Origin: Gammaproteobacteria bacterium
GTDB lineage: Bacteria; Pseudomonadota; Gammaproteobacteria; Nevskiales; Nevskiaceae
DNA length: 64,000 nucleotides
Direction: 5' to 3'
Assembly (NCBI GenBank): GCA_022599775.1
Contig: JAHZLQ010000060.1
Location: forward strand, 1-64,000
In this document: piece after piece, positions 1 through 64,000 of the stretch
Numbering within the stretch: the stretch's first letter is position 1
How the letters are laid out: each line of letters opens with the position of its first letter
The notes under the pieces: generated by a model
Told to the model about the DNA's origin: nothing
Databases searched by the model: none
Seen by the model: the letters and a program-made list of their open reading frames with translations, nothing else
Program-made: the position numbers and the translations under genes

Positions 1-147
1 AAGACTCGGTACCGGCCGGTGGCTAGCCTTTGCCGGGTCGGGACTTCCACCCGACTGGATCCCTCAAGGAGATTTCCGCTTCAGATTCTCTCCCTCAGCT
101 TCCCTCTCCTCCAGGCTTTGCCTGGCGCAATGTCCCCTTTTCCTCTC

Positions 148-438
148 TTATGCCGCAAGATTCTCTGCGGGAGTGACTTCCATTTCGACGCGCTTGCCGT
201 TGCGCCGCACCTCCTCGGCGAGTTCATAGCTGGTCTGCAAATTGAGCCAGAATCGAGGGTCGTTGCCGAAGTAGCGGCCTAGGCGTAGCGCTGTATCCGG
301 TGAGATGCCCCGCTTGCCTCCGAGGATTTCAGTGATCCGCCCGGATGGCAGATGCAGTGCCAAAGCCAGACGGTTGGCGGATAGTTCGCGTGCGGCCAGT
401 TCACGCTTGAGAATGCGGCCAGGGTGTACGGCGATCAT
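148..438 (-). CDS. higA: HigA-type antitoxin (XRE helix-turn-helix)
   Basis: A 96-residue protein that begins in the style of the HigA family (MIAVHPGRILKRE) and carries an XRE helix-turn-helix over about residues 18-60 (LSANRLALALHLPSGRITEI). The segment FWLNLQTSYEL is typical of the HigA C-terminal part. It lies 8 bp downstream of higB on the same strand, the toxin-first order of higBA operons. Family knowledge: HigA neutralises the HigB mRNA interferase and represses its own operon. A 9-bp inverted repeat upstream of higB is a probable operator. Both genes look intact. Confidence 0.9.
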   Translation of the reverse strand: MIAVHPGRILKRELAARELSANRLALALHLPSGRITEILGGKRGISPDTALRLGRYFGNDPRFWLNLQTSYELAEEVRRNGKRVEMEVTPAENLAA

Positions 439-446
439 TGGATTCC

Positions 447-725
447 TCAGTGATAGTCAACGATCTCGACATCCCAGGCATGCCCGTCTTCGAAGCGAAA
501 ACAAATCCGCCAGGGGCCGTTGATCGTCATGGCCCATTGGTTTTTGCGATCTCCTGTGAGCTTATGCAAGCCGACCGACTTCAATGGGCTGAGATTGCTC
601 AGCGCTTCGGCCGCTTCGAGTGCGGCCAGTAATTCGATCGCCGCGTCCTCGTCCAGGCCCGAAAATTTCGATTTGCCTTGCTCGGCGAACTTGCGGGTTG
701 CGGAGTTCGCCCAGGACTTGATCAT
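447..725 (-). CDS. higB: HigB-type toxin (RelE superfamily mRNA interferase)
   Basis: A 92-residue RelE/HigB-fold protein containing LHKLTGDRKNQWAMTING and WRICFRF, followed by a C-terminal VEIVDYH, as in HigB and the related plasmid maintenance killer proteins. Such toxins cleave mRNA on the ribosome. The gene precedes higA, and the reading frame is uninterrupted, so the module may be active. The ATG at 725 is 9 bp from the inverted repeat at 734-756. Confidence 0.9.
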   Translation of the reverse strand: MIKSWANSATRKFAEQGKSKFSGLDEDAAIELLAALEAAEALSNLSPLKSVGLHKLTGDRKNQWAMTINGPWRICFRFEDGHAWDVEIVDYH

Positions 726-733
726 GCCAAGAG

Positions 734-756
734 CGTACTACGGAGAGCGTAGTACG
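734..756. promoter_or_regulatory. Putative HigA operator (perfect inverted repeat)
   Basis: CGTACTACG, a 5-bp spacer GAGAG, then CGTAGTACG: a perfect 9-bp inverted repeat just upstream of the higB start. Position and symmetry fit an autoregulatory operator for the HigA dimer; this role is inferred. Confidence 0.6.
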
Positions 757-791
757 ACAACACGGCTACACCTGCGTCTTGACGCGTGTAC

Positions 792-890
792 TCAAAGGCC
801 GGGGGGCACGAACACCACCTGCCGGTTGTGCCCCCGCTGGACGACGTGATGCGGATAGCCCTCGACGACCACCCGGCCCATTCGCGGCAT
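792..890 (-). pseudogene. 5' remnant of a RAYT transposase gene
   Basis: Read on the minus strand, the first 27 codons after the ATG at 890 encode MPRMGRVVVEGYPHHVVQRG and the next residues through VVF, the same as the start of the full RAYT at 4517-5227, including an upstream AGGAGG-type ribosome site. The frame then loses homology and stops at 792 after 32 residues. The catalytic HVH and tyrosine parts are missing. It sits beside a copy of the RAYT-associated repeat (943-966), so it is the scar of an older RAYT copy or recombination event. Confidence 0.75.
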
Positions 891-942
891 GTCGCCTCCT
901 GACCTGCGCTGTCTGGACGGAAGTCTATGCGTTCAGGTCCAG

Positions 943-966
943 AAAATAAATCTGTCCCCTTTTCCC
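943..966 (-). repeat. RAYT-associated GGGGACAGATTTATTT motif
   Basis: On the minus strand this reads GGGAAAAGGGGACAGATT followed by TATTTT. It is the same motif that flanks the intact RAYT and separates the TA modules further right. It directly abuts the broken end of a nucleotidyltransferase gene. Confidence 0.8.
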
Positions 967-1118
967 GCCATATCGACATCACTCGTCGCCCCCAAGCGCC
1001 CGGCCGCCGCCGAACCGAACAGGATCGCCAGCCGCAGATCCGCATTGGCGGACAGAACCGCCGAAATCGCCGCCGAATCGAGCGGCGCAATGGAGGTGGG
1101 TATGTGGGCTTGTGCCAT
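966..1118 (-). pseudogene. Truncated minimal nucleotidyltransferase (MntA/KNTase-like)
   Basis: From the ATG at 1118 the minus strand encodes a start resembling small nucleotidyltransferases of the DNA polymerase beta superfamily. The active-site signature LFGSAAAGRLGATSDVDMA is clear: the GS motif followed by D-x-D-type aspartates. The homologous part ends exactly where the GGGGACAGATTTATTT motif begins at 966; translation continues through the repeat to a stop at 933. Such proteins usually pair with a HEPN partner in MntA/HepT modules. No HEPN gene is visible here, so the module is broken. Confidence 0.7.
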
Positions 1119-1486
1119 GGCGTCCGTGCCAGCAGGCCGACTGGTTTCCTCAATGTTCATGGAACTTGGGTGACTGACTGGGGCGTCCATCCCCAGCTTT
1201 CCGGCCATAGTCCGAACGAAGTTCGGGATTCTCAGTATGGGTTGCGGCCAAGCCGCCACGCCGCAAAAAGGAAACGCCGCCCGGAGGTGGCGTTTGCAAT
1301 GCCCAAGCAAACAAATCTGCCCCGTTTGCGGCAAGGTGGCCGCGCACGGATAAAACCATAAATAAATCTGTCTTCTTTTTTCCCTTAAGTGACAAAAATT
1401 GTCAGTACAAGACGCGGCCTGACTTGCCGCCGGTGAGCAATTTTTCGCATGAAACCATAACCGCTTGATTTCACTAGCAGGCCAAA
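1119..1486. other. Gene-free stretch with degenerate repeats and a hairpin
   Basis: No convincing gene lies between the nucleotidyltransferase remnant and the pilA promoter. There is a hairpin at 1272-1295 (AAACGCC ... GGCGTTT) followed on the minus strand by a T-rich run. Two degraded copies of the RAYT motif are visible: 1309-1327 (AAACAAATCTGCCCCGTTTG) and 1359-1384 (AAATAAATCTGTCTTCTTTT). It looks like a decaying accessory sequence. Confidence 0.5.
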
Positions 1487-1503
1487 CTGGTACGGCACGT
1501 GCT
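1487..1503 (+). promoter_or_regulatory. Sigma54-type promoter of pilA
   Basis: CTGGTACGGCACGTGCT matches the -24/-12 layout: GG and GC are 12 bp apart, against the consensus TGGCAC-N5-TTGC. It lies 57-73 bp before the pilA start, as expected for pilin genes, which are commonly driven by RpoN together with PilR. Confidence 0.7.
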
Positions 1504-1559
1504 GAGTCCAAACCTGAGCGGCCTTCAATCCGCATCAACCAGAAATCGGGAGACTCTCA

Positions 1560-2036
1560 ATGAAGACTCAGCAGCAGGGCTTTACCCTTATCGAACTGAT
1601 GATCGTCGTGGCGATCATTGGCATTTTGGCGGCGATTGCGTTGCCTGCTTATCAGGACTACATCAGTCGCTCCAAGGTTTCTGAAGGAATCCTTGCCGCG
1701 AGCCAATGCCGCACAACCATAGCGGAGGTGTATCAGACCGCCAATGCGGGCGACACTCCTGGAGCGAACGGATGGGGGTGTGAGGTGAACATCACCGGTG
1801 CAGCTGGCAGCGAGCCGACCCAGTATGTGCAAAGCGTCACAACCGACGCGGATGGTGCCATCACAGTTGCGGTTCGTGGCATCAGCGGCATCACTGACGG
1901 CCAAACAATCACACTTACACCGGTTGACAATGCCGGCGCTACTCTTACCGTCGCAAGCATTCCGACCCAAGTCTCTGGCTTTGATTGTAACCCGGGAACT
2001 GTTCCCGCCAAGTATCTCCCCGGCTCTTGTCGATAA
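1560..2036 (+). CDS. pilA: Type IV major pilin
   Basis: A 158-residue type IVa prepilin. The leader MKTQQQG is followed by [20 protein letters not shown], with prepilin peptidase cleavage expected between G7 and F8 and the conserved Glu at position 5 of the mature protein. A C-terminal disulfide loop is suggested by the cysteines in GFDCNPG and GSCR. The protein assembles into pili through PilB, PilC and PilD, which are encoded downstream at 6269-10153. In many genomes pilA is next to pilB; here about 4.2 kb of toxin-antitoxin and RAYT sequence lies between them. The ribosome site is GGGAG before the ATG. Confidence 0.95.
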
Positions 2037-2081
2037 GGGAAATAGGGAAATAGGGAAATAGGGAACAGACCCCAATTTCCC
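2037..2081 (+). repeat. GGGAAATA tandem repeat plus GGGAACAGACCCC motif
   Basis: Three perfect 8-bp units GGGAAATA (2037-2044, 2045-2052, 2053-2060) start directly after the pilA stop codon. They run into GGGAACAGACCCCAATTTCC. The latter resembles the second signature type (GGGGTCTGTTCCC-like) that accompanies RAYT/REP elements in many gammaproteobacteria. Confidence 0.7.
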
Positions 2082-2100
2082 CGCAACACGCAACATCTGG

Positions 2101-2125
2101 AAAGGCCGCCTCGCGCGGCCTTTCT
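2101..2125 (+). terminator. Intrinsic terminator after pilA
   Basis: AAAGGCCGC, a short loop, then GCGGCCTTT and TCTTTATTTT: a GC-rich stem with a T-rich tail, 65 bp after the pilA stop. Confidence 0.8.
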
Positions 2126-2203
2126 TTATTTTCTGCATCAATCAGTGTCTGGGCGCGCCAGCCTGATGCCACGTCGCCGAGTGGCATCTGCTAGGATTTC
2201 AAC

Positions 2204-2413
2204 ATGAGCAAGGTCGAAACACCAAACTTGGTGCTGGAACACCTCAGGTACATCCGTTCAGTTGTGGACCGGACGGATGCGACGGTGTCGGAGTTGCGCG
2301 TACGGGTTGGGCATCTCGAAGAGCAGTATGCCTCAATGAGTCGCCGAATCGATCGTATCGACGAGCGCGTCGATCGCATCGAGCGTCGGCTGGACTTGGT
2401 CGACACTGAGTAG
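2204..2413 (+). CDS. Small coiled-coil protein of unknown function
   Basis: A 69-residue protein with an AGGA ribosome site before the ATG. The second half is a regular heptad coiled coil (SRRIDRIDERVDRIERRLDL) with a strong arginine/aspartate pattern. There is no signal peptide or membrane segment. Similar small coiled-coil proteins occur beside toxin-antitoxin genes in proteobacteria, but no toxin partner in the same orientation is visible here, so no function is assigned. It ends 23 bp before a RAYT-type motif. Confidence 0.7.
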   Translation: MSKVETPNLVLEHLRYIRSVVDRTDATVSELRVRVGHLEEQYASMSRRIDRIDERVDRIERRLDLVDTE

Positions 2414-2436
2414 ACCGTGAGTAAAAGGGACAGTAT

Positions 2437-2460
2437 AAGGGGACAGATTTATTTAAACCC
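2437..2460 (+). repeat. RAYT-associated GGGGACAGATTTATTT motif
   Basis: AAGGGGACAGATTTATTTAA then ACCC. It marks the right side of the coiled-coil gene and the 3' side of the parDE module. A partial AAAAGGGACAGTATA precedes it, suggesting a doubled copy. Confidence 0.8.
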
Positions 2461-2570
2461 GAATCGATCAAACCCACCCGACCCAAAGCTCTCCGCTCGA
2501 ACCGTGTTCCTCACGCGTGACGCCGGTCATTCGTAGTGCGTGAGGACGGGACTTGCTCCTTGCCACCACA

Positions 2571-2872
2571 TCAGGGTTCGAACAAGAGACCTGCGTAGTC
2601 CGTCGCGCCGTGAAGGATGTGCAGTACAACCACCACCCCTTCTGCCTCGACGCGATAAAAGATCAGATAGCTACCATGCACTCGGCGACGGACACCGAAC
2701 CTCTCGTAGCGGGGTACCAGGGGAAACGCCAGCGGCGCATCTGCCAAGCTGAGGCACTTGTCGCGTAGCTCCTGCACAAGAGTCAAAGCCCTCAGCGGGT
2801 TGTCCTGGGCAATGTATAGTCGGCGATGCCTTCCAGATTGGTCTGGGCCTCCGCCGTAATACGGACCCTCAC
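2571..2872 (-). pseudogene. parE: ParE-type toxin gene with a frameshift
   Basis: The first part starts at a GTG (2872-2870) overlapping the parD stop by 4 bp and encodes VRVRITAEAQTNLEGIADYT, a normal ParE start. It then reads into a stop at 2794-2792. The rest of ParE (YIAQDNPLRALTLVQELRDK, then FGVRRRVHGSYLIFYR and HILHG) continues to 2571 in another frame. The switch is near 2812-2820, where one base added or two removed would restore DYIAQDNP. The toxin is therefore inactive unless this is a sequencing error or frameshift recoding. Family role: DNA gyrase poison. Confidence 0.8.
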
Positions 2873-3117
2873 GCGCCGTACTTTTCCGCCAACCGACTAA
2901 ACACTTCTTCAGCAGGTTGGGTCCGACCCGAATCAGCATCGGCAACGCCGCGCGTAATGGAGGCGTCCAGCGCCGCCAGCCGGGCTTCGCGATCTTGTAT
3001 CAAGCGAACCCCCTCTCTCAGGACTTCACTCTTCGAGCCGTAGCGGCCTGATTCCACGAGCTTCTGAACGTAGCCTTCAAGTTGTTTCCCGAGGTCGGCA
3101 CTGATCATTGCATTCAC
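2869..3117 (-). CDS. parD: ParD-type antitoxin
   Basis: Up to 82 residues with the ParD pattern: ribbon-helix-helix N-terminus (ISADLGKQLEGYVQKLVES), GRYGSKSEVLREGVRLIQDR in the middle, and an acidic C-terminal tail that would wrap the toxin. The start may be GTG at 3117 or ATG at 3108. The reading frame is intact although parE is not. The start lies only a few bases from a RAYT motif (3121-3148), so the native promoter region is replaced by, or must lie within, that repeat. Confidence 0.85.
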   Translation of the reverse strand: MNAMISADLGKQLEGYVQKLVESGRYGSKSEVLREGVRLIQDREARLAALDASITRGVADADSGRTQPAEEVFSRLAEKYGA

Positions 3118-3120
3118 GAG

Positions 3121-3148
3121 TAAAAGGGGACAGATTTATTTAAACCCG
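3121..3148 (+). repeat. RAYT-associated GGGGACAGATTTATTT motif
   Basis: TAAAAGGGGACAGATTTATT then TAAACCCG, directly upstream of parD and between the parDE and yefM-yoeB modules. Confidence 0.85.
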
Positions 3149-3200
3149 CTGGGGGGGAATGCTTTCGGGCCAGGTCTTGATTTCTTGCGCTTGATGCCGA

Positions 3201-3464
3201 TCATTCGTAGTGCGTCCACATTCTCAGCACCTTGACAACCCGCGCTTCTTCAAGGACTTGGTATACGAGACGATGCTGAATGTTGATGCGCCGCGAGTAG
3301 GCGCCCGACAGATCACCCACGAGCTTCTCGTAGCTTGGCGGATTCCTGAACGGGTCTTCGGCAAGGATGTCGAGCAGCTCCCCGGCTTTCTGCTTGAGCC
3401 CGGAAGCGGTGAGCTTTCTGGCGTCCTTCTTGGCCTGCTTGGTGTAGGCCAGTTGCCACGTCAC
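3201..3464 (-). CDS. yoeB: YoeB-type toxin (Txe/YoeB mRNA interferase)
   Basis: An 87-residue toxin with the YoeB hallmarks: KQAKKDARKLTASGLKQKA near the N-terminus, PFRNPPSYEKLVGDLSGAYS in the middle, SRRINIQHRLVYQV and the C-terminal RMWTHYE. These include the conserved Glu, Arg and terminal His/Tyr of the RelE-fold active site. The family cleaves mRNA at the ribosome. Its start overlaps the yefM stop by 4 bp, so the pair is translationally coupled. Intact. Confidence 0.95.
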   Translation of the reverse strand: MTWQLAYTKQAKKDARKLTASGLKQKAGELLDILAEDPFRNPPSYEKLVGDLSGAYSRRINIQHRLVYQVLEEARVVKVLRMWTHYE

Positions 3465-3703
3465 CAGTCCAACTCTCGATCACATTCATCGAGGGGTGTC
3501 GCCATTCCTTCCTGAATGGATTCGCGCATACCGGGGACGCCGAGCAGATATAGGGTCTCCTGAACCGCCTTCCAATCCGATTCGGACAGCAGCACAGCGT
3601 TGTTGCGCTTGCCCGTGATGTGGACTGGCTCATGCGAAACGGCCGCTTCGTCGATCAGCCGGTAGAAGTTCGCACGGGCTTCGCTGGCAGTCAGCGTGCT
3701 CAT
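3461..3703 (-). CDS. yefM: YefM-type antitoxin (Phd/YefM family)
   Basis: An 80-residue protein starting MSTLTASEARANFYRLIDEA and containing PVHITGKRNNAVLLSESDW, the classic YefM fold. The C-terminal acidic region (ATPLDECDRELDW) would bind the toxin. I chose the ATG at 3703 because GGAG lies 6 bp before it; a TTG at 3715 in the same frame would sit on that ribosome site. It neutralises YoeB and represses the operon, probably through the two hexamers at 3731-3748. Confidence 0.95.
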   Translation of the reverse strand: MSTLTASEARANFYRLIDEAAVSHEPVHITGKRNNAVLLSESDWKAVQETLYLLGVPGMRESIQEGMATPLDECDRELDW

Positions 3704-3730
3704 CTCAAGCTCCAAGTATTCAGAATTGAG

Positions 3731-3748
3731 CGTACGGTTTTACGTACG
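3731..3748. promoter_or_regulatory. Putative YefM-YoeB operator (two CGTACG hexamers)
   Basis: Two palindromic CGTACG hexamers (3731-3736 and 3743-3748) are spaced 12 bp centre to centre, 28-45 bp upstream of yefM. The E. coli yefM-yoeB operator uses TGTACA hexamers at the same 12-bp spacing, so the geometry is conserved while the outer bases differ. Confidence 0.65.
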
Positions 3749-3766
3749 AAATCGCAAGGAGCGCAC

Positions 3767-3810
3767 GGGAAAAGGGGACCACGGGAAAAGGGGACAGATT
3801 TATTTAAACC
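3767..3810 (+). repeat. Doubled RAYT-associated motif
   Basis: GGGAAAAGGGGACC followed by ACGGGAAAAGGGGACAGATT and TATTTAAACC: a partial and a complete copy in tandem between the yefM-yoeB and brnTA modules. Confidence 0.85.
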
Positions 3811-3908
3811 ACTGGAGCGAAAGCGTTCTTGTTTACGATGACACGTTGCTCTGTTCACTAAACCGCGCCGTATATGTCGCCCGCGAATGTCCCGTCGCCC
3901 CAGCCGAC

Positions 3909-4178
3909 TCACTTCGCAGAATGCTGTTCCAGCCAGTCACGCAACGCGGCGTCGACGCGTGTTTGCCAGCCACTGCCGGTTGCGCGGAACGAGCTGAGCA
4001 CATCCGGCGACAGGCGAATGGTGATGCGCTCCTTGGTCACGTCTGATTTCGGGCGACCGCGTTTGACCAGTGCGCCCCCCTTGTATTCATCGGCGCGATC
4101 GAAGAAGTCGTCCGTGAGTTCGGGCGCGTCGTCAGGGTCAACCCAGTTTTTGCCGGTAGCGTGTTTGTTCGCGTTCAT
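3909..4178 (-). CDS. brnA: BrnA-type antitoxin
   Basis: An 89-residue antitoxin with the typical BrnA acidic segment (PDDAPELTDDFFDRADEY), the motif RGRPKSDVTKERITIRLSPD and a ribbon-helix-helix DNA-binding C-terminal part ending GSGWQTRVDAALRDWLE. BrnA binds the BrnT toxin and autoregulates the operon. It overlaps the 3' end of brnT by 41 bp, as is common for this pair. The frame is intact while brnT is shifted. Confidence 0.9.
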   Translation of the reverse strand: MNANKHATGKNWVDPDDAPELTDDFFDRADEYKGGALVKRGRPKSDVTKERITIRLSPDVLSSFRATGSGWQTRVDAALRDWLEQHSAK

Positions 4179-4409
4179 TGGCTTTCCTCATGCTGATGAT
4201 GCGACGAACCTCGCCGCGCGGTGTCCAGACCAATACGACCATGCGTTGATCCAACAGGCCGACCGTGACTATCGATCTTCGCCGTAGGCCTCCCGCAGAT
4301 CGGGCGCGGTGAGGTGATGTCCCGCGAAAATCTCGCCGGTTCGTGCGAAGTCTAGGCCGCGTTCGGCCAGTGTCTTGTTCCGTTTCTCAGAGTCGAACTC
4401 GATTTTCAC
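4138..4409 (-). pseudogene. brnT: BrnT-type toxin gene with a frameshift
   Basis: From GTG at 4409 the minus strand encodes VKIEFDSEKRNKTLAERGLD then FARTGEIFAG and REAYGEDR, after which a TAG stop occurs at 4271-4269. Directly afterwards the next frame gives VTVGLLDQRMVVLVWTPRGE and VRRIISMRKANERE, the classic BrnT second half, up to a stop at 4138. One missing base near 4271 explains the break (expected GEDRxVTVG). The toxin should be inactive unless the base is a sequencing error. Family role: RelE-fold ribonuclease. Confidence 0.85.
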
Positions 4410-4485
4410 GCAAATTACTGTATGGACAATAAATATGAATTACAAGCCATCGATCGGGGACGGAAACGCAGAAACGCAGCGGAAA

Positions 4486-4530
4486 CCGGAAAAGGGGACC
4501 GGAAAACGGGACAGATTTATTTAAACTCGC
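4486..4530 (+). repeat. Doubled RAYT-associated motif at the 3' end of the RAYT gene
   Basis: CCGGAAAAGGGGACC then GGAAAACGGGACAGATTTAT and TTAAACTCGCC. On the minus strand the stop codon and last residues of the RAYT gene (4517) lie inside this copy, linking the motif physically to the transposase gene. Confidence 0.85.
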
Positions 4531-5227
4531 CGTGATCAGCTTGCTTCCTGGGCCGACCCCGCCCTCGGTGCTCAAGGCGGATGCCGGCAATCTTCTCCAT
4601 CTCATCAACGAACCGACTCGTACCGGTGAGCTGGCCACGCTGCAGGGATTCGCGGATCAAGGTCCATTCTCCGACCGGAATGGCGTCCTTCAAGTACCGT
4701 GCGTACGCCTGCCTGCGTTCGGCTTCGCTCCGGCCGAGTGAAAGATAGCTGGGATCCCAGTCCAGAAGATCATCGGCGACTTGACCCAGCCGCGCCCGTG
4801 CGCTCGACCACGCATAGGCTGCCGGATCAGCAACCATGCGGGCACGCACTGGGTTGAGTTCGATATAGCGGCAACAGGCCAGCAAGTAGGTGTCGGCCTG
4901 AACCACACTCGACTTGTAGCGGCTTTCCCAAAGCGTACCGGAGCGTCCTTCCAGCCGATTGCGGTAACGGGTTGCTCGCGCGGCCAGGGCTTTCATGAAT
5001 GAGCCCAAGGACGATGCGCCGTCGCGTGGCCCCAGCAGCAGGTGCACGTGATTGGCCATCAAGCAGTAGGCGTACAGCCAAATGCCGAACGTCTCCTTGA
5101 GTTCACGGATATCGCTCAGGTAGCGCTCGAAATCCTCCGGCGCCGCGAACACCACTTGCCGGTTGTGCCCACGCTGTACGACGTGATGTGGATAGCCCTC
5201 CACGACCACCCGTCCCATTCGCGGCAT
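4517..5227 (-). CDS. REP-associated tyrosine transposase (RAYT, IS200-like Y1 family)
   Basis: A 236-residue Y1/HUH transposase. It starts MPRMGRVVVEGYPHHVVQRG, carries the metal-binding HUH motif as NHVHLL near residue 66, and has the downstream YKSSVVQADTYLLACCRYIE segment with RYIELNPVRARMV that is diagnostic of RAYTs. I chose the ATG at 5227, with GGAGG 5 bp upstream; the in-frame TTG at 5239 overlaps that site. The gene is bracketed by inverted copies of GGGGACAGATTTATTT (4486-4530 and 5281-5303). Family knowledge: RAYTs process REP hairpins and are mostly domesticated single-copy genes. It is intact and may be responsible for spreading the motif through this zone. Confidence 0.9.
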   Translation of the reverse strand: MPRMGRVVVEGYPHHVVQRGHNRQVVFAAPEDFERYLSDIRELKETFGIWLYAYCLMANHVHLLLGPRDGASSLGSFMKALAARATRYRNRLEGRSGTLWESRYKSSVVQADTYLLACCRYIELNPVRARMVADPAAYAWSSARARLGQVADDLLDWDPSYLSLGRSEAERRQAYARYLKDAIPVGEWTLIRESLQRGQLTGTSRFVDEMEKIAGIRLEHRGRGRPRKQADHGEFK

Positions 5228-5280
5228 GTGGCCTCCCAATTTCTAAACTGCCCGCCGCAAGCCTATGGCTTTTGAGGCAT

Positions 5281-5303
5281 TAAATAAATCTGTCCCCTTT
5301 TTA
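5281..5303 (-). repeat. RAYT-associated motif, right copy
   Basis: TAAATAAATCTGTCCCCTTT then TTA, the inverted partner of the copy at 4486-4530 across the RAYT gene. Confidence 0.85.
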
Positions 5304-5323
5304 CTGAATCTACGGCTTTAGTA

Positions 5324-5348
5324 TTAAATAAATCCGTCCCCTTTTTTT
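5324..5348 (-). repeat. RAYT-associated motif, second right copy
   Basis: TTAAATAAATCCGTCCCCTT then TTTTT; one base differs from the standard motif (CCGTCC for CTGTCC). It precedes the phd/vapC module. Confidence 0.8.
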
Positions 5349-5392
5349 GTTTCTACGGTCCCCATTTTACTCAGCCCCTACCGGGCCGATGT

Positions 5393-5413
5393 TATAGTCA
5401 AGTCCCATGACTT
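5393..5413 (+). promoter_or_regulatory. Candidate promoter/operator of the phd-vapC module
   Basis: A TATAGT hexamer at 5393-5398 that could be a -10 element overlaps an inverted repeat AAGTC-CCAT-GACTT (5400-5413), 20 bp before the antitoxin ATG. The position fits an autoregulated antitoxin operator; no clear -35 is seen. Confidence 0.35.
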
Positions 5414-5433
5414 AGTCCATATGGAAACCCACC

Positions 5434-5670
5434 ATGGCGGTAATCGTCAATGTCCATCAAGCGAAGACGCAGTTCTCGCGCCTGCTGGAGCAGGCGCACG
5501 CCGGCCAAGAGATCATTCTGGCCAAGGCAGGCAAGCCTTACGCGCGGCTGGTGCCGCTGGCGCCGCCCGAAAGCAAGCGGCGGCCCGGCAGGCTGGCCGG
5601 GAAAGTAGGCGACGCATTCTTTGACCCACTTCCGGACGAGGAACTCGAGGCCTGGGAGCCGGAAACGTGA
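5434..5670 (+). CDS. Phd/YefM-family antitoxin (VapB-like)
   Basis: A 78-residue antitoxin starting MAVIVNVHQAKTQFSRLLEQ with AGQEIILAKAGKPYARLVPL, the prevent-host-death fold. The C-terminal part is charged and proline-rich (FFDPLPDEELEAWEPET) and would bind the PIN toxin. The stop overlaps the vapC start by 4 bp. The module is intact and on the plus strand, unlike the other four TA pairs here. Confidence 0.9.
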   Translation: MAVIVNVHQAKTQFSRLLEQAHAGQEIILAKAGKPYARLVPLAPPESKRRPGRLAGKVGDAFFDPLPDEELEAWEPET

Positions 5671-6053
5671 GCCTGTTGCTGGACACGCATGCCCTGCTTT
5701 GGTGGTTCACCGACGATCCGCGCTTGCCCGCCAAGGTCCGCGACACCATCGCGGACGAAACTCGTCCGGTCTACGTCAGCGCCGTCAGTGCTCTGGAGAT
5801 TGCGGTGAAACACCGCTTGGGCAAATTGGATGGAGCGGCGGAGGCCGTCAGCCGTTTCGACGAGCTGGTAGCCGCCGACGGCTTTCAACATCTGCCGATC
5901 ACACATTTTCATTGTCTGAAGGCTGGCGGCTATGCCGTAACTCACCGCGATCCGTTTGACCGCCTCCTCGCCGCCCAAAGCGCATTGGAGGCTTTGACGC
6001 TGGTGACTCGCGACCCGGCCTTTGCGCAGTTCGGAATCCAGACGTTCTGGTAG
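5667..6053 (+). CDS. vapC: PIN-domain toxin (VapC-type ribonuclease)
   Basis: A 128-residue PIN-domain protein. The acidic metal-binding residues are visible: D6 in LLLDTHALLWW, E44 in VSAVSALEIAVKHRLGKL, D95 in THRDPFDRLLAAQ and D113 in LVTRDPAF. This is the subgroup that pairs with Phd-type antitoxins. VapC toxins cleave specific RNAs such as initiator tRNA or rRNA; the target here cannot be read. Translationally coupled to the antitoxin and intact. Confidence 0.95.
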   Translation: MSLLLDTHALLWWFTDDPRLPAKVRDTIADETRPVYVSAVSALEIAVKHRLGKLDGAAEAVSRFDELVAADGFQHLPITHFHCLKAGGYAVTHRDPFDRLLAAQSALEALTLVTRDPAFAQFGIQTFW

Positions 6054-6268
6054 GCCTTCTGGAGACACAAGTGGGACATCGCCGGGAATATCAAGCAACC
6101 GGGGGCTTTCGGAGCCTCCGGCCCAAGGCTTGAAACCCCGGATTAGTGTCGGCGCCAGACTCGGCGGGGCCGACGAGGCGGCATTCACGGCCATAGCCTA
6201 AACCAGCCCATTTGGCGTAGCGTTGCCGTATCCAACCCGGATCCCACGGACCTCATTCTTTCTTCGAC

Positions 6269-8002
6269 ATGGCGATCAACCCACAAAGCATCGGCGGCGG
6301 CAGCCACATGGGCGGTCTGGCACGGCGCCTGGTGGCAGACAAGCTGTTGACAGAAGACAGCGCAAAGGACTTGCACCAAAAGGCGCTGAAAGCGAACACG
6401 CCGTTCGTATCCCTGCTGGTCGAACAAAAGCTGGTGAAGGCGGCGGACATTGCCCGGCGTGGTAGCCAGGAATTCGGTGCGCCGCTGGCAGACCTTTCGG
6501 TCTTGCAGATCGACCAGGAACTGGTCAACGAAATCGGTGAAAAGCTGGTGCGCCGACATCGGGCATTACCGTTGTTCAAGCGCGGCAAGCGCCTGTTCCT
6601 GGCGGTGGCGGACCCAACCAATCTGGCGGCGCTGGATGAAATCAAGTTCGCCACCGGTCTGCAGACCGAAGCCGTGGTGGTGGAGGACGACAAACTCGGC
6701 AAGGCGCTGGACGCGGCGGTGAATGCGGCCGAGGCGGCGTCCATCGATATGGGCGATACCGATCTGGAATCGCTGGATATCTCGGAGGGCACCGAAGAGC
6801 GCAAGGAAGACGATGTCACACGCGCCGAGACTGAAGAAGCGCCGATCATCCGCTACGTGAACAAGGTCTTGATCGACGCGATCAATCGCGGTGCTTCGGA
6901 CATTCACTTCGAGCCCTACGAAAAGAAATACCGCGTGCGCTACCGCATCGACGGACAGCTCAAGGAAGTGGCGAATCCGCCGGTGCAGATGGGCGGCCGG
7001 CTGGCGGCACGTCTGAAGGTCTTGTCCCGCCTCGACCTTGCGGAGCGACGCATCCCGCAGGACGGACGCATCAAGCTCAAACTGTCCGCGAACAAGTCCA
7101 TCGACTTCCGCTTGAGCACCTGCCCCACGCTGTGGGGCGAGAAGATCGTGATGCGTATCCTTGATGCCAGCAGTGCGATGCTGGGCATCGACGTGCTGGG
7201 CTACGAGCCGGACCAGAAGGCGCTGTACCTCAAGGCGCTGGAGCGTCCGCAAGGCATGATCCTGGTCACCGGCCCCACGGGTTCCGGCAAGACGGTGTCG
7301 CTGTATACCGGCCTGAACATTCTCAACACCGAGAACTGCAATATTTCCACGGCCGAAGATCCGGCCGAAATCAACCTGCCAGGCATCAATCAGGTCAATG
7401 TAAACCCGAAGGTGGGACTGACCTTTGCGGCGGCGCTGAGGTCGTTCCTGCGCCAGGATCCGGACGTGATCATGGTCGGCGAAATTCGTGATCTGGAAAC
7501 GGCCGAGATCGCAATCAAGGCGGCGCAGACGGGTCACTTGGTGCTGTCGACGCTGCACACCAATGATGCGCCGCAGACGCTGACGCGCCTGCTCAACATG
7601 GGCGTGCCGGCCTACAACATCGCCTCTTCCGTCACATTGATCATCGCGCAGCGCCTAGCGCGCAAACTCTGCAATGTGTGCCGCCGGCCCGCGCAGATTC
7701 CGGAAGCGGAGTTGCTGCGTGAAGGCCTGAGCGAGGAACAGATTCGAGCTCCCGGTTTTACACTGTTTGAAGCCGTGGGATGCGACCAATGCACGGACGG
7801 TTACAAAGGCCGCATGGGCATCTACCAAGTCATGCCGGTGACTGAGGCCATCGGCCGCATCATCATGGAAGGCGGCAATGCCATCGAGATTGCTGACCAA
7901 GCCGACAAGGAAGGCGTGGCCGATCTGCGCAAGTCCGCGCTTCGCAAGGTTTGCGCGGGTATCATGGACCTCAAGGAAGCCAACCGCGTAACCGTGGATT
8001 GA
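6269..8002 (+). CDS. pilB: Type IV pilus assembly ATPase PilB
   Basis: A 577-residue extension ATPase. The MshEN-type N-terminal domain is followed by the GspE/PilB core: Walker A GPTGSGKT near residues 335-342, the Asp box region, Walker B-like DPDVIMVGEIRD near 397, and the HTN motif STLHTND. Two CxxC pairs (CNVCRR and CDQCTDG) form the zinc site of PilB. It powers pilus extension in the cytoplasm and acts with PilC and PilD encoded next. Confidence 0.97.
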   Translation: MAINPQSIGGGSHMGGLARRLVADKLLTEDSAKDLHQKALKANTPFVSLLVEQKLVKAADIARRGSQEFGAPLADLSVLQIDQELVNEIGEKLVRRHRALPLFKRGKRLFLAVADPTNLAALDEIKFATGLQTEAVVVEDDKLGKALDAAVNAAEAASIDMGDTDLESLDISEGTEERKEDDVTRAETEEAPIIRYVNKVLIDAINRGASDIHFEPYEKKYRVRYRIDGQLKEVANPPVQMGGRLAARLKVLSRLDLAERRIPQDGRIKLKLSANKSIDFRLSTCPTLWGEKIVMRILDASSAMLGIDVLGYEPDQKALYLKALERPQGMILVTGPTGSGKTVSLYTGLNILNTENCNISTAEDPAEINLPGINQVNVNPKVGLTFAAALRSFLRQDPDVIMVGEIRDLETAEIAIKAAQTGHLVLSTLHTNDAPQTLTRLLNMGVPAYNIASSVTLIIAQRLARKLCNVCRRPAQIPEAELLREGLSEEQIRAPGFTLFEAVGCDQCTDGYKGRMGIYQVMPVTEAIGRIIMEGGNAIEIADQADKEGVADLRKSALRKVCAGIMDLKEANRVTVD

Positions 8003-8084
8003 GCGCCTTCAAGCCGGGCGCAGACGCGCATCGGAACAGCGACTGAATGATCGAATTCCTGAGTGACGGCGGGGGCCTTTACTG

Positions 8085-9302
8085 ATGGCGACAGCGGCAG
8101 TCAAAGAACATGAATTCGCCTGGGAAGGCACGGACCGCAAGGGCGAGCGCGTCAAGGGCAAGACGCAGGCGGCGAACGAAAATCTCGTCAAGCTTCAGTT
8201 GCGCAAGCAGGGCATCAATCCGATCCGGGTGCGCAAGCAGCTCGCCCTGTTCGGCAAGCGCAAGAAGGCGATCACCCCGCAGGACATTGCGATTTTCGCG
8301 CGCCAGATGGCCACGATGATGGCGGCCGGTCTGCCGCTGGTGCAGGCGCTGGAGATCGTCGGGCGCGGCCACGAAAACCCAAGCATGGGCGAGCTGATTC
8401 TCGACATCAAAGGCGGCATCGAAAGCGGCAACTCATTCGCTGAAAGCCTCGCCAAACATCCGGTCTACTTCGATGACCTGTTCGTCAACCTGGTGGACGC
8501 GGGCGAGAAATCCGGCACGCTGGAAACCCTGCTCGACAAGGTCGCCCTCTACAAGGAGAAGACCGAGGCGATCAAGAAGAAGGTCAAGAAGGCCTTGACC
8601 TATCCGGCGGCTGTGATCGTCGTCGCCTTCGTCGTCACCGGCATTCTTCTGTACTTCGTCGTGCCGCAGTTCCAGAGTCTGTTCCAGGGCTTCGGCGCGG
8701 ACCTGCCGGCATTCACGCAGTTCGTGGTGGGGCTGTCCGAATTCGTGCAGGCCTACGGTGTCTACATGGTGGTCGGCATCGGCATCGCGTTCACGGCGTT
8801 CTTCTATTTCAAGAAACGCTCGCGCAAGATGCGCAATTTTCTGGACCGCCTGTCTCTGCGCCTGCCGATCATCGGCACGATCCTCTACAAGTCCGCCGTC
8901 GCGCGCTATCACCGCACGCTTTCGACGATGTTCGCGGCCGGCGTTCCACTGGTCGAAGCCATGGATTCGGTCGGCCGGGCCTCCGGCAATATCGTGTTCG
9001 AACAGGCAATCCGCCAGGTGCGCGATCAGATTTCGTCCGGTACACAGCTGAACTGGTCCATGCAACAGACCGGCCTGTTTCCGCCGATGGCCGTGCAGAT
9101 GGTGGGCATCGGCGAAGAATCCGGCTCGCTGGATGCGATGTGCGCCAAGGTGGCCGAATACTACGAAGCCGAGGTCGATTCGCTGGTCGATTCGCTGTCC
9201 AGCCTGCTGGAGCCCTTGATCATGTCGATCCTCGGCGTGCTGGTGGGTGGCCTCGTCGTCGCCATGTATCTGCCGATCTTCAAACTGGGCCAAGCGATCT
9301 AG
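8085..9302 (+). CDS. pilC: Type IV pilus inner membrane platform protein PilC
   Basis: A 405-residue protein with two GspF-type domains. ARQMATMMAAGLPLVQALEI opens the first and YHRTLSTMFAAGVPLVEAMD the second. Hydrophobic helices occur near residues 175-200, 220-245 and 375-400. PilC anchors the pilus base and couples to PilB. It starts 82 bp after pilB and overlaps the pilD start, as expected for one operon. Confidence 0.97.
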   Translation: MATAAVKEHEFAWEGTDRKGERVKGKTQAANENLVKLQLRKQGINPIRVRKQLALFGKRKKAITPQDIAIFARQMATMMAAGLPLVQALEIVGRGHENPSMGELILDIKGGIESGNSFAESLAKHPVYFDDLFVNLVDAGEKSGTLETLLDKVALYKEKTEAIKKKVKKALTYPAAVIVVAFVVTGILLYFVVPQFQSLFQGFGADLPAFTQFVVGLSEFVQAYGVYMVVGIGIAFTAFFYFKKRSRKMRNFLDRLSLRLPIIGTILYKSAVARYHRTLSTMFAAGVPLVEAMDSVGRASGNIVFEQAIRQVRDQISSGTQLNWSMQQTGLFPPMAVQMVGIGEESGSLDAMCAKVAEYYEAEVDSLVDSLSSLLEPLIMSILGVLVGGLVVAMYLPIFKLGQAI

Positions 9303-10153
9303 TGGCCCTGATCGAACTACTGAGCAACAGCCCGTCGCTGTTGCTGACCGCCTGCGCGATTCTGGGGCTGCTCGTCGGCAGCTTTCTGAATGTGGTGATC
9401 CTGCGCCTGCCGCGCATGATGGAAGCCGGCTGGAAACAGGAAGCCAGCGCCATTCTCGGACTCACCCCGACCGAAGCCGATCCGATCTCCCTGATGCATC
9501 CAGCCTCGTCCTGCCCTGGCTGCGGCGCCAAAATCCGCGCCTGGCAGAACATTCCGGTTGTGAGTTGGCTGCTGTTGCGAGGCCGCTGCGCAAAATGCGG
9601 CACGTCCATTTCGATTCAGTACCCGCTGGTCGAGCTGGCTGCCGGCCTGCTGGCCGCCGGATACGCCTGGACGTTCGGCTGGGGCCTGCCGCTGGCCGGC
9701 GCCCTGGTGCTGGCCTGGACGCTGCTCGCGCTGGCGGTGATCGACTGGCGCACCCAGCTGCTGCCGGATGGCATGACACTGCCGCTGCTCTGGCTGGGCC
9801 TGCTGCTCAACGTGGGCGAAACCTACGTCCCGCTGTCCGAAGCCGTGATTGGCGCCGCGGCCGGCTACCTCCTGCTTTGGCTGGTATTCCACGCCTTTCG
9901 TCTCGTCACCGGCAAGGAAGGCATGGGCTACGGCGACTTCAAACTGCTTGGCGCCCTTGGCGCCTGGTTTGGCTGGACCGCACTGCCCAGTTTGATCCTG
10001 TTGTCCTCCGTAGTTGGCGCCCTCGTCGGCATCGCCTTGATGGTCTTCAAACGCCACGACCGCAACATTCCGATCGCCTTCGGCCCCTACATCGCCGGCG
10101 CCGGCCTGGTGATGCTGTTGTTTGGGAACGTTCTGATGCCGGTCATGCCCTAG
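9302..10153 (+). CDS. pilD: Prepilin peptidase / N-methyltransferase PilD
   Basis: A 283-residue inner membrane aspartic protease. The N-terminal GSFLNVVILRLP precedes a zinc-binding domain with two CxxC pairs (SCPGCGAKI and RCAKCGTSI). The catalytic aspartates appear in VIDWRTQLLPD and GYGDFKLLGALGAW. It cleaves the PilA leader at G7/F8 and methylates the new N-terminus. I start it at GTG 9302, which shares its first base with the pilC stop; this gives a normal family length. Confidence 0.95.
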   Translation: MALIELLSNSPSLLLTACAILGLLVGSFLNVVILRLPRMMEAGWKQEASAILGLTPTEADPISLMHPASSCPGCGAKIRAWQNIPVVSWLLLRGRCAKCGTSISIQYPLVELAAGLLAAGYAWTFGWGLPLAGALVLAWTLLALAVIDWRTQLLPDGMTLPLLWLGLLLNVGETYVPLSEAVIGAAAGYLLLWLVFHAFRLVTGKEGMGYGDFKLLGALGAWFGWTALPSLILLSSVVGALVGIALMVFKRHDRNIPIAFGPYIAGAGLVMLLFGNVLMPVMP

Positions 10154-10160
10154 GCCGAAT

Positions 10161-10763
10161 ATGACGTTCTGCATTGGACTGACCGGCGGCATCGCCAGTG
10201 GAAAATCTACCGTCGAGCACCAGTTCCGCGCGCTCGGCGTTCCCGTGCTGGATGCCGACCAGGTCGCGCGAGACGTGGTGGCGCCAGGCACCCCCGCACT
10301 CGCAAAAATCAGGGAAGCCTTCGGGCCGGAAATCCTTGAGATCGATGGCCAACTGAACCGCGCCGCGCTACGCAAACTCGTATTCAGCGACGAAGCCGCG
10401 CGCCGCCGCCTGGAAAGCATCACCCACCCCGAAATCCGGGACGCGATGCGAGCCTGGAAGGCCGCAGCCACTGCCCCCTACTGCATGATCTCGATCCCGC
10501 TGCTCGCCGAGGGCGGCAAGAACCCGATGGTCGATCGTGTTCTGGTTGTGGACACGCCAGCAGAAGTGCAATTGCAACGGCTGATTCAGCGCGACGGCAT
10601 CGACGAAAACCTCGCCAGCCGAATGATCGCCGCCCAAGCTTCGCGCGAAGCACGATTGGCGATTGCCGATGACGTGCTGATCAATGACGGTGCGATTGCA
10701 TCTCTGCTGCCCGAAGTCGAAGTCCTGCACGAACGCTATCTCGCGATAGCCGCTTCGTGCTAA
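10161..10763 (+). CDS. coaE: Dephospho-CoA kinase
   Basis: A 200-residue P-loop kinase: GLTGGIASGKSTV is the Walker A region, and LDADQVARDVVAPG is the CoaE signature. It phosphorylates dephospho-CoA in the last step of coenzyme A synthesis. It follows pilD by 7 bp, the pilBCD-coaE order known from many gammaproteobacteria. Its last 83 bp overlap the 3' end of the converging gene at 10681-12585. Confidence 0.96.
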   Translation: MTFCIGLTGGIASGKSTVEHQFRALGVPVLDADQVARDVVAPGTPALAKIREAFGPEILEIDGQLNRAALRKLVFSDEAARRRLESITHPEIRDAMRAWKAAATAPYCMISIPLLAEGGKNPMVDRVLVVDTPAEVQLQRLIQRDGIDENLASRMIAAQASREARLAIADDVLINDGAIASLLPEVEVLHERYLAIAASC

Positions 10764-12585
10764 GCACCGGACTAGGCCTTCGCGCACGTAGGCCGAAGAG
10801 GCTCAGCAGCCCAATCAAGGCGAACTCGCCAATGCTGCCGCCATCATCTTCACCACTGGAATCGTTTGGGTCTGACGGGTTGGGATCGGCACTGCTCGCA
10901 ACGGTGGTTTCTTCCTTGTCGAAGTTATTGCTACTTGCCGCATTCGCTTCATTTTCATCGAACTGCCGGGCGGTAACGAATGCGGTCGTGGCGACGGTGC
11001 CACTGCTGGCCGGCGCCTGAACCTCAATCTCTATCGATGCGGAGGTCATCGGCATCAGCGGAACGTCATGCAGGCAGTTCACTGTGCCGTTTTGCTGCGT
11101 GCACGACCAATCGCTGCTTTCAACTCTGCTGAAGCTGACTCCCTCCGGAAGCGTGCTGTTCAACTGAACGTCGTTGGCAATGCCGACTGCGGGGTTCTCG
11201 TCCACGGGATGGTTGTTGGTTACCGTGAGCGTGTAAGCGAAAGTGCTCCCTGGCTGCACCGGATCAGTGTCATCTTGCACGACTACGGCCAAATCGACCG
11301 CTTCGATGCCACTGTATCGTCGAGAAAAAATTCCGTCCGACTCTCCACCCTGATCTTCGCCTTTCCATACGACAACGAAATCGCCATCGGCATCACCAGC
11401 GACCATCGGTGAGGTCTGGTCTCCTTCCGTAGATGTATTCACTACGAAGTCCGTCCGCTCCAATAACTCCGCCCCGATGGCTGATCCATCGGCGGCGAAG
11501 CGTTGCGCGACAACCGCATCGCCGTTTCCGTCGATATTGGCCTCGTCCCAAACGATCAGAAAGCCACCATCACGAAACATCAGCACGTCTGATGAACTGC
11601 CGCCCGCCCCATCACCGTCACCAGGAACATCGGCGCGAAACTCTCCGCCCAGTTTCGAACCGTCAGCCGCGAAACGCTGAGCGTAGACCGCCGGGGGCGA
11701 CGATCTTTTCCAGGCGATGACGAACTGTCCGCTGGCATTGATCCCGACGAAGGGGCTACGTTCAGTTCCGTTGTCCACGCTGCTCACTCTGAAACTATCA
11801 CCCAGAGGTTCGCCATCGGGGTCAAAGCGGCGCGCAAAGATTTCGCCGGCAGTCGCGCCTGAAACATTGTCGTTCATCCAAGTAACGACAAAGCTCCCGT
11901 CGGCGGCCATTGCGACATCGGGGTGAGTTTGGTCGTCGGCCACTTCGCTGGACGCTCGAAATTCCGGCCCAGCAACGGTTCCATCTGCGTTGAAGCGACG
12001 ACCATAGATCACGTTTGAAGGTTCGTAGCGACGCCAAACAACGACATAGTTGCCGTCAGCGTCCATCGAAACCTCCGCGTCGTTGCACGGCTGCCCCGTG
12101 TTGTCGACCACCGCTTCGGCACCCAGTGCAATTCCGTCAGCCGCGAAACGCTGGGCTCGTATTCCGATGGATCCGCTACTTCGCCAGACAACGACCATGT
12201 CGCCGTTGTCCGCCATGGCAACCCCCGGGTCTGACTCGGAGGCGTCGGTCGTGGCGTTGACGATGAATTCGTCGCCCTCGGGCAAACCGTCGCTCCGGTA
12301 ACGTTGCCCGAAAATCCCATCGAAGTGGCCGTCCTGTTCATCGCTGGTCCAAACGATAATGAACTCACCGGTTCCGTTGACCGCGACTGCGGGATCGCTC
12401 TGCACGTGCTCCGTATAGGAGTTGACCTGGAATTCGCCACCTATTGGTATGACGGGCTCCGTAGCCGCCGTTGCGATCGGCGCATTCCAAGCTGCAATCA
12501 GTCCCAAAAGAGCCGATACCTCTCGCCATTTTGGGTAGCCAAATCGCGCATGCGCCTCTTCGTCAAGATGATATTGGTGTGGCAT
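10681..12585 (-). CDS. Secreted repeat protein with DUF11-like domain and GlyGly-CTERM-like tail
   Basis: About 634 residues from the ATG at 12585, which has GGGAAGG upstream. A hydrophobic signal (SALLGLIAAWN) precedes repeats of about 50 residues with a common pattern such as GEFIIVWTSDEQDG, GDMVVVWRSS, GNYVVVWRRY, GSFVVTWMND and GDFVVVWKGEDQGG, probably a beta-propeller. A DUF11-like module follows (FAYTLTVTNN). Near the C-terminus DDGGSIGEFALIGLLSLFGL plus RARR matches a GlyGly-CTERM sorting signal. The frame continues another 31 residues into the coaE region, unusual because such signals normally end at the basic residues. Surface or secreted role inferred. Confidence 0.75.
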   Translation of the reverse strand: MPHQYHLDEEAHARFGYPKWREVSALLGLIAAWNAPIATAATEPVIPIGGEFQVNSYTEHVQSDPAVAVNGTGEFIIVWTSDEQDGHFDGIFGQRYRSDGLPEGDEFIVNATTDASESDPGVAMADNGDMVVVWRSSGSIGIRAQRFAADGIALGAEAVVDNTGQPCNDAEVSMDADGNYVVVWRRYEPSNVIYGRRFNADGTVAGPEFRASSEVADDQTHPDVAMAADGSFVVTWMNDNVSGATAGEIFARRFDPDGEPLGDSFRVSSVDNGTERSPFVGINASGQFVIAWKRSSPPAVYAQRFAADGSKLGGEFRADVPGDGDGAGGSSSDVLMFRDGGFLIVWDEANIDGNGDAVVAQRFAADGSAIGAELLERTDFVVNTSTEGDQTSPMVAGDADGDFVVVWKGEDQGGESDGIFSRRYSGIEAVDLAVVVQDDTDPVQPGSTFAYTLTVTNNHPVDENPAVGIANDVQLNSTLPEGVSFSRVESSDWSCTQQNGTVNCLHDVPLMPMTSASIEIEVQAPASSGTVATTAFVTARQFDENEANAASSNNFDKEETTVASSADPNPSDPNDSSGEDDGGSIGEFALIGLLSLFGLRARRPSPVLSTKRLSRDSVRAGLRLRAAEMQSHRH

Positions 12586-12986
12586 CGAACCTTCCCGTTC
12601 TAGTTTGTTCTCCGCAGAGACAGAGCAGTCTCGATCCAGTATCACTCTGGCCGACCAGTTTATTAGTCACCTAATTTGGTTACTGAAATGTATTATTTTT
12701 GCGTAGTCATTTTCTTACATGAGCTCAATAACTTTTCGTCAGTAATTCGCGACTTTCTAAAAATTCTTTTTGCATTGAATAAGTTACAAGTCAAACTCTT
12801 ATGGAGAAGCTGAAGTGGCTGCGATAGCTGCACGACTTGCCCTCACGAAATTGGCGGATACAGTCATTCTCAAGTCAGCCTTGCAATGATCTGCATGCAC
12901 GGGACCAAGTGCCGTGAGTGTCAGATCGCAATTGGCGTCATTTTCAAGCGTTCTGCATCTTGAGGAATCGATTGGGGAAATCCGAC
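12586..12986. other. AT-rich intergenic region
   Basis: No gene was recognised. From about 12650 to 12800 the sequence is strikingly AT-rich for this genome (for example TTTCTAAAAATTCTTTTTGC), the sort of region that carries divergent promoters or nucleoid-protein binding. It separates the minus-strand repeat protein from the plus-strand response regulator; short frames here show no family features. Confidence 0.5.
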
Positions 12987-13634
12987 ATGCCAAGGACGGC
13001 AATGATCGTGGAGGACCATGCAGACGCTCGCGAGTGGGCTGCAGCCGCATTGAGACTGGCGTTCTCCGGGGTGACTGTGCACATGACGGGGACCGTCATC
13101 GAGGCTCGTCAAATCATTGCCAGTCACACGCCTGCCTTGGCGATCATCGATCTGTCGCTTCCGGATGGCGACGGATTCGAGTTGATTTCATTGCTCAGCT
13201 CCGTCCTGCCGTCGTCACGCAGTGTGGTGTTTACGGTGTATGACGACGATGCTCACATCAGCGCCGCCTTGCGCGCGGGAGCCTCCGGATACCTTTTGAA
13301 AAGTGATCCCAGGCGGGTGCTGGTGGAACATCTGCTGGCCTTGGACCGCGGGGAATTTCCGCTGTCGCCGATGGCGGCCAATGTGGTGAAAAACCACATC
13401 GCGGCACCAGCGGAAGTCGAACTCGCGATGCGCTTGACCGTGCGTGAGCGTGAGGTCTTGAAAATGGTCGCGCTGGGGCTGACCGCCAACGCGATCGCGG
13501 ATCGTCTGTCGATCTCACGCAACACCGTGAACACCTATCTGAAACGAATGTACGCAAAGCTTTCGGTGTCTTCGCGCGCCGAGGCTGCGGTGCTGGCGCG
13601 AAGCGCCGGACTGCTGCCGCCCATCAACTCCTGA
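12987..13634 (+). CDS. LuxR/NarL-family response regulator
   Basis: About 215 residues from the ATG at 12987. The receiver domain starts MPRTAMIVEDHADAREW and has the phosphoacceptor Asp near residue 55 in AIIDLSLPDGDG. A C-terminal LuxR helix-turn-helix is clear (LTVREREVLKMVALGLTANA then SRNTVNTYLKRMYAKL). An in-frame ATG at 12918 would add 23 residues without homology. No histidine kinase is encoded nearby, so it is an orphan; it may control the adjacent secreted protein or the GH31/PhoD genes, which is a guess from position. Confidence 0.9.
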   Translation: MPRTAMIVEDHADAREWAAAALRLAFSGVTVHMTGTVIEARQIIASHTPALAIIDLSLPDGDGFELISLLSSVLPSSRSVVFTVYDDDAHISAALRAGASGYLLKSDPRRVLVEHLLALDRGEFPLSPMAANVVKNHIAAPAEVELAMRLTVREREVLKMVALGLTANAIADRLSISRNTVNTYLKRMYAKLSVSSRAEAAVLARSAGLLPPINS

Positions 13635-13655
13635 TTGCGGACGACCTATTTGGGG

Positions 13656-15857
13656 CTACGGCAGCGCATCCGCCGAGACGCCGTCCGGAAGCTGCGCGCC
13701 TTCGCGCACGTACAAGGGCATCTCATCCAAGGGATACAGGCGCGTTCGAACACGCGGCCCTTCGATACGGTCGCCGGTCCAGAAATCCACCCAGGTTCCG
13801 GGCGGCAGGTAGACCGGCTTGGCAACCGCGAACAGTTCCAGAGCGGCGCTGACGATCGGTGACACCAGAATGTCATCACCGTAAAGGTACTGGTCCGCAT
13901 AGTCGGCGGCCTGATCGTCGTCCGGGAACGCATACGCCATCGGGCGCACGATCGGCACGCCGGTTTCGATGGCCTGCCTGGCGTAGTGCGCGGTGTAGGG
14001 CACGAGTCGATTGTGCAGTTCGGCATAGCGGCGGTAGATATCGACTGCGCGCTGCGTCACCCACCATGGCGGCACGTCGGTCTGCATGACCGGACTCAGT
14101 GCACCGAGCTGGGTCCAACGCACGTAGGTGGCCTCGCTCGGCAGGCCGAGCCTGGGGCCGTCTTCGCCCAGATCCTGGCGGGTTCCGGCGTAGCCGCCGA
14201 TGTCCGCGCTACTGAACGGGAAGCCGGACGAAGACAGCGACAGCAAGGAGCGCAGTGCCTGCGCGAGCCCGAATGTGCCCGGCAAGGAGGCATTGTCAGC
14301 CGCCCAGTGACCTGTCCACTGCGCGCCGCCGCTCCAGCCGCCACGGGCAAGCAACACGAAGTCTCCATCCGGCCGCTGATCGATGAAGGCTTCGTAGGCG
14401 GTACGGTGATACAAACCGCAGTAGCCGTTGTGATTGTCACGATTCGGCAGACCGTTGAACCAGACCGAATTATCCGAAAGGTCTTCTTCGCAACGATCCA
14501 TCTTGAGGCCATCGACGCCGCGCGCGATCAGGTCCTCCAGCTGCCCACGCCACCAGTCCACGGCATCCGGATGCGTGAAGTCCAGGTGCGGGTCGATGCC
14601 GCGCGTGGGGTAGTAGGTGGCGTCGTTGCCGTCTTCACGCGTGCCGGTCACTAGCCAGCCGCGCTCCGCGGCAAAGCTTTCATAGTCGCCCGTCATGAAT
14701 GGAGACATCCAGACGATGAAGCGCACGCCTTGGGCATGAACTTCCTCGATCAGGGCGTCGGGATCATCGAAGCGATTCGGGTCGAAGTCGAAGCTGCCCT
14801 TGCCGGCATCCCAGGGGTTGTCCAGCCACACGGCACCCAATGGGATGGCGCGCTCGCTCATGCCGTTGACCAGCGCACGGACCGACTCGGTGCTGGTATC
14901 CGAGTCCTGCCAGACCATCGGCGTCCACATCCAGTCCGGCGGTGCACTGCGCGGGCGGCCGCTTTCGGCGGTGTACTGCGACACGATCCGCTGCGGCGTA
15001 CCGGTATAGAAACGCAACCGCAGTTCGGCGCTTTCGCGCATCACGTTGATGGCATCGTCGCGTTCGTTGTTCTGGGCGAAAGTCATTTCGCCGCGCGCAT
15101 CGCCTTGGGCCCAGAGTCCCCAGCCGTCCGGCGTCCAGAAGAACGGGGCGGCAATTTCGTTCGTGGACTGGGCACCGTCCGCATTACCGCCGTGGCTGAT
15201 CCACAGCGGCACACGCTCGCCGCTCATTTCGAAGAAACTGAAGCGCTGGCCGGCGCCGTAGTAGCCACGCGCGGTGTGCGCCAGGGCGTCTTCGACGGCG
15301 ACAACGCCGGGTGCCAGCGGCGCATAGTGGAGACTCAGGCTGCCGTCATCGGCGAAGCCAAGCGACAGCTCGGCACCGTGCGTGTCGCTGGTTTGAAGCG
15401 TGAAACGGGCCGTGCGGCCATCGGCCCGCACGCTGTCCACACCGCTGGCGAACTGCCACTGATCGGTGAAGTAGGCGAGCGGACGATATGAAATCTGCGG
15501 CAGTCCGGGATAGGCGCGGTCGATTCCGTCCTGAACGTCGTTGTCGCGCGCATAGTCGCGATTGTCGATCGGGTCATTCGCATCGGCGCTCGCCGATTCG
15601 AACAACACCGCGCCGCTTTTGCTCGACACGGCGTAACGCATCGGTTGGCGGTTCAGATCGAAACACAGCGTGTCGTCGCAGACACGAACCTCGGCGTCCG
15701 TTTCGGTGATTTCGAGTGGCGCTTGCGTATCCGGGTCCGTGCCGGCATTGCCGGCCTCGTCACTGTTGCCGGACGAGCACGCGGCCAAACCAAGCCCCAA
15801 TACCACCAACAGTGGCCCCTTCGGACAGAACGTCGGAATCACCATGAAAGTCTTCAA
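13656..15857 (-). CDS. Glycoside hydrolase family 31 lipoprotein
   Basis: A 733-residue exported enzyme. The signal peptide ends in a lipobox (LGLAAC, Cys27), so it is probably lipid-anchored. The GH31 (beta/alpha)8 domain shows WQDSDTSTESV, PLGAVWLDNPWD, the nucleophile region GLKMDRCEEDL (Asp454) and the acid/base region TGHWAADN (Asp521), then FPFSSADIGGYAG. GH31 enzymes hydrolyse alpha-glucosides or alpha-xylosides; the exact substrate cannot be read. Its start overlaps the phoD stop by 4 bp, so both are likely one operon. Confidence 0.92.
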   Translation of the reverse strand: MKTFMVIPTFCPKGPLLVVLGLGLAACSSGNSDEAGNAGTDPDTQAPLEITETDAEVRVCDDTLCFDLNRQPMRYAVSSKSGAVLFESASADANDPIDNRDYARDNDVQDGIDRAYPGLPQISYRPLAYFTDQWQFASGVDSVRADGRTARFTLQTSDTHGAELSLGFADDGSLSLHYAPLAPGVVAVEDALAHTARGYYGAGQRFSFFEMSGERVPLWISHGGNADGAQSTNEIAAPFFWTPDGWGLWAQGDARGEMTFAQNNERDDAINVMRESAELRLRFYTGTPQRIVSQYTAESGRPRSAPPDWMWTPMVWQDSDTSTESVRALVNGMSERAIPLGAVWLDNPWDAGKGSFDFDPNRFDDPDALIEEVHAQGVRFIVWMSPFMTGDYESFAAERGWLVTGTREDGNDATYYPTRGIDPHLDFTHPDAVDWWRGQLEDLIARGVDGLKMDRCEEDLSDNSVWFNGLPNRDNHNGYCGLYHRTAYEAFIDQRPDGDFVLLARGGWSGGAQWTGHWAADNASLPGTFGLAQALRSLLSLSSSGFPFSSADIGGYAGTRQDLGEDGPRLGLPSEATYVRWTQLGALSPVMQTDVPPWWVTQRAVDIYRRYAELHNRLVPYTAHYARQAIETGVPIVRPMAYAFPDDDQAADYADQYLYGDDILVSPIVSAALELFAVAKPVYLPPGTWVDFWTGDRIEGPRVRTRLYPLDEMPLYVREGAQLPDGVSADALP

Positions 15858-17845
15858 CGAGGCAGCAGTGGCTGGTCCAGGGGCGCGGGTTCCGCGGTAC
15901 GACTGCCTTCGCTCGGCGCGATCGCGAGGCCATGTACGCTGGCGGCGTCGATCTGGTTTCGATAACGCGGTGGCGTGGTGCCGCTGTCATCCTGCGCGTA
16001 GCTGATCATCTGGAAGCCGAGCACGTCGGGCGCGTTCGGTGTGAGCTTGTCCTGCCACCAGAATTCGAACAGGGCGCGCTCCGCCGTCAGGCTGACGATG
16101 CCGTAGCCGTGGTCGACCCATTCCATGAACTGGATGTTCTTGTCGAGCGTGAGTGAAGCCAGCTCCACCGCGCGCGAGGCTGCAACCTGGGTAGCGAACG
16201 TGGAGTTGGGCAGCGCATTGGCGACGATCTCGTCGGCACCACCGCGCCCCATCGAACTCGGCGCGAACTCCACGCCCACGGATTGCTCGCGCAGGTTCAA
16301 GGCGCCGAGATTGCCGGTGGTGGCGCGCTGGAATCCAGCGAGGCGATTTTCCGGCGTGGAGCCGCTGCGGGTGTTCGGCAGCGGCAGCCCGGAACTGTAT
16401 CCGGACAGCAGGATCGCATTGTCCTCGATCAGGTCCGCGGCCCAGTTCCCGTGCATGTCTCCGGAGACGAAGATGTTGTTGTGTACACGCAGCGCCGCCT
16501 CGTTGTCGCCGCGCAGGTGGCCGAACAGTTGTGCGCGCTCCACAGCGAAGTCACCCCAGCGACCGGCGAGATCAATACCGCCCGGAAAGCCTGGAATCAC
16601 CGGCGGCACGTTCCACGGCGAAATCCAGGTCTGGTTGTTGACGATGCGCCAGACCACCTCGCGCGACTGCGAATCGGCCATTTCGCGAGTCAGCCATTCG
16701 TATTGTTCGCGGCCCAGCAACGAGGATTCGCCAGCCGGCAGGTGACTGGCGTCGACCTCCAGACCGTAGCGCGGCAGCAGGGACTGGCTGTCGATGCCGA
16801 ATACATCGACCATCGGCCCATAGGACAGTTTTCGATAAATCCGCCGCGAATCGGGCGGAAACGGGTAGCTGCCGTCTTCGACGAACAGGAAGGCACCGCT
16901 GCCATCGGCGAGCACCGGCCGTGTCGGCGTCCATTCGTAGAACACCTGCGTGGTGTCGTCGAACGTGCAGGTGGAAAGTCCGCCGTCGATCTCGGTCGGC
17001 AGCTCGTTGCCGAAGCCCGGGTCGATGTCGTGGTTGTCCCAGACGATCATCCAGGGATGCTGTTGATGTGCACGCAGCAGGTTGGGGTCCGAGCGCCAAA
17101 GCGCGTAGCGCCGGCGCAGTTCGTCCCGATCGAGCCAGTCACGATAGTCGACGTAGCTGGTGTCGTGAATATCGAGACGCGCGCGGACCTCCTCGTCCTC
17201 ATCGACGAAGTCGTAGAGGTAGTCGCCACAGTGCAGCAGCAGATCGAGATCGTTGCGATCGGCGATATGCGCGTATCCCGACCAGTGGCTGGACCAGTAG
17301 CTGGCGCAGGCCACCACGGCGAAGCGCACTTCGTCCACCCGCGTGTCCGGCGCCGTGCGCGTGCGGCCGACGATCGACTGCACGCCGAAGGCCTTGAAGC
17401 GATAGTAGTAGGTCGTGGCCGGCCGCAGCCCGGTCACATCGACTTTGACGGTCCAGTCGCGATCAGCCTGGGTGGTCTGTCGTCCGCTGCGTACGGTATC
17501 CGTAAAGTCCGGCGAGCTCGCCATTTCCCAATCGACCGGAATGTCGCGCCCGGCGAACGCCGGTGCCGTGAGACGCGTCCAGATGATGACGCGATCACTC
17601 AGCGGATCGCCGCTGGCGACGCCATGCGCGAACGGCAGTGGCAACACCAGGGGATAGTCAAAGTCCGCTGGCTCACTGATCGCATCGGCATCGACAGTGC
17701 TTGCTGTGCCGGCAGGATCGCTGCTGCCGCAGGCCGTCAAAGCCGTACCGGCGCCCACCATCGCAGCGCGGCGCAGGAACTCTCGTCGATCCAGTTTGGC
17801 GGAATGCGTCACGTCGTTATTAACGCTCAAAAGACAAACTCCCAT
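15854..17845 (-). CDS. phoD: PhoD-type alkaline phosphatase / phosphodiesterase
   Basis: Up to 663 residues with a Tat signal (DRREFLRRAAMVGAGTALTA) and a following Cys (TACGSS) that may be lipidated. The PhoD N-terminal domain is visible (FAHGVASGDPLSDRVIIWTR). Metal and active-site segments include ACASYWSSHWSG, LLLHCGDYLYDF, VWDNHDIDPGFGNE and FVSGDMHGNW. PhoD enzymes release phosphate from mono- and diesters outside the cytoplasm. The start may be ATG 17845 or GTG 17812; the latter gives a more usual Tat n-region. Upstream partner of the GH31 gene, divergent from the phospholipase-like gene. Confidence 0.9.
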   Translation of the reverse strand: MGVCLLSVNNDVTHSAKLDRREFLRRAAMVGAGTALTACGSSDPAGTASTVDADAISEPADFDYPLVLPLPFAHGVASGDPLSDRVIIWTRLTAPAFAGRDIPVDWEMASSPDFTDTVRSGRQTTQADRDWTVKVDVTGLRPATTYYYRFKAFGVQSIVGRTRTAPDTRVDEVRFAVVACASYWSSHWSGYAHIADRNDLDLLLHCGDYLYDFVDEDEEVRARLDIHDTSYVDYRDWLDRDELRRRYALWRSDPNLLRAHQQHPWMIVWDNHDIDPGFGNELPTEIDGGLSTCTFDDTTQVFYEWTPTRPVLADGSGAFLFVEDGSYPFPPDSRRIYRKLSYGPMVDVFGIDSQSLLPRYGLEVDASHLPAGESSLLGREQYEWLTREMADSQSREVVWRIVNNQTWISPWNVPPVIPGFPGGIDLAGRWGDFAVERAQLFGHLRGDNEAALRVHNNIFVSGDMHGNWAADLIEDNAILLSGYSSGLPLPNTRSGSTPENRLAGFQRATTGNLGALNLREQSVGVEFAPSSMGRGGADEIVANALPNSTFATQVAASRAVELASLTLDKNIQFMEWVDHGYGIVSLTAERALFEFWWQDKLTPNAPDVLGFQMISYAQDDSGTTPPRYRNQIDAASVHGLAIAPSEGSRTAEPAPLDQPLLPR

Positions 17846-17898
17846 TGTCCGAAATATGCGTGACGTGCCGATTGCAGCGCGCCGCGCGAATCCGGGGG

Positions 17899-19303
17899 AT
17901 GATCATGGATTCAAACGATTCGAAACCGATTGACCGCATGCGTCGCCGCGTGCTCGCCGGCATGGCCGGCGGCGCGGCCCTGCTGACCGGCTGCGGCGAC
18001 GGCGCCTCACCGGATGGCGGCAATGACAGCGGCACCGACGACAGTCCCCTGCCCGCGCTGCCGAATCCCGAGGAGTCCGGCATCGACCACATCGTGCTGG
18101 TGATGATGGAGAACCGATCGTTCGACCATTTCCTGGGCTGGGTTCCGGGCGCGGACGGTGTCCAGAGCGGCCTCAAGTTCCTCGACCGAGGCGGCGCGGA
18201 ACAGCACACCTATCCCTTGGCACCGGACTACCAGGGCTGCGCGCTGGGCGACCCGAATCACGGCTACGACGGCGGCCGCGTCCAATTCAACGGCGGCAAG
18301 ATGGATGGCTGGCTGTTGACGGACCCGACGATGCCGGGCGACATCTTCCCGATCGGTTACTACCTGGAACCGGACCTGCCGTTCTACTCCGGCGTCGCGG
18401 CCGAATACACCATCTGCGACCGCTACTTCTCCGGGATTCTCGCCTCGACCTACCCCAACCGCATGTACATGCACCTGGGACAGACCGACCGGCTCAGCAA
18501 CGACTTCACGATCGCCTCCCTGCCCACGATCTGGGACCGCCTGCGCGAAGCGGGCGTATCGCGCCGCTATTACTTCCGCGACCTGCCCTTCATTGCGCTG
18601 ACTGGGATCAATCACCTGGGCATCTCTCGCCCCTATGCCGAATTCGCGCTCGACGCCCGCGCCGGACTGCTGCCCAGCGTCAGCTACATCGATCCGACGT
18701 TTCTCAATGAAAGTCCCGATGGCACCGCCGAGGACGACCATCCGCAGGCGCACATCCGCAAGGGTCAGGTATTTCTCAACGACATCTACGAAGCGCTGCG
18801 CAATTCGCCCCAATGGGAGCGCACGCTGCTGGTCATCAACTATGACGAATGGGGCGGCTTCTACAGATCACGTGGTACCGCCGATCGCGCCGGTGTCCGA
18901 AGACGAGGCAGCGCTCGGCAACGACGGGCGCCTGGGCTTCCGGGTGCCGTGCATGATGATCGGCCCGCGCGCGAAGCGCGGATTCGTCAGTCATCGTCAA
19001 TTCGACCCCAACTCCATCCTCAACATGATCGCCTGGCGCTTCGGTCTTGAGCCGCTCGGTGTTCGCGGTCAGACCTCGCTGAATCTGGCCTACGCCCTGG
19101 ACTTCGAATCCGCGCCCCGATCGGACGCCCCGTCCTTCGAGGTACCGGACGACGCGCCGCTGTTCACGCGCTGCGATACCGCAGCGGAGGACGAAGCCAC
19201 GGCCAAGGCAATGGGGCCGGTCGCGTATACGCGCTGGGAACACAACGACGAAAACCGCCGCCTACTCGAACTGGCGCGCAGCATGGGCTATCCGGTGCCT
19301 TGA
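17899..19303 (+). pseudogene. Phospholipase C-like phosphoesterase, frameshifted
   Basis: The N-terminal two thirds carries a Tat-like signal (RMRRRVLAGMAGGAALLTG, then CGDG) and the family motif VLVMMENRSFDHFLGWVPG, with ASTYPNRMYMHLGQTDRLSN in the middle. At NYDEWGGFY the frame breaks: an extra A at about 18865 shifts it to a stop at 19050. The rest (DHVVPPIAPVSEDEAALGND, LGFRVPCMMIGPRAKRGF, NSILNMIAWRFGL) continues in the next frame to 19303. The two parts together give a full-length phosphoesterase of about 467 residues. Either a recent pseudogene or a sequencing error. Confidence 0.85.
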
Positions 19304-19360
19304 GGCTCGCTGTACGACGCGCAGTGGCGCAGCGTCAATCATCTTTTCGGGAATAAGCAA

Positions 19361-19394
19361 GGCTGCAAATGATCTTTCCAGATCGTTTGCAGCC
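19361..19394. terminator. Long inverted repeat after the phospholipase-like gene
   Basis: GGCTGCAAATGATC, a 6-base loop, then GATCGTTTGCAGCC: a 14-bp stem with one G-T pair. It lacks a clear T-run, so it could be a terminator, a protein site, or an RNA-stabilising hairpin ahead of the sulfate operon. Confidence 0.5.
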
Positions 19395-19444
19395 GCCCTT
19401 ACAGTGTGCGCTCCGGCGACAGTCCACCCACCGCACATGCTCCG

Positions 19445-19621
19445 ATGACCGTGCCAGCCAATCTTGATCAAACACTCGTCAACCGCATTGTCGGTGCACT
19501 CGACGGCCTGCGTTACGGGGCCGTCGAAGTCACGGTGCATGATGGTCGCATCGTGCAGATCGAACGCAAGGAGAAGGTGCGGTTTACCGAACCGGCACCT
19601 CAACGCCGAATTGCTCGATAA
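19445..19621 (+). CDS. YezD-like small protein (DUF2292)
   Basis: A 58-residue protein with the DUF2292 pattern: RIVGALDGLRYGAVEVTVHD then GRIVQIERKEKVRF. The family is small, cytoplasmic and often encoded at the head of sulfate or sulfur-starvation operons; its biochemical role is not established. Here it directly precedes the porin and sulfate transporter genes, which supports a role in sulfur metabolism. Confidence 0.8.
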   Translation: MTVPANLDQTLVNRIVGALDGLRYGAVEVTVHDGRIVQIERKEKVRFTEPAPQRRIAR

Positions 19622-19765
19622 CGTCGTGTTGAAATGCATTTTTGCGGGCTGTTGTTGATTCCAGCCTCGCACCGTGCGGCGCGGACACGCCGCAAACCTT
19701 CAACAAGAAAGCTGAACTGACCGGACCACCGGAGGTTCTCGTGAATCCACAGGAACACCCTGGTC

Positions 19766-21094
19766 ATGAGAACTCGCAAACACCTCTGGCTTGCTGCTGT
19801 GTCGCTCGGCGCCATCATCAGCGCCGCCCAGGCACAGACTGAAAACACTGCCGACACCGAGGACCCCGCCCGACAGCAGCTGCAGACGCTGGACCAGAAG
19901 GTCCGCGTACTGGAGCGCCGCATCGAACTCCAGAACGAGGCGGCCGCCGCGGCGCTGCAGAAGGCGCCAACCGTCTCAGTCAACGAAAAGGGCACGTCGA
20001 TCAAATCGGCCGACGGCGCCTATGAACTGAAACTGCGTGGCAGCTTCCAGGTCGACGCGCGAATCTTCAGCGGAGACGAGGCGCCGGACGACAGCTTTGT
20101 ACTGCGCCGCCTGCGCCCGACGTTCGAGTTCGGCCTGGGCAAACTCGTATCGGCGCGCCTGATGCCGGAATTCGCCGGCGATTCGGCCAGCGTGGTCGAC
20201 GCCTATATCGATGTGAAGGCATCGCCGTATGCCAGCGTTCGCGCCGGCAAGTTCAAGGGTCCGCTGGGCCTGGAACGCCTGCAATCGGCCAGCGCGATCG
20301 CCTTCGCCGAGCGCGCCTATCCGACCGAACTGGTACCGAACCGCGACATCGGCCTGCAGATCTGGGCGGACCTTTTCGACGAACGCTTCAGCTATGCCCT
20401 GGCCTTCACCAACGGCACGCCGGATGGCCGCGACGCCGCCAGCGCCAATCCGGACGATGACTTCGAAACCAGTCTGAGATTGTTCGTGCAGCCCGTCGAT
20501 GGGCTGGGCTTCGGCATCGCCGGCTCGATCGGCGACAAGCGCGGTAACGGAAACGCCGTGCTGCCACGCTACCGCAGCCCGGGCCAGCAGACGATCTACC
20601 AATACTCGAGCGCCGTGCTGGCGGACGGCGAACACACGCGCTGGTCGCCGCAGGCCTACGTCTATCGAGGCCCGTTCGGCTTGCTCGGCGAGTACGTCGA
20701 AAGCCGGCAGTCACTCAGCGACGGCATCACCGAGCGCGAACTCAAGCACCAGGCCTGGCAGATCAGCACCAGTTGGGTACTGAGCGGCGAGGACGCCAGC
20801 TACAAAGGTGTCAAGCCGGACTCGCCGGTCGGCTCTGGCGGCTACGGCGCCTGGGAACTGGCGCTGCGCTACACCGAAGTGGATTTCGATGACGCCGGCT
20901 TCAGCAGCTTCGCCAGCGCGGATGCCGCGGTCAGCGAAGCGCAGTCCTGGATCGCCGGCCTCAACTGGTCGCTCACCACCAATCTCAAGGCGGTACTGAA
21001 CTACGCCCACACCCGCTTCGACGGCGGCAGCGCCGCGGGCGCCGACCGGCCCGACGAGGACCTGGTGTTCGGCCGCCTGCAACTCGCCTTCTGA
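19766..21094 (+). CDS. Phosphate-selective-porin-like outer membrane protein (OprP/OprO fold)
   Basis: A 442-residue protein with a signal peptide ([18 protein letters not shown]) and an N-terminal coiled coil of about 30 residues ([20 protein letters not shown]). A beta-barrel follows with [14 protein letters not shown]-type strands and [15 protein letters not shown], typical of the OprP/OprO family. The last residue is Phe (RLQLAF), as in outer membrane barrels. Placed between yezD and the sulfate-binding protein gene, it likely admits sulfate or another anion across the outer membrane; specificity is inferred from context. Confidence 0.85.
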
Positions 21095-21108
21095 ACAGGA
21101 AATCAAGC

Positions 21109-22113
21109 ATGAACAGAATCTTCGAATTCGCACTGGTGCTTGGCATCGCTGGCGTCGTGTCCCAGGCCTGGGCCGGCAGTTCGCGCCTGCTCAATGTCTC
21201 CTACGATCCCACACGCGAGCTGTATGCCGAATTCAACGAAGCGTTCGCGGACTACTGGAAGGACAAGACCGGCGATCGTGTCTCGATCCAGCAATCGCAC
21301 GGCGGCGCCGGCAAGCAGGCGCGCGCCGTGATCGACGGCCTGCCGGCCGACGTGGTGACGCTCGCGCTGGCCTATGACATCGACGCCATCGCCGAGAAGA
21401 CCCACAAGATTCCGCCCAACTGGCAACAGCGCCTGCCGCACAACAGCGCGCCCTACAGCTCCACCATCGTGTTCCTGGTGCGCAAGGACAATCCCAAGGG
21501 CATCAAGGACTGGGACGACCTGATCAAACCCGGCATCTCGGTGATCACGCCCAACCCCAAGACCTCCGGCGGTGCACGCTGGAACTATCTCGCGGCCTGG
21601 GCCTACGCCAAGCGCAAGACCGGCAGCGAGGACGGCGCGCGCGCGTTCGTCACCCAGTTGTTCGGCAACGTGCCGATTCTCGATACCGGCGCGCGCGGCG
21701 CCACCACCACCTTCGTCCAGCGCGGCATCGGTGACGTACTGCTGGCCTGGGAGAACGAAGCTTTTCTGTCGATCAACGAACTGGGGCCGGACCAGTTCGA
21801 AATCGTGGTGCCCTCGCTGTCGATTCTCGCCGAACCGCCAGTCACGCTGGTGGATGGCAACGCCAGCAAACATGGCACCACCGAGGTGGCCAAGGCTTAT
21901 CTCGAATATCTCTACAGCCCGGTCGGCCAGAAGCTGGCGGCCAGACACTATTACCGGCCAGCGCTGCCCGAATACGCTGACGCCGAAGACCTGAAGCGTT
22001 TCCCCACGCTGGAACTCGTGACCGTGGACAGTGACTTCGGTGGCTGGCAAGCCGCGCAGAAAACACACTTCGCCGAAGGCGGCGTGTTCGACCAGATCTA
22101 CAGCGGACCCTGA
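21109..22113 (+). CDS. sbp: Sulfate/thiosulfate-binding periplasmic protein
   Basis: A 334-residue ABC substrate-binding protein with signal peptide ([18 protein letters not shown]). Family motifs: [50 protein letters not shown], and [18 protein letters not shown]. These are the hallmarks of Sbp/CysP and include the residues that bind sulfate by hydrogen bonds. It delivers sulfate to CysTWA encoded just downstream. A complete, typical length protein. Confidence 0.95.
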
Positions 22114-22119
22114 ACCGAC

Positions 22120-22983
22120 ATGTCCGTCACCGCTCCGGCGACCGGCCGGCCTCGCCGCATCCAGCGGCACACGATTCCCGGCTTTGGCCTGAGCCTGGGT
22201 TTCACGATCCTCTACCTGAGCCTGTTGATCCTGATACCGCTGGCCGGCGTATTCATGAAATCCGCCGAACTGGGCCTCGATGAATTCTGGAAGATCGTCA
22301 GCTCGGCGCGTGTGCTGGCGGCGCTGAAACTGAGTTTCGGCGCGGCGCTGGCCGGTGCGGCGATCAACGCCGTATTCGGCCCGCTGCTGGCCTGGGTGTT
22401 CGTGCGTTACGACTTTCCGGGCAAACGCCTGTTCGATGCCGTGATCGACCTGCCGTTCGCGCTGCCGACCGCGGTGGCCGGCATTGCCCTGACCACGATC
22501 TATGCCGGCAACGGCTGGCTGGGCCAATACCTCGAACCGCTTGGCATCAAGGTGGCGTTCACGCCGCTGGGCATCGTCCTCGCCTGCACCTTCGTCGGGC
22601 TGCCGTTCGTGGTTCGCACCGTACAACCGGTGCTCGAAGACGCGGAGAAGGATCTGGAGGAAGCGGCGGCTTCGCTGGGTGCGAACCGCTGGCAGACCGT
22701 GCTTCGCGTCATCCTGCCGACCCTCCTGCCGGCGCTGCTGACCGGCTTCGCGCTGGCGTTTGCGCGCGGCGTCGGTGAGTACGGTTCGATCATCTTCATC
22801 GCCGGCAATATTCCTCTGGTCAGCGAGATCGCGCCGCTGCTGATCGTGATCAAGCTCGAGGAATTCGACTATGCCGGCGCCACTGCGGTGGCCACCGCGA
22901 TGCTGATGCTGTCGTTGATCGCGCTGCTCGCGATCAACGCCTTACAGGCGTGGACGCACCGCCGTCATGGAGCCCGCGCATGA
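22120..22983 (+). CDS. cysT: Sulfate ABC transporter permease CysT
   Basis: A 287-residue permease with six hydrophobic segments and the ABC contact loop [20 protein letters not shown]. Family features include [16 protein letters not shown] and [15 protein letters not shown]. It forms the inner membrane channel with CysW. It starts 6 bp after the binding protein gene and overlaps cysW by 4 bp. Confidence 0.95.
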
Positions 22984-23882
22984 ACGGCCCCGAACACCTG
23001 ATGACGCTGCCACCGGAATTCGGCGCCGGACCCCTGGCGCGCCCCAACAGCGCGATTACCGAGCCCAGACCAGTACGCCTGGTCCTGATCAGCGTCGCCC
23101 TGCTGTTCCTGCTGAGCTTCCTGCTGCTGCCCTTGATCGCAGTGTTCGCCGAAGCCCTGCGCAACGGCGCGGGCGTCTACCTGGATGCGATTCGCGACCC
23201 CGATGCGCTGGCGGCCATCCGGCTCACGCTGCTGGTCACCGCGATCGCGGTACCGCTGAACCTGATGTTCGGCCTGGCCGCCGCCTGGGCGGTGACCAAG
23301 TTCGAATTTCCGGGAAAGTCGCTATTGATCACGCTGATCGACCTGCCGTTCTCGGTGTCGCCGGTGGTCGCCGGCCTGGTCTACGTGCTGATCTTCGGTG
23401 CGCAGGGCTGGGCCGGGCCGTGGCTGGACGCGCTCGACGTTCAGATCATCTTCGCGGTTCCCGGCATCGTGCTGGCCACGCTGTTCGTAAGCTTCCCCTT
23501 TGTCGCCCGTGAGCTGATCCCGCTGATGCAGGAACAGGGCACCGACTACGAGCAGGCCGCCCTATCGCTGGGCGCCAATGGCTGGCAGACGCTCTGGCAC
23601 GTGACCCTGCCTGGCGTGAAATGGGCCCTGCTGTATGGCGTGCTGCTGAGCGTGGCGCGTGCGATGGGCGAGTTCGGCGCGGTCAGCGTGGTCTCCGGCC
23701 ATATCCGCGGCTACACCAACACCATCCCGCTGCACGTCGAGATTCTCTACAACGAATACCAGTTCTCGGCTGCCTTCGCCGTCGCCTCGCTGCTGGCCGG
23801 GCTGGCGCTGCTGACGCTGGGTCTCAAGTCCTGGCTGGAATGGCGTCACGGCGATGAACTCGCCGCCGTACGAAAGCACTGA
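22980..23882 (+). CDS. cysW: Sulfate ABC transporter permease CysW
   Basis: A 300-residue permease starting at the ATG that overlaps the cysT stop. Features are [20 protein letters not shown], the EAA loop [20 protein letters not shown], and [19 protein letters not shown], diagnostic of CysW. The N-terminal tail before the first membrane segment is slightly long. Partner of CysT and CysA in sulfate import. Confidence 0.95.
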
Positions 23883-23906
23883 TCACTCCTGCGAACAGGC
23901 CCACAC

Positions 23907-25037
23907 ATGCAAGTCTCCATCCGCGGCATCCATAAACGATTCGGCAACTTCACCGCGCTCGATGGCGTCGACCTCGACATCGACTCCGGTGAACTGATCG
24001 CCCTGCTCGGTCCCTCCGGTTCCGGCAAGACCACCTTGCTGCGCGTGATCGCCGGCCTCGAATTTCCCGACTGCGGGCAGGTGCTGTTCGCCGATGAGGA
24101 CATGGCCGCCCGCGCCGTGCGCGAACGGCGCATCGGCTTCGTGTTCCAGCACTATGCCCTGTTCAAGCACATGAACGTGATCGACAACATCGCCTTCGGA
24201 TTGCGCGTCCGCCAGCGTCGGGACCGGCCCAGCCCGTCGCAGATTCGCGCACGTGCGCATGAGCTGCTGGAACTGGTGCAGCTGTGCGGGCTCGAATCGC
24301 GTTTCCCCTCGCAGCTGTCCGGCGGCCAGCGTCAGCGCGTGGCCTTGGCCCGCGCGCTGGCGATCGAACCGCGCGTGCTGCTGCTGGACGAACCCTTCGG
24401 CGCGCTCGACGCCAAGGTGCGCAAGGACCTGCGGCACTGGCTGCGCGAGCTGCACCGCAAGACCGGTTACACCACGATCTTCGTCACGCACGATCAGGAA
24501 GAAGCCCTGGAACTGGCCGACCGCGTGGTCATCATGAATCGCGGCGGGATCGAGCAGGTCGGTACGGTCGACGAGGTCTACGAACGTCCGGCGAGCCCCT
24601 ACGTCTTCAACTTTCTCGGCGACACCAACCTCATCCCGGCAGAACTGCACGGCCGCAAGCTGTATGTCGACGGCAAGGAAATCGGCGGGCTGTCCGACGG
24701 CATCCAACCCAACGGCGCGGTCGACGTCTACGTTCGCCCGGGCGATCTGCGTGTTTGCGAAGCACCGTCGCCAGGTCTCGACGTGCAAGTGGAAGCCGTG
24801 CAACGCACCGGTCCCGTCGTCCGGGCTCAGGTCCGGCTTGCGGACACCGGACAGAGTCTGACGGTCGAGTTGCCACACCTTCATCACGATGCGCCGCTGT
24901 TCCAGACCGGCGCGTCACTGCGCCTGCGGCTGATGCAGTTCAGCGTCTATCCGGGCGAGGCTCAAGCTGCGGCCAGGCCGTCACTCGCGGCGCCGACCCT
25001 GATCGGCCGCGAACGGACGCGCGGCCGCCTCGGCTGA
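23907..25037 (+). CDS. cysA: Sulfate ABC transporter ATP-binding protein CysA
   Basis: A 376-residue ATPase. Walker A is [20 protein letters not shown] (about residues 34-53), the ABC signature [16 protein letters not shown], Walker [13 protein letters not shown], and the switch histidine lies in [16 protein letters not shown]-terminal TOBE-type regulatory domain follows ([12 protein letters not shown]). It energises CysTW. Last gene of the operon; a hairpin follows 9 bp downstream. Confidence 0.96.
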
Positions 25038-25045
25038 GCCAGGGC

Positions 25046-25076
25046 GGCCGATTTCACGCCGGCACCCGAATCGGCC
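25046..25076 (+). terminator. Hairpin after cysA
   Basis: GGCCGATT and AATCGGCC form an 8-bp stem with a 15-base loop, 9 bp after the cysA stop. No T-run follows, so termination here is only possible. Confidence 0.35.
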
Positions 25077-25112
25077 ACACTGTGGCGCCCCCAGCAACTC
25101 AGGAACAAGGCC

Positions 25113-25592
25113 ATGCATGCACGGATGCTCGCAATCGCCGTAGGCGCAGTCCTCGCAATGTCTATGAATCATCAGGCCTTGGCGCAGGACCGGCTCGACG
25201 CCAAGGCCCTGGCCGCCTGCGCCAACAAGGCGCAACAGCTGCAGCTCGGCTCCGGTGAACTGCATCAGCGCCTGGAGACGCTGGCGAGCCGGCGTCGCAC
25301 GCTGCTCGCCGATTCCGAGGCCATCGGGGACGGGGCCTCGCCCGAACTGACGGCCGCCCGTCGCCAACACGACCACACGGTCGTCGCGTTCAACGCCGAC
25401 ATCGCCACGGTGCGCAGGGACATCCAGGCCCTCAATCAGGTCAAGGCCGACTACGATCGCGATTGCTCCGGACGCCCGTACCGGCGCGCCGATCTGGACG
25501 CGATGCCGGCGTCGGCACGCGAGGCCATGCGTGGCGGACTCGCCAAGGTCCAGGTGCCCTACCTCGACCCGGCGCTGCAGCCGCTTCCCTGA
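25113..25592 (+). CDS. Secreted hypothetical protein with coiled-coil character
   Basis: A 159-residue protein with a signal peptide (MLAIAVGAVLAMSMNHQALA, cleavage near AQD). The mature part is mostly helical with heptad-like stretches (LHQRLETLASRRRTLLADSE and VVAFNADIATVRRDIQALNQ) and two cysteines (AACANK and DRDCSG) that could pair in the periplasm. No known domain is recognised. It follows cysA by 75 bp on the same strand. Confidence 0.75.
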   Translation: MHARMLAIAVGAVLAMSMNHQALAQDRLDAKALAACANKAQQLQLGSGELHQRLETLASRRRTLLADSEAIGDGASPELTAARRQHDHTVVAFNADIATVRRDIQALNQVKADYDRDCSGRPYRRADLDAMPASAREAMRGGLAKVQVPYLDPALQPLP

Positions 25593-25702
25593 GCCTCGCC
25601 GGACAAGCCGCGGAGCCATTACGGCATTGTTCAGCCGCCGAGCAGTTTGCTCGCGCGATGATGGCCGCAATCATCATTCAACCGGCAAGCGAGGAGCGGG
25701 AC

Positions 25703-25915
25703 ATGAATCTGCAGAACAAGACCGAGTGGGTACGCCTGGGGACAGGCATCAAGGCGATGGTCCAGCGCCTGTCCGATGGCGCGCGTGAGACCGTGAGTGA
25801 TTCGTTCGGCGAACGCCTGATCGGCGACAGTGAAGACTTCCTGTCGCTGGGCCGCCTGTTCCGGGACGCGCCGCTGCGCCTGCCGGCGCGAACGACTACT
25901 CGCCAGCGACGCTGA
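25703..25915 (+). CDS. Small hypothetical protein
   Basis: A 70-residue protein from the ATG at 25703, with GAGGAGCGGG as ribosome site. It is charged and probably cytoplasmic (MNLQNKTEWVRLGTGIKAMV). No domain is recognised. It is the last gene before a strong terminator and the left attachment site of the integrated element. Confidence 0.55.
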   Translation: MNLQNKTEWVRLGTGIKAMVQRLSDGARETVSDSFGERLIGDSEDFLSLGRLFRDAPLRLPARTTTRQRR

Positions 25916-25933
25916 TCACCACAGCGCGCAGCC

Positions 25934-25973
25934 AAAGAAAAAGGCCATCCGCACTCGGATGGCCTTTTTCTTT
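25934..25973 (+). terminator. Strong intrinsic terminator
   Basis: AAAGAAAAAGGCCATCCG, loop, then CGGATGGCCTTTTTCTTT. The stem is perfect with A- and T-runs on both sides, so it can act in both directions. It closes the chromosomal block just before the element. Confidence 0.9.
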
Positions 25974-25985
25974 GAACTGTTTGTA

Positions 25986-26031
25986 ATGGTCGGGGCGACA
26001 GGATTCGAACCTGCTACCCCCTGCCCCCCAG
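25986..26031 (-). repeat. attL: displaced 3' part of tRNA-Pro
   Basis: These 46 bp repeat positions 36274-36319 of the complete tRNA-Pro gene with one mismatch (T at 26014, G at 36302). Homology stops at 26031, so only the 3' part of the tRNA is present and it is not a functional tRNA. It lies 212 bp before the integrase gene, the usual layout for tRNA-targeting tyrosine integrases. Confidence 0.9.
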
Positions 26032-26243
26032 GAAGGTTTTTAGGGCATCAGAAGTGATCAATACAGATCAGGGAAACCCCTATATTCGTTGCAAACACTA
26101 CATTTATTTCCATTCTGATCGCTATTGACGGTCAGCGACAATCAGCGCAAAGTGTTCCCCTGATGTTCCCCCAGGCGGGAACAGGCGGCGGTCACGCGAC
26201 CACCGAACACGCAAGATACGGGTAGAACAGGAAGCGCTCGCCG

Positions 26244-27623
26244 ATGGCTAGGGGAACAGTTGGGGGAACACTGCAAGGCAAGCTGAAGGACCTTCAGCTG
26301 CGCAATGCAACGGCTGAACAATCCGAATTGCTGCTGAGTGACGGCGGCAATCTGTTTCTCCGCGTCCGACCGAACGGCGGGAAGGACTGGCTGTTCATTT
26401 ATATGTTCGAAGGCCGCCGCCGCAAATTGGGGCTTGGCCCTTACCCTGGACGCGATCTCAGTTCCGCGAGGCAAGCCGCCTATGAATACCGCGAGCAAAT
26501 CGCGAAGGGCGTAGATCCGGCTGATGCGCGAGAACTAGCAAAGATTGAAGCGCAAGCAGACCTCGCGACCGCCAAGGCGAAGGCCGCCGAGAACGCAGCA
26601 CGGCCGACCGTAAGCAAGCTGCTGGAGCTTTGGGCCGAGGATGAGCTTTCCAGACGCAAGGACAAGGGCGAAGAATCACTGCGCGCCCTTCGCAAAGACC
26701 TGTTGCCGACGCTGGGGGACCGCTTCGCCGCTGAGGTCAAGCGACGCGATGTGATGATGGTTCTGGACAGCATCCGGAGACGTGGGGCGAATCGCCTGGC
26801 CAATCGGACCCTGAAAGACGTTCGCCAGATGTTCGGCTGGGCACTCGTGCGCGAAATAGTCGAGGGTGATCCGACCTCGCGAATCGAGAAGAAAGACGTG
26901 GGCGGCAAAGAGGTCGAGCGCGAGCGTGTGCTCTCGCCCGCCGAGATTCGCACACTCGCCGCCGCCCTCCCCGAGTCCGGGCTGTCTACGCCGGCCACAG
27001 CGGCGCTGTGGATCATGTTGTCCACCTGTGGCCGCGTCGGCGAACTCTCGCGCACCCGCTGGCCTGATGTTGACCTCGATGCACGGACGTGGCGAATCCC
27101 CGCCGAGAACTCGAAGAACGGGCGACCGCACCTGATCCACCTTTCGGAGTTTGCCGTCGAGCACTTCACAACAATGCTTGAACGACGGATCAGGCGGGAA
27201 CGCGAGGGGGCTCCCGCTGATTCATTGGTGTGGGTGTTCCCTGCCCGTTTCACCAGCATTCATGTCTGCCCCAAGACGTTCCAGAAGCAGTTCAGCGACC
27301 GCCAGCGCGACGATGCCCCCATGAGCCGAAGAAGCGCGAAAACCGGCACATTGAAACTTCCCGGTGGCGAGTGGCGGGCACACGACCTTCGACGCACTGG
27401 CGCAACGATGATGGGCGACTTGGGCATCCGTCCCGACGTCATCGACCGTTGCTTGAATCACGTCGACGCGAAGCTGGTGACGCGCACGTATCAGCGGCAG
27501 GAACTGCTGCCAGAGCGGGCGGAGGCATTCCGCCAGCTTGGCGAACGCCTGGAACTTCTGACGCGCCCCAGCGGCGGGAACGTCGTCACCCTGCACAAGC
27601 TGCCAGCGGACACCGCAGGCTAG
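26244..27623 (+). CDS. int: Tyrosine recombinase integrase (DUF4102 N-terminal type)
   Basis: A 459-residue integrase. The N-terminal DUF4102 arm-binding domain covers roughly residues 18-100 (LLLSDGGNLFLRVRPNGGKD, LGLGPYPGRDLSSARQAAYE). A SAM-like core-binding domain follows. The catalytic set is complete: R264 (CGRVGELSR), K291 (NSKNGRPH), H380 and R383 (AHDLRRTGATMM), H406 (CLNHVDAK) and Y416 (RTYQRQE). Such enzymes recombine at tRNA 3' ends; attL is 212 bp upstream. Nothing suggests inactivation. Confidence 0.96.
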   Translation: MARGTVGGTLQGKLKDLQLRNATAEQSELLLSDGGNLFLRVRPNGGKDWLFIYMFEGRRRKLGLGPYPGRDLSSARQAAYEYREQIAKGVDPADARELAKIEAQADLATAKAKAAENAARPTVSKLLELWAEDELSRRKDKGEESLRALRKDLLPTLGDRFAAEVKRRDVMMVLDSIRRRGANRLANRTLKDVRQMFGWALVREIVEGDPTSRIEKKDVGGKEVERERVLSPAEIRTLAAALPESGLSTPATAALWIMLSTCGRVGELSRTRWPDVDLDARTWRIPAENSKNGRPHLIHLSEFAVEHFTTMLERRIRREREGAPADSLVWVFPARFTSIHVCPKTFQKQFSDRQRDDAPMSRRSAKTGTLKLPGGEWRAHDLRRTGATMMGDLGIRPDVIDRCLNHVDAKLVTRTYQRQELLPERAEAFRQLGERLELLTRPSGGNVVTLHKLPADTAG

Positions 27624-27640
27624 GACCGGAGACTACGACC

Positions 27641-27868
27641 ATGACCACCCGAGACTTTCTAAAGCTGCCGATTGCCGACCAGCTCCATCACCTTGCGATC
27701 CTGAATCGAGACGCCTACGACAAGCGCGACCTCTGGCGCCGTGGCCTGTCTCGCGCCGCCGGCACCGAGGCGAAGAAGCTGACGCGGGAGGCCGAGCGGC
27801 TGAAATCGGCGCTACGCACAAAGGCCGCAGAACAAGCTCGCAGAGAACCCCACGATGGTAGCCTTTAA
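27641..27868 (+). CDS. Small hypothetical protein of the element
   Basis: A 75-residue protein from the ATG at 27641, 17 bp after the integrase. It is highly charged and helical (TEAKKLTREAERLKSALRTK), with no membrane segment. The start MTTRDFLKLPIADQLHHLAI is unusual and shows no domain I recognise. The position between int and the TA pair could suit a recombination directionality or regulatory protein, but nothing proves this. Confidence 0.6.
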   Translation: MTTRDFLKLPIADQLHHLAILNRDAYDKRDLWRRGLSRAAGTEAKKLTREAERLKSALRTKAAEQARREPHDGSL

Positions 27869-27874
27869 GCTACA

Positions 27875-28201
27875 ATGCCAATTGTCAAAGTCAGCGAATA
27901 CCAGACGACCGAAGGTAAAAGCCCGTTCGCCGATTGGATGCGCCGACTACGTGACCGCAGTGCCCGCCAGCGCGTTACCGCCCGGATTGTCCGCATGCAG
28001 GCCGGCAACCGAGGCGACTGGAAGCCGGTCGGTGACGGAGTGTTCGAGCTTCGCATCGACCACGGCCCCGGCTACCGCGTCTATTGCGGACAGGACGGCG
28101 AAACGCTTGTGCTACTGCTCTGCGGCGGCGACAAGCGCACTCAAGCTCAGGACATCAAGAACGCTCATGACTACTGGAACGACTACCAAGCACGCCGCTA
28201 G
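27875..28201 (+). CDS. RelE-like toxin (HI1419/Gp49 family)
   Basis: A 108-residue toxin of the phage-derived Gp49 / HI1419 addiction-module killer family. Features: TTEGKSPFADWMRRLRDRSA, RIVRMQAGNRGDWKPVGDGV, FELRIDHGPGYRVYCGQDGE, VLLLCGGDKRTQAQDI and AHDYWNDY. These match the RelE-fold mRNA interferases. The gene overlaps the following XRE antitoxin gene by 35 bp. It may stabilise the element. Confidence 0.9.
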   Translation: MPIVKVSEYQTTEGKSPFADWMRRLRDRSARQRVTARIVRMQAGNRGDWKPVGDGVFELRIDHGPGYRVYCGQDGETLVLLLCGGDKRTQAQDIKNAHDYWNDYQARR

Positions 28202-28523
28202 CACGGAGTTCCGGGCTGCGGACTACCTGCGCCCCGAGGACGTGCCCGGCTTTCTCGCCGAAGCGCTGCACGACGGCGACCACCGCGTACTGCCCCCTGC
28301 GCTGCGAGCCGCCGCCGACGTGATCGGAATGTCCGAGCTGGCAAAGATGACCGGCCTGAGCCGCGAAACGCTGTACCGCACGCTATCGGAGAAGGGAAAC
28401 CCACGGCTGGACACGCTGGCCGCGATTCTCTCGGCGTTCGGGCTGCGCCTGGCCGTGGCTCCGATATCCCGGCGGAAGCGCGCAACACCAAGCCGGGCGA
28501 AGAAGGCGGCGGCCGGCGCATGA
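28167..28523 (+). CDS. XRE-family antitoxin (HI1420-type)
   Basis: A 118-residue antitoxin starting inside the toxin gene. The conserved middle has YLRPEDVPGFLAEALHDGDH and the helix-turn-helix runs through MSELAKMTGLSRETLYRTLS with KGNPRLDTLAAILSAFGLRL. The C-terminus is basic (SRRKRATPSRAKKAA). It neutralises the toxin and is likely the module's repressor; it is also the only XRE-type DNA-binding protein in the element. Confidence 0.9.
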   Translation: MTTGTTTKHAASTEFRAADYLRPEDVPGFLAEALHDGDHRVLPPALRAAADVIGMSELAKMTGLSRETLYRTLSEKGNPRLDTLAAILSAFGLRLAVAPISRRKRATPSRAKKAAAGA

Positions 28524-28636
28524 ACTGATTGTTGGACCCCAAGCCCTGCGGGGATGAGTAGGGCAAACGGCGGAACCGAGTGTTGACGCACCCGGCCCGC
28601 CTGACCAAAGCACTGACCTACGAAGGAGGTCACACC

Positions 28637-28948
28637 ATGGCTACACAAGAGTTTAACCCGCAGACCTGCGGCACCGACGCCCTGAAGTTTCCGGGCCCGC
28701 TTTCAGATCTCAACTTCAGCTACGGTGGAGGCATACCAGTTCTGTCGGCCCTTAAAGAGGGTGACGCGCTGATTGAGTCGGCAATTAACATTCTCCGACT
28801 GAATCGCAACCTCAGTGATCAGAACTCTGAAGTGCTCGGCGTAATTTTCCTGCTGGAAGCCGCTGCGTCGGTGTTCTTGTCCGTGCAACATGGAATCGAG
28901 AAGTACGAATCGGCAACCGACGACGCGGTCAACGGGGGCGCGAAATGA
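28637..28948 (+). CDS. Hypothetical protein, DUF3077-like pattern
   Basis: A 103-residue protein with an excellent AAGGAGG ribosome site before the ATG at 28637. The core (FSYGGGIPVLSALKEGDALI then NSEVLGVIFLLEAAASVFLS) loosely resembles small DUF3077 proteins of pseudomonads; this is tentative. The stop overlaps the next ATG, so it heads a three-gene operon. Function unknown. Confidence 0.65.
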   Translation: MATQEFNPQTCGTDALKFPGPLSDLNFSYGGGIPVLSALKEGDALIESAINILRLNRNLSDQNSEVLGVIFLLEAAASVFLSVQHGIEKYESATDDAVNGGAK

Positions 28949-29196
28949 GCACTCCACTCACGGAAGGTCCGCCGGCCTCGTGGATGACCGGCATGAACGC
29001 TCAAGAAACGCTCGATATCTCGGCAAAGATACTCCGGTTCGTGGGGTGCGCAGCGATCGATATCGAAACATTCAATAACGATCGGGAGGGCGATGCCGTC
29101 TATCACATTCTGCATCAGGTCGCCGATTGCCTGAAGTGGGCAAGCAACCGGACGTGGCCGGAAAACGTAGACGAGGAGCAGACCGATGCTGGATAA
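28945..29196 (+). CDS. Hypothetical protein of the element
   Basis: An 83-residue acidic protein, translationally coupled to its neighbours (ATGA overlap upstream, 11-bp overlap downstream). The helical core (QETLDISAKILRFVGCAAID then AVYHILHQVADCLKWASN) is similar in style to the preceding protein, so the two may be paralogous or interact. No domain recognised. Confidence 0.6.
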   Translation: MSTPLTEGPPASWMTGMNAQETLDISAKILRFVGCAAIDIETFNNDREGDAVYHILHQVADCLKWASNRTWPENVDEEQTDAG

Positions 29197-29557
29197 ATCT
29201 GATGAATTCGATGCCGCAAAGGAATGGGGGGAATTTCAGAAGTTGCAGCCAGCGCTCACGCTAGCGCAGGTTGATGAAATGGAACAAGGAGCTCAACGAC
29301 GAGGACAGAACGAACACGTTGTGCGTCGCATTGCACTCATGACGCTTGCCCATCCGACTAAACACTTCATCGACATATTTCGAGAGGATCGAAATGCGGC
29401 ACTTTCCTTCGCCGAAGCGCTTAGGACCATGGACGATCAAATCCAATACCTCGATTCAGTTCGCGAAGTCCTTTCCGCCGCAAGGATGCGAATCTCGTTT
29501 TCTTTGGCAGTGCGCGGCGATATGGATGAAATCCTCAAAGAGGCTAAGACCACCTGA
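29186..29557 (+). CDS. Hypothetical protein of the element
   Basis: A 123-residue acidic, mostly helical protein (MLDKSDEFDAAKEWGEFQKL, HFIDIFREDRNAALSFAEAL). No membrane segment or known motif. Last gene of the three-gene cluster; a GC-rich hairpin follows 10 bp downstream. Confidence 0.6.
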   Translation: MLDKSDEFDAAKEWGEFQKLQPALTLAQVDEMEQGAQRRGQNEHVVRRIALMTLAHPTKHFIDIFREDRNAALSFAEALRTMDDQIQYLDSVREVLSAARMRISFSLAVRGDMDEILKEAKTT

Positions 29558-29566
29558 CAAGGAGAA

Positions 29567-29590
29567 GCCCCGCCGGCTCGCTGGCGGGGC
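29567..29590 (+). terminator. GC-rich hairpin after the three-gene block
   Basis: GCCCCGCC, an 8-base loop, then GGCGGGGC followed by GATTCTATG. The stem is perfect but the T-run is poor, so termination would be partial. Confidence 0.5.
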
Positions 29591-29646
29591 GATTCTATGC
29601 ACGCGCCCGGAGCGGTCGGCCGGGCGCTAATGAGCGACGTACTCAA

Positions 29647-30183
29647 ATGCCGCCTGTTCCGAAGCATCTTCCGCTAGACGATGAAATCGATCACGTCGTC
29701 TATTTGCTATCGGAAGGCGATCCGGCGATAGGACGACTTCTAGCGGACATTGCAAAAGCAGAATTACAGACCAAGGGCTTCTGGAACGAAACAATACAAA
29801 TGCCGGCCGGCCATCCCCCAGGCTACTGGGAGGACCTAGCCGAAATATGGAGACTCGCGCCACACGTACGAGGCAACCCGGAATTGATCTCAACCGTTGA
29901 GCTTCTGCTTTGGCGCCATGCAACGATGAGGCTTCAATACGTCGGCAATGAGCCACTGACAAAGGTACTCAAGCGAGATCTTGACCGCCAGACCGGGACA
30001 AAGAAGCCGCGCAGGCCAGATATTACCGCGTGGATCAAGGACAGATTAGTTGTCAATCGCGACGCAAAGAGCCCCGACCTTTGGAAACAAGCACCCGATT
30101 GGCTGACCGATCAGATTGGTTACCGGCGATTCGCCAGTAGGGTAACTAGGATCCGAAAAGAGATCGGAATAGCGCGCAAGTAA
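29647..30183 (+). CDS. Hypothetical protein of the element
   Basis: A 178-residue soluble protein. The N-terminal half is helical and acidic (DDEIDHVVYLLSEGDPAIGR), the middle holds GYWEDLAEIWRLAPHVRGNP and LLLWRHATMRLQY, and the C-terminal part is basic with KRDLDRQTGTKKPRRP and WLTDQIGYRRFASRVTRIRK, possibly nucleic acid binding. No family is recognised. Located between the unknown block and the regulator genes, it is a good candidate for a novel satellite function. Confidence 0.6.
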   Translation: MPPVPKHLPLDDEIDHVVYLLSEGDPAIGRLLADIAKAELQTKGFWNETIQMPAGHPPGYWEDLAEIWRLAPHVRGNPELISTVELLLWRHATMRLQYVGNEPLTKVLKRDLDRQTGTKKPRRPDITAWIKDRLVVNRDAKSPDLWKQAPDWLTDQIGYRRFASRVTRIRKEIGIARK

Positions 30184-30263
30184 GTAGCGCGCCAATCGCC
30201 CAATAGCATGCACTTGCCCGCTGCGTTTCATTGACGCGCAGCCAGACTCAAGAGGACAAGTGC

Positions 30264-30482
30264 ATGATCGATGATGTTATGGAGCCCTTCCGCGAGTGGT
30301 TGCGCGAGATCGGCGTCCGATCCCCCAACACCGGCTACGCGATGATCGATCGCGGCGAAATACCCGAACCGATCCGGCGCAATGGCCGCCTATACATGAT
30401 GCGCTCGTGGCGCATGGAGTATCTGGATCGCATGACGGCCTCCCGCTCCCGCCGCGTACCGGTCGAAGGGGCGCAGGCATGA
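30264..30482 (+). CDS. AlpA/excisionase-like winged-helix protein
   Basis: A 72-residue protein from the ATG at 30264. The pattern GVRSPNTGYAMIDRGEIPEP then IRRNGRLYMMRSWRMEYLDR resembles AlpA/MerR-type excisionases, where a short helix-turn-helix is followed by a strand motif and a C-terminal helix. In satellites such genes often control integrase expression or excision. The assignment is moderate, from pattern only. Confidence 0.6.
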   Translation: MIDDVMEPFREWLREIGVRSPNTGYAMIDRGEIPEPIRRNGRLYMMRSWRMEYLDRMTASRSRRVPVEGAQA

Positions 30483-30667
30483 TCGCCGTCCCCGCACCCG
30501 CCGATACCCCCGAGGTCGCACGACGGCGTGTCGCCGATGCGCTGGTCGCCGCAGGCGTCAGCGCCCCACATATGGCGGCTGTGCTCGTAGCCGTCGAGAT
30601 GCTGCAGAAAGCGTCTTACGTGGCCGGCAAGCGCGAAGGCTCTCAGCGGCCCTATGAGCATGCGTAA
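30479..30667 (+). CDS. Small hypothetical protein of the element
   Basis: A 62-residue alanine-rich helical protein (TPEVARRRVADALVAAGVSA), coupled to both neighbours by 4-bp and 1-bp overlaps. No domain seen. Presumably co-translated with the regulator and the Rep-like gene. Confidence 0.55.
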   Translation: MIAVPAPADTPEVARRRVADALVAAGVSAPHMAAVLVAVEMLQKASYVAGKREGSQRPYEHA

Positions 30668-31107
30668 TGTCATCCCGTGCACGCCTGAAGGGCAGGCAGG
30701 AAGGCGGCAGGGTCGCAGTTATTCCGCATGCCTGTTTGGACTCGCCGCATTACTTGTCGCTTTCCCTTGCGGCGAAAGCGCTGCTGCTGGAATTGGCGAG
30801 GCAATTCAACGGATATACGAACAACGGCGATCTTTGCCTAGCGGACAAGCTCATGAAGCCGCGAGGCTGGGCGAAGCGCACCGTGTTCAGAGCGGCCGAC
30901 GAACTGGAGCTGAAAGGCTGGATCGTCAAGACACGGCAAGGCGATATCAACAAGCCGAACCTTTGGGCGCTGACGTTCTATCCGATCCACGAGTGCAAGG
31001 GAAAGCTCGACGTTTCGCCGACGAACGCACCGCTCAGCTTTTGGAAACAGGGCTGCAATCCGTGGATTCAACCCAAGAGAAAACGCCTTGAACGCCGGGC
31101 TGCGTAA
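30667..31107 (+). CDS. Winged-helix replication-initiation-like protein
   Basis: A 146-residue protein with a DnaD/RepA-style winged helix: VAVIPHACLDSPHYLSLSLA, AKALLLELARQFNGYTNNGD, RGWAKRTVFRAADELELKGW and IVKTRQGDINKPNLWALTFY. The last 40 residues are basic. Similar helix-turn-helix proteins initiate replication or regulate phage and satellite genes. A cluster of four identical palindromes starts 11 bp after the stop, which fits an iteron-type origin or operator array for this protein. No primase or helicase is present, so any replication would need host or helper enzymes. Confidence 0.65.
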   Translation: MSSRARLKGRQEGGRVAVIPHACLDSPHYLSLSLAAKALLLELARQFNGYTNNGDLCLADKLMKPRGWAKRTVFRAADELELKGWIVKTRQGDINKPNLWALTFYPIHECKGKLDVSPTNAPLSFWKQGCNPWIQPKRKRLERRAA

Positions 31108-31117
31108 TCGATCGTCC

Positions 31118-31258
31118 AGTGCCAATTTGGCACTACCCTTATGCCAATTTGGCACCTATAGGGCTTCAGGACCTCCGAAATACCCCCCGACCTTATGCCA
31201 ATTTGGCACCTATACGGCCGTTTTTCGCCCGAGACCTTATGCCAATTTGGCACACCTT
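31118..31258. repeat. Four-copy TGCCAATTTGGCA palindrome array (putative origin or operators)
   Basis: The perfect palindrome TGCCAATTTGGCA occurs four times, with cores starting at 31120, 31142, 31196 and 31240. Copies 2-4 share a larger unit CCTTATGCCAATTTGGCAC, and copies 2 and 3 extend to CCTATA. Core spacings are 22, 54 and 44 bp, close to whole multiples of 11 bp, so the sites lie on about the same face of the helix. The array lies just after the Rep-like gene and before the packaging genes. An iteron origin is my preferred reading; an operator cluster for late genes is the alternative. Confidence 0.8.
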
Positions 31259-31474
31259 AAACATATAACCATGTGGGAGAGCGTTAGCGAAAGGAGCTTA
31301 GAAGGGGCTTCCAAAGCGGTCGGCGCAATTTCGGTCGGTCGATCAGATCGGCGATCCATCGCACCGGGGGGTAGTCATCGAATTAAGTTCGGTGCCGACC
31401 TAGACCGCGCCCTAAGTCACTTTTTTGCATCTCCAAATCCCCAATCCACAATCACTGACCCGAGGTGAACCCCG
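31259..31474. other. Untranslated region upstream of the terminase gene
   Basis: No gene recognised. It contains purine-rich sequence (GTGGGAGAGCGTTAGCGAAA) and a T-run near 31430 (CACTTTTTTGC). It may complete the origin region or hold a late promoter and a packaging site, since such sites often lie close to the small terminase gene. Confidence 0.4.
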
Positions 31475-31876
31475 ATGCCAAGACCCCGCAAACCCACTGC
31501 GTTGCTGGAACAATCCGGCAGCTTCGAGAAACATCCCGAGCGTCGCCGCGAACGCGAAGGCGAGCCCGTGAACGAGAACCCGTTAGGGCCGGCGCCGGCA
31601 CACCTGAACGCCGCTCAGCGCGTCGCATGGGCAGAGTTGGAACGCATAACGCCGACCGGCGTGTTGACCGAGGCGGACCGGCCGTTCCTAGAAATGACTT
31701 GCATGTTGTTGGCGCTGCTCCGCGATCTCGGCGCGACGATGGAAACTTCAAAAATTGCGCGCCTTGAGTCCTGCCTGGGCCGCCTTGGCCTGACGCCTGC
31801 GGATCGATCGCGCGTGAAGGCACTGCCCATCGCGAAGGGCAACAAGTTTGCGTCGCTCGCAGGGCGGCGTGCATGA
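31475..31876 (+). CDS. terS: Phage terminase small subunit (P27 family)
   Basis: A 133-residue protein with the P27-type pattern: KPTALLEQSGSFEKHPERRR, NPLGPAPAHLNAAQRVAWAE, LTEADRPFLEMTCMLLALLR and a basic C-terminus (ADRSRVKALPIAKGNKFASL). Small terminases recognise the packaging site and recruit the large subunit. GAGGTG lies ahead of the ATG. No large subunit gene follows, so packaging would need a helper's TerL, as in satellites that redirect packaging with their own TerS. Confidence 0.85.
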   Translation: MPRPRKPTALLEQSGSFEKHPERRREREGEPVNENPLGPAPAHLNAAQRVAWAELERITPTGVLTEADRPFLEMTCMLLALLRDLGATMETSKIARLESCLGRLGLTPADRSRVKALPIAKGNKFASLAGRRA

Positions 31877-32172
31877 CGGCTGAGCCGTCCACGCTGCATC
31901 GTTGCCCGCATTGCGGCGGCTTCCTTCCGGCAGCCGATCCGGTCGAGGACATGACCGCGTCGCTACGCAGCCATTGCCGCGACGCCGGCATCACGGTCTA
32001 TCCGGGCGACCGGGTTTCCGAGGCCGCCGCGGCGAGTCTGCTGGGCATGGCGCGCGGCACTTTGGAAAATCGCCGGCTTGCGGGCACTGGACCGACAGTG
32101 ACGCGATTCGGGATTCGCGGTTCAAGGTGGGCATACAGCCTTCGCGCCCTGGCCGAATTCCAGATTCGATAA
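31873..32172 (+). CDS. Zinc-ribbon plus helix-turn-helix protein
   Basis: A 99-residue protein, coupled to terS by a 4-bp overlap. An N-terminal CPHCGGFLP could be half of a zinc ribbon; further Cys and His lie at RSHCRDAG. The C-terminal half (VSEAAAASLLGMARGTLENR then RLAGTGPTVTRFGIRGSRWA) looks like an AlpA-type HTH. It may act as a regulator at the packaging region; this is inferred. Confidence 0.65.
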   Translation: MTAEPSTLHRCPHCGGFLPAADPVEDMTASLRSHCRDAGITVYPGDRVSEAAAASLLGMARGTLENRRLAGTGPTVTRFGIRGSRWAYSLRALAEFQIR

Positions 32173-32177
32173 CGACA

Positions 32178-32215
32178 TCCCACAAAAGGCCACGATTTCC
32201 CACGAAAGGCCACGA
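32178..32215 (+). repeat. Direct repeat TCCCACRAAAGGCCACGA upstream of the capsid gene
   Basis: TCCCACAAAAGGCCACGA (32178-32195) and TCCCACGAAAGGCCACGA (32198-32215), 20 bp apart, one difference. They lie 56 bp before the capsid start, possibly activator sites or a packaging-related signal. Confidence 0.6.
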
Positions 32216-32270
32216 GTGACCCCAAAAACGCATGGTGCAATGACCTACCGATTCAACACTGGAACACCCC

Positions 32271-33305
32271 ATGCGGCAAGGACTGAATTTCAACGGGCTC
32301 GCAATTTCACGAACCCTTCGCGCCTTAGCATTGGCCAAAGGCCAGAAAGACCTGGCAGCCGAGATCGCTGCGGCCCGATGGGGCGAAGGCAGCGAAGTCG
32401 GCCTGCTGGCGAAGGCGCTGACGAACTCATCGACCTGGGCGAACGCCTTTGCTTCCACTCAAGCAGGCGCCGACTTCTTCAAGGCCGTCTCGCAACGCGA
32501 AGTGCTGAGCCGGCTACCGGGCATTCGCCGAGTGCCGCCGCGTCTGACGCATGTCGCCGCCAACTACGGAACGCGCGCTTCGTTTGTCCGGGAGCATCAG
32601 GCGATTCCTGTCAGTGTTATGCAGCTGCTTGCGGAGGCATTGGCAACGCGGAAGGTCGCCTGCATCAGCTTCGCCACGAATGAGCAGCTGACCTCTGCAA
32701 GCATCGAGGTCGAGAACATATTGACGGCCGACATGATTCGCGCCGTCATCGAAGCCACGGACGCCGCGCTGCTGGAACCCGGCAACGACGGCACCGGCGC
32801 AGAACCTGCATCGATTTGCTATGGCGCACCGTCCAGCGCGTCGACCGGAGATGCGGTTGCCGACTTTTCCGAACTCATGGAGGGCTTCGCAGGCGACCTG
32901 ACGAGCGCCGCTCTGGTGATGCATCCCTTGGTTGCCATGCAGCTTGCGCTGACGGGCAACAACGCATTTCAGGGGATCGGTGCAACGGGCGGTGAATGCC
33001 TGGGGCTTCCGGTACTAACGTCGCGAACCAGCCCGATCGACTCGGAGGGTGCGCAGATCGCACTGGTCGACGGCACCGCCATCGCGGTCGCTGAGGAAAT
33101 GCCGGAACTGGCGACTTCGCAGGCCGGACTGATCGACCTCGCGACGATCCCGGACGAAACGATCACTTACGGCGTGTCGCAGACCGTGAGCTTATTTCAG
33201 GCCGAGCTGACGGCATTGCGTGTTATCCGGCCTATCACTTGGCGCGTGATGCGCGAAGGCGCTGTATCGGTGCTGACGGGCGCCAGCTACGGATCGTCGT
33301 CATGA
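32271..33305 (+). CDS. Phage major capsid protein (HK97-fold)
   Basis: A 344-residue protein. The pattern fits HK97-type capsid proteins: an extended-arm region with RPPRLTHVAANYGTRASF-like sequence (residues about 85-105), TNEQLTSASIEVENILTADM, RAVIEATDAALLEPGNDGTG, a conserved SAALVMHPLVAMQLALTGNN, GLPVLTSRTSP and a final basic region. The N-terminal delta or scaffold part is short (under 80 residues) and no separate protease gene precedes it. A short scaffold might fit a small capsid. Expressed with the following two small genes by 4-bp overlaps. Confidence 0.85.
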   Translation: MRQGLNFNGLAISRTLRALALAKGQKDLAAEIAAARWGEGSEVGLLAKALTNSSTWANAFASTQAGADFFKAVSQREVLSRLPGIRRVPPRLTHVAANYGTRASFVREHQAIPVSVMQLLAEALATRKVACISFATNEQLTSASIEVENILTADMIRAVIEATDAALLEPGNDGTGAEPASICYGAPSSASTGDAVADFSELMEGFAGDLTSAALVMHPLVAMQLALTGNNAFQGIGATGGECLGLPVLTSRTSPIDSEGAQIALVDGTAIAVAEEMPELATSQAGLIDLATIPDETITYGVSQTVSLFQAELTALRVIRPITWRVMREGAVSVLTGASYGSSS

Positions 33306-33616
33306 GCGAAGCGAAGAATCTGCACGTAGCAAAGGAAATCAGGTCGATCTTTCACGACGATCGAGATAGGGCGTTGCGGCTGGTAAGCAAGACACTCTCA
33401 AGGAAGGCTGCAGAAGGCCGGGCTTTGTCCCCTGCGGACGCAGATGTATACCGAAGCCGATTCACGCTGCTGATAAACCTCAAATCCGTTCACACGCGAA
33501 TTATTTCCATTCGTTCTCGCCTTGATGAACTCGAAGCGCTGCTACTCGAAGCCGACGACAGTGTAGACAAGCGCCTGAAAGCTCTCGAAGCACGCATCGA
33601 CGCAGGCACCAAATGA
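33302..33616 (+). CDS. Hypothetical protein between capsid and tape measure
   Basis: A 104-residue helical protein (LHVAKEIRSIFHDDRDRALR, RIISIRSRLDELEALLLEAD) with a C-terminal coiled-coil style stretch (DDSVDKRLKALEARID). Overlaps the capsid gene by 4 bp. In position it resembles a head-tail or scaffolding accessory, but sequence gives no proof. Confidence 0.6.
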   Translation: MSEAKNLHVAKEIRSIFHDDRDRALRLVSKTLSRKAAEGRALSPADADVYRSRFTLLINLKSVHTRIISIRSRLDELEALLLEADDSVDKRLKALEARIDAGTK

Positions 33617-33822
33617 CCGACGCACGGCGCGACACGGTGATGCTGGAATTCGGAAACATCATCGGCCGGCATGCCGACTGGCTGACCGCCGACGACTTTC
33701 TCGAAGCGGCGCAACAAGCGGCGGCCGGATATTTTGACTATCGGTCGCTCACCGTCGATCAGGTCGTTGCACTGATGGAACGATTCGACGCCGAAGATTC
33801 GGCAAAGCAAGCGGAGGGCTGA
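33613..33822 (+). CDS. Small hypothetical protein before the tape measure gene
   Basis: A 69-residue acidic protein (LEFGNIIGRHADWLTADDFL then AAGYFDYRSLTVDQVVALME). Overlaps the previous gene by 4 bp and precedes the tape measure gene by 3 bp. Its place matches that of tail assembly chaperones, but it is too short for a firm call. Confidence 0.55.
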   Translation: MTDARRDTVMLEFGNIIGRHADWLTADDFLEAAQQAAAGYFDYRSLTVDQVVALMERFDAEDSAKQAEG

Positions 33823-33825
33823 GGC

Positions 33826-36156
33826 ATGGCGACGCGCTCACTTGGGACTTTAACGCTTGATCTAGTCGCCAAGATCGGCGGCTTCGAGAAAGGTCTAGAC
33901 AAAGCGGCCCGTACGTCCAAGCAGCGCATGGATGACATTCGGCGCAGCACGGACCGCGCGACAAAGGGCCTGCTCGCGCTTGGTGCCGCTGGCGCCGCTG
34001 CGCTGACTGCTGTCGTAGTGTCATCTATCCGGGCGGCTGGCGAGATTGGGAAACTATCGACCATTGCGGGAACGTCTGCTGAGGATTTCCAGCGCTATGC
34101 GGCGGGCGCTAAGGCGCTGGGTATCGAGCAAGACAAGCTGGCCGACATCTTCAAGGATTCGCAAGACAAGGTCGGCGATTACCTACAGACCGGCGGCGGC
34201 GGGCTGGCGGATTTTTTCGACAACATCGCGCCGAAGGTCGGCGTAACAGCGGAGCAGTTCCGAAAGCTGAGCGGGCCCCAAGCGCTTCAGCTGTACGTGG
34301 CCAGCCTGGAGAAAGCCAAACTCTCGCAGGCCGAAATGGTTTTCTTCATGGAAGCGATTGCATCGGATGCGACCGCGTTGCTCCCCTTGCTGCGAGACAA
34401 CGGAGCGGGCTTCAAAGCATTCGGCAAGGCCGCCGAAGACGCTGGCGCGCTGATGGACAGCGGGACGATCCGGGCGGCGCATGAACTTCAGGCGGCCCTG
34501 TTCCTGGCCGAGCAAGCCGGCGCTGGACTCAAGAACCAGATCGCGCAGGAAATGCTGCCGGTCCTTTCTGACTTTGCGGTCGAGCTTGAGCGATTGTCTA
34601 CCGACCAAGCGGTTACGTCTGAGCTATCGGACACGCTGTCAGACGCCGTGAAAGGTGTCACGGCAACGGCTGTCGGTGCAGTCGCGGCGTTCCGGCTGCT
34701 ATGGAAAACAGTCGAGGGACTGCTCGCGGTAGGCGAGGCTGCAGACTTGAAGTGGTACGAGCGATTCCTGCCCCCACTTGCAGCCAAGAAGCTGATCCAG
34801 AACGCTGGCGATGTGAAATCAGCGTTTGGTGATATGGGATCCGAACTTAACGATACAGCGCTGCAATTCGCCAAGGTGCTCGACGCGATTTGGGATGCAG
34901 GCGAAGGCAAGGGCAAAGGCGATTCGCGCATCAAGGAACTGGCCGATTTCTTCGCACAGCGGGACGCGTTGCTCGCCAAGCTGAGGAATGGCGAGAACCC
35001 GGATTCGCCGGGCAGTGGCGACATGGGCCAGCCCGATGCGATCAAGCAGATGATCGACGGGCTCAGGGAACAAGCCGAGACGCTGGGCTTTACCGAAAGG
35101 CAAATGACGCTGTACCGGCTCGCACAGCAAGGCGCGGGCGACTCGCAAGTTACGCTGACGAACCAGCTCTACGACCAGATCGAAGCCTTCGAACAAACCG
35201 CCGATGCGGTCAAGGCATTGCAATCGGTTATCGACCGTGGCGTCGGTCCGCCGGAGGTCTCGGACTTTCTGGGTCCGGAGATTTTCGGGATTGCTGACAT
35301 CGATGCCCAACTTGCCGAAGCCAAGGAGGCCGAGGCCGCTTATCACGCTGAGCAGCTTGAGAAGCTGGCCGAGGTCTATGCACAGCGCACCGAATTGGAT
35401 GAGCAGTACCGAGAAGCGAAAGAGCAGCTTGAGAAAGAGCATGCGGACCGGCTCAAGCAGATTGATGCAAAGGGGAATCAGGAGAAGAAGGACGTCTATG
35501 CCGATGCCTTTGGTGCGATTTCAAATCTCGGCAGCGAGTTTCAGGCGTCCGTCCTTTCTCAGAGCAAGAAGGGCTTTGAGATCAGCAAGGCTATCGCCAT
35601 AGCGCAAGCCACGATCGACAGCTATCAGCTTGCAGTGGCGAGCTACAAGGCGTTAGCTGGAATTCCGTATGTCGGTCCGGCTCTAGGTGCTGCGGCCGCG
35701 GCTACGGCCGCGGCATTCGGGCTTGCTCAAGTATCAGCCATTCAGGGCACGAGCTTTCAAGGGCGTCGCTTCGGCGGCGGCGTTTCGGCCGGCGGCATGT
35801 ACGAAGTTGCCGAGCCCGGAAACCCGGAACTGCTACGCATGGGCAGCAAGACGCTCCTGATGATGGGATCGCAGTCCGGAGTCGTGGAGCCCGCAAAGCG
35901 CATATCAGGTGACTCGGCCGTTGGGAAGAGCGCGGGCGGCGCCAAGATCAACGTCCACAACTACGGCGGCGAACGAGTCACCACGCGCCAGCGCTCGGAC
36001 GGCGAGATCGACATCTTGATCGGACAGGCCGAGGACCGCGCATATCGGCGGTCAATGGAAAAATTTAGGTCCGACTTCGCCAATCGTGAAGGCGTGGCCC
36101 TGGCATTCGAGTCCGGCTATCAGGCGCAGCGCAAGGGCAACAGGAGCGGGTTGTGA
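33826..36156 (+). CDS. Phage tail tape measure protein
   Basis: A 776-residue protein with the typical N-terminus LGTLTLDLVAKIGGFEKGLD and AARTSKQRMDDIRRSTDRAT, a hydrophobic helix (GLLALGAAGAAALTAVVVSS), the TIAGTSAEDFQRYAAGAKAL segment found in many tape measures, a central coiled coil (YAQRTELDEQYREAKEQLEK) and a glycine-rich C-terminal region ending MYEVAEPGNPELLRMG. It sets tail length in siphophages and myophages. Here it is the only tail gene, which is odd: it might alter the helper's tails or be a leftover. Confidence 0.9.
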   Translation: MATRSLGTLTLDLVAKIGGFEKGLDKAARTSKQRMDDIRRSTDRATKGLLALGAAGAAALTAVVVSSIRAAGEIGKLSTIAGTSAEDFQRYAAGAKALGIEQDKLADIFKDSQDKVGDYLQTGGGGLADFFDNIAPKVGVTAEQFRKLSGPQALQLYVASLEKAKLSQAEMVFFMEAIASDATALLPLLRDNGAGFKAFGKAAEDAGALMDSGTIRAAHELQAALFLAEQAGAGLKNQIAQEMLPVLSDFAVELERLSTDQAVTSELSDTLSDAVKGVTATAVGAVAAFRLLWKTVEGLLAVGEAADLKWYERFLPPLAAKKLIQNAGDVKSAFGDMGSELNDTALQFAKVLDAIWDAGEGKGKGDSRIKELADFFAQRDALLAKLRNGENPDSPGSGDMGQPDAIKQMIDGLREQAETLGFTERQMTLYRLAQQGAGDSQVTLTNQLYDQIEAFEQTADAVKALQSVIDRGVGPPEVSDFLGPEIFGIADIDAQLAEAKEAEAAYHAEQLEKLAEVYAQRTELDEQYREAKEQLEKEHADRLKQIDAKGNQEKKDVYADAFGAISNLGSEFQASVLSQSKKGFEISKAIAIAQATIDSYQLAVASYKALAGIPYVGPALGAAAAATAAAFGLAQVSAIQGTSFQGRRFGGGVSAGGMYEVAEPGNPELLRMGSKTLLMMGSQSGVVEPAKRISGDSAVGKSAGGAKINVHNYGGERVTTRQRSDGEIDILIGQAEDRAYRRSMEKFRSDFANREGVALAFESGYQAQRKGNRSGL

Positions 36157-36227
36157 GCACAGGCCGTCATTTGGCGGGTTTTCGGAAAACCCGAACTGTT
36201 CCCCTAAGTGTTCCCCTACACGACGAA

Positions 36228-36260
36228 AACGAAAAAGGCCGCATTTTTGTGCGGCCTATC
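36228..36260 (+). terminator. Intrinsic terminator at the right end of the element
   Basis: AGGCCGCA, a T-rich loop, then TGCGGCCT with A-runs before and a weak T-tail. It closes the tape measure operon 14 bp before the tRNA 3' end. Confidence 0.75.
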
Positions 36261-36273
36261 TCGTTGATTTAGT

Positions 36274-36319
36274 TGGTCGGGGCGACAGGATTCGAACCTG
36301 CGACCCCCTGCCCCCCAGG
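36274..36319 (-). repeat. attR within tRNA-Pro
   Basis: Direct repeat partner of attL (25986-26031), 45 of 46 bases equal. The crossover lies somewhere in this block from the tRNA 3' end to the anticodon arm. Confidence 0.88.
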
Positions 36320-36350
36320 CAGATGCGCTACCAGGCTGCGCTACGCCCCG
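36274..36350 (-). tRNA. proL: tRNA-Pro (anticodon GGG)
   Basis: The 77-nt minus-strand sequence folds as a cloverleaf: acceptor CGGGGCG pairing with CGCCCCG, D-arm GCGCAGCCTGGTAGCGC, anticodon loop CTGGGGG with GGG at 34-36, T-arm with GGTTCGAATCC, and encoded CCA. It is close to bacterial tRNA-Pro(GGG). The first 46 bp of the plus-strand copy are the right attachment site (attR), shared with attL at 25986-26031, so the integration restored a complete tRNA. Confidence 0.96.
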
Positions 36351-36444
36351 ACCGGTCCAAAATCGCGGCGCCAAGGCGACCGCGGCCGCGAATGGTACCG
36401 GATGCGATCCTTGAGAGAAAGCTGTAAACGCCGTGCGGCTTGCT

Positions 36445-36861
36445 TCAGTCGTCGAGCAGCTTGAGGATGTTTTCGAGTTCGCTGCGAATCTGGCGAATTT
36501 CACGACCGCGCGGAGCCGTTGGCTTGCTCCCGCTCATGGCGGCGTCCGGGCCCAGGGTTTCATCGTTGACCGGCTTGGGCATTTCACGCAGGCGCTGACG
36601 CGCACCACCGATGGTGAAACCCTGTTCGTAGAGCAGGCTGCGAATACGGCGCACCATCAGCACATCGTCAATCTGGTAGTAACGACGGTTGCCGCGACGC
36701 TTGACCGGCTTGAGCTGTGGAAATTCCTGCTCCCAATAGCGCAGCACATGCGGTTTGACGGCGCACAATTCACTGACCTCGCCGATCGCGAAATACCGTT
36801 TCTGCGGAATTTCGGGCAGGGGTTCGTGTAGACGCTCGGCTCTGTCAGCCGTCGGTGCCAT
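36445..36861 (-). CDS. MerR-family transcriptional regulator
   Basis: A 138-residue protein with a MerR helix-turn-helix: [20 protein letters not shown] then [20 protein letters not shown] and [20 protein letters not shown]. The C-terminal part is charged with a short coiled coil. The gene starts inside the 3' end of ihfA (17-bp overlap) and lies next to tRNA-Pro, the order found in many gammaproteobacteria. Its effector is unknown. Confidence 0.92.
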
Positions 36862-37141
36862 CGGATTCGACTCTCAGCCTCAGTTTCTGCCCGGGACGGA
36901 ACGTAACCACTCGACGTGCCGAAATTGGTATTTCCTCGCCGGTTTTGGGATTCCGGCCAGGACGCTGGTTTTTGTCACGCAGCTCGAAATTTCCGAACCC
37001 GGACAGCTTAACCTGATCACCTGACTCAAGCGCAGCCCGGACGTCCTCGAAGAACAGATCGACGAACTCCTTGGCTTCGCGTTTGTTCAAGCCCAGCTGC
37101 GCGAACAGCGCTTCGGCCAGTTCCGCCTTGGTCAACGCCAC
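36845..37141 (-). CDS. ihfA: Integration host factor subunit alpha
   Basis: A 98-residue DNA-bending protein: [20 protein letters not shown] at the start, [20 protein letters not shown] with the DNA-intercalating Pro loop, and [14 protein letters not shown] at the end. It pairs with IhfB to bend DNA and helps sigma54 promoters such as that of pilA. It lies downstream of pheT on the same strand, the conserved pheST-ihfA order. Confidence 0.97.
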
Positions 37142-37160
37142 TTTCTAATAACCCCCAAGA

Positions 37161-39518
37161 TCAACCCCTGACGGAGGCCCCCAAAATCCTGCCGAGATGA
37201 GAGACGATCAAGGCAACGGATTCGTCGACATCACGTTCGGTTAGCGTGCGCGAATAGTCTTGAAAAATCAAGCTTAAAGCGACGCTTTTACATCCTTCGG
37301 GTAAGCCTGGCCCAACGTAAACATCAAACACCTTGACCGCTTCCAGCGCGGCCGCCCCGGCGGCGCGCGCCTCGGCTACCAGCCTTGCGGACGGAAGGTC
37401 CATCCGCACGCTTAGTGCCAAGTCACGGCGTGACGACGGATATTCCGACATTTTCGGTCGGTTCGGCAATGCCAGCGGACTGATTCCGGCCCAGTCGAGT
37501 TCGAACAGGACTGGCGCGGACGGCAGATCGAAGTGCGCGACCAGGCGTGGGTGCAGGCTACCCATCCAGCCTAGCGGGTGGCCGCCGCGCAACACGCGAG
37601 CGGTCTGGCCAGGGTGCAGCGCGGCATGCTCGTCGCGCTTCCACTCCAGTTCGCCCAGCACCGCCTCGATATCGCCCTTGGCATCGAAGAAGTCGACCAA
37701 CCGGCCCGGCGATCCCCATTGCTCGGGCAACGCCTCGCCCCAGATCAGACCCGACAGTGACTGGGTTTCGAGGATCTCGCCGTCGCGAAGCTCGTAGCGG
37801 GCACCGATCTCGAACAGGCGGACGCGCCGCGCCTGACGCTGCAGGTTGTACTGCAAGGCCGGCAGCAGCCCGCTCCAGAGCGTGGTGCGCATCACCGACA
37901 TGGTCTCGGCAATCGGATTGTCGAGTTCGATCTCGGCGCCCATCGGCGCCAACAGCGACTGCACGGCGGGATCGACAAAACTGTAGCTCACGGCCTCGTG
38001 GTAGCCGCGTGCGGCCAGGGCGTGCTTGACGCCGGACTCGCTGCGCCGGGTATCGGTGCTGGCGATCGGCATCAGTTCGGCGGCATAGGGTCGCGCCTCG
38101 ATCCGGTCGTAGCCGTAGAGGCGCGCGACTTCCTCGATCAGATCCGCCTCGATCTCCAGGTCGTAGCGCCAGCTCGGAATCTGCGCGTTCCAGAGGCCCG
38201 GTTCGGATGGGTGGGTTTCGATGCCGAGCCGGCCCAGCGACGACTGCACGGTATCAGCATCGATCTCGATCCCGCTGATCATTTCCAGACGCGCCTGTCG
38301 CAGCGACACGCGACGCGGCTCGGGTGTTTCCGCGCCCGCCACCACGACCGGGCCGGCATGGCCGCCGGCCACCTCGATGATCAAACGGCTGGCACGCTCC
38401 AGTGCCAGGCGCTGCAAGGCCGGGTCGACGCCGCGCTCGTAGCGATAGGCGGCATCGGTATGCAGCTTGTGGCGACGCCCGGTTCCGGCAACGGCAGCCG
38501 GCGTGAAACAGGCACTTTCCAGGAACACCCGCGTGGTCGATTCCGAAACTTCCGAATCGCCGCCGCCCATGACCCCGGCCAGCGCCAGCGGCGCCTTGGC
38601 GTCTGCAATCAACAACTCACTCGAATTCGGCTCGATGGTCTGGCCGTTGAGCAGGATCAGCTTCTCGCCGGAGCGACCACGCCGCACCGACACCGGCGCC
38701 GCCAGGCGGTCCGCGTCGAAGGCGTGCATCGGCTGGCCGAGTTCGAACAGCACGTAGTTGGTCACGTCCACCAGCAGTCCCAGACTGCGCACGCCGGTAC
38801 GGCGCAGCCGTTCACGCATCCATTGCGGTGTCTGCGCGTTCGGGTCGATCGCCTCGATGATGCGCCCGGCATAACAGGGACATGCCTGGATATCCTCGAT
38901 TTCGACCGCGATGCTCGCTTCGCTACCGCGCTCGACCGGCTCGATCGCGGGTCGGGTGTAGCCGGTGCCGTAGATCGCCGCCAGTTCGCGCGCCAGGCCG
39001 AGAACGCTGAGTGCATCGCCACGGTTGGGCGTGAATTCGAGTTCGAGTATCCAGTCGTCGAGTTGCAAGGCCGACTCGATCGGCTGACCGGGTTCGAGCG
39101 AAGCATCGAGTTCGAACAGGCCGTCGGACTGTTCCGACAAGCTCAGCTCCTTGGCCGAGCACAACATGCCGCCGGATTCGACGCCCCGCAGCTTGGCGCG
39201 ACCGATCTTCATGCCGCCCGGCAGCGCCGCACCGGGCAGCGCCAGCGGTGCCAGCAGACCCGCGCGTGCATTCGACGCGCCGCACACGATCTGGTGCGAT
39301 CCGCCGTCGCCGGCATCGACCTGGCAGACCCGAAGCCGGTCGGCGTCGGGATGCTGTACGGCTTCGACGATGCGGCCCACGACCACGCCGTCCAGCGGTT
39401 CGGCCAGCAGCGGCACGGCTTCACATTCGATGCCCGCCATGGTCAGGCGGTGCGCGATATCGTGCGCGTCGTCGGGCAGGTCCACCCATTCGCGCAGCCA
39501 GTTGAGGCTGATTTTCAT
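37161..39518 (-). CDS. pheT: Phenylalanyl-tRNA synthetase beta subunit
   Basis: A 785-residue protein of normal length. The start MKISLNWLREWVDLPDDAHD and tRNA-binding region (VVGRIVEAVQHPDADRLRVC) are clear, with the B3/B4 editing region, B5 domain (RYERGVDPALQRLALERASR) and C-terminal anticodon-binding fold (EYPSSRRDLALSVRMDLPSA). It forms the alpha2-beta2 enzyme with PheS. Close to ihfA, consistent with co-transcription. Confidence 0.97.
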   Translation of the reverse strand: MKISLNWLREWVDLPDDAHDIAHRLTMAGIECEAVPLLAEPLDGVVVGRIVEAVQHPDADRLRVCQVDAGDGGSHQIVCGASNARAGLLAPLALPGAALPGGMKIGRAKLRGVESGGMLCSAKELSLSEQSDGLFELDASLEPGQPIESALQLDDWILELEFTPNRGDALSVLGLARELAAIYGTGYTRPAIEPVERGSEASIAVEIEDIQACPCYAGRIIEAIDPNAQTPQWMRERLRRTGVRSLGLLVDVTNYVLFELGQPMHAFDADRLAAPVSVRRGRSGEKLILLNGQTIEPNSSELLIADAKAPLALAGVMGGGDSEVSESTTRVFLESACFTPAAVAGTGRRHKLHTDAAYRYERGVDPALQRLALERASRLIIEVAGGHAGPVVVAGAETPEPRRVSLRQARLEMISGIEIDADTVQSSLGRLGIETHPSEPGLWNAQIPSWRYDLEIEADLIEEVARLYGYDRIEARPYAAELMPIASTDTRRSESGVKHALAARGYHEAVSYSFVDPAVQSLLAPMGAEIELDNPIAETMSVMRTTLWSGLLPALQYNLQRQARRVRLFEIGARYELRDGEILETQSLSGLIWGEALPEQWGSPGRLVDFFDAKGDIEAVLGELEWKRDEHAALHPGQTARVLRGGHPLGWMGSLHPRLVAHFDLPSAPVLFELDWAGISPLALPNRPKMSEYPSSRRDLALSVRMDLPSARLVAEARAAGAAALEAVKVFDVYVGPGLPEGCKSVALSLIFQDYSRTLTERDVDESVALIVSHLGRILGASVRG

Positions 39519-39551
39519 GATTCAGGTTCCAGATTTCGGGTGCACGGGCGT

Positions 39552-40553
39552 TCAGGCGAACTGACGCAGAAAGCGCAGATCGTTGTTGAAGAACAGACGC
39601 AGATCGTCGATGCCGTAACGCCGCATCGCGAGCCGCTCCACACCCATACCAAAGGCATAGCCGGTATAGCGTTCGGAATCGATACCGACGGCTTCGAGCA
39701 CCTTGGGGTTGACGATGCCGCAGCCCAGAACCTCCAGCCAGCGGTCGCCGAGTCGCACGTGCATATCCGCGCCCGGTTCGACGAACGGAAAATACGAGGG
39801 CCGGAACATCACCTCCACATCGGCCTCGAACAGGCCGCGCGCAAAGTTCATAAGGTCGTACTTGAGATCGGCCAGCGATACCCGCTCGGCCACATACAGG
39901 CCCTCCACCTGATGAAACATCGGGCTGTGCGTGCGATCGAAATCGACGCGGTAAACACGGCCCGGACAGATCATGCGAATCGGCGGCTTGCCGCCGGCGG
40001 CGACCAGATGCTTCATCGTCCTGATCTGGACCGGCGAGGTGTGGGTGCGCAGCAGCCGTTCGCCGCCCTGGACATAGAAGGTGTCCTGCATCGCGCGTGC
40101 CGGATGCGCTGGCGGAATATTGAGCGCCTCGAAGTTGTGGTAATCATCCTCGATTTCCGGACCGGCCACGGATTCGAAACCCATGTCGGCGAACAGGCGC
40201 TCGATGCGCTCGATCGTCAAGGAGATCGGATGCAGACCACCGCTGCCCTCACCGCGTCCCGGCAGACTGACATCGATCGTCTCCTCGGCCAGACGGCGCG
40301 ACATCTCGATGTCCTCCAGCGTGCGACGGCGCGTATCGAGCTGCGCCTGCACGGCTTCCTTGGCACGATTGACCCGGTCGCCGAAGGCCTTGCGCTGTTC
40401 CGGCGGCATGCCGCCGAGCTGCTTGAGCAGGCCGGTCAGGCTGCCCTTCTTGCCCAACAACTCCACACGCAGGGCATCGAGGGCACGCAGCTCCGCGCAG
40501 TCGGCGATATCGGTTTGGGCCTGTACGGCCAGGTCTTCTGGGCTGTCGCTCAT
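39552..40553 (-). CDS. pheS: Phenylalanyl-tRNA synthetase alpha subunit
   Basis: A 333-residue class II synthetase subunit. Motifs: [53 protein letters not shown], a motif 2 region [20 protein letters not shown], and motif 3 [21 protein letters not shown] start it at ATG 40553; a TTG at 40571 in frame would add six residues. An intrinsic hairpin between rplT and pheS may attenuate transcription. Confidence 0.97.
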
Positions 40554-40574
40554 GATGATTTGTCTTGGCAAATG

Positions 40575-40604
40575 AAAAAGGGACCGGCATCCGCCGGTCC
40601 CTTT
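40575..40604 (-). terminator. Terminator/attenuator between rplT and pheS
   Basis: On the minus strand AAAGGGACCGGC, loop GGAT, GCCGGTCCCTTT and TTC form a 12-bp perfect stem with a T-run, 22 bp before pheS. In E. coli pheST is attenuated through a Phe-rich leader peptide; no such leader is visible here, so it may be a simple partial terminator. Confidence 0.8.
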
Positions 40605-40664
40605 GAATGAAGCTACGTCTGCGACGTGCTGGCCCCGTGAACCAGGACCGGTACGCCGGCTTGC

Positions 40665-41024
40665 TCAGGCGGCGAGCTGGGCTTGTGCCTGGACCGCCAG
40701 AGCAGCGAACGCAGCCTTGTCATGAATCGCGAGGTCAGCCAGCACCTTGCGATCAAGGACCACGCCGGCCTTGGCGAGTCCGTTGATAAATCGGCTGTAG
40801 CTGAGGCCGTGTTCACGTGCGCCGGCGTTGATGCGCTGAATCCACAAGGCGCGGATTTCACGCTTTTTGACGCGACGGTCGCGGTAGGCGTACTGCCCGG
40901 CCTTGATCGTGGCCTGCTTGGCGGCGCGGAATACCCGGCTTTTGCCGCCGTAGTAACCCTTGGCCTTCTTCAGGACTTTCTTGTGCTTGGCGTGTGCGGT
41001 AACGCCGCGCTTGACTCGTGCCAT
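40665..41024 (-). CDS. rplT: 50S ribosomal protein bL20
   Basis: A 119-residue protein starting [20 protein letters not shown], with [20 protein letters not shown] and [20 protein letters not shown], the universal bL20 sequence. It binds 23S rRNA and in enterobacteria represses the rpmI-rplT operon. Follows rpmI by 16 bp. Confidence 0.98.
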
Positions 41025-41040
41025 CGTTCAGCCCTCCCTC

Positions 41041-41238
41041 TTAGGCGTACGGCAGGAGCTGACGCACTTCACGCACGTCGGACTCATGCACCATGGTCGG
41101 GCCACGCAGCTGACGAATGCGCTTCGCCGGCTTCTTGGTCAGGATGTGGCGCTTGTGCGAGAACGAGCGCTTGAAACCACCCTTGCCGGTGCGCGAAAAA
41201 CGCTTCGCGGCACCGCGGTTGGTCTTGATCTTCGGCAT
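41041..41238 (-). CDS. rpmI: 50S ribosomal protein bL35
   Basis: A 65-residue basic protein: [20 protein letters not shown] then [20 protein letters not shown]. Classic bL35. A strong AAGGAG lies before the ATG. Between infC and rplT, as in most bacteria. Confidence 0.98.
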
Positions 41239-41338
41239 TGCAAACTCCTTTCACTTCTGTTTAATGCTCCATCCGGCAGCGTCATGGACGCATTTTGAAG
41301 GCCGTATGCAGCTTGTTTGAAAATCGACCTGCGCAAGC

Positions 41339-41857
41339 TCAGTGCTTGCGCGGCGTCACCACCATCACCATCTGGCGGCCTTCCATCTTCGGGAACTGCT
41401 CGACCTGTCCGATTTCGTCCAGATCGGCGCGGATGCGTTCCAGCAGATCGCGCCCGAGTTCCTGATGCGCCATTTCGCGGCCGCGGAAGCGAACCGTGAT
41501 CTTGGCCTTGTCACCTTCTTCGATGAATCGCTGCAGATTGCGAAGTTTGACCTGGTAGTCACCGACATCGGTGCCCGGCCGAAACTTCACTTCCTTGATC
41601 TGCACCTGCTTCTGCTTGCGCCGCGCCGCCTGCTGGGCCTTGTCCTTCTGGAAAACGTACTTGCCGTAATCCATGATCTTGCAGACTGGAGGATCTGCAT
41701 TCGGCGACACTTCCACCAGATCCAATCCCAGCTCTTCGGCCTTCGCGAGTGCGTCGCGAGTCATCATGACTCCGACCTGATCTCCCTCGGGGCCAACCAC
41801 ACGTACACGTGGCACGGTGATCTGTTCGTTACGGCGGTCACTCTTTTCCTGCGCGAT
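41339..41857 (-). CDS. infC: Translation initiation factor IF-3 (AUC start)
   Basis: About 172 residues. Family blocks: [80 protein letters not shown], and [20 protein letters not shown]. No ATG, GTG or CTG starts it in a sensible place. A GGAGG at 41870-41866 is followed 8 bp later by ATC at 41857, the in-frame codon. An in-frame TTG at 41872 overlaps the GGAGG, so it is unlikely. Non-canonical AUU/AUC starts are the hallmark of infC and allow IF-3 to limit its own synthesis. Confidence 0.9.
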
Positions 41858-42269
41858 GCTGAATTCCTCCAAATTTCATCGATCCGTCGTCGTCACGACG
41901 GCCCTGCCAACGCTACGCGATCCCGGTGAGGGACGCGAAGCCCGCGAATTCTATAGACCTCACCGCCCGGACTCAAGCGGGACGCCAGCAACAGCGTCCC
42001 GACATGGCGACAATGACGCTATGCGACGAGGGAAAATGTTAACAGTCGGTTCAGGCATTCAACCTTAACGTGCGATCCACATTCAGGTTCCGCCACGGGC
42101 CGCTTGCATTTCCGAACGGCTCAGGCGCCCGGAAGCCGCAGCTCCCACGCCGGTCTGAAGCACAGATACTCAAAATTTACATTCGCTACACGGGGTCAGT
42201 CGGGAGGGCGCAGTCGCTTGTCGTCGACTACTCTCCGCAGTACACCCCATGCCTATGAGGAGCCTAGGG
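41858..42269. other. Intergenic region between infC and the arylsulfotransferase gene
   Basis: About 410 bp without a gene; thrS, usually upstream of infC, is not here. It must hold the infC promoter on the minus strand and that of the sulfotransferase locus on the plus strand. A moderately AT-rich patch at 42030-42070 (GAAAATGTTAACAG) might be part of a promoter. Nothing else was recognised. Confidence 0.45.
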
Positions 42270-43613
42270 ATGCTGGACCGTGTTGGTGATGCGCTCTACA
42301 AACTTGTACTGATTCTGTGCATCGCCTTTCTGGCGTTCTGCGCCGGCAGCTTCGTGATTCTTGGAAAGGTGTTTCCCTACGAGCTGTTCCGGGACGCCTA
42401 CCTCGCCGGCAACGCGCTGATGCACCAGCGCACCGATTATATCGATCCGGTCAAGACCGACCTCTACGGCAAAGCCAGCACGCCGCAGCGCGGTGTCGTG
42501 AGCTACGACCCGGATCGGGTCCAGAGCGGCCTGACGCTGTACACCTCCGGCCACACCCAGAAAGCGTTCCTGATCGACTTCCAGGGCAATGTGGTTCACG
42601 AGTGGTACCTGCCCTACAGCAAGGTCTGGGACAAGAGTTCGGCCGTCACCGACCCGGTCGATGACGTCAACACCTATTTCCGCAAGGCGCTGATGTACCC
42701 GAACGGCGACCTGCTGGTGGTCTACGACGGTGTCGGCGACACCCCGCACGGCTATGGCCTGGTCAAGATGGATCGCGATTCCAAGCTGATCTGGAAGTAC
42801 CTGGAGCGCGGCCATCACGATATCGACATCGCGCCGGACGGCCGCGTGTTCACCCTGACCCATGCGATCACGCATCACGTGATCGAAAAAGCGACCTTCC
42901 TGCAGCCGCCGCGAATCGACGACTATCTGGTCGAGCTGTCCCCCGAAGGCAAGCAGCTCAAGAAGATTCCGCTGCTGGAGACCTTCGTCAACTCACCGTT
43001 CCGCGGCATGCTCGACATCGTGCCCTGGTATCTGCTGGACGCGGGCGATTTCCTGCATACCAACGATGTGGACTACGTCACCGCCGAGATGGCCGCAGTC
43101 TTCGACTTCGCCAAGGAAGGTCAGGTGCTGATCTCCATGCGCGAGCCCGGGACGCTCGCATTGATTGATCTCGAACAGGAAAAGATGACTTGGGCGATCC
43201 GTGGCCCGTGGATCGGTCAACACGATCCGGACATGCTGCCCAATGGCCATTTCCTGCTGTTCGACAACAACGGGCATTTCGGTCCCGGTGGTCGCTCCGA
43301 GATCCTGGAGTTCGACCCCAAGACCTATGCAGTGAGCTGGAGCTACACCGGCACCGAGGACAAGCCGTTTCACAGCGTCATTCGCGGCGCTCAGGAACGT
43401 CTCGCCAATGGCAACACCTTGATCAGCGACGCCCAGAACGGGCGCATGCTCGAGGTCACCCCGGACAAGCGCGTCGCCTGGGAATACATGAATCCCGAAC
43501 GTCGCGGCGACAAGGATGCCTATATCCCGATCATCTCCGGCGCCCATCGGGTAGACCCGACGACGCTGGATGCCGATTTCCGGAATACCCTGAAGACCCC
43601 CCAAGGAGGCTAG
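42270..43613 (+). CDS. Arylsulfotransferase (ASST)-like membrane-anchored protein
   Basis: About 447 residues from the ATG at 42270, chosen because AGGAG lies 7 bp before it; earlier in-frame ATGs at 42249 and 42255 have no such site. One N-terminal membrane segment (LVLILCIAFLAFCAGSFVIL) precedes a beta-propeller of the ASST/PQQ type, with GLTLYTSGHTQKAFLIDFQG, WKYLERGHHDIDIAPDGRVF, DFLHTNDVDYV and WIGQHDPDMLPNGHFLLFDN. ASST enzymes move sulfuryl groups between phenolic compounds without PAPS. Here a PAPS-type sulfotransferase is encoded three genes downstream. Confidence 0.8.
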   Translation: MLDRVGDALYKLVLILCIAFLAFCAGSFVILGKVFPYELFRDAYLAGNALMHQRTDYIDPVKTDLYGKASTPQRGVVSYDPDRVQSGLTLYTSGHTQKAFLIDFQGNVVHEWYLPYSKVWDKSSAVTDPVDDVNTYFRKALMYPNGDLLVVYDGVGDTPHGYGLVKMDRDSKLIWKYLERGHHDIDIAPDGRVFTLTHAITHHVIEKATFLQPPRIDDYLVELSPEGKQLKKIPLLETFVNSPFRGMLDIVPWYLLDAGDFLHTNDVDYVTAEMAAVFDFAKEGQVLISMREPGTLALIDLEQEKMTWAIRGPWIGQHDPDMLPNGHFLLFDNNGHFGPGGRSEILEFDPKTYAVSWSYTGTEDKPFHSVIRGAQERLANGNTLISDAQNGRMLEVTPDKRVAWEYMNPERRGDKDAYIPIISGAHRVDPTTLDADFRNTLKTPQGG

Positions 43614-43616
43614 ATC

Positions 43617-43889
43617 ATGAAAGCCCAAATCCCGAACCTGACCCGTCGTACCCTCCAACTGGCGCCTGTGGCTCTGGCCCTCGCAGTGGTCGCCGTTCCG
43701 GCCCAGGCCTATGTCGGCCCCGGCGCCGGGCTGAGCCTGCTCAGCGCCCTGTGGGCGCTGGTCGCCGCAATCTTCGCGGCCGTGGCGTTCATCGTGATGT
43801 GGCCGGTGCGCAAGATGCTCAAGCAGCGCAAGGCGGCCGCCAACAACGGCAACGACAACAGCGCCACCAACGACAAACAGGCGCCGTAA
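43617..43889 (+). CDS. Small membrane protein with YVGPGAG motif
   Basis: A 90-residue protein: an export-like N-terminus (LAPVALALAVVAVPAQA) then YVGPGAGLSLLSALWALVAA and a long hydrophobic helix (IFAAVAFIVMWPVRKMLK), with a polar C-terminal tail rich in Asn. The YVGPGAG stretch right after the signal is a recurring feature of small membrane proteins. Three bp after the ASST-like gene, so likely translated with it. Function unknown. Confidence 0.75.
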   Translation: MKAQIPNLTRRTLQLAPVALALAVVAVPAQAYVGPGAGLSLLSALWALVAAIFAAVAFIVMWPVRKMLKQRKAAANNGNDNSATNDKQAP

Positions 43890-43893
43890 GCCG

Positions 43894-44631
43894 GTGAGCA
43901 TGGGCCTGCTCGACCTGCCGGCACCGCTGTTCTACTGGATCGATGGCGCCACCGCTGGCGCCATCCCGGCCACGCTCCGACTCTGGATCTGGGGCGTGGC
44001 CGGCGGTGTCGCCTCGATGGGACTGTATTGGCTGCTGTCTCCGCAGAAGCGCATTTCCGCGACCAAACGCGAGCTGGCCGAGGCGCAGCAGGCGCTCAAC
44101 AGCTTCGACGGCGAATTCTCCGAAGCCGCGCCGATGATGCGGCGCATGCTCGGGCTCGCGTTCAAGCAGGTCGGCATCGTGGTGATACCGGCCGTGATCG
44201 CGATGGCGCCGGTGCTGTGCCTGCTGGCCTGGATGAGCACCGCCTACGGCTATTCGTGGCCGGCGCCCGGCGCCACCGTCGAAACCCGCACGCACCCGGA
44301 ACAGGGCTACAGCGCGCAATGGGCCTCGATGCCGGGTTCGGACAACGCGGCCCATGTCCTGATCACCGACGAGTCCGGCAGCACGCTGGAAGACCATGCC
44401 ATGGACAAGGCCGTGCCGGTGCTGCACAAACGTGCCTGGTGGAATGCCCTGATCGGCAATCCGGCCGGCTATCTGCCAGAGGAACTGGCCGTGGATGCGG
44501 TCGAGATCGAATTGCCGGAAAAGCACTATCTCGGCTTCGGGCCGGGCTGGCTGCGCGGCTGGGAATTCAGCTTCATCCTGGCCGTCACCATCGGCGCGCT
44601 CGGGCTCAAGCTCGGCTTCCGCATCGAATAA
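43894..44631 (+). CDS. EMC3/TMCO1 (DUF106)-like membrane protein, Oxa1 superfamily
   Basis: A 245-residue protein with three to four membrane segments: LWIWGVAGGVASMGLYWLL, then a cytosolic coiled-coil hairpin (SPQKRISATKRELAEAQQAL, SEAAPMMRRMLGLAFKQV), GIVVIPAVIAMAPVLCLLAW, and a last one near the C-terminus (FSFILAVTIGALGLKLGF). The helix-coiled coil-helix layout is that of DUF106/EMC3 proteins, known as membrane insertases in archaea and eukaryotes. A large polar loop (about residues 125-215) sits between the second and the last helix. Start GTG 43894 or ATG 43900. Confidence 0.65.
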   Translation: MSMGLLDLPAPLFYWIDGATAGAIPATLRLWIWGVAGGVASMGLYWLLSPQKRISATKRELAEAQQALNSFDGEFSEAAPMMRRMLGLAFKQVGIVVIPAVIAMAPVLCLLAWMSTAYGYSWPAPGATVETRTHPEQGYSAQWASMPGSDNAAHVLITDESGSTLEDHAMDKAVPVLHKRAWWNALIGNPAGYLPEELAVDAVEIELPEKHYLGFGPGWLRGWEFSFILAVTIGALGLKLGFRIE

Positions 44632-44650
44632 AACACGCGAGGGCGATCGC

Positions 44651-45787
44651 ATGAGCGAAGCCAGCAAGACATCCGAATTCGAGGTTCCGGGCTGGGTCGA
44701 CTGGCTCGGTAAGTCCGTCAACCAACACCCGGGGTTCTGGGTGCGCATGGGCAACCTCGAAAGCTCGGTACTCGACGACAAGATCTCCAGCATCCGAACC
44801 GAGGCGCCGATCTACGTCAGCGGCCTGGCACGGTCCGGCAGCACCATCCTGCTGGAGATCCTCGCCGAGCACGAACAGTGCGCGACGCATGCCTACAAAG
44901 ACTTTCCGCTGGTGCTGACGCCGTTCTTCTGGAACTGGTTTCTGGACCGCTCGCGCAGCGGGCAGGAACAGAAGATCGAACGCGCCCACGGCGACGGCAT
45001 CGAGGTTTCGCCCGACAGTCCCGAAGCGGTGGAAGAACCCGTATGGATGGCCTTCTTCCCGGAACTGCACAGCTCGCTGCGCAGCAATGTGCTCGACGCC
45101 AGCACCGAAGCGCCCAGGTTCGAACACTTCTACCGCAATCATCTGCGCAAGATGCTGTGGCTACGTCAGGGTTCACGCTATCTGGCCAAGGGCAACTACA
45201 ACATCACGCGCCTGGAGTACCTGCTCAAGCTGTTTCCGGACGCGCGCTTCGTGATTCCGGTGCGCGAGCCGGCAGCGCATATCGCCTCGCTCAAAAGTCA
45301 GCACGCACGCTTCTGCGAACTGCACCGCGAAGATCCGCGCGCCTTGCGCTACATGCAACGTGTCGGGCACTACGAATTCGGGCTTGATCGCCGCCCCGTC
45401 AACATCGGTGAAGGCTCGCAGGCGGCATCCATCCTGCAAGCCTGGGTCGAAGGGCGTGAGGTCGAAGGCCTGGCCCGCTTGTGGAACGACGTGCATCGTT
45501 TCATCGCGCAGCGGCTGGACGCCTCGCCGGCCCTGCGCGAGGCCTGCCTCGTGGTGCGCCATGAAGACCTCTGCGCCTCGCCGCGCGAAACCCTGGGCAA
45601 ACTGTTTTCGCACTGCCGGCTCGATCCCGGCAACACACTGCTGGAGAGCGCCGCGGCGCGCCTGCGGCCCTCGTCCTCGGCCACGCCGCTGGCGGACGAG
45701 GACATGCAGACCGTCGCCCGGCTCACCGGCGAAACGGCCGGTCATTTCGGCTACGGCGACCACGCGCGGACGCAACTGGCGGTGTAG
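44651..45787 (+). CDS. Sulfotransferase family protein (PAPS-dependent)
   Basis: A 378-residue cytoplasmic enzyme. The 5'-phosphosulfate loop is IYVSGLARSGSTILLEILAE, with a 3'-phosphate-binding region around FPDARFVIPVREPAAHIASL. The substrate is not evident; the length and the NHLRKMLWLRQGSRYLAKGN insert resemble bacterial sulfotransferase-3 type proteins. Its location in one operon with an ASST-like protein and two membrane proteins suggests sulfation of a membrane or secreted molecule. Confidence 0.88.
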   Translation: MSEASKTSEFEVPGWVDWLGKSVNQHPGFWVRMGNLESSVLDDKISSIRTEAPIYVSGLARSGSTILLEILAEHEQCATHAYKDFPLVLTPFFWNWFLDRSRSGQEQKIERAHGDGIEVSPDSPEAVEEPVWMAFFPELHSSLRSNVLDASTEAPRFEHFYRNHLRKMLWLRQGSRYLAKGNYNITRLEYLLKLFPDARFVIPVREPAAHIASLKSQHARFCELHREDPRALRYMQRVGHYEFGLDRRPVNIGEGSQAASILQAWVEGREVEGLARLWNDVHRFIAQRLDASPALREACLVVRHEDLCASPRETLGKLFSHCRLDPGNTLLESAAARLRPSSSATPLADEDMQTVARLTGETAGHFGYGDHARTQLAV

Positions 45788-45794
45788 AAATTCC

Positions 45795-45814
45795 CGCGCG
45801 CCGTTCGGCGCGCG
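45795..45814. terminator. Hairpin after the sulfotransferase gene
   Basis: CGCGCGCCG-TT-CGGCGCGCG is a 9-bp GC stem just after the stop codon. Without a T-run it could be a weak terminator or mRNA-stabilising element. Confidence 0.4.
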
Positions 45815-45866
45815 CAGCTGCGGGCGAATACAATGCGCCGCCGTTCCGCCGCGCAGAGCCCCATCC

Positions 45867-46760
45867 ATGAGCACACAGGCGCCCTCGCGCCGCAATGATC
45901 TGAGCGCCACCGCCATCCTGGCGATGGCGACCGTCTACTTCGTCTGGGGCTCGACCTATCTCGCGATCCGCTTCGCGCTGCAAGGCTTTCCGCCCCTGTT
46001 TTTCCCGGGCCTGCGCTTTTCGATCGCCGGCACGATTCTCTATACGGTGCTGCGGCTGCGCGGCCGTCCCGCACCGAGCGCCAGACAATGGGCCGGCACT
46101 GCCTTGATCGGCCTGCTGATGCTGTGCTTCGGCAATGGCGGGGTGGTGCTGGCACAGCAGTCCGTGGGCTCCGGCCTGGCCGCCACGGCGGTGGCCACGG
46201 TGCCGCTGTGGGCCAGCCTGATCGCCGGATTGTGGGGCGAATGGCCCGGTCGGTTTCAATGGATCGGGCTGGCGCTGGGCTTCGGCGGCATCGTGCTGCT
46301 CAACCTGGGCGGCGACTTCGCCGCCAATCCGGTATCGGCCGGCCTGCTGATGTTCGCCTCGGTGAGCTGGGCCTTCGGCACAGTCTATTCCCGTCGCCTG
46401 GCGCTGCCGGGCGGACTGATGAACAGCGCCTGCCAGATGCTGTGCGCCGGCCTGCTGTTCTTCATCGGCAGCGCCGCACGCGGCGAAAGCTGGCGCCTGG
46501 ACGTGTCGCCGCAGGCCTTGCTCGCGCTCGCCTATCTGACCGTGTTCGGCAGCCTCGTCGCCTACAGCGCCTACGTCTACCTGATGCAGAACGTGGCGCC
46601 GGCACTGACCACCAGCTACGCCTACGTCAATCCGGTGATCGCCGTGCTGCTGGGCGTGAGCTTCGCCGGCGAAGTGATCCTGCCGAACGAATGGATCGCG
46701 ATCGGCTGCGTGCTGTCCGGCGTGGTGATGATCGTGCTCGGACGGCGGCGCAGCGCCTGA
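45867..46760 (+). CDS. DMT-superfamily transporter (EamA/YedA-like)
   Basis: A 297-residue inner membrane protein with ten hydrophobic segments and two EamA repeats. The start AILAMATVYFVWGSTYLAIR is that of the YedA/RhaT-type exporters. The second repeat ends with TTSYAYVNPVIAVLLGVSFA and GEVILPNEWIAIGCVLSGVV. Such proteins export amino acids or other metabolites; the substrate is unknown. It converges with the DAHP synthase gene. Confidence 0.9.
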   Translation: MSTQAPSRRNDLSATAILAMATVYFVWGSTYLAIRFALQGFPPLFFPGLRFSIAGTILYTVLRLRGRPAPSARQWAGTALIGLLMLCFGNGGVVLAQQSVGSGLAATAVATVPLWASLIAGLWGEWPGRFQWIGLALGFGGIVLLNLGGDFAANPVSAGLLMFASVSWAFGTVYSRRLALPGGLMNSACQMLCAGLLFFIGSAARGESWRLDVSPQALLALAYLTVFGSLVAYSAYVYLMQNVAPALTTSYAYVNPVIAVLLGVSFAGEVILPNEWIAIGCVLSGVVMIVLGRRRSA

Positions 46761-46761
46761 C

Positions 46762-48099
46762 TCAGGTACCGCAGCGGTCCACGATCGTCAGCGCCATTTC
46801 CAGGGCCTGTTCGTAGTTGAGTCGTGGATCGACGTTCGAGCGGTAGGCGCGTTCCAGATCGGTTTCCGATAACTGTCGCGCACCGCCGGTGCATTCGGTC
46901 ACGTCTTCTCCGGTCAGTTCCAGATGCACGCCGCCGAGACGCGAGCCGTGCGCCTGATGCACCTCGAAGGCCGACAGCAACTCGGCCTGTATGCGCTCGA
47001 ACGGACGCGTCTTGAGACCGTTGCCGGTTGAGATCGTGTTGCCGTGCATGGGGTCGGCCATCCACAGCACCGGGCGATCGCGCACCGCCTCGATCAGCGG
47101 TGGCAGGCCTTCGGCGATCTTGTCGGCACCCATGCGGCTGATCAGCGTGAGTCGCCCCGGTTCGTGCGCCGGATCGAGACGATCGCACAGCGCGCGCAAC
47201 CCGTCCGGCGATACGCCCGGGCCGACCTTGACGCCCACGGGGTTGCGGATGCCGCGCATATATTCGACATGCGCACCGTCCAGATCGGCGGTACGCAGTC
47301 CGATCCAGGGGAAATGCGTGGACAGGTTGTAGTGGCCCGGCTTGCGCGGCACCTGCCGGGTCTGCGCCTGCTCGTAGTAGAGCAGCAGCGCTTCGTGTGA
47401 AGTGTAGAAATCCACCCGGTTGAATTCGTGAATCTCCTGCCCGGCCAGGGTTTCCATGAAGCGCAGCGAGCGGCCGATGGATTCCACGCGTTCGCGATAG
47501 GCCGTGGCCAGCGGCGAATGCGGCATCCACGACAGGTTCCAGTATTCCGGGTGGTGCAGATCGGCAAAGCCGCCGTCGACCAGGCCGCGCACGAAGTTGA
47601 TCGTCATCGCCGAATTGGCGTGACCTTCGATCAGTCGCCGCGGGTCGGGGATGCGTGCTTCCGGCGTGAACTCGGGCGCGTTGACCAGATCACCGCGATA
47701 AGACGGCAAGGTGACGCCGTCGCGGGTTTCCAGATCGGCCGAGCGCGGCTTGGCGTACTGGCCGGCGAATCGTCCGAGTCGAACCACACGCGTCGACAGA
47801 CCATGCACCAGCACCAGGGACATCTGCAGCAAGACCTTGAGGCGGTTGGTGATGATGTCCGGCGTGCAGTCGGCGAAGGACTCGGCGCAGTCGCCGCCCT
47901 GCAGCACGAAGGCGCGCCCGGCCTGGGCCTGGGCCAGCTGCGCACGCAGGGCGTCGACTTCCCAGGATGTCACCAGCGGCGGCAGCCGTCCGAGTTGCGC
48001 CAGCGCCATCTGCAACGCCGCCGCATCCGGATAGTTCGGCTGCTGCGTGGCCACGCGCGATTGCCACGAATCGATCTTCCAATCGGAAACTTCCTGCAT
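46762..48099 (-). CDS. aroG: Class II (plant-type) 3-deoxy-7-phosphoheptulonate synthase
   Basis: A 445-residue class II DAHP synthase from the ATG at 48099. Conserved parts: FVLQGGDCAESFADCTPDII near residue 65, VRLGRFAGQYAKPRSADLET, LPSYRGDLVN, SHEALLLYYEQAQTR, GVKVGPGVSPDGLRALCDRL, WMADPMHGNTISTGNGLKTR and GGVHLELTGEDVTECTGGA. It condenses erythrose 4-phosphate with phosphoenolpyruvate, the first step of aromatic synthesis. Divergent from hsp20. Confidence 0.95.
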   Translation of the reverse strand: MQEVSDWKIDSWQSRVATQQPNYPDAAALQMALAQLGRLPPLVTSWEVDALRAQLAQAQAGRAFVLQGGDCAESFADCTPDIITNRLKVLLQMSLVLVHGLSTRVVRLGRFAGQYAKPRSADLETRDGVTLPSYRGDLVNAPEFTPEARIPDPRRLIEGHANSAMTINFVRGLVDGGFADLHHPEYWNLSWMPHSPLATAYRERVESIGRSLRFMETLAGQEIHEFNRVDFYTSHEALLLYYEQAQTRQVPRKPGHYNLSTHFPWIGLRTADLDGAHVEYMRGIRNPVGVKVGPGVSPDGLRALCDRLDPAHEPGRLTLISRMGADKIAEGLPPLIEAVRDRPVLWMADPMHGNTISTGNGLKTRPFERIQAELLSAFEVHQAHGSRLGGVHLELTGEDVTECTGGARQLSETDLERAYRSNVDPRLNYEQALEMALTIVDRCGT

Positions 48100-48198
48100 A
48101 TTCGGGGCGGTGGGGTTCACGGCGGGCAACGGCAAAAAGGGGCGCAAGTATAGCGGCATCCACCACGCCGACTCGCCATGCCCACTTGACTTTGCGCT

Positions 48199-48226
48199 CT
48201 TGAAAAGGGTGCCCCCAGCCCCATCT
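48199..48226 (+). promoter_or_regulatory. Sigma32 (RpoH) promoter of hsp20
   Basis: CTTGAAA, a 13-bp spacer, then CCCCATCT: a perfect match to the heat-shock consensus CTTGAAA-N(11-16)-CCCCATNT. It lies 55 bp before the hsp20 ATG. Confidence 0.88.
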
Positions 48227-48281
48227 TGAGTGGCGTAGTCAACCGCTGCTTCGATTGGCAGCATCAATTGGAGAAACAGCC

Positions 48282-48716
48282 ATGAGCGTCGTACGTTATG
48301 AACCCTGGGGCCTGCACCGTGATCTTTGGCAGGAAGTGAACAAACTATTTGATCGTGTCGCCAGCAACGACACCAGCGGCGCGACGGCCGACTGGGTGCC
48401 GCCGGTCGATATCGAGGAATACGCGGACCGTTTCGCGCTCCATATCGACGTGCCGGGCGTGGACCCCGAGAGCATCGAAGTCACCCTCGAAAAGGGTGTG
48501 CTGACGATCGCCGGAACGCGCGCCGAAGCGGAAAAGCCCGAAGGGGTGGAACGCCGTCGCGTCGAACGTGCAAGCGGCCGTTTCCACCGCCGCTTCACCT
48601 TGCCGGACACGGCCGACGCCGAAGGCGTCACCGCCAACGGCCGCAACGGTGTGCTGGAGATCGGCATTCCCAAGCGCGCCGCCTCCCAGCCCCGCCGGAT
48701 TGCGGTCAGCGCCTGA
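48282..48716 (+). CDS. Small heat shock protein Hsp20
   Basis: A 144-residue alpha-crystallin-type chaperone. Start MSVVRYEPWGLHRDLWQEVN; core domain WVPPVDIEEYADRFALHIDV, PGVDPESIEVTLEKGVLTIA, and GRFHRRFTLPDTADAEGVTA; the C-terminal motif GVLEIGIPKR ends the domain. It binds unfolding proteins in the cytoplasm. Driven by a sigma32 promoter and followed by a terminator. Confidence 0.96.
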   Translation: MSVVRYEPWGLHRDLWQEVNKLFDRVASNDTSGATADWVPPVDIEEYADRFALHIDVPGVDPESIEVTLEKGVLTIAGTRAEAEKPEGVERRRVERASGRFHRRFTLPDTADAEGVTANGRNGVLEIGIPKRAASQPRRIAVSA

Positions 48717-48738
48717 GCAAGGGAAGATGGTGTGATTG

Positions 48739-48769
48739 AGCGGGGCGCGTGAAGCGCCCCGCTTTTTTT
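48739..48769 (+). terminator. Intrinsic terminator after hsp20
   Basis: AGCGGGGCGC, loop GTGA, GCGCCCCGCT then TTTTTT: a strong GC stem with a T-run, directly before the DnaJ-type gene. Confidence 0.92.
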
Positions 48770-48782
48770 GGAGAGCGTGTCT

Positions 48783-49685
48783 GTGGAGTACAAGGACTAC
48801 TACAAGATTCTCGGCGTGGAACGCGGCGCGCCAGCCGGCGAGATCAAGCGTGCCTACCGAAAGCTCGCGGGCGAATTTCACCCTGACAAAAACAAGGCCG
48901 CCGGCGCCGAAAACCGGTTCAAGGAAGTCAGCGAAGCCTACGAAGTCCTGTCGGATGACAAGAAACGTCGCGCCTACGATCAGCTCGGTCCGAACTGGAA
49001 GGCCGGCCAGAACTTCACGCCCCCGCCAGGCTGGCAGCCCAATTTCGGCGGCGGTGCCGGCCGTGCCCGGTCTGAAGACATGGGCGGATTCTCGGACTTC
49101 TTCTCAGACCTGTTCGGCGGTGGCATGGGCGGCGGCGCCGGCTTCGGCGGTTCACGCAGTTTCGAGGACTTCGGCGGTGGCTTCGCCGGCCGCGAGGATC
49201 AGCGCGCCAAGGTCCAGATTCAGCTGGAAGATTCGTTCAACGGCGCGCAGAAGAGCATCGGCGTCAACGGCAAGACCTTGTCGGTGCGGATACCCAAGGG
49301 CGTCACCGCCGGCCAGACGATCCGTCTGAATGGCCAGGGTCTGCGCGGCGGCGACCTGCTGCTTGAAATCGACTTCAGGGCCGATCCGCAGTTCAGCGCA
49401 CAGGGACGAGACATCCACGTCAACGTGCCGATCGCGCCCTGGGAAGCGGCCCTGGGTCAGAGCGTGCCTGTGCCCACGCTGGGTGGCAGTGTGCAGCTCA
49501 AGATTCCCGCCAACGCCCAGAGCGGGCGCAAGCTGCGTCTCAAAGGACGAGGCCTGCCCGGCACGCCGGCCGGCGACCAGATCGTGACGCTGTCGGTGGT
49601 ATCGCCGCCGGCCGAACTCGACGAACAAAAGCAGTTCTATCGGGACATGGCCGAACGCTTCAAGGACTTCGATCCGCGCGCCTGA
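48783..49685 (+). CDS. cbpA: DnaJ-type co-chaperone (CbpA-like)
   Basis: A 300-residue protein from GTG 48783, with GGAGAG 7 bp before. The J domain starts [20 protein letters not shown] and has the HPD motif in [10 protein letters not shown] Gly/Phe-rich linker ([18 protein letters not shown]) precedes two C-terminal client-binding domains ([20 protein letters not shown] and [11 protein letters not shown]). It lacks the zinc-finger domain, as CbpA does. Stimulates DnaK; next to hsp20, in keeping with a stress role. Confidence 0.94.
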
Positions 49686-49710
49686 GCAACGCCATGGCGG
49701 TACGTAAGCC

Positions 49711-51771
<2,061 letters not shown>

Positions 51772-51791
51772 TCATTTGGATAGGAATTGGG

Positions 51792-52313
51792 TCAACGCGA
51801 GCGGATGCTGCGGGTCAGGCGCGTCTGGGCATCGTCCCAGAGCTGTATCCAGTCCGGCAGCGGTGGCGATGGCTCGGTGTGCCCGACCAGGGCCAGCACC
51901 TCGGCCGGCGTGGGTCGCGGCCCCTTGGCCACGAACAGGTAGCGCACGTTGATCACCGCCCAGACCTGCCCCTTGCACACGAAGCGATGCTCGGCGAAGA
52001 ACCATTTGTCGTTCCAGCCCAGCATCCGCGTCTGCAAGCGGTACGCCTGGAGCGGTTGCAGGGATTTGAGAAAGCGACCATCCGCGCCGCCGGCCACCGG
52101 CCGCCAACCACGCCGGATCGCAGGCCACCACACACCGGTCTCCAGCCACCAGTCGAGCCGCCCGAGATCGGCCACGCTGAAGTAGCGGCCGTTGTTCATG
52201 TGCAGGTTGAGATCGATCTCCTGCGGCCAGACCCGCATCCGCAATTCGGATGTGCCGCCGACCGGCATGCGCACGCGCCGTGGTCGCGCCCACAGCTTCA
52301 GGGTTCTCAGCAT
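51792..52313 (-). CDS. Thioesterase-like hot-dog protein
   Basis: A 173-residue protein from the ATG at 52313. The pattern MRVWPQEIDLNLHMNNGRYF is that of the 4HBT-like/THEM6 acyl-CoA thioesterase family, where Asp and the following residues form the active site. Other parts: LQTRMLGWNDKWFFAEHRFV and CKGQVWAVINVRYLF. It may hydrolyse acyl-CoA; close to fadH and the acyl-CoA synthetase. Confidence 0.85.
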   Translation of the reverse strand: MLRTLKLWARPRRVRMPVGGTSELRMRVWPQEIDLNLHMNNGRYFSVADLGRLDWWLETGVWWPAIRRGWRPVAGGADGRFLKSLQPLQAYRLQTRMLGWNDKWFFAEHRFVCKGQVWAVINVRYLFVAKGPRPTPAEVLALVGHTEPSPPLPDWIQLWDDAQTRLTRSIRSR

Positions 52314-52458
52314 CGGTGGTCCGTGATTGACTCGCAGGACGGCGTCAATACCGTCGCGTATGGTGCAAGCTTGCCGCGCCCGGCCGCCGCCGTCCATGCT
52401 CGGCGCCGATCCCCATCCCGATCGCGATCCCGCCAATCTTCCAAAAGGCACAGTCAAG

Positions 52459-54264
52459 ATGAGTGATTCGACGCCGGTCACGTTCGGCGCCCTGGCGCGG
52501 CAGAGCCTGCGCATCCTGCCGGAATGGCCGCAGCTGCTGCGCGGTGCCTGGAATCTCGCCACGCTGAGCCGGGACCAGCATCGGTCGGTGGGGGCAAGGC
52601 TGGCATCCCTCGCCCGTTCCCAGCCGCAGCGGCCGTTCCTGCGTTTCGAGGACCGCGCATGGACCTATGCCGAATTCAATGCCTGGACCAATCGCTGCGC
52701 CGCCGCGCTGAGAACGCGCGGTATCGGCAGCACGCAAACGGTCGGCATCCTCATGGACAACCGGCCGGAGGTGCTCGCGGCGCTGTTCGGCACGATCAAG
52801 CTCGGCGCGGTGGCGGCGATGTTCAATCCGCAGCAGCGCGGCGAGGTTTTGGCGCACAGCATCACTCTGAGTGCACCGAAGATTTTGATCGTCGGCACGG
52901 AGTGTCTCGAGGCGATGCAGTCCCTGCCCGAGTCGGTCGCGCTGGCAGCTTGCCGGCTGATGCATGTCGGTCCGGGCCCCTGCCCCGACGGCTACGAGGA
53001 TTTCGAGACCGCCGTCGCCATGGCCGCCGACACCGACCCGGCGCAAACCGCGGACGTGACGCTCGGACAAGCCTGTTTCCACATCTACACCTCCGGCACC
53101 ACCGGGCTACCCAAGGCCTCGGTGATGACGCACTACCGCTGGTTCCGCTCGATGGCCGGGCTCGGCCAGCTGAGCCTGCGCCTGAGGCGCGACGACGTGC
53201 TGTACTGTGCGCTGCCGCTTTATCACAACAATGCGCTGACGGTGGGCCTGGGCGCGGTGCTCGGCGCGGGCGCCTGTCTCGCGCTGGACCGCAAGTTCAG
53301 CGCCTCACGCTTCTGGGAGCAGATACGGCACCACCAGGCCACGGCGTTCTGCTACATCGGTGAGCTGTGCCGCTATCTGTTGAACCGGCCACCGGACCCG
53401 CGCGACCGCGAACATCGCGTGCGCGCGATCATCGGCAACGGCCTGCGCCCGGACATCTGGGACGCGTTCAAGACCCGCTTCGGCATCGACTACATTTCGG
53501 AGTTCTACACCGCCAGTGAATGCAATCTCGCGTTCTCGAACGGTTTCGGTCTCGACCGAACGGCGGGGTTCTGCCCGCTCGCATACGCCATTGTGCAGTT
53601 CGATGCGGAAACCGAGACGGCGCCACGCGACGCCGAAGGACGGATGACACGCGTCACCCGCGGCGGCACCGGCCTGCTGATCACCGAGATCAGCGAGCGC
53701 GCGCCGTTCGACGGTTACACCCAGGCCTCGGCCAACGACGCCAAGCTGCTGCGCGACGTGTTCAAGCCCGGCGACCGCTGGTTCAACACCGGCGATCTGG
53801 TGCGCGACCAGGGCTGGCGACACATCCAGTTCGTCGACCGGGTCGGCGACACCTTCCGCTGGAAGGGGGAAAACGTGGCGACCACGCAAGTCGAGGCCGC
53901 GTTCGTGGGCATTCCCGGTATCGAAGAAGCCATCGTCTACGGGGTCGAGGTGCCGGGCTCGGACGGGCGCGCCGGCATGGCCGCGTTACGCCTGGACGGA
54001 GACGAATTCGACGGACTTGCGCTCGCCGACACCCTGTTCGCGCGCCTGCCCAAGTACGCTGTGCCACTGTTCATCCGTCTGCGCGTGGAACAGGACGTCA
54101 CGTCCACGTTCAAGTACCGCAAGGTCGATCTCAAGCGCCAGGGCTTCGACCCGGCCGAGGTCGGAGAACCGCTGTACGCGCTGTTCGACCGTGAGCGCGG
54201 CTACGAACCACTCGATGGCGCCGCTCATACCGGCATCCTCCAGGGCCAACGGCGCCCGGCCTGA
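52459..54264 (+). CDS. Long-chain acyl-CoA synthetase (FATP/FadD6-type)
   Basis: A 601-residue AMP-binding enzyme. The ATP motif is FHIYTSGTTGLPKASVMTHY, the middle has LYCALPLYHNNALTVGLGAV and ISEFYTASECNLAF, and the later region has DRWFNTGDLVRDQGWRHIQF and DRVGDTFRWKGENVATTQVE, typical of very-long-chain fatty acid ligases. It activates fatty acids for oxidation or lipid synthesis. Divergent from the thioesterase-like gene, with which it shares about 145 bp of promoter region. Confidence 0.94.
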   Translation: MSDSTPVTFGALARQSLRILPEWPQLLRGAWNLATLSRDQHRSVGARLASLARSQPQRPFLRFEDRAWTYAEFNAWTNRCAAALRTRGIGSTQTVGILMDNRPEVLAALFGTIKLGAVAAMFNPQQRGEVLAHSITLSAPKILIVGTECLEAMQSLPESVALAACRLMHVGPGPCPDGYEDFETAVAMAADTDPAQTADVTLGQACFHIYTSGTTGLPKASVMTHYRWFRSMAGLGQLSLRLRRDDVLYCALPLYHNNALTVGLGAVLGAGACLALDRKFSASRFWEQIRHHQATAFCYIGELCRYLLNRPPDPRDREHRVRAIIGNGLRPDIWDAFKTRFGIDYISEFYTASECNLAFSNGFGLDRTAGFCPLAYAIVQFDAETETAPRDAEGRMTRVTRGGTGLLITEISERAPFDGYTQASANDAKLLRDVFKPGDRWFNTGDLVRDQGWRHIQFVDRVGDTFRWKGENVATTQVEAAFVGIPGIEEAIVYGVEVPGSDGRAGMAALRLDGDEFDGLALADTLFARLPKYAVPLFIRLRVEQDVTSTFKYRKVDLKRQGFDPAEVGEPLYALFDRERGYEPLDGAAHTGILQGQRRPA

Positions 54265-54366
54265 TCGGGAAGGCACCGCAAGCCAACCGAAGGCCGCGAT
54301 TCGTGTAGAATCCCGCGCCCCCGTGGCTGGTCGCGGCCATGGGCACTATCCAACAGGAGTTTTTCC

Positions 54367-55002
54367 ATGTCTGAAAATTTCATCGTGAACGCCGAAGTGC
54401 GTGACGTGAAGGGCACGGGTGCGAGCCGCCGCCTGCGTCATGCCGGCCGGGTCCCGGCGATCATCTATGGTGGCGATGTTGCCGCCCAGCAGCTGTCCGT
54501 CGAGCATCGCGAACTCGCCAAGCACCTCGAAACCGAAGCCTTCTACTCCCACGTCCTGACGATCAAGATCGGCGACAAGGAAGAGCAGGCGGTCCTCAAG
54601 GACCTGCAGCGCCACCCCGCCAAGCCCATCGTCATGCACGCCGACTTCCTGCGCGTGCGCAACGATCAGGCGATCCGCATGAACGTGCCGGTGCACTTCA
54701 AGGGCGCCGAGATCGCCGTGGGCGTGAAGACCGGTGGCGGTCTGCTTGAGCATCTGGTCAACGAAATCGAAGTCGAATGCCTGCCGCAGAACCTGCCGGA
54801 ATTCATCGAGATCGACGTGACCCAGCTCAACGTGGGCGAATCGGTCCACATGTCCGAGCTGACGCTGCCCGAGGGTGTGGAACTGGTTGAGCTCAAGCAC
54901 GGCAACGATACCGCCGTGGCCGCCATCCACCTGCCGCGCATCAGCGCCGCCGATGACGCGGGCGATGCCGCCGAAGGCGGTGAAGAAGGCGAGGCCAGCT
55001 GA
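54367..55002 (+). CDS. rplY: 50S ribosomal protein bL25 (CTC/TL5 type)
   Basis: A 211-residue long form of bL25. The N-terminal domain (FIVNAEVRDVKGTGASRRLR, RVPAIIYGGD) binds 5S rRNA, and a C-terminal TL5 domain follows (LVNEIEVECLPQNLPEFIEI, HMSELTLPEGVELVELKHGN). The end is acidic. Its neighbour pth and then ychF are the usual partners. Confidence 0.97.
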   Translation: MSENFIVNAEVRDVKGTGASRRLRHAGRVPAIIYGGDVAAQQLSVEHRELAKHLETEAFYSHVLTIKIGDKEEQAVLKDLQRHPAKPIVMHADFLRVRNDQAIRMNVPVHFKGAEIAVGVKTGGGLLEHLVNEIEVECLPQNLPEFIEIDVTQLNVGESVHMSELTLPEGVELVELKHGNDTAVAAIHLPRISAADDAGDAAEGGEEGEAS

Positions 55003-55009
55003 TTCCGGC

Positions 55010-55591
55010 GTGTCCTCGGATATCCGGCTGATCGCCGGCCTCGGCAACCCCGGGGCCGGCTATGCGCAGACCCGGCACAACGCCGGATTCTGGTTTGCGG
55101 ACCGACTGGCCGCCGTCTTCGGCGGCCAGTTCCGTTCCGAATCGCGCTATCACGGCGAAGTCGCGCAGCTCGACATCGCCGGCAATCGCCTGTGGGTGAT
55201 CAAGCCGGATACCTTCATGAACCGCAGCGGGCTCGCGGTCCAGGCATTGGCCGCCTTTTACAAGCTGGCGCCGCAACAGGTTCTGGTTGCACATGACGAA
55301 CTCGATCTGCCGGCCGGTACCGTGCGCCTCAAGCGCGGTGGCGGGCATGGCGGACACAACGGTCTGCGCGACCTGCACCGCTGTCTCGGACCCGAATACG
55401 CACGTCTGCGCATCGGTATCGGCCACCCCGGACACAAGGACATGGTGCTCGACTACGTGCTCGGCAAGCCGATCGCCGCCGATGCGCGCGCCATCGAGGA
55501 TGCGATCGAAGACAGCGTTGCGGCCATGCGTGTGCTCTACGACGGCGGCTGGGATCGTGCCACTCAGGGACTGCACCGGCGCGGCGCCTGA
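55010..55591 (+). CDS. pth: Peptidyl-tRNA hydrolase
   Basis: A 193-residue enzyme from GTG 55010, 7 bp after rplY. LIAGLGNPGAGYAQTRHNAG contains the conserved Asn and catalytic His; DTFMNRSGLAVQALAAFYKL and VAHDELDLPAGTVRLKRGGG then GHNGLRDL complete the fold. It recycles peptidyl-tRNAs dropped by ribosomes. No other start gives the family N-terminus. Confidence 0.96.
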   Translation: MSSDIRLIAGLGNPGAGYAQTRHNAGFWFADRLAAVFGGQFRSESRYHGEVAQLDIAGNRLWVIKPDTFMNRSGLAVQALAAFYKLAPQQVLVAHDELDLPAGTVRLKRGGGHGGHNGLRDLHRCLGPEYARLRIGIGHPGHKDMVLDYVLGKPIAADARAIEDAIEDSVAAMRVLYDGGWDRATQGLHRRGA

Positions 55592-55713
55592 GACCGCAAC
55601 ATTGCTCCGCACAGCCCGGGCGCATGTGAGAAAATGCGCGCCCCGTGCCGCCCCGGCCCCGCGCCCGAGCTGCACGACTTCCAGATTTTCCACCCCTCTC
55701 GCGGATTCACGCC

Positions 55714-56808
55714 ATGGGCATCAAATGCGGCATCGTCGGCCTGCCGAACGTCGGCAAGTCCACCCTGTTCAACGCCTTGACCAAGGCCCAGATCGCGGCC
55801 GAGAACTATCCGTTCTGCACGATCGACCCGAACGTCGGCGTGGTCGGCGTACCGGACCCGCGCCTCGATGCCCTGGCCGAGATCGTCAAACCGCAGAAGA
55901 TCCTGCCGACCACCGTGGAGTTCGTGGACATCGCCGGCCTCGTCGCCGGCGCCTCCAAGGGCGAAGGTCTCGGCAACCAGTTTCTCGCGCACATCCGCGA
56001 AACCGATGCCATCGCCCAGGTCGCACGCTGCTTCGTCAATGACGATGTGATTCATGTGTCCGGCTCGGTCGACCCGCTGCGCGACATCGAAGTGATCAAC
56101 ACCGAACTCGCGCTCGCTGATATGGACACGGTCTCCAAGGCCCTGGAACGCACCGCGCGCCAGACCAAGTCCGGCGACAAGGCGGCAGTAGCCCGCCAGA
56201 CCATATTGCAGAAGGTCTTCGCCCAGCTCGACCAGGGCAAGCCGGTACGCAGCCTGGAGCTGGACGCCGAAGAAAAGCTGGCAATCCGCGAACTGCATCT
56301 GATCACCGCCAAGCCGGCGCTGTACATCGCCAATGTCGACGAAGACGGACTCAAGAACGGCAACGAATTCGTCGACCGGGTTCGTGCCTTTGCCGCGGCC
56401 GACAATGCTGAAGTCGTGCCTGTGTGCGCCGGCATCGAAGCCGAACTCGCCCTGCTGGACGAAGAAGACAAGGAAATGTTCCTGGCCGATCTCGGTCTGG
56501 AAGAACCGGGACTCAATCGCGTGATCCGCGGCGCCTACAGCCTGCTCGGCCTGATGACCTATTTCACCGCCGGCGAAAAGGAAGTGCGCGCCTGGACCGT
56601 ACGCGCCGGCTCCACCGCCCCGCAGGCGGCCGGCGTGATCCACACCGATTTCGAACGCGGCTTCATTCGCGCCGAGGTCATCGGCTACGACGACTACATC
56701 CAGTACAAGGGTGAATCCGGTGCGCGCGAAGCCGGCAAGTGGCGGCTCGAAGGCAAGGAGTACATCGTGCAGGAAGGCGATGTCATGCACTTCCGCTTCA
56801 ACGTCTGA
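55714..56808 (+). CDS. ychF: Redox-regulated ATPase YchF (Obg family)
   Basis: A 364-residue P-loop protein: [20 protein letters not shown] at the N-terminus, [40 protein letters not shown], and a C-terminal TGS domain ([20 protein letters not shown]). YchF hydrolyses ATP rather than GTP and binds ribosomes. The rplY-pth-ychF order is widely conserved. Confidence 0.97.
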
Positions 56809-56880
56809 GAACCAACCCGAATACGGCGCGAGCACCACGCGAGGATTTTCACACCTCGCGCGATGCGCGCACCGCTCCCT

Positions 56881-59160
56881 TCAGAACCGCAACGCCAGTT
56901 CCGCCAGGTAGGTCCGACCCGCCGTCAGCCCGGATTGGTAGTCGTCACGATCCAGCAGGTTGAACACGCTCAGGCCCAGCGTACAGTGTTCGCCGAGGCC
57001 ATAGCCGAGCTTGGCGTCGACCTGGAAGAACGGGTCGTAGCTGCCGTAGACGCCGTTGACCGTGTCGAGGTTTTCGCTGTTCGAGTAGACGTCGCCGACA
57101 TAACGGCCCACCAGATAGCCGTAGCCGGCGCCGTACTCGCCTTTGGCGCCGAGGTTGAAGGTCTGCTTCGGAATCAGTGTCAGGTGCTTGCCGACGCTGG
57201 CCGGGTCGGCGGCGTTGTCGCGCACTTCGGTGTCGGTATAGGTGTAGTTGGCGAAAGCCGTCAGCATCGCCGACAACGGTTTGCGCAGTTCGATCTCGAA
57301 GCCCTGGATACGCGCCTTGCCGACGTTGACGCGCACGCGGTCGTCGATCGAGGGATTGTCCGGATTGGGCGCGGACATCGAGGCGATCATGTCTTCCAGC
57401 TCGTTGTAGAACAGCGTGGTCGACAAGGGCGTGCCCCACATCTGGCTTTCCGCGCCGATCTCGTAAGCGGTGATGGTTTCCGGGCTGAGGTCGGAGCTGG
57501 CGTAGGTCGTCGAGCCATTGGACGCGGTGAAGGCGGAATACAGGTCGGACAAGGTCGGCGAGCGGAACGCGGTGCCGGCCGAGGCGCGCAGCACCGTCGT
57601 CTCGGTCAGTTTGTAGACGGCCGACAGTTTCGGGCTCAGCGAATCCTTGTGCCGCCGCGCATAATCGCTGGCGGTCACCGGTTCGGTAAGCTGCGCGACC
57701 ACGCCGGTGGTCGACCACTCGTCATAGCGCAGGCCGAAGTAGAGCGTCAGCCGCCGGCCGACACTGAGTTCGTCCTGCAGATAGGCCGCATAGGTCTGGC
57801 TTTCGCCATCGGAGCGATAGCTGACGTCGCTGATCGCGTCGCTGCCGCGACTGCGCCAGTCGGCGATGCTGCGTTCACGCTTGTGCAGACGGTCGTCCCC
57901 GAATGACACCCCGGCAATCAGGAAATGCCGGCCCAATGGCGTTTCGAGCTGTGCGTTGACGGCGCCTCGCGTATTCGGAATGTCGACGCGCTTGCCACTG
58001 CCGCCGTCCGGCGTCGCCACGCCCGCGGTCGGCGTCACGTACCAGTAGTCGTTGTCGGAATAATAGGCCTCCACGCGCGCCTTGCCGAGCAGGCCCAACG
58101 GCGTTTCGTAGCTCAGCGCATAGCGCAGGATGTCCTCGCCGTTGGGACCGGAGACGAAGTCGCTGGGCTTGAGCGACACGGTCTGCGAATCGTCCACCGC
58201 GAGGCTGCCGTTCCACACCGGCTCGCCGGCCGCATCGCGCAGCCAGGTCCGCGCGTCCACGGACTTGGAGGCGTGCTCGTGATAGCGCACGGACAGGTCC
58301 AGGAACGCGCGCTCGCCGGCATCCAGGCGCAGCGTCAGGCCGGCGGTGTTCTGCCACCATTTGCGCGCGCCCTTGGTGCCGAGCAGGTAGGCCTCGCCGC
58401 CCTGCGAGGTACGGGTGGCAACGGCGCCGTCCACCGGCGTGCCCTCGCCCACGGACGCGGACTTGGAGACGAGATCCTCGACGAAGCCGTCGCTGGATTG
58501 GCTGCCGAATTCGGCACGCAAGCCGACACGCTCACTCAGGCGCCGCGAGATCGCCGCGTAGCCGGAACTGAGCGGGTCGCTGCCGTAACTGCCCTTGAGC
58601 AGCGCACTGTTCTCGATCGGCGACTTGGTGATGATGTTGACCACCCCGCCCATCGCCGAGCCACCGTAGAGCGAGGAAAACGGCCCGCGCACGACTTCGA
58701 CACGGGCGACGCTGTCAGGGTCCACCAGCGACCAGTTGACGCCGTTGGAAAAGCCGTTGTTGATCGGCATGCCGTTGAGCAGCACGGCGTTGCGCTGGTA
58801 GCCGGCGACGCCGCGGATCAGCACCTGGCCACTGAAAGAACTGGGCACGTTGCCGTTGTCGCGCACGTACACGCCCGGCAGGTCCTTGAGCGCGTCGAGC
58901 ACACGCACCACGCCCTTGCGCTCGATGTCCTGCCCGGTGACCACGCTGACGGCAGCCGGCGACTCGAAGGCCGCGCTCTCGCGGCGCGTGGCGGTGATGA
59001 CGGTATCGCCGAGCTGTACCGGCTTTTCGGCACCGCCCTGCGCCTGTGCCGGCGGCGCCGCTGCCAGCAGCGCGGCAAGAATTGCGGGCGTCAGCGTGGC
59101 CCTGGCGGCCCGCCCGATGACCCGCCCGATGTATGGTGATTTTTTCTGAATGTGCAGCAT
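56881..59160 (-). CDS. TonB-dependent outer membrane receptor
   Basis: A 759-residue receptor. A signal peptide (LTPAILAALLAAAPPAQA) and TonB box-like start (LGDTVITATRRES) precede a plug domain (VLDALKDLPGVYVRDNGNVP, LLNGMPINNGFSNG, VVRGPFSSLYGGSAMGGVVN). The barrel ends in Phe (TYLAELALRF). It imports an iron complex or similar ligand by the TonB energy system. The next genes on the strand encode a PepSY reductase-like protein and a DUF2946-like protein, suggesting a metal or siderophore operon. Confidence 0.94.
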   Translation of the reverse strand: MLHIQKKSPYIGRVIGRAARATLTPAILAALLAAAPPAQAQGGAEKPVQLGDTVITATRRESAAFESPAAVSVVTGQDIERKGVVRVLDALKDLPGVYVRDNGNVPSSFSGQVLIRGVAGYQRNAVLLNGMPINNGFSNGVNWSLVDPDSVARVEVVRGPFSSLYGGSAMGGVVNIITKSPIENSALLKGSYGSDPLSSGYAAISRRLSERVGLRAEFGSQSSDGFVEDLVSKSASVGEGTPVDGAVATRTSQGGEAYLLGTKGARKWWQNTAGLTLRLDAGERAFLDLSVRYHEHASKSVDARTWLRDAAGEPVWNGSLAVDDSQTVSLKPSDFVSGPNGEDILRYALSYETPLGLLGKARVEAYYSDNDYWYVTPTAGVATPDGGSGKRVDIPNTRGAVNAQLETPLGRHFLIAGVSFGDDRLHKRERSIADWRSRGSDAISDVSYRSDGESQTYAAYLQDELSVGRRLTLYFGLRYDEWSTTGVVAQLTEPVTASDYARRHKDSLSPKLSAVYKLTETTVLRASAGTAFRSPTLSDLYSAFTASNGSTTYASSDLSPETITAYEIGAESQMWGTPLSTTLFYNELEDMIASMSAPNPDNPSIDDRVRVNVGKARIQGFEIELRKPLSAMLTAFANYTYTDTEVRDNAADPASVGKHLTLIPKQTFNLGAKGEYGAGYGYLVGRYVGDVYSNSENLDTVNGVYGSYDPFFQVDAKLGYGLGEHCTLGLSVFNLLDRDDYQSGLTAGRTYLAELALRF

Positions 59161-59228
59161 GGATTCTCCCCGGCCACGGCGTGGCAGGTCATCGAATTTC
59201 TGAAATCAGGGTCTCGGCGTACGGCGAC

Positions 59229-60623
59229 TCAGGCCGGCTGCAGCCCGAGAAAATCACGAGCCCCGGGAATGCGGCGCAGCAGCAGGCGCTCGACGATCAA
59301 GACCGCGATCATCGACAGCCCGAGCATCGGCAGCAGCAGGCCCAGCAGCAGCGCCGGCCCCCACAGCGCCGCCGGCACGCCCGGCCCCAGCAGCACCGGC
59401 GGCGCACCGAGCAGGCCCTGCGGCCGTCGCTTGAACCAAGCCATGAAGCCGCTAAGGCTCAGCGCGATCAGACCGGCCGTGGTCAGAAAACCCAGCACCT
59501 GATTGAACCAGCCGAACAACTGCCCCTCGTGCGCGGACACGCCGACGCCGACGATGCGGTCGATCAGGCGCTTGTCCGAAAATTCCTGGCGTGTGCGCAC
59601 CGCGCCGCTGGCCGCGTCAAACGTCAACTTCACACGCTGCGTTCGATCCGGCGGCAACGACCAGGCGTACCACTGCGCCGACTTCTGCGACGGCGGATAG
59701 ACCTTGACCGGCTGCGCCAGCGGCATCGGCGCCAGCGTCGCCACGATGCGGTCCAGCGCCGTGGCGTCGACAGCGGTACCGGAAGAAGCGGCCATCGTCA
59801 TGCCGTGCCGATGCTGCGCATGCTCGTCATCGCCATCGGCCGGCCTGTTCATCGCCACGCGCTCCGCCATTTCCGCGGAACGTCCGGCCGCCCAGTCCTG
59901 CTTGACCGCCTCCACCTGCCCGATCTGCCGCAGCGCGCGGAAATTGCTGCCCCAGAAATGTGTCCACGGCAGACCGCTGACGATCAGGAACAGCGCGAAC
60001 GCGGACACCCAGAAGCCAACCACGCCATGCAGGTCACGCCAGAACGGCCGGCCGCGACGACTCAGCCGCGGATACAGCACACCGCCGAGACCGCGCGCAT
60101 CGCGCGGCCACCACAGGTAGAGACCGGAGACGATCATGACGATGCCCCAGGACGCCGCCAGCTCGGTGAGAATCGAACCCGGGTCCCCGATCAGGAAGCG
60201 GCCGTGCAGGTCGTGCACCACCTGCATCGGTCGGTGGTCGTCGTTGATGACTTTGAGCACTTCCAGCGACTGCGGGTTCACGTAGGCGCGATAAACCGCT
60301 TCGTCCTGGCCGACGATGATCTGTGCGGCCGAATCCGGCGTGCGCGGAATTTGGTAGGCGTTGAGCCGCGTACCCGGCGCCGCAGCCAGCGCCGTCGCCA
60401 CCTGCTGCGAGGGTGCGGCCGCCGCGCCGCTCATTGGCAGATGCTCGTAGGCACGATCCTGCCAGGCCTCGAACTGCGGCTTGAACAGATAGATGGCACC
60501 GGTGACCGACAGCCAGATGATGAAAGGAATACAGAACAGGCCGGCATAGAAATGCCAGCGCCAGATCATGCGGTGGCGTGCAGGCAGGGCCGGCAGCCGA
60601 CCGTCGATAGACGATTCGTTCAC
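59229..60623 (-). CDS. PepSY-associated TM protein (siderophore-linked, reductase-like)
   Basis: A 464-residue inner membrane protein with four main membrane helices: WHFYAGLFCIPFIIWLSVTG near the N-terminus, SWGIVMIVSGLYLWWPRDAR, DLHGVVGFWVSAFALFLIVS, and two near the C-terminus (LGFLTTAGLIALSLSGFMAW). PepSY-like periplasmic loops lie between. Conserved His residues in helices would bind heme, as in iron-regulated PepSY proteins. It probably reduces or handles the metal taken up by the adjacent TonB receptor. Confidence 0.88.
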   Translation of the reverse strand: MNESSIDGRLPALPARHRMIWRWHFYAGLFCIPFIIWLSVTGAIYLFKPQFEAWQDRAYEHLPMSGAAAAPSQQVATALAAAPGTRLNAYQIPRTPDSAAQIIVGQDEAVYRAYVNPQSLEVLKVINDDHRPMQVVHDLHGRFLIGDPGSILTELAASWGIVMIVSGLYLWWPRDARGLGGVLYPRLSRRGRPFWRDLHGVVGFWVSAFALFLIVSGLPWTHFWGSNFRALRQIGQVEAVKQDWAAGRSAEMAERVAMNRPADGDDEHAQHRHGMTMAASSGTAVDATALDRIVATLAPMPLAQPVKVYPPSQKSAQWYAWSLPPDRTQRVKLTFDAASGAVRTRQEFSDKRLIDRIVGVGVSAHEGQLFGWFNQVLGFLTTAGLIALSLSGFMAWFKRRPQGLLGAPPVLLGPGVPAALWGPALLLGLLLPMLGLSMIAVLIVERLLLRRIPGARDFLGLQPA

Positions 60624-60779
60624 GAATGGATCCTGATGGCGTTCGGCAGCGACGCCCCACGGGCCCTTCCGTGGGCGGCATCGATACCGGAGTTCAAGCG
60701 CGATCCACTGCCCGGGGTTCCACGCACCGAAACCTCGGCAGGCGGACCTCGGAACAGCGGCATTACGGAGTGCGCGGAA

Positions 60780-61187
60780 CTACGCCCAGGCAGGCGGTCC
60801 TCTCGGCCGCGGATGAATCAGGAAACCCGCGTGCTGGACCCGCGGTTCGCTCCTCAGCGTTGGCGCGCGCGTCGGCGAAACGGCGAGCGGCGCCACGAAA
60901 TGGGAATTGCCGGCCAGGTGCCCGGCGTGCATCGCCTTGCACAGCGGGCATGAGAGCGTGCCCGCATCCTGCCCCGCCGCCTCCAGCGCTGCCAAAACCT
61001 CGGGCGGCGCGGTCTTGCGCAGCTGCGCAAGAATGCTGGGCGGAAACTGTCCGCACAGGGCGAACAGCAGCGGATCGTGATTCTGGCGCGCCCAATACTG
61101 CGCATGCGCGCTCGGCAACAACAGCTGAACCAGCAGCGCAATAGCGCTGAGCCAGATCAGGAGCGGCTTGTGCCTGGGCGACGACAT
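60780..61187 (-). CDS. DUF2946-like small exported protein
   Basis: About 135 residues from the ATG at 61187. A hydrophobic N-terminal segment (LLIWLSAIALLVQLLLPSAH) acts as signal or anchor. The mature part has SCPLCKAMHAGH, a CxxC-type metal-binding motif, the mark of DUF2946 proteins that neighbour TonB receptors and PepSY proteins. Likely a metal-binding accessory; first gene of the minus-strand operon. Confidence 0.7.
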   Translation of the reverse strand: MSSPRHKPLLIWLSAIALLVQLLLPSAHAQYWARQNHDPLLFALCGQFPPSILAQLRKTAPPEVLAALEAAGQDAGTLSCPLCKAMHAGHLAGNSHFVAPLAVSPTRAPTLRSEPRVQHAGFLIHPRPRGPPAWA

Positions 61188-61356
61188 GGGAAAGAAGTCT
61201 GCCACAGCGCCGTCTCGGGGCGGAAAATCAGTCAGCTGGCAAACCCAAACAACATTGCGACGATCCACGCTGTCGTCATCAGCGCAGACCCGCAGGCAGT
61301 CACACACACTGGCGCGCAGACATTGCCTGCACAAAGCTTGACGCTATACTCGATGC

Positions 61357-62562
61357 ATGCAAGCACTGCTGGATTTATTGGGACGCGGTCTGCAGAACGC
61401 GCAATTGGAGTTCGTCGCACCGGAAGGAAAACGCTGGCGCCTCGGGCACGGTGAACCCAAGGCCAGCGTCCTCCTGCAGGACGGCGACGCGCTGCGCTGG
61501 ATGCTGCGCAACCCTGGACTACGCTTCGGCGAAGCCTATGTCGACGGTCGCTGGGAACCGGCGGACGACGATCTGCTGCACGTGGTCGGCACCGGGCTTC
61601 GCATCACCAATCAATGGGAATCGCGCGCCCTCAGCCGTCGCCTCAAGGGCCTGCAATCGCGCCTGCACGAGTTCAACGACGCGCGCAGCGCGCAGCGCAA
61701 TATCCATCACCATTACGACCTGCAACCGGACTTCTACGCGAGCTTTCTCGACGAGGACCTGCACTATTCCTGCGCCTACTTCGCCAAGGACAGTTTCACG
61801 CTGGAGCAGGCACAACAGGCCAAATGCGAAATCATCGCGCGCAAGCTCAGGCTGCAGCCGGGCGCACGCGTGCTCGATATCGGTTGCGGATTCGGCAGCA
61901 TGGCGCTGTATCTGGCGGAGCACCATGGCGCCCAGGTCACCGGCATCACGCTGGCCGAGGAACAGCTGCGTGTGGCGCGCCGGCGCGCGACCGAACGCGG
62001 GCTCGAAGGACAGGTCGAGTTCCGGCTGGAGGATTACCGCAAGACGCTGGGCAGCTTCGACGCCATCGTCAGCGTCGGCATGTTCGAACACGTCGGCCGT
62101 CCCAACTATGCAACCTATTTCCGGCGCATTCACGAATTGCTGCGTCCGGGCGGTCACGCCCTGGTTCATACGATCGGACGCACCACGCCGCCGGGCGGCA
62201 CCAATCGCTGGATCCAGAAGTACATCTTTCCCGGCGGGGCCATTCCGGCCGCATCGGAAATGATCGCCATGATCGAACCGACTGGTCTGGTGCTGACTGA
62301 TTTCGAGGTCTGGCGACAGCACTATGCGAAGACGCTGGCCGTCTGGCACTCCCGCTTCCAGCGCGAACAGCGGCGCTGGTCCGAACACTTCGGCGAGGCC
62401 TTCTGTCGCATGTGGCGCTTCTACCTGCAGGCGTCCGAAGCGAGTTTCCGCTGGGGCGATCTGGTGGTGTTTCATGCGCAGCTGGCCAAGCCGCCGGTCG
62501 ATCTGCCGCTGACGCGCGACTACCTCTGGCGTGCGCCGCCACGCAGACACAAACCTTCATGA
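61357..62562 (+). CDS. cfa: Cyclopropane-fatty-acyl-phospholipid synthase
   Basis: A 401-residue SAM-dependent methyltransferase. Family parts: NIHHHYDLQPDFYASFLDED, YSCAYFAKDSFTLEQAQQAK, the SAM site RVLDIGCGFGSMALYLAEHH, GITLAEEQLRVARRRATERG, and SVGMFEHVGRPNYATYFRRI. It adds methylene bridges to unsaturated membrane phospholipid chains, commonly in stress or stationary phase. Confidence 0.95.
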   Translation: MQALLDLLGRGLQNAQLEFVAPEGKRWRLGHGEPKASVLLQDGDALRWMLRNPGLRFGEAYVDGRWEPADDDLLHVVGTGLRITNQWESRALSRRLKGLQSRLHEFNDARSAQRNIHHHYDLQPDFYASFLDEDLHYSCAYFAKDSFTLEQAQQAKCEIIARKLRLQPGARVLDIGCGFGSMALYLAEHHGAQVTGITLAEEQLRVARRRATERGLEGQVEFRLEDYRKTLGSFDAIVSVGMFEHVGRPNYATYFRRIHELLRPGGHALVHTIGRTTPPGGTNRWIQKYIFPGGAIPAASEMIAMIEPTGLVLTDFEVWRQHYAKTLAVWHSRFQREQRRWSEHFGEAFCRMWRFYLQASEASFRWGDLVVFHAQLAKPPVDLPLTRDYLWRAPPRRHKPS

Positions 62563-62644
62563 TTGAACCGGCCGCATGACGGTATGATGCGGTGATGTCC
62601 GCTGGGCGCGGAATCACTCATGGAAAGCGGAAGGAGCCGATCGT

Positions 62645-64000
62645 ATGGGGGTCTTGAGGCTGCGGCACACGATGCGCCGCACCTGCATGCTGGGTGCCTT
62701 GCTGGTTTGCGGGGTCTCGAATGCGCAGTCGCAGCGCGCGGATCTGGTGACGGTCTACGTCAACGCCATCGAGCACAACGCGGCCTACCGCTCCGCGGTA
62801 TTGCAGTACAACGCCGCGCTGGAAGCGCGGCCGGCGGCGCGCGGCAAGCTTCTCCCTCAGCTGGGTGTGCAGGCGGAATACGACTGGATCCGCCAGGAAG
62901 TCGACGGCACCTACTACGGCTTCGAAGACGTCAGCCGCGGCGACACCTTCGAACGCTATGCCTATGGTGCCGCCTTTTCGCAGACGGTGTACCGGCTCGA
63001 CCAGTTCATCGACCTGAAGAAAGCCGACAGCCAGATTGGACAGGCACGACTTGCGCTGGCCGACGCCAAGGACGAACTGCAGATCGGTGTCGCCAAGGCT
63101 TACTTTGCGTTGCTCAGCGCGCAGGAGACGCTGACCTCGGTGCGCGCCGAAAAGGAAGCCGTGGCACGCCAGCTCGACCAGATGCAGGGCCGTTTCGACT
63201 CCGGCCTGGTCGCGGATGCTGACCTCAAGGCCGCGCAATCGCGCCAGGATCTGGTGCTGGCCGACGAGATTTCCGCCGAGAATGAAGTCGAAATCGCCAG
63301 AACGCAGATCGAACTGGTGTCGGGTCGCCTGTTCACGGACCTCGAAGGCCTGCCCGCCGACGTCCCGCTGCCACCGCTGGATTACGACCAGATCGAAAAC
63401 TGGATCGATCGCGCGATGCAGCACAATCTTCCGTTGCTCGAACAGACCGTGGTCGCCCACATCGCCGGGCTGGAATACGACAAGGCACGCGCGCTGCGCA
63501 TGCCGCAGGTCGATGTGGTCGGCTCCTACGCGTTCTTCGACCAGAACGGCGGTATTTCGGGCGCACGTGAGGATCTGGACGAGCGCATCGGCGTCGCCGT
63601 GACGTTGCCGCTCTATAGCGGCGGCCAGATCGCCACCGGCATCCGCTATGCCGACAAGCTGCAGAAAAGCGAACAGGCGCTGCTGGATCAGGCGCGCGCG
63701 CAGGCGTTGCAGGACACACGCAGCGGCTTTTTGAATGCACGTTCCGCGCTGGCCCGTTCGCGCGCGCTCGATCATGCCGTGCAATCGGCGATCGCCGCCG
63801 AGGAAGCCGCCCAGGTCGGTTTCGACGTGGGCACGCGCACCCAGGCGGAGTTGCTCAACGCGGTCCGCGAACGCTACGCCGCGCAACGCGATTTCGCACT
63901 GGCCCGCTACGCCTACGTGTTGGCGACGCTGGAGCTCAAACGGGCCGCGGGCAAACTGACGGCCGGCGATCTCGACGAGATCAACAGCATGCTGCGCTGA
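62645..64000 (+). CDS. tolC: TolC-family outer membrane efflux protein
   Basis: A 451-residue outer membrane channel that ends exactly at the last base of the window with TGA. A signal peptide (TCMLGALLVCGVSNAQSQ) precedes two OEP repeats: YRSAVLQYNAALEARPAARG, KAYFALLSAQETLTSVRAEK, QMQGRFDSGLVADADLKAAQ and the second half with VDVVGSYAFFDQNGG, VTLPLYSGGQIATGIRYADK and GTRTQAELLNAVRERYAAQR. TolC proteins link inner membrane pumps or type I secretion to the outside. Start ATG 62645, or ATG 62672 (MRRTC). Confidence 0.94.
   Translation: MGVLRLRHTMRRTCMLGALLVCGVSNAQSQRADLVTVYVNAIEHNAAYRSAVLQYNAALEARPAARGKLLPQLGVQAEYDWIRQEVDGTYYGFEDVSRGDTFERYAYGAAFSQTVYRLDQFIDLKKADSQIGQARLALADAKDELQIGVAKAYFALLSAQETLTSVRAEKEAVARQLDQMQGRFDSGLVADADLKAAQSRQDLVLADEISAENEVEIARTQIELVSGRLFTDLEGLPADVPLPPLDYDQIENWIDRAMQHNLPLLEQTVVAHIAGLEYDKARALRMPQVDVVGSYAFFDQNGGISGAREDLDERIGVAVTLPLYSGGQIATGIRYADKLQKSEQALLDQARAQALQDTRSGFLNARSALARSRALDHAVQSAIAAEEAAQVGFDVGTRTQAELLNAVRERYAAQRDFALARYAYVLATLELKRAAGKLTAGDLDEINSMLR

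Follow-up and report, generated by a model that had tools for sequence, protein, structure and literature searches.

A conserved proteobacterial gene set joining an arylsulfate sulfotransferase, an Oxa1-superfamily protein and a PAPS-type sulfotransferase: a possible transmembrane sulfuryl relay

In caprazamycin biosynthesis in Streptomyces, the PAPS-dependent enzyme Cpz8 generates an aryl sulfate, from which the arylsulfate sulfotransferase (ASST) Cpz4 then draws its sulfate (PMC6731281, PMC4257720). Cpz8 and Cpz4 constitute the one known two-step sulfation relay, made up of a PAPS enzyme, an aryl-sulfate carrier and an ASST. ASSTs in general accept simple aryl sulfates in vitro, and according to a 2026 review most bacterial ASSTs have no known natural substrate or cellular role (PMC13426309). 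In published descriptions, the Oxa1 superfamily comprises prokaryotic YidC and, in eukaryotes, TMCO1, EMC3 and GET1, and the three eukaryotic proteins bind small transmembrane partners via helix H5 (PMC8675477). Lipid scrambling in vitro has been reported for Oxa1-fold insertases (PMC10491306).

The locus described here lies within the window, the 64,000-nucleotide stretch of DNA from a gammaproteobacterium of the Nevskiaceae (contig JAHZLQ010000060.1) that was analyzed. Four genes at 42249-45787, all on the + strand, encode in order an ASST-like enzyme (42249-43613), a mini membrane protein designated YV (43617-43889), an Oxa1-superfamily protein designated P3 (43894-44631) and a PAPS-type sulfotransferase designated ST (44651-45787). 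The intergenic gaps are 3, 4 and 19 bases, in agreement with the original prediction of tightly spaced genes in this order. Sets sharing 40-50% identity with it were found in Gamma-, Alpha- and Deltaproteobacteria, culturable carriers among them being Sinimarinibacterium flocculans DSM 104150, Thalassospira tepidiphila and Alloalcanivorax profundimaris. Of 39 named loci, 24 contained all four genes, and in 23 the order was identical as well, which settled in the affirmative the question of whether the set is kept elsewhere. Mirror-tree correlations between the proteins of the unit were 0.59-0.79, and this together with the recurrence of the set indicated that the arrangement is not due to chance. 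Among 369 sampled gammaproteobacterial genomes, P3, YV (at least 104 bits) and the ASST subfamily (at least 500 bits) occurred in the identical nine. GC and GC3 were near the values of the surroundings, giving no sign of recent import of the locus, and no P3 relatives were found in viral contigs. Of the recurrent "neighbour clusters", the majority proved to be shadow frames of the unit's own genes.

The first protein matched PF14269 (3e-29, 102.8 bits; cut-off 27) and PF05935 (4.6e-11, 42.8 bits; cut-off 24.2). Translation may start at 42249 or at the ATG at 42270, near which the homologues begin. The protein is predicted to consist of an N-terminal membrane anchor (residues ~5-39) and a periplasmic beta-propeller. 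The best PDB match of its model (pLDDT 91) was Cpz4, with a Z of 31.9 over 318 residues compared to about 25.5 for the E. coli ASST and 18-22 for other propellers, and Cpz4 was also the sole ASST recovered by profile search (1.3e-7). Residues H189, H190, H270, N272, R298 and H325 were invariant in 32/32 family members. R298 and H325 were profile-aligned to the Arg and His of Cpz4, making H325 (43221-43223) the candidate sulfated catalytic histidine, and the H270-x-N272 motif (43056-43064) is a candidate equivalent, from motif spacing only, of H356/N358 in the E. coli enzyme. Family score, predicted fold and the invariant His, Asn and Arg residues thus assign the protein to the arylsulfate sulfotransferases, with PAPS-independent transfer predicted.

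The E. coli CFT073 ASST (3ELQ, PF05935) shares the six-bladed propeller, and its HxN, Arg and His candidates are invariant in the window family. It differs in its N-terminal beta-sandwich domain, which is missing from the window model, whereas the window ASST has a membrane anchor, no periplasmic cysteine and a fixed operon with ST. In E. coli, assT is linked to dsbL/dsbI. The only echo of that link was a dsbB gene near three loci, which was set aside because the window ASST lacks periplasmic cysteines and dsbB was not recurrent outside one family. The caprazamycin system is similar in that a PAPS-type sulfotransferase and an ASST are linked and Cpz4 is the nearest solved structure; Cpz8 and ST are likened by enzyme type. 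Unlike the window unit, however, it belongs to an antibiotic pathway in which a type III polyketide synthase makes the carrier. No carrier-making gene of this kind was present in the four-gene unit or among the top neighbor families listed, and the unit instead includes two membrane proteins and is widespread in Proteobacteria.

ST, whose start at 44651 is that used by homologues, matched PF13469 (3.2e-20, 73.8 bits; cut-off 27), and its profile matched tyrosylprotein sulfotransferase (8.6e-9), the nearest solved relative. No transmembrane segment was predicted from the sequence. In the 5'-phosphosulfate-binding loop GLARSGST (44822-44845), G58, A60, R61, G63 and T65 were invariant in 11/11 aligned members, as were R205 and S213 of the 3'-phosphate site, in a region aligned to tyrosylprotein sulfotransferase. 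We infer that ST is a cytoplasmic PAPS-type sulfotransferase, with PAPS use predicted from family and motifs. APS kinase genes were found in 14/15 genomes, and the window's own genome has two.

P3 is 245 aa long from a GTG start at 43894; homologues begin at the in-frame ATG at 43900, the likely start. Single-sequence searches of Pfam and NCBIfam gave no match, a Foldseek search gave no significant PDB match, and the relation to Oxa1 became visible only by profile search and a second look with VIA-align. The P3 profile (A5) matched archaeal MJ0480 (5c8j) over positions 3-118 with an E of 8.1e-8. The predicted model (pLDDT 92.3) gave its top fold matches to TMCO1 (Z 8.8 and 8.7; 137 residues, 3.9 A), followed by GET1 (7.4) and YidC (7.2), scores that are modest for a helical protein given that unrelated helical proteins reached 7.3. 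Model secondary structure placed a helical hairpin, predicted to be cytoplasmic, between H1 and H4 (residues 51-91, 44044-44166). Profile and model together support an Oxa1-type three-transmembrane core with a cytoplasmic helical hairpin after H1, as had been anticipated for the third protein, and do not imply insertase activity.

Like YidC, EMC3, TMCO1, GET1 and MJ0480, P3 has an N-terminal peripheral helix, three transmembrane helices and a hairpin between the first and second. It departs from them in its sulfotransferase linkage, the lack of a conserved central charge and a beta domain of ~87 residues (residues 119-205, 44248-44508) in the h4h5 position. This domain, modeled as extracytoplasmic between the second and third transmembrane helices, contains WWNALIGNPAGYL at 44437-44475, nearly invariant across 46 sequences. 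P3 did not qualify as a member of the YidC family proper. PF02096 was touched by 3/46 members at a best E of 0.013, below the cut-off, and no conserved mid-membrane charge was found, the conserved charges K58, R221 and K239 lying at helix ends; a conserved positive charge in the center of the groove is given as a YidC family feature (PMC8920935). P3 looks like a previously undescribed bacterial relative of the protein-insertion factors, and extends the Oxa1 superfamily by a bacterial branch tied to chemistry beyond protein insertion.

YV is predicted to have a signal peptide, the motif YVGPGAG (43710-43730) at the mature N-terminus with Tyr as residue 1, one transmembrane helix and a basic C-terminal tail. 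It was found in 45 loci, with a predicted A-Y cleavage site in every one. A literature search found no papers on the YVGPGAG motif. Related YLDPG mini proteins share the Tyr and occur without these sulfotransferases alongside.

The unit also varies in composition. Three genomes (G142, G266 and G369) carry 2 to 4 ASST copies each versus a single copy of ST, YV and P3. The genomes of loci L034, L039 and L050 retain YV-P3-ST, and their 1 to 3 ASSTs lie at other sites. Where a genome lacks ASST altogether, ST, YV and P3 are still present alongside a PF01663 enzyme (phosphodiesterase) that is a predicted lipoprotein. At the distant locus L087, a three-transmembrane (3TM) protein in the position of P3 is fused to ST, which puts ST at the predicted cytoplasmic end of a membrane protein. 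Profile comparison detected no homology between P3 and the small 3TM proteins encoded at distant loci L086-L088, which are thus analogous to P3 in position and topology only.

We tentatively propose, with slightly less than even confidence, that the products of the four genes form a transmembrane sulfuryl relay in which ST loads a carrier, P3 and YV pass it across the membrane and the ASST transfers the sulfate outside. As judged from family and motifs, cytoplasmic ST would use PAPS to sulfate a carrier able to remain in the inner membrane or to traverse it; a phenolic or lipid-like compound already present in the cell would be the simplest candidate. ST may dock on P3 from the cytoplasmic side, and P3 and YV together would bring the sulfated carrier to the periplasmic leaflet, much as Oxa1-fold proteins can scramble lipids. 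The periplasmic ASST would then take the sulfate via H325, as its fold and invariant residues suggest, and donate it to an envelope acceptor. The part of the original prediction in which a molecule is sulfated inside and handed across the membrane agrees with the predicted topologies, the 3TM-ST fusion, the excess of ASST over ST copies and the Cpz8/Cpz4 precedent. The relay is also favored by the spread of the set across three proteobacterial classes, by the nine genomes that P3, YV and the ASST subfamily share, by the persistence of ST, YV and P3 beside a PF01663 enzyme in ASST-free genomes, and by linkage to opg genes (below). Counting against the relay, the unit lacks a gene for carrier synthesis, and P3 has no conserved charge in mid-membrane, leaving no obvious polar path.

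The other part of that prediction, an insertase dedicated to the product, was not supported, nor was one dedicated to the ASST. In its fuller form, P3 and YV would be a dedicated insertase, chaperone or scaffold for the ASST anchor, the YV helix and ST, and a relay might exist whose carrier is not moved by P3. The Oxa1-superfamily fold of P3 would suit such a role, no other mirror-tree pair was as strongly correlated as P3-ASST (r 0.79), scaffolding accounts for the 3TM-ST fusion no less well than transport does, and YV could be a small transmembrane partner of the kind that EMC3, GET1 and TMCO1 bind via H5 (PMC8675477). Yet P3, YV and ST are kept where the genome has no ASST, and their PF01663 partners there resemble lipoproteins, for which Oxa1-type insertion is unnecessary; this makes an insertase dedicated to the ASST less likely, and the ASST itself has a single plain N-terminal anchor. 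We regard this explanation as rather unlikely.

The two sulfotransferases might instead work in parallel: an envelope molecule would be sulfated on one group by ST in the cytoplasm, exported half-made by P3/YV, and sulfated on another group by the ASST in the periplasm from external aryl sulfates. This appears quite improbable. Both enzyme types look intact and ASSTs in general are active in vitro on simple aryl sulfates (PMC13426309), but ASST copies outnumber those of ST, the strict co-occurrence is more readily understood as donor supply, and Cpz4, the nearest structural homologue, acts in series with a PAPS enzyme. That both sulfotransferases could serve different acceptors separately also counts against the relay. 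It is very improbable that YV itself is the carrier, its mature N-terminal Tyr being sulfated to give a protein-bound aryl sulfate for the ASST. That Tyr is invariant in 45 copies and adjoins the predicted signal-peptidase site, tyrosine-containing peptides are among the tested ASST substrates (PMC13426309), tyrosylprotein sulfotransferases are the nearest solved relatives of ST, and the unit has no carrier-synthesis gene. The motif is predicted to be periplasmic, however, and ST cytoplasmic, and the Tyr may be structural since the YLDPG proteins share it away from these sulfotransferases.

For the proposed relay, the genomic context pointed to a possible acceptor. The gene opgG (periplasmic glucan synthesis) adjoins the set in four lineages, and at L087 opgG-opgH-ASST-YV-(3TM-ST) follow one another on a single strand. 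It was present in 6/9 P3-positive versus 53/360 other genomes (Fisher p = 0.0008 on genome counts); the link is missing from most loci, and from three P3-positive genomes that belong to a single family, which counts against the relay. Osmoregulated periplasmic glucans are plausibly the ASST acceptor in at least some lineages, and sulfate would give them negative charge, as phosphoglycerol or succinyl does in E. coli. There, OpgB, OpgC and OpgE likewise decorate periplasmic glucans at the inner membrane, and membrane lipids supply the donor for OpgB and OpgE (PMC3818809); at the window locus an ASST would do so with sulfate. The papers searched contained no report of sulfated glucans of this class, and should the link hold, these glucans would gain sulfate as a new substituent. 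An extended version of the relay, that P3 and YV form a bacterial Oxa1-fold machine whose cargo is a sulfated lipid or small molecule rather than a protein, moved through the inner membrane to feed swappable periplasmic transferases, and so are the missing natural ASST donor system that sulfates periplasmic glucans, is in our estimate unlikely. The locus joins an ASST and its likely sulfate source in one operon, making the natural-substrate question testable by gene deletion. The pointer to periplasmic glucans as acceptor was absent from the original prediction.

The four genes of the set lie on the + strand of the window in the order ASST (arylsulfate sulfotransferase-like; 42249-43613), YV (the YVGPGAG mini membrane protein; 43617-43889), P3 (the Oxa1-superfamily protein; 43894-44631) and ST (the PAPS-type sulfotransferase; 44651-45787), with intergenic gaps of 3, 4 and 19 bases. 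The longest open reading frame of ST begins at 44495, inside P3; homologues use the start at 44651, which was adopted. ASST scored over the cut-offs of both PF14269 and PF05935, and ST over that of PF13469, while family searches of the window proteins placed YV and P3 below every curated family cut-off. The set adjoins an infC-rplT-pheS-pheT-merR-tRNA-Pro block (36274-42248), and at loci L034 and L039 a YV-P3-ST trio lies at the opposite (merR) end of this block.

The set of four was found again in other families and classes at ~40-50% identity. In a scan of 84,980 species, one genome each, P3 was located at 39 named loci in Gamma-, Alpha- and Deltaproteobacteria, 3 of them truncated at contig ends. 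The order ASST-YV-P3-ST was present at 23 of the 39, and all four genes were present but reordered at one further locus. Among 369 sampled gammaproteobacterial genomes, the identical nine held P3, YV (at least 104 bits) and the ASST subfamily (at least 500 bits). Distance matrices were correlated for every gene pair (r 0.59-0.79).

Structures of the set were predicted, and topology was derived from hydropathy and charge. ASST was modeled as a propeller with an N-terminal anchor, and its closest structure by a wide margin was Cpz4 (Z 31.9), followed by E. coli ASST (Z 25.5). Six candidate active-site residues were invariant among 32 members, and R298 and H325 aligned to Cpz4. In caprazamycin sulfation, the PAPS enzyme Cpz8 sulfates a triketide pyrone and Cpz4 transfers that sulfate onward (PMC6731281, PMC4257720), which provides a biochemical precedent for the pairing of ST and ASST. 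In one family, dsbB adjoins the YV end of the set (L018:4890-5387, L024:4636-5139 and L026), recalling the E. coli ASST-Dsb link; the window ASST has no periplasmic cysteine.

The P3 model, built from an alignment, was confident, with a predicted peripheral helix, TM1 (residues 26-48), a helical hairpin (51-91), TM2 (to 117), a beta domain (119-205) and a last TM helix (223-242). Among 999 structural candidates the top two matches were TMCO1 (Z 8.8 over 137 residues and Z 8.7 over 136), with GET1 (Z 7.4) and then YidC (Z 7.2, among matches tied within 1) behind them, all covering almost all of P3. Because such scores are modest, and even helical proteins with no relation reached 7.3, the profile match to the archaeal YidC-like protein MJ0480 (8.1e-8) is the stronger argument. 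Compared with Oxa1 proteins, P3 carries its beta domain at the h4h5 position, which is hypervariable (PMC8675477). P3 is not YidC proper.

The best reading of the set is the order ST, carrier, P3/YV, ASST. ST would transfer sulfate from PAPS to a membrane-compatible carrier, P3/YV would take the loaded carrier across the membrane, and ASST would use it outside. Oxa1-fold insertases are reported to scramble lipids in vitro (PMC10491306), so a transport role for P3 is possible; in a rival reading, P3 and YV would only scaffold or insert the enzymes of the set.

Variant loci bear on the division of labor. Beside P3 in Wenzhouxiangella and its relatives, the place of ASST is taken by a PF01663 enzyme. 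A genome search found no family ASST in the genomes of L053, L054, L057, L059, L060, L061 and L063, all of which retained ST. P3 therefore does not serve ASST alone, since it persists beside the PF01663 enzyme in genomes without family ASST. At L053, L054, L057, L063, L040, L060 and L061, the replacement directly before P3 is a predicted lipoprotein of the type I phosphodiesterase family, and most of these genomes keep ST and YV. A few kb downstream of the L063 locus (Wenzhouxiangella sediminis) are sulfate activation genes named cysD- and cysN-like from translated sequence alone (15388-18201).

The genomes of one family hold 2-4 ASSTs and a single ST, YV and P3, and in the L034, L039 and L050 genomes the YV-P3-ST trio stays together and the ASSTs lie elsewhere. 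One donor system feeding several transferases would explain this excess simply. In genome G266, three ASST genes cluster on a contig (L119:1126-6852) apart from the lone ST-YV-P3 set. At L087, a single 504-aa frame (5394-6908) joins a 3TM membrane protein at the P3 position to ST, located at the predicted cytoplasmic end; profile comparison detected no homology between the 3TM part and P3. This fusion gene lies downstream of opgG-opgH-ASST-YV, all on one strand.

The neighbor family that recurred most often was MdoG (OpgG), the maker of osmoregulated periplasmic glucans (5 of 122 neighbor proteins scanned, two of the five, at L019 and L020, having been added after being noticed). opgG lies near the set at L019, L020, L035, L062, L046 and L087, representing four lineages (Poisson probability ~4e-5 to 6e-3, assuming 0.18-0.7 chance neighbors). 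Of the 9 P3-carrying genomes, 6 had opgG, versus 53 of the other 360 (p = 0.0008, with no correction for phylogeny). The genome that the window comes from carries two copies of opgG, both away from the set, and two APS kinases. Together, these results support glucan sulfation in some lineages. Since opgG was absent from three P3-carrying genomes, acceptors other than glucans must exist.

Ala-Tyr occupies the predicted cleavage point of YV in 45 of 45 copies. Related mini proteins with Y[LI]DP, mostly AYLDPG, at the mature end were observed at L091:7045-7275, L092:7100-7408, L095:6258-6497 and L093:7203-7478; proteins of this type may form a wider family that works in envelope group-transfer systems. 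Their neighbors, named by reading the translations only, are a multi-TM membrane protein with an 'ASFRDPSG/ASFRDPMG' protein, or an apparent phosphonate-type gene cluster.
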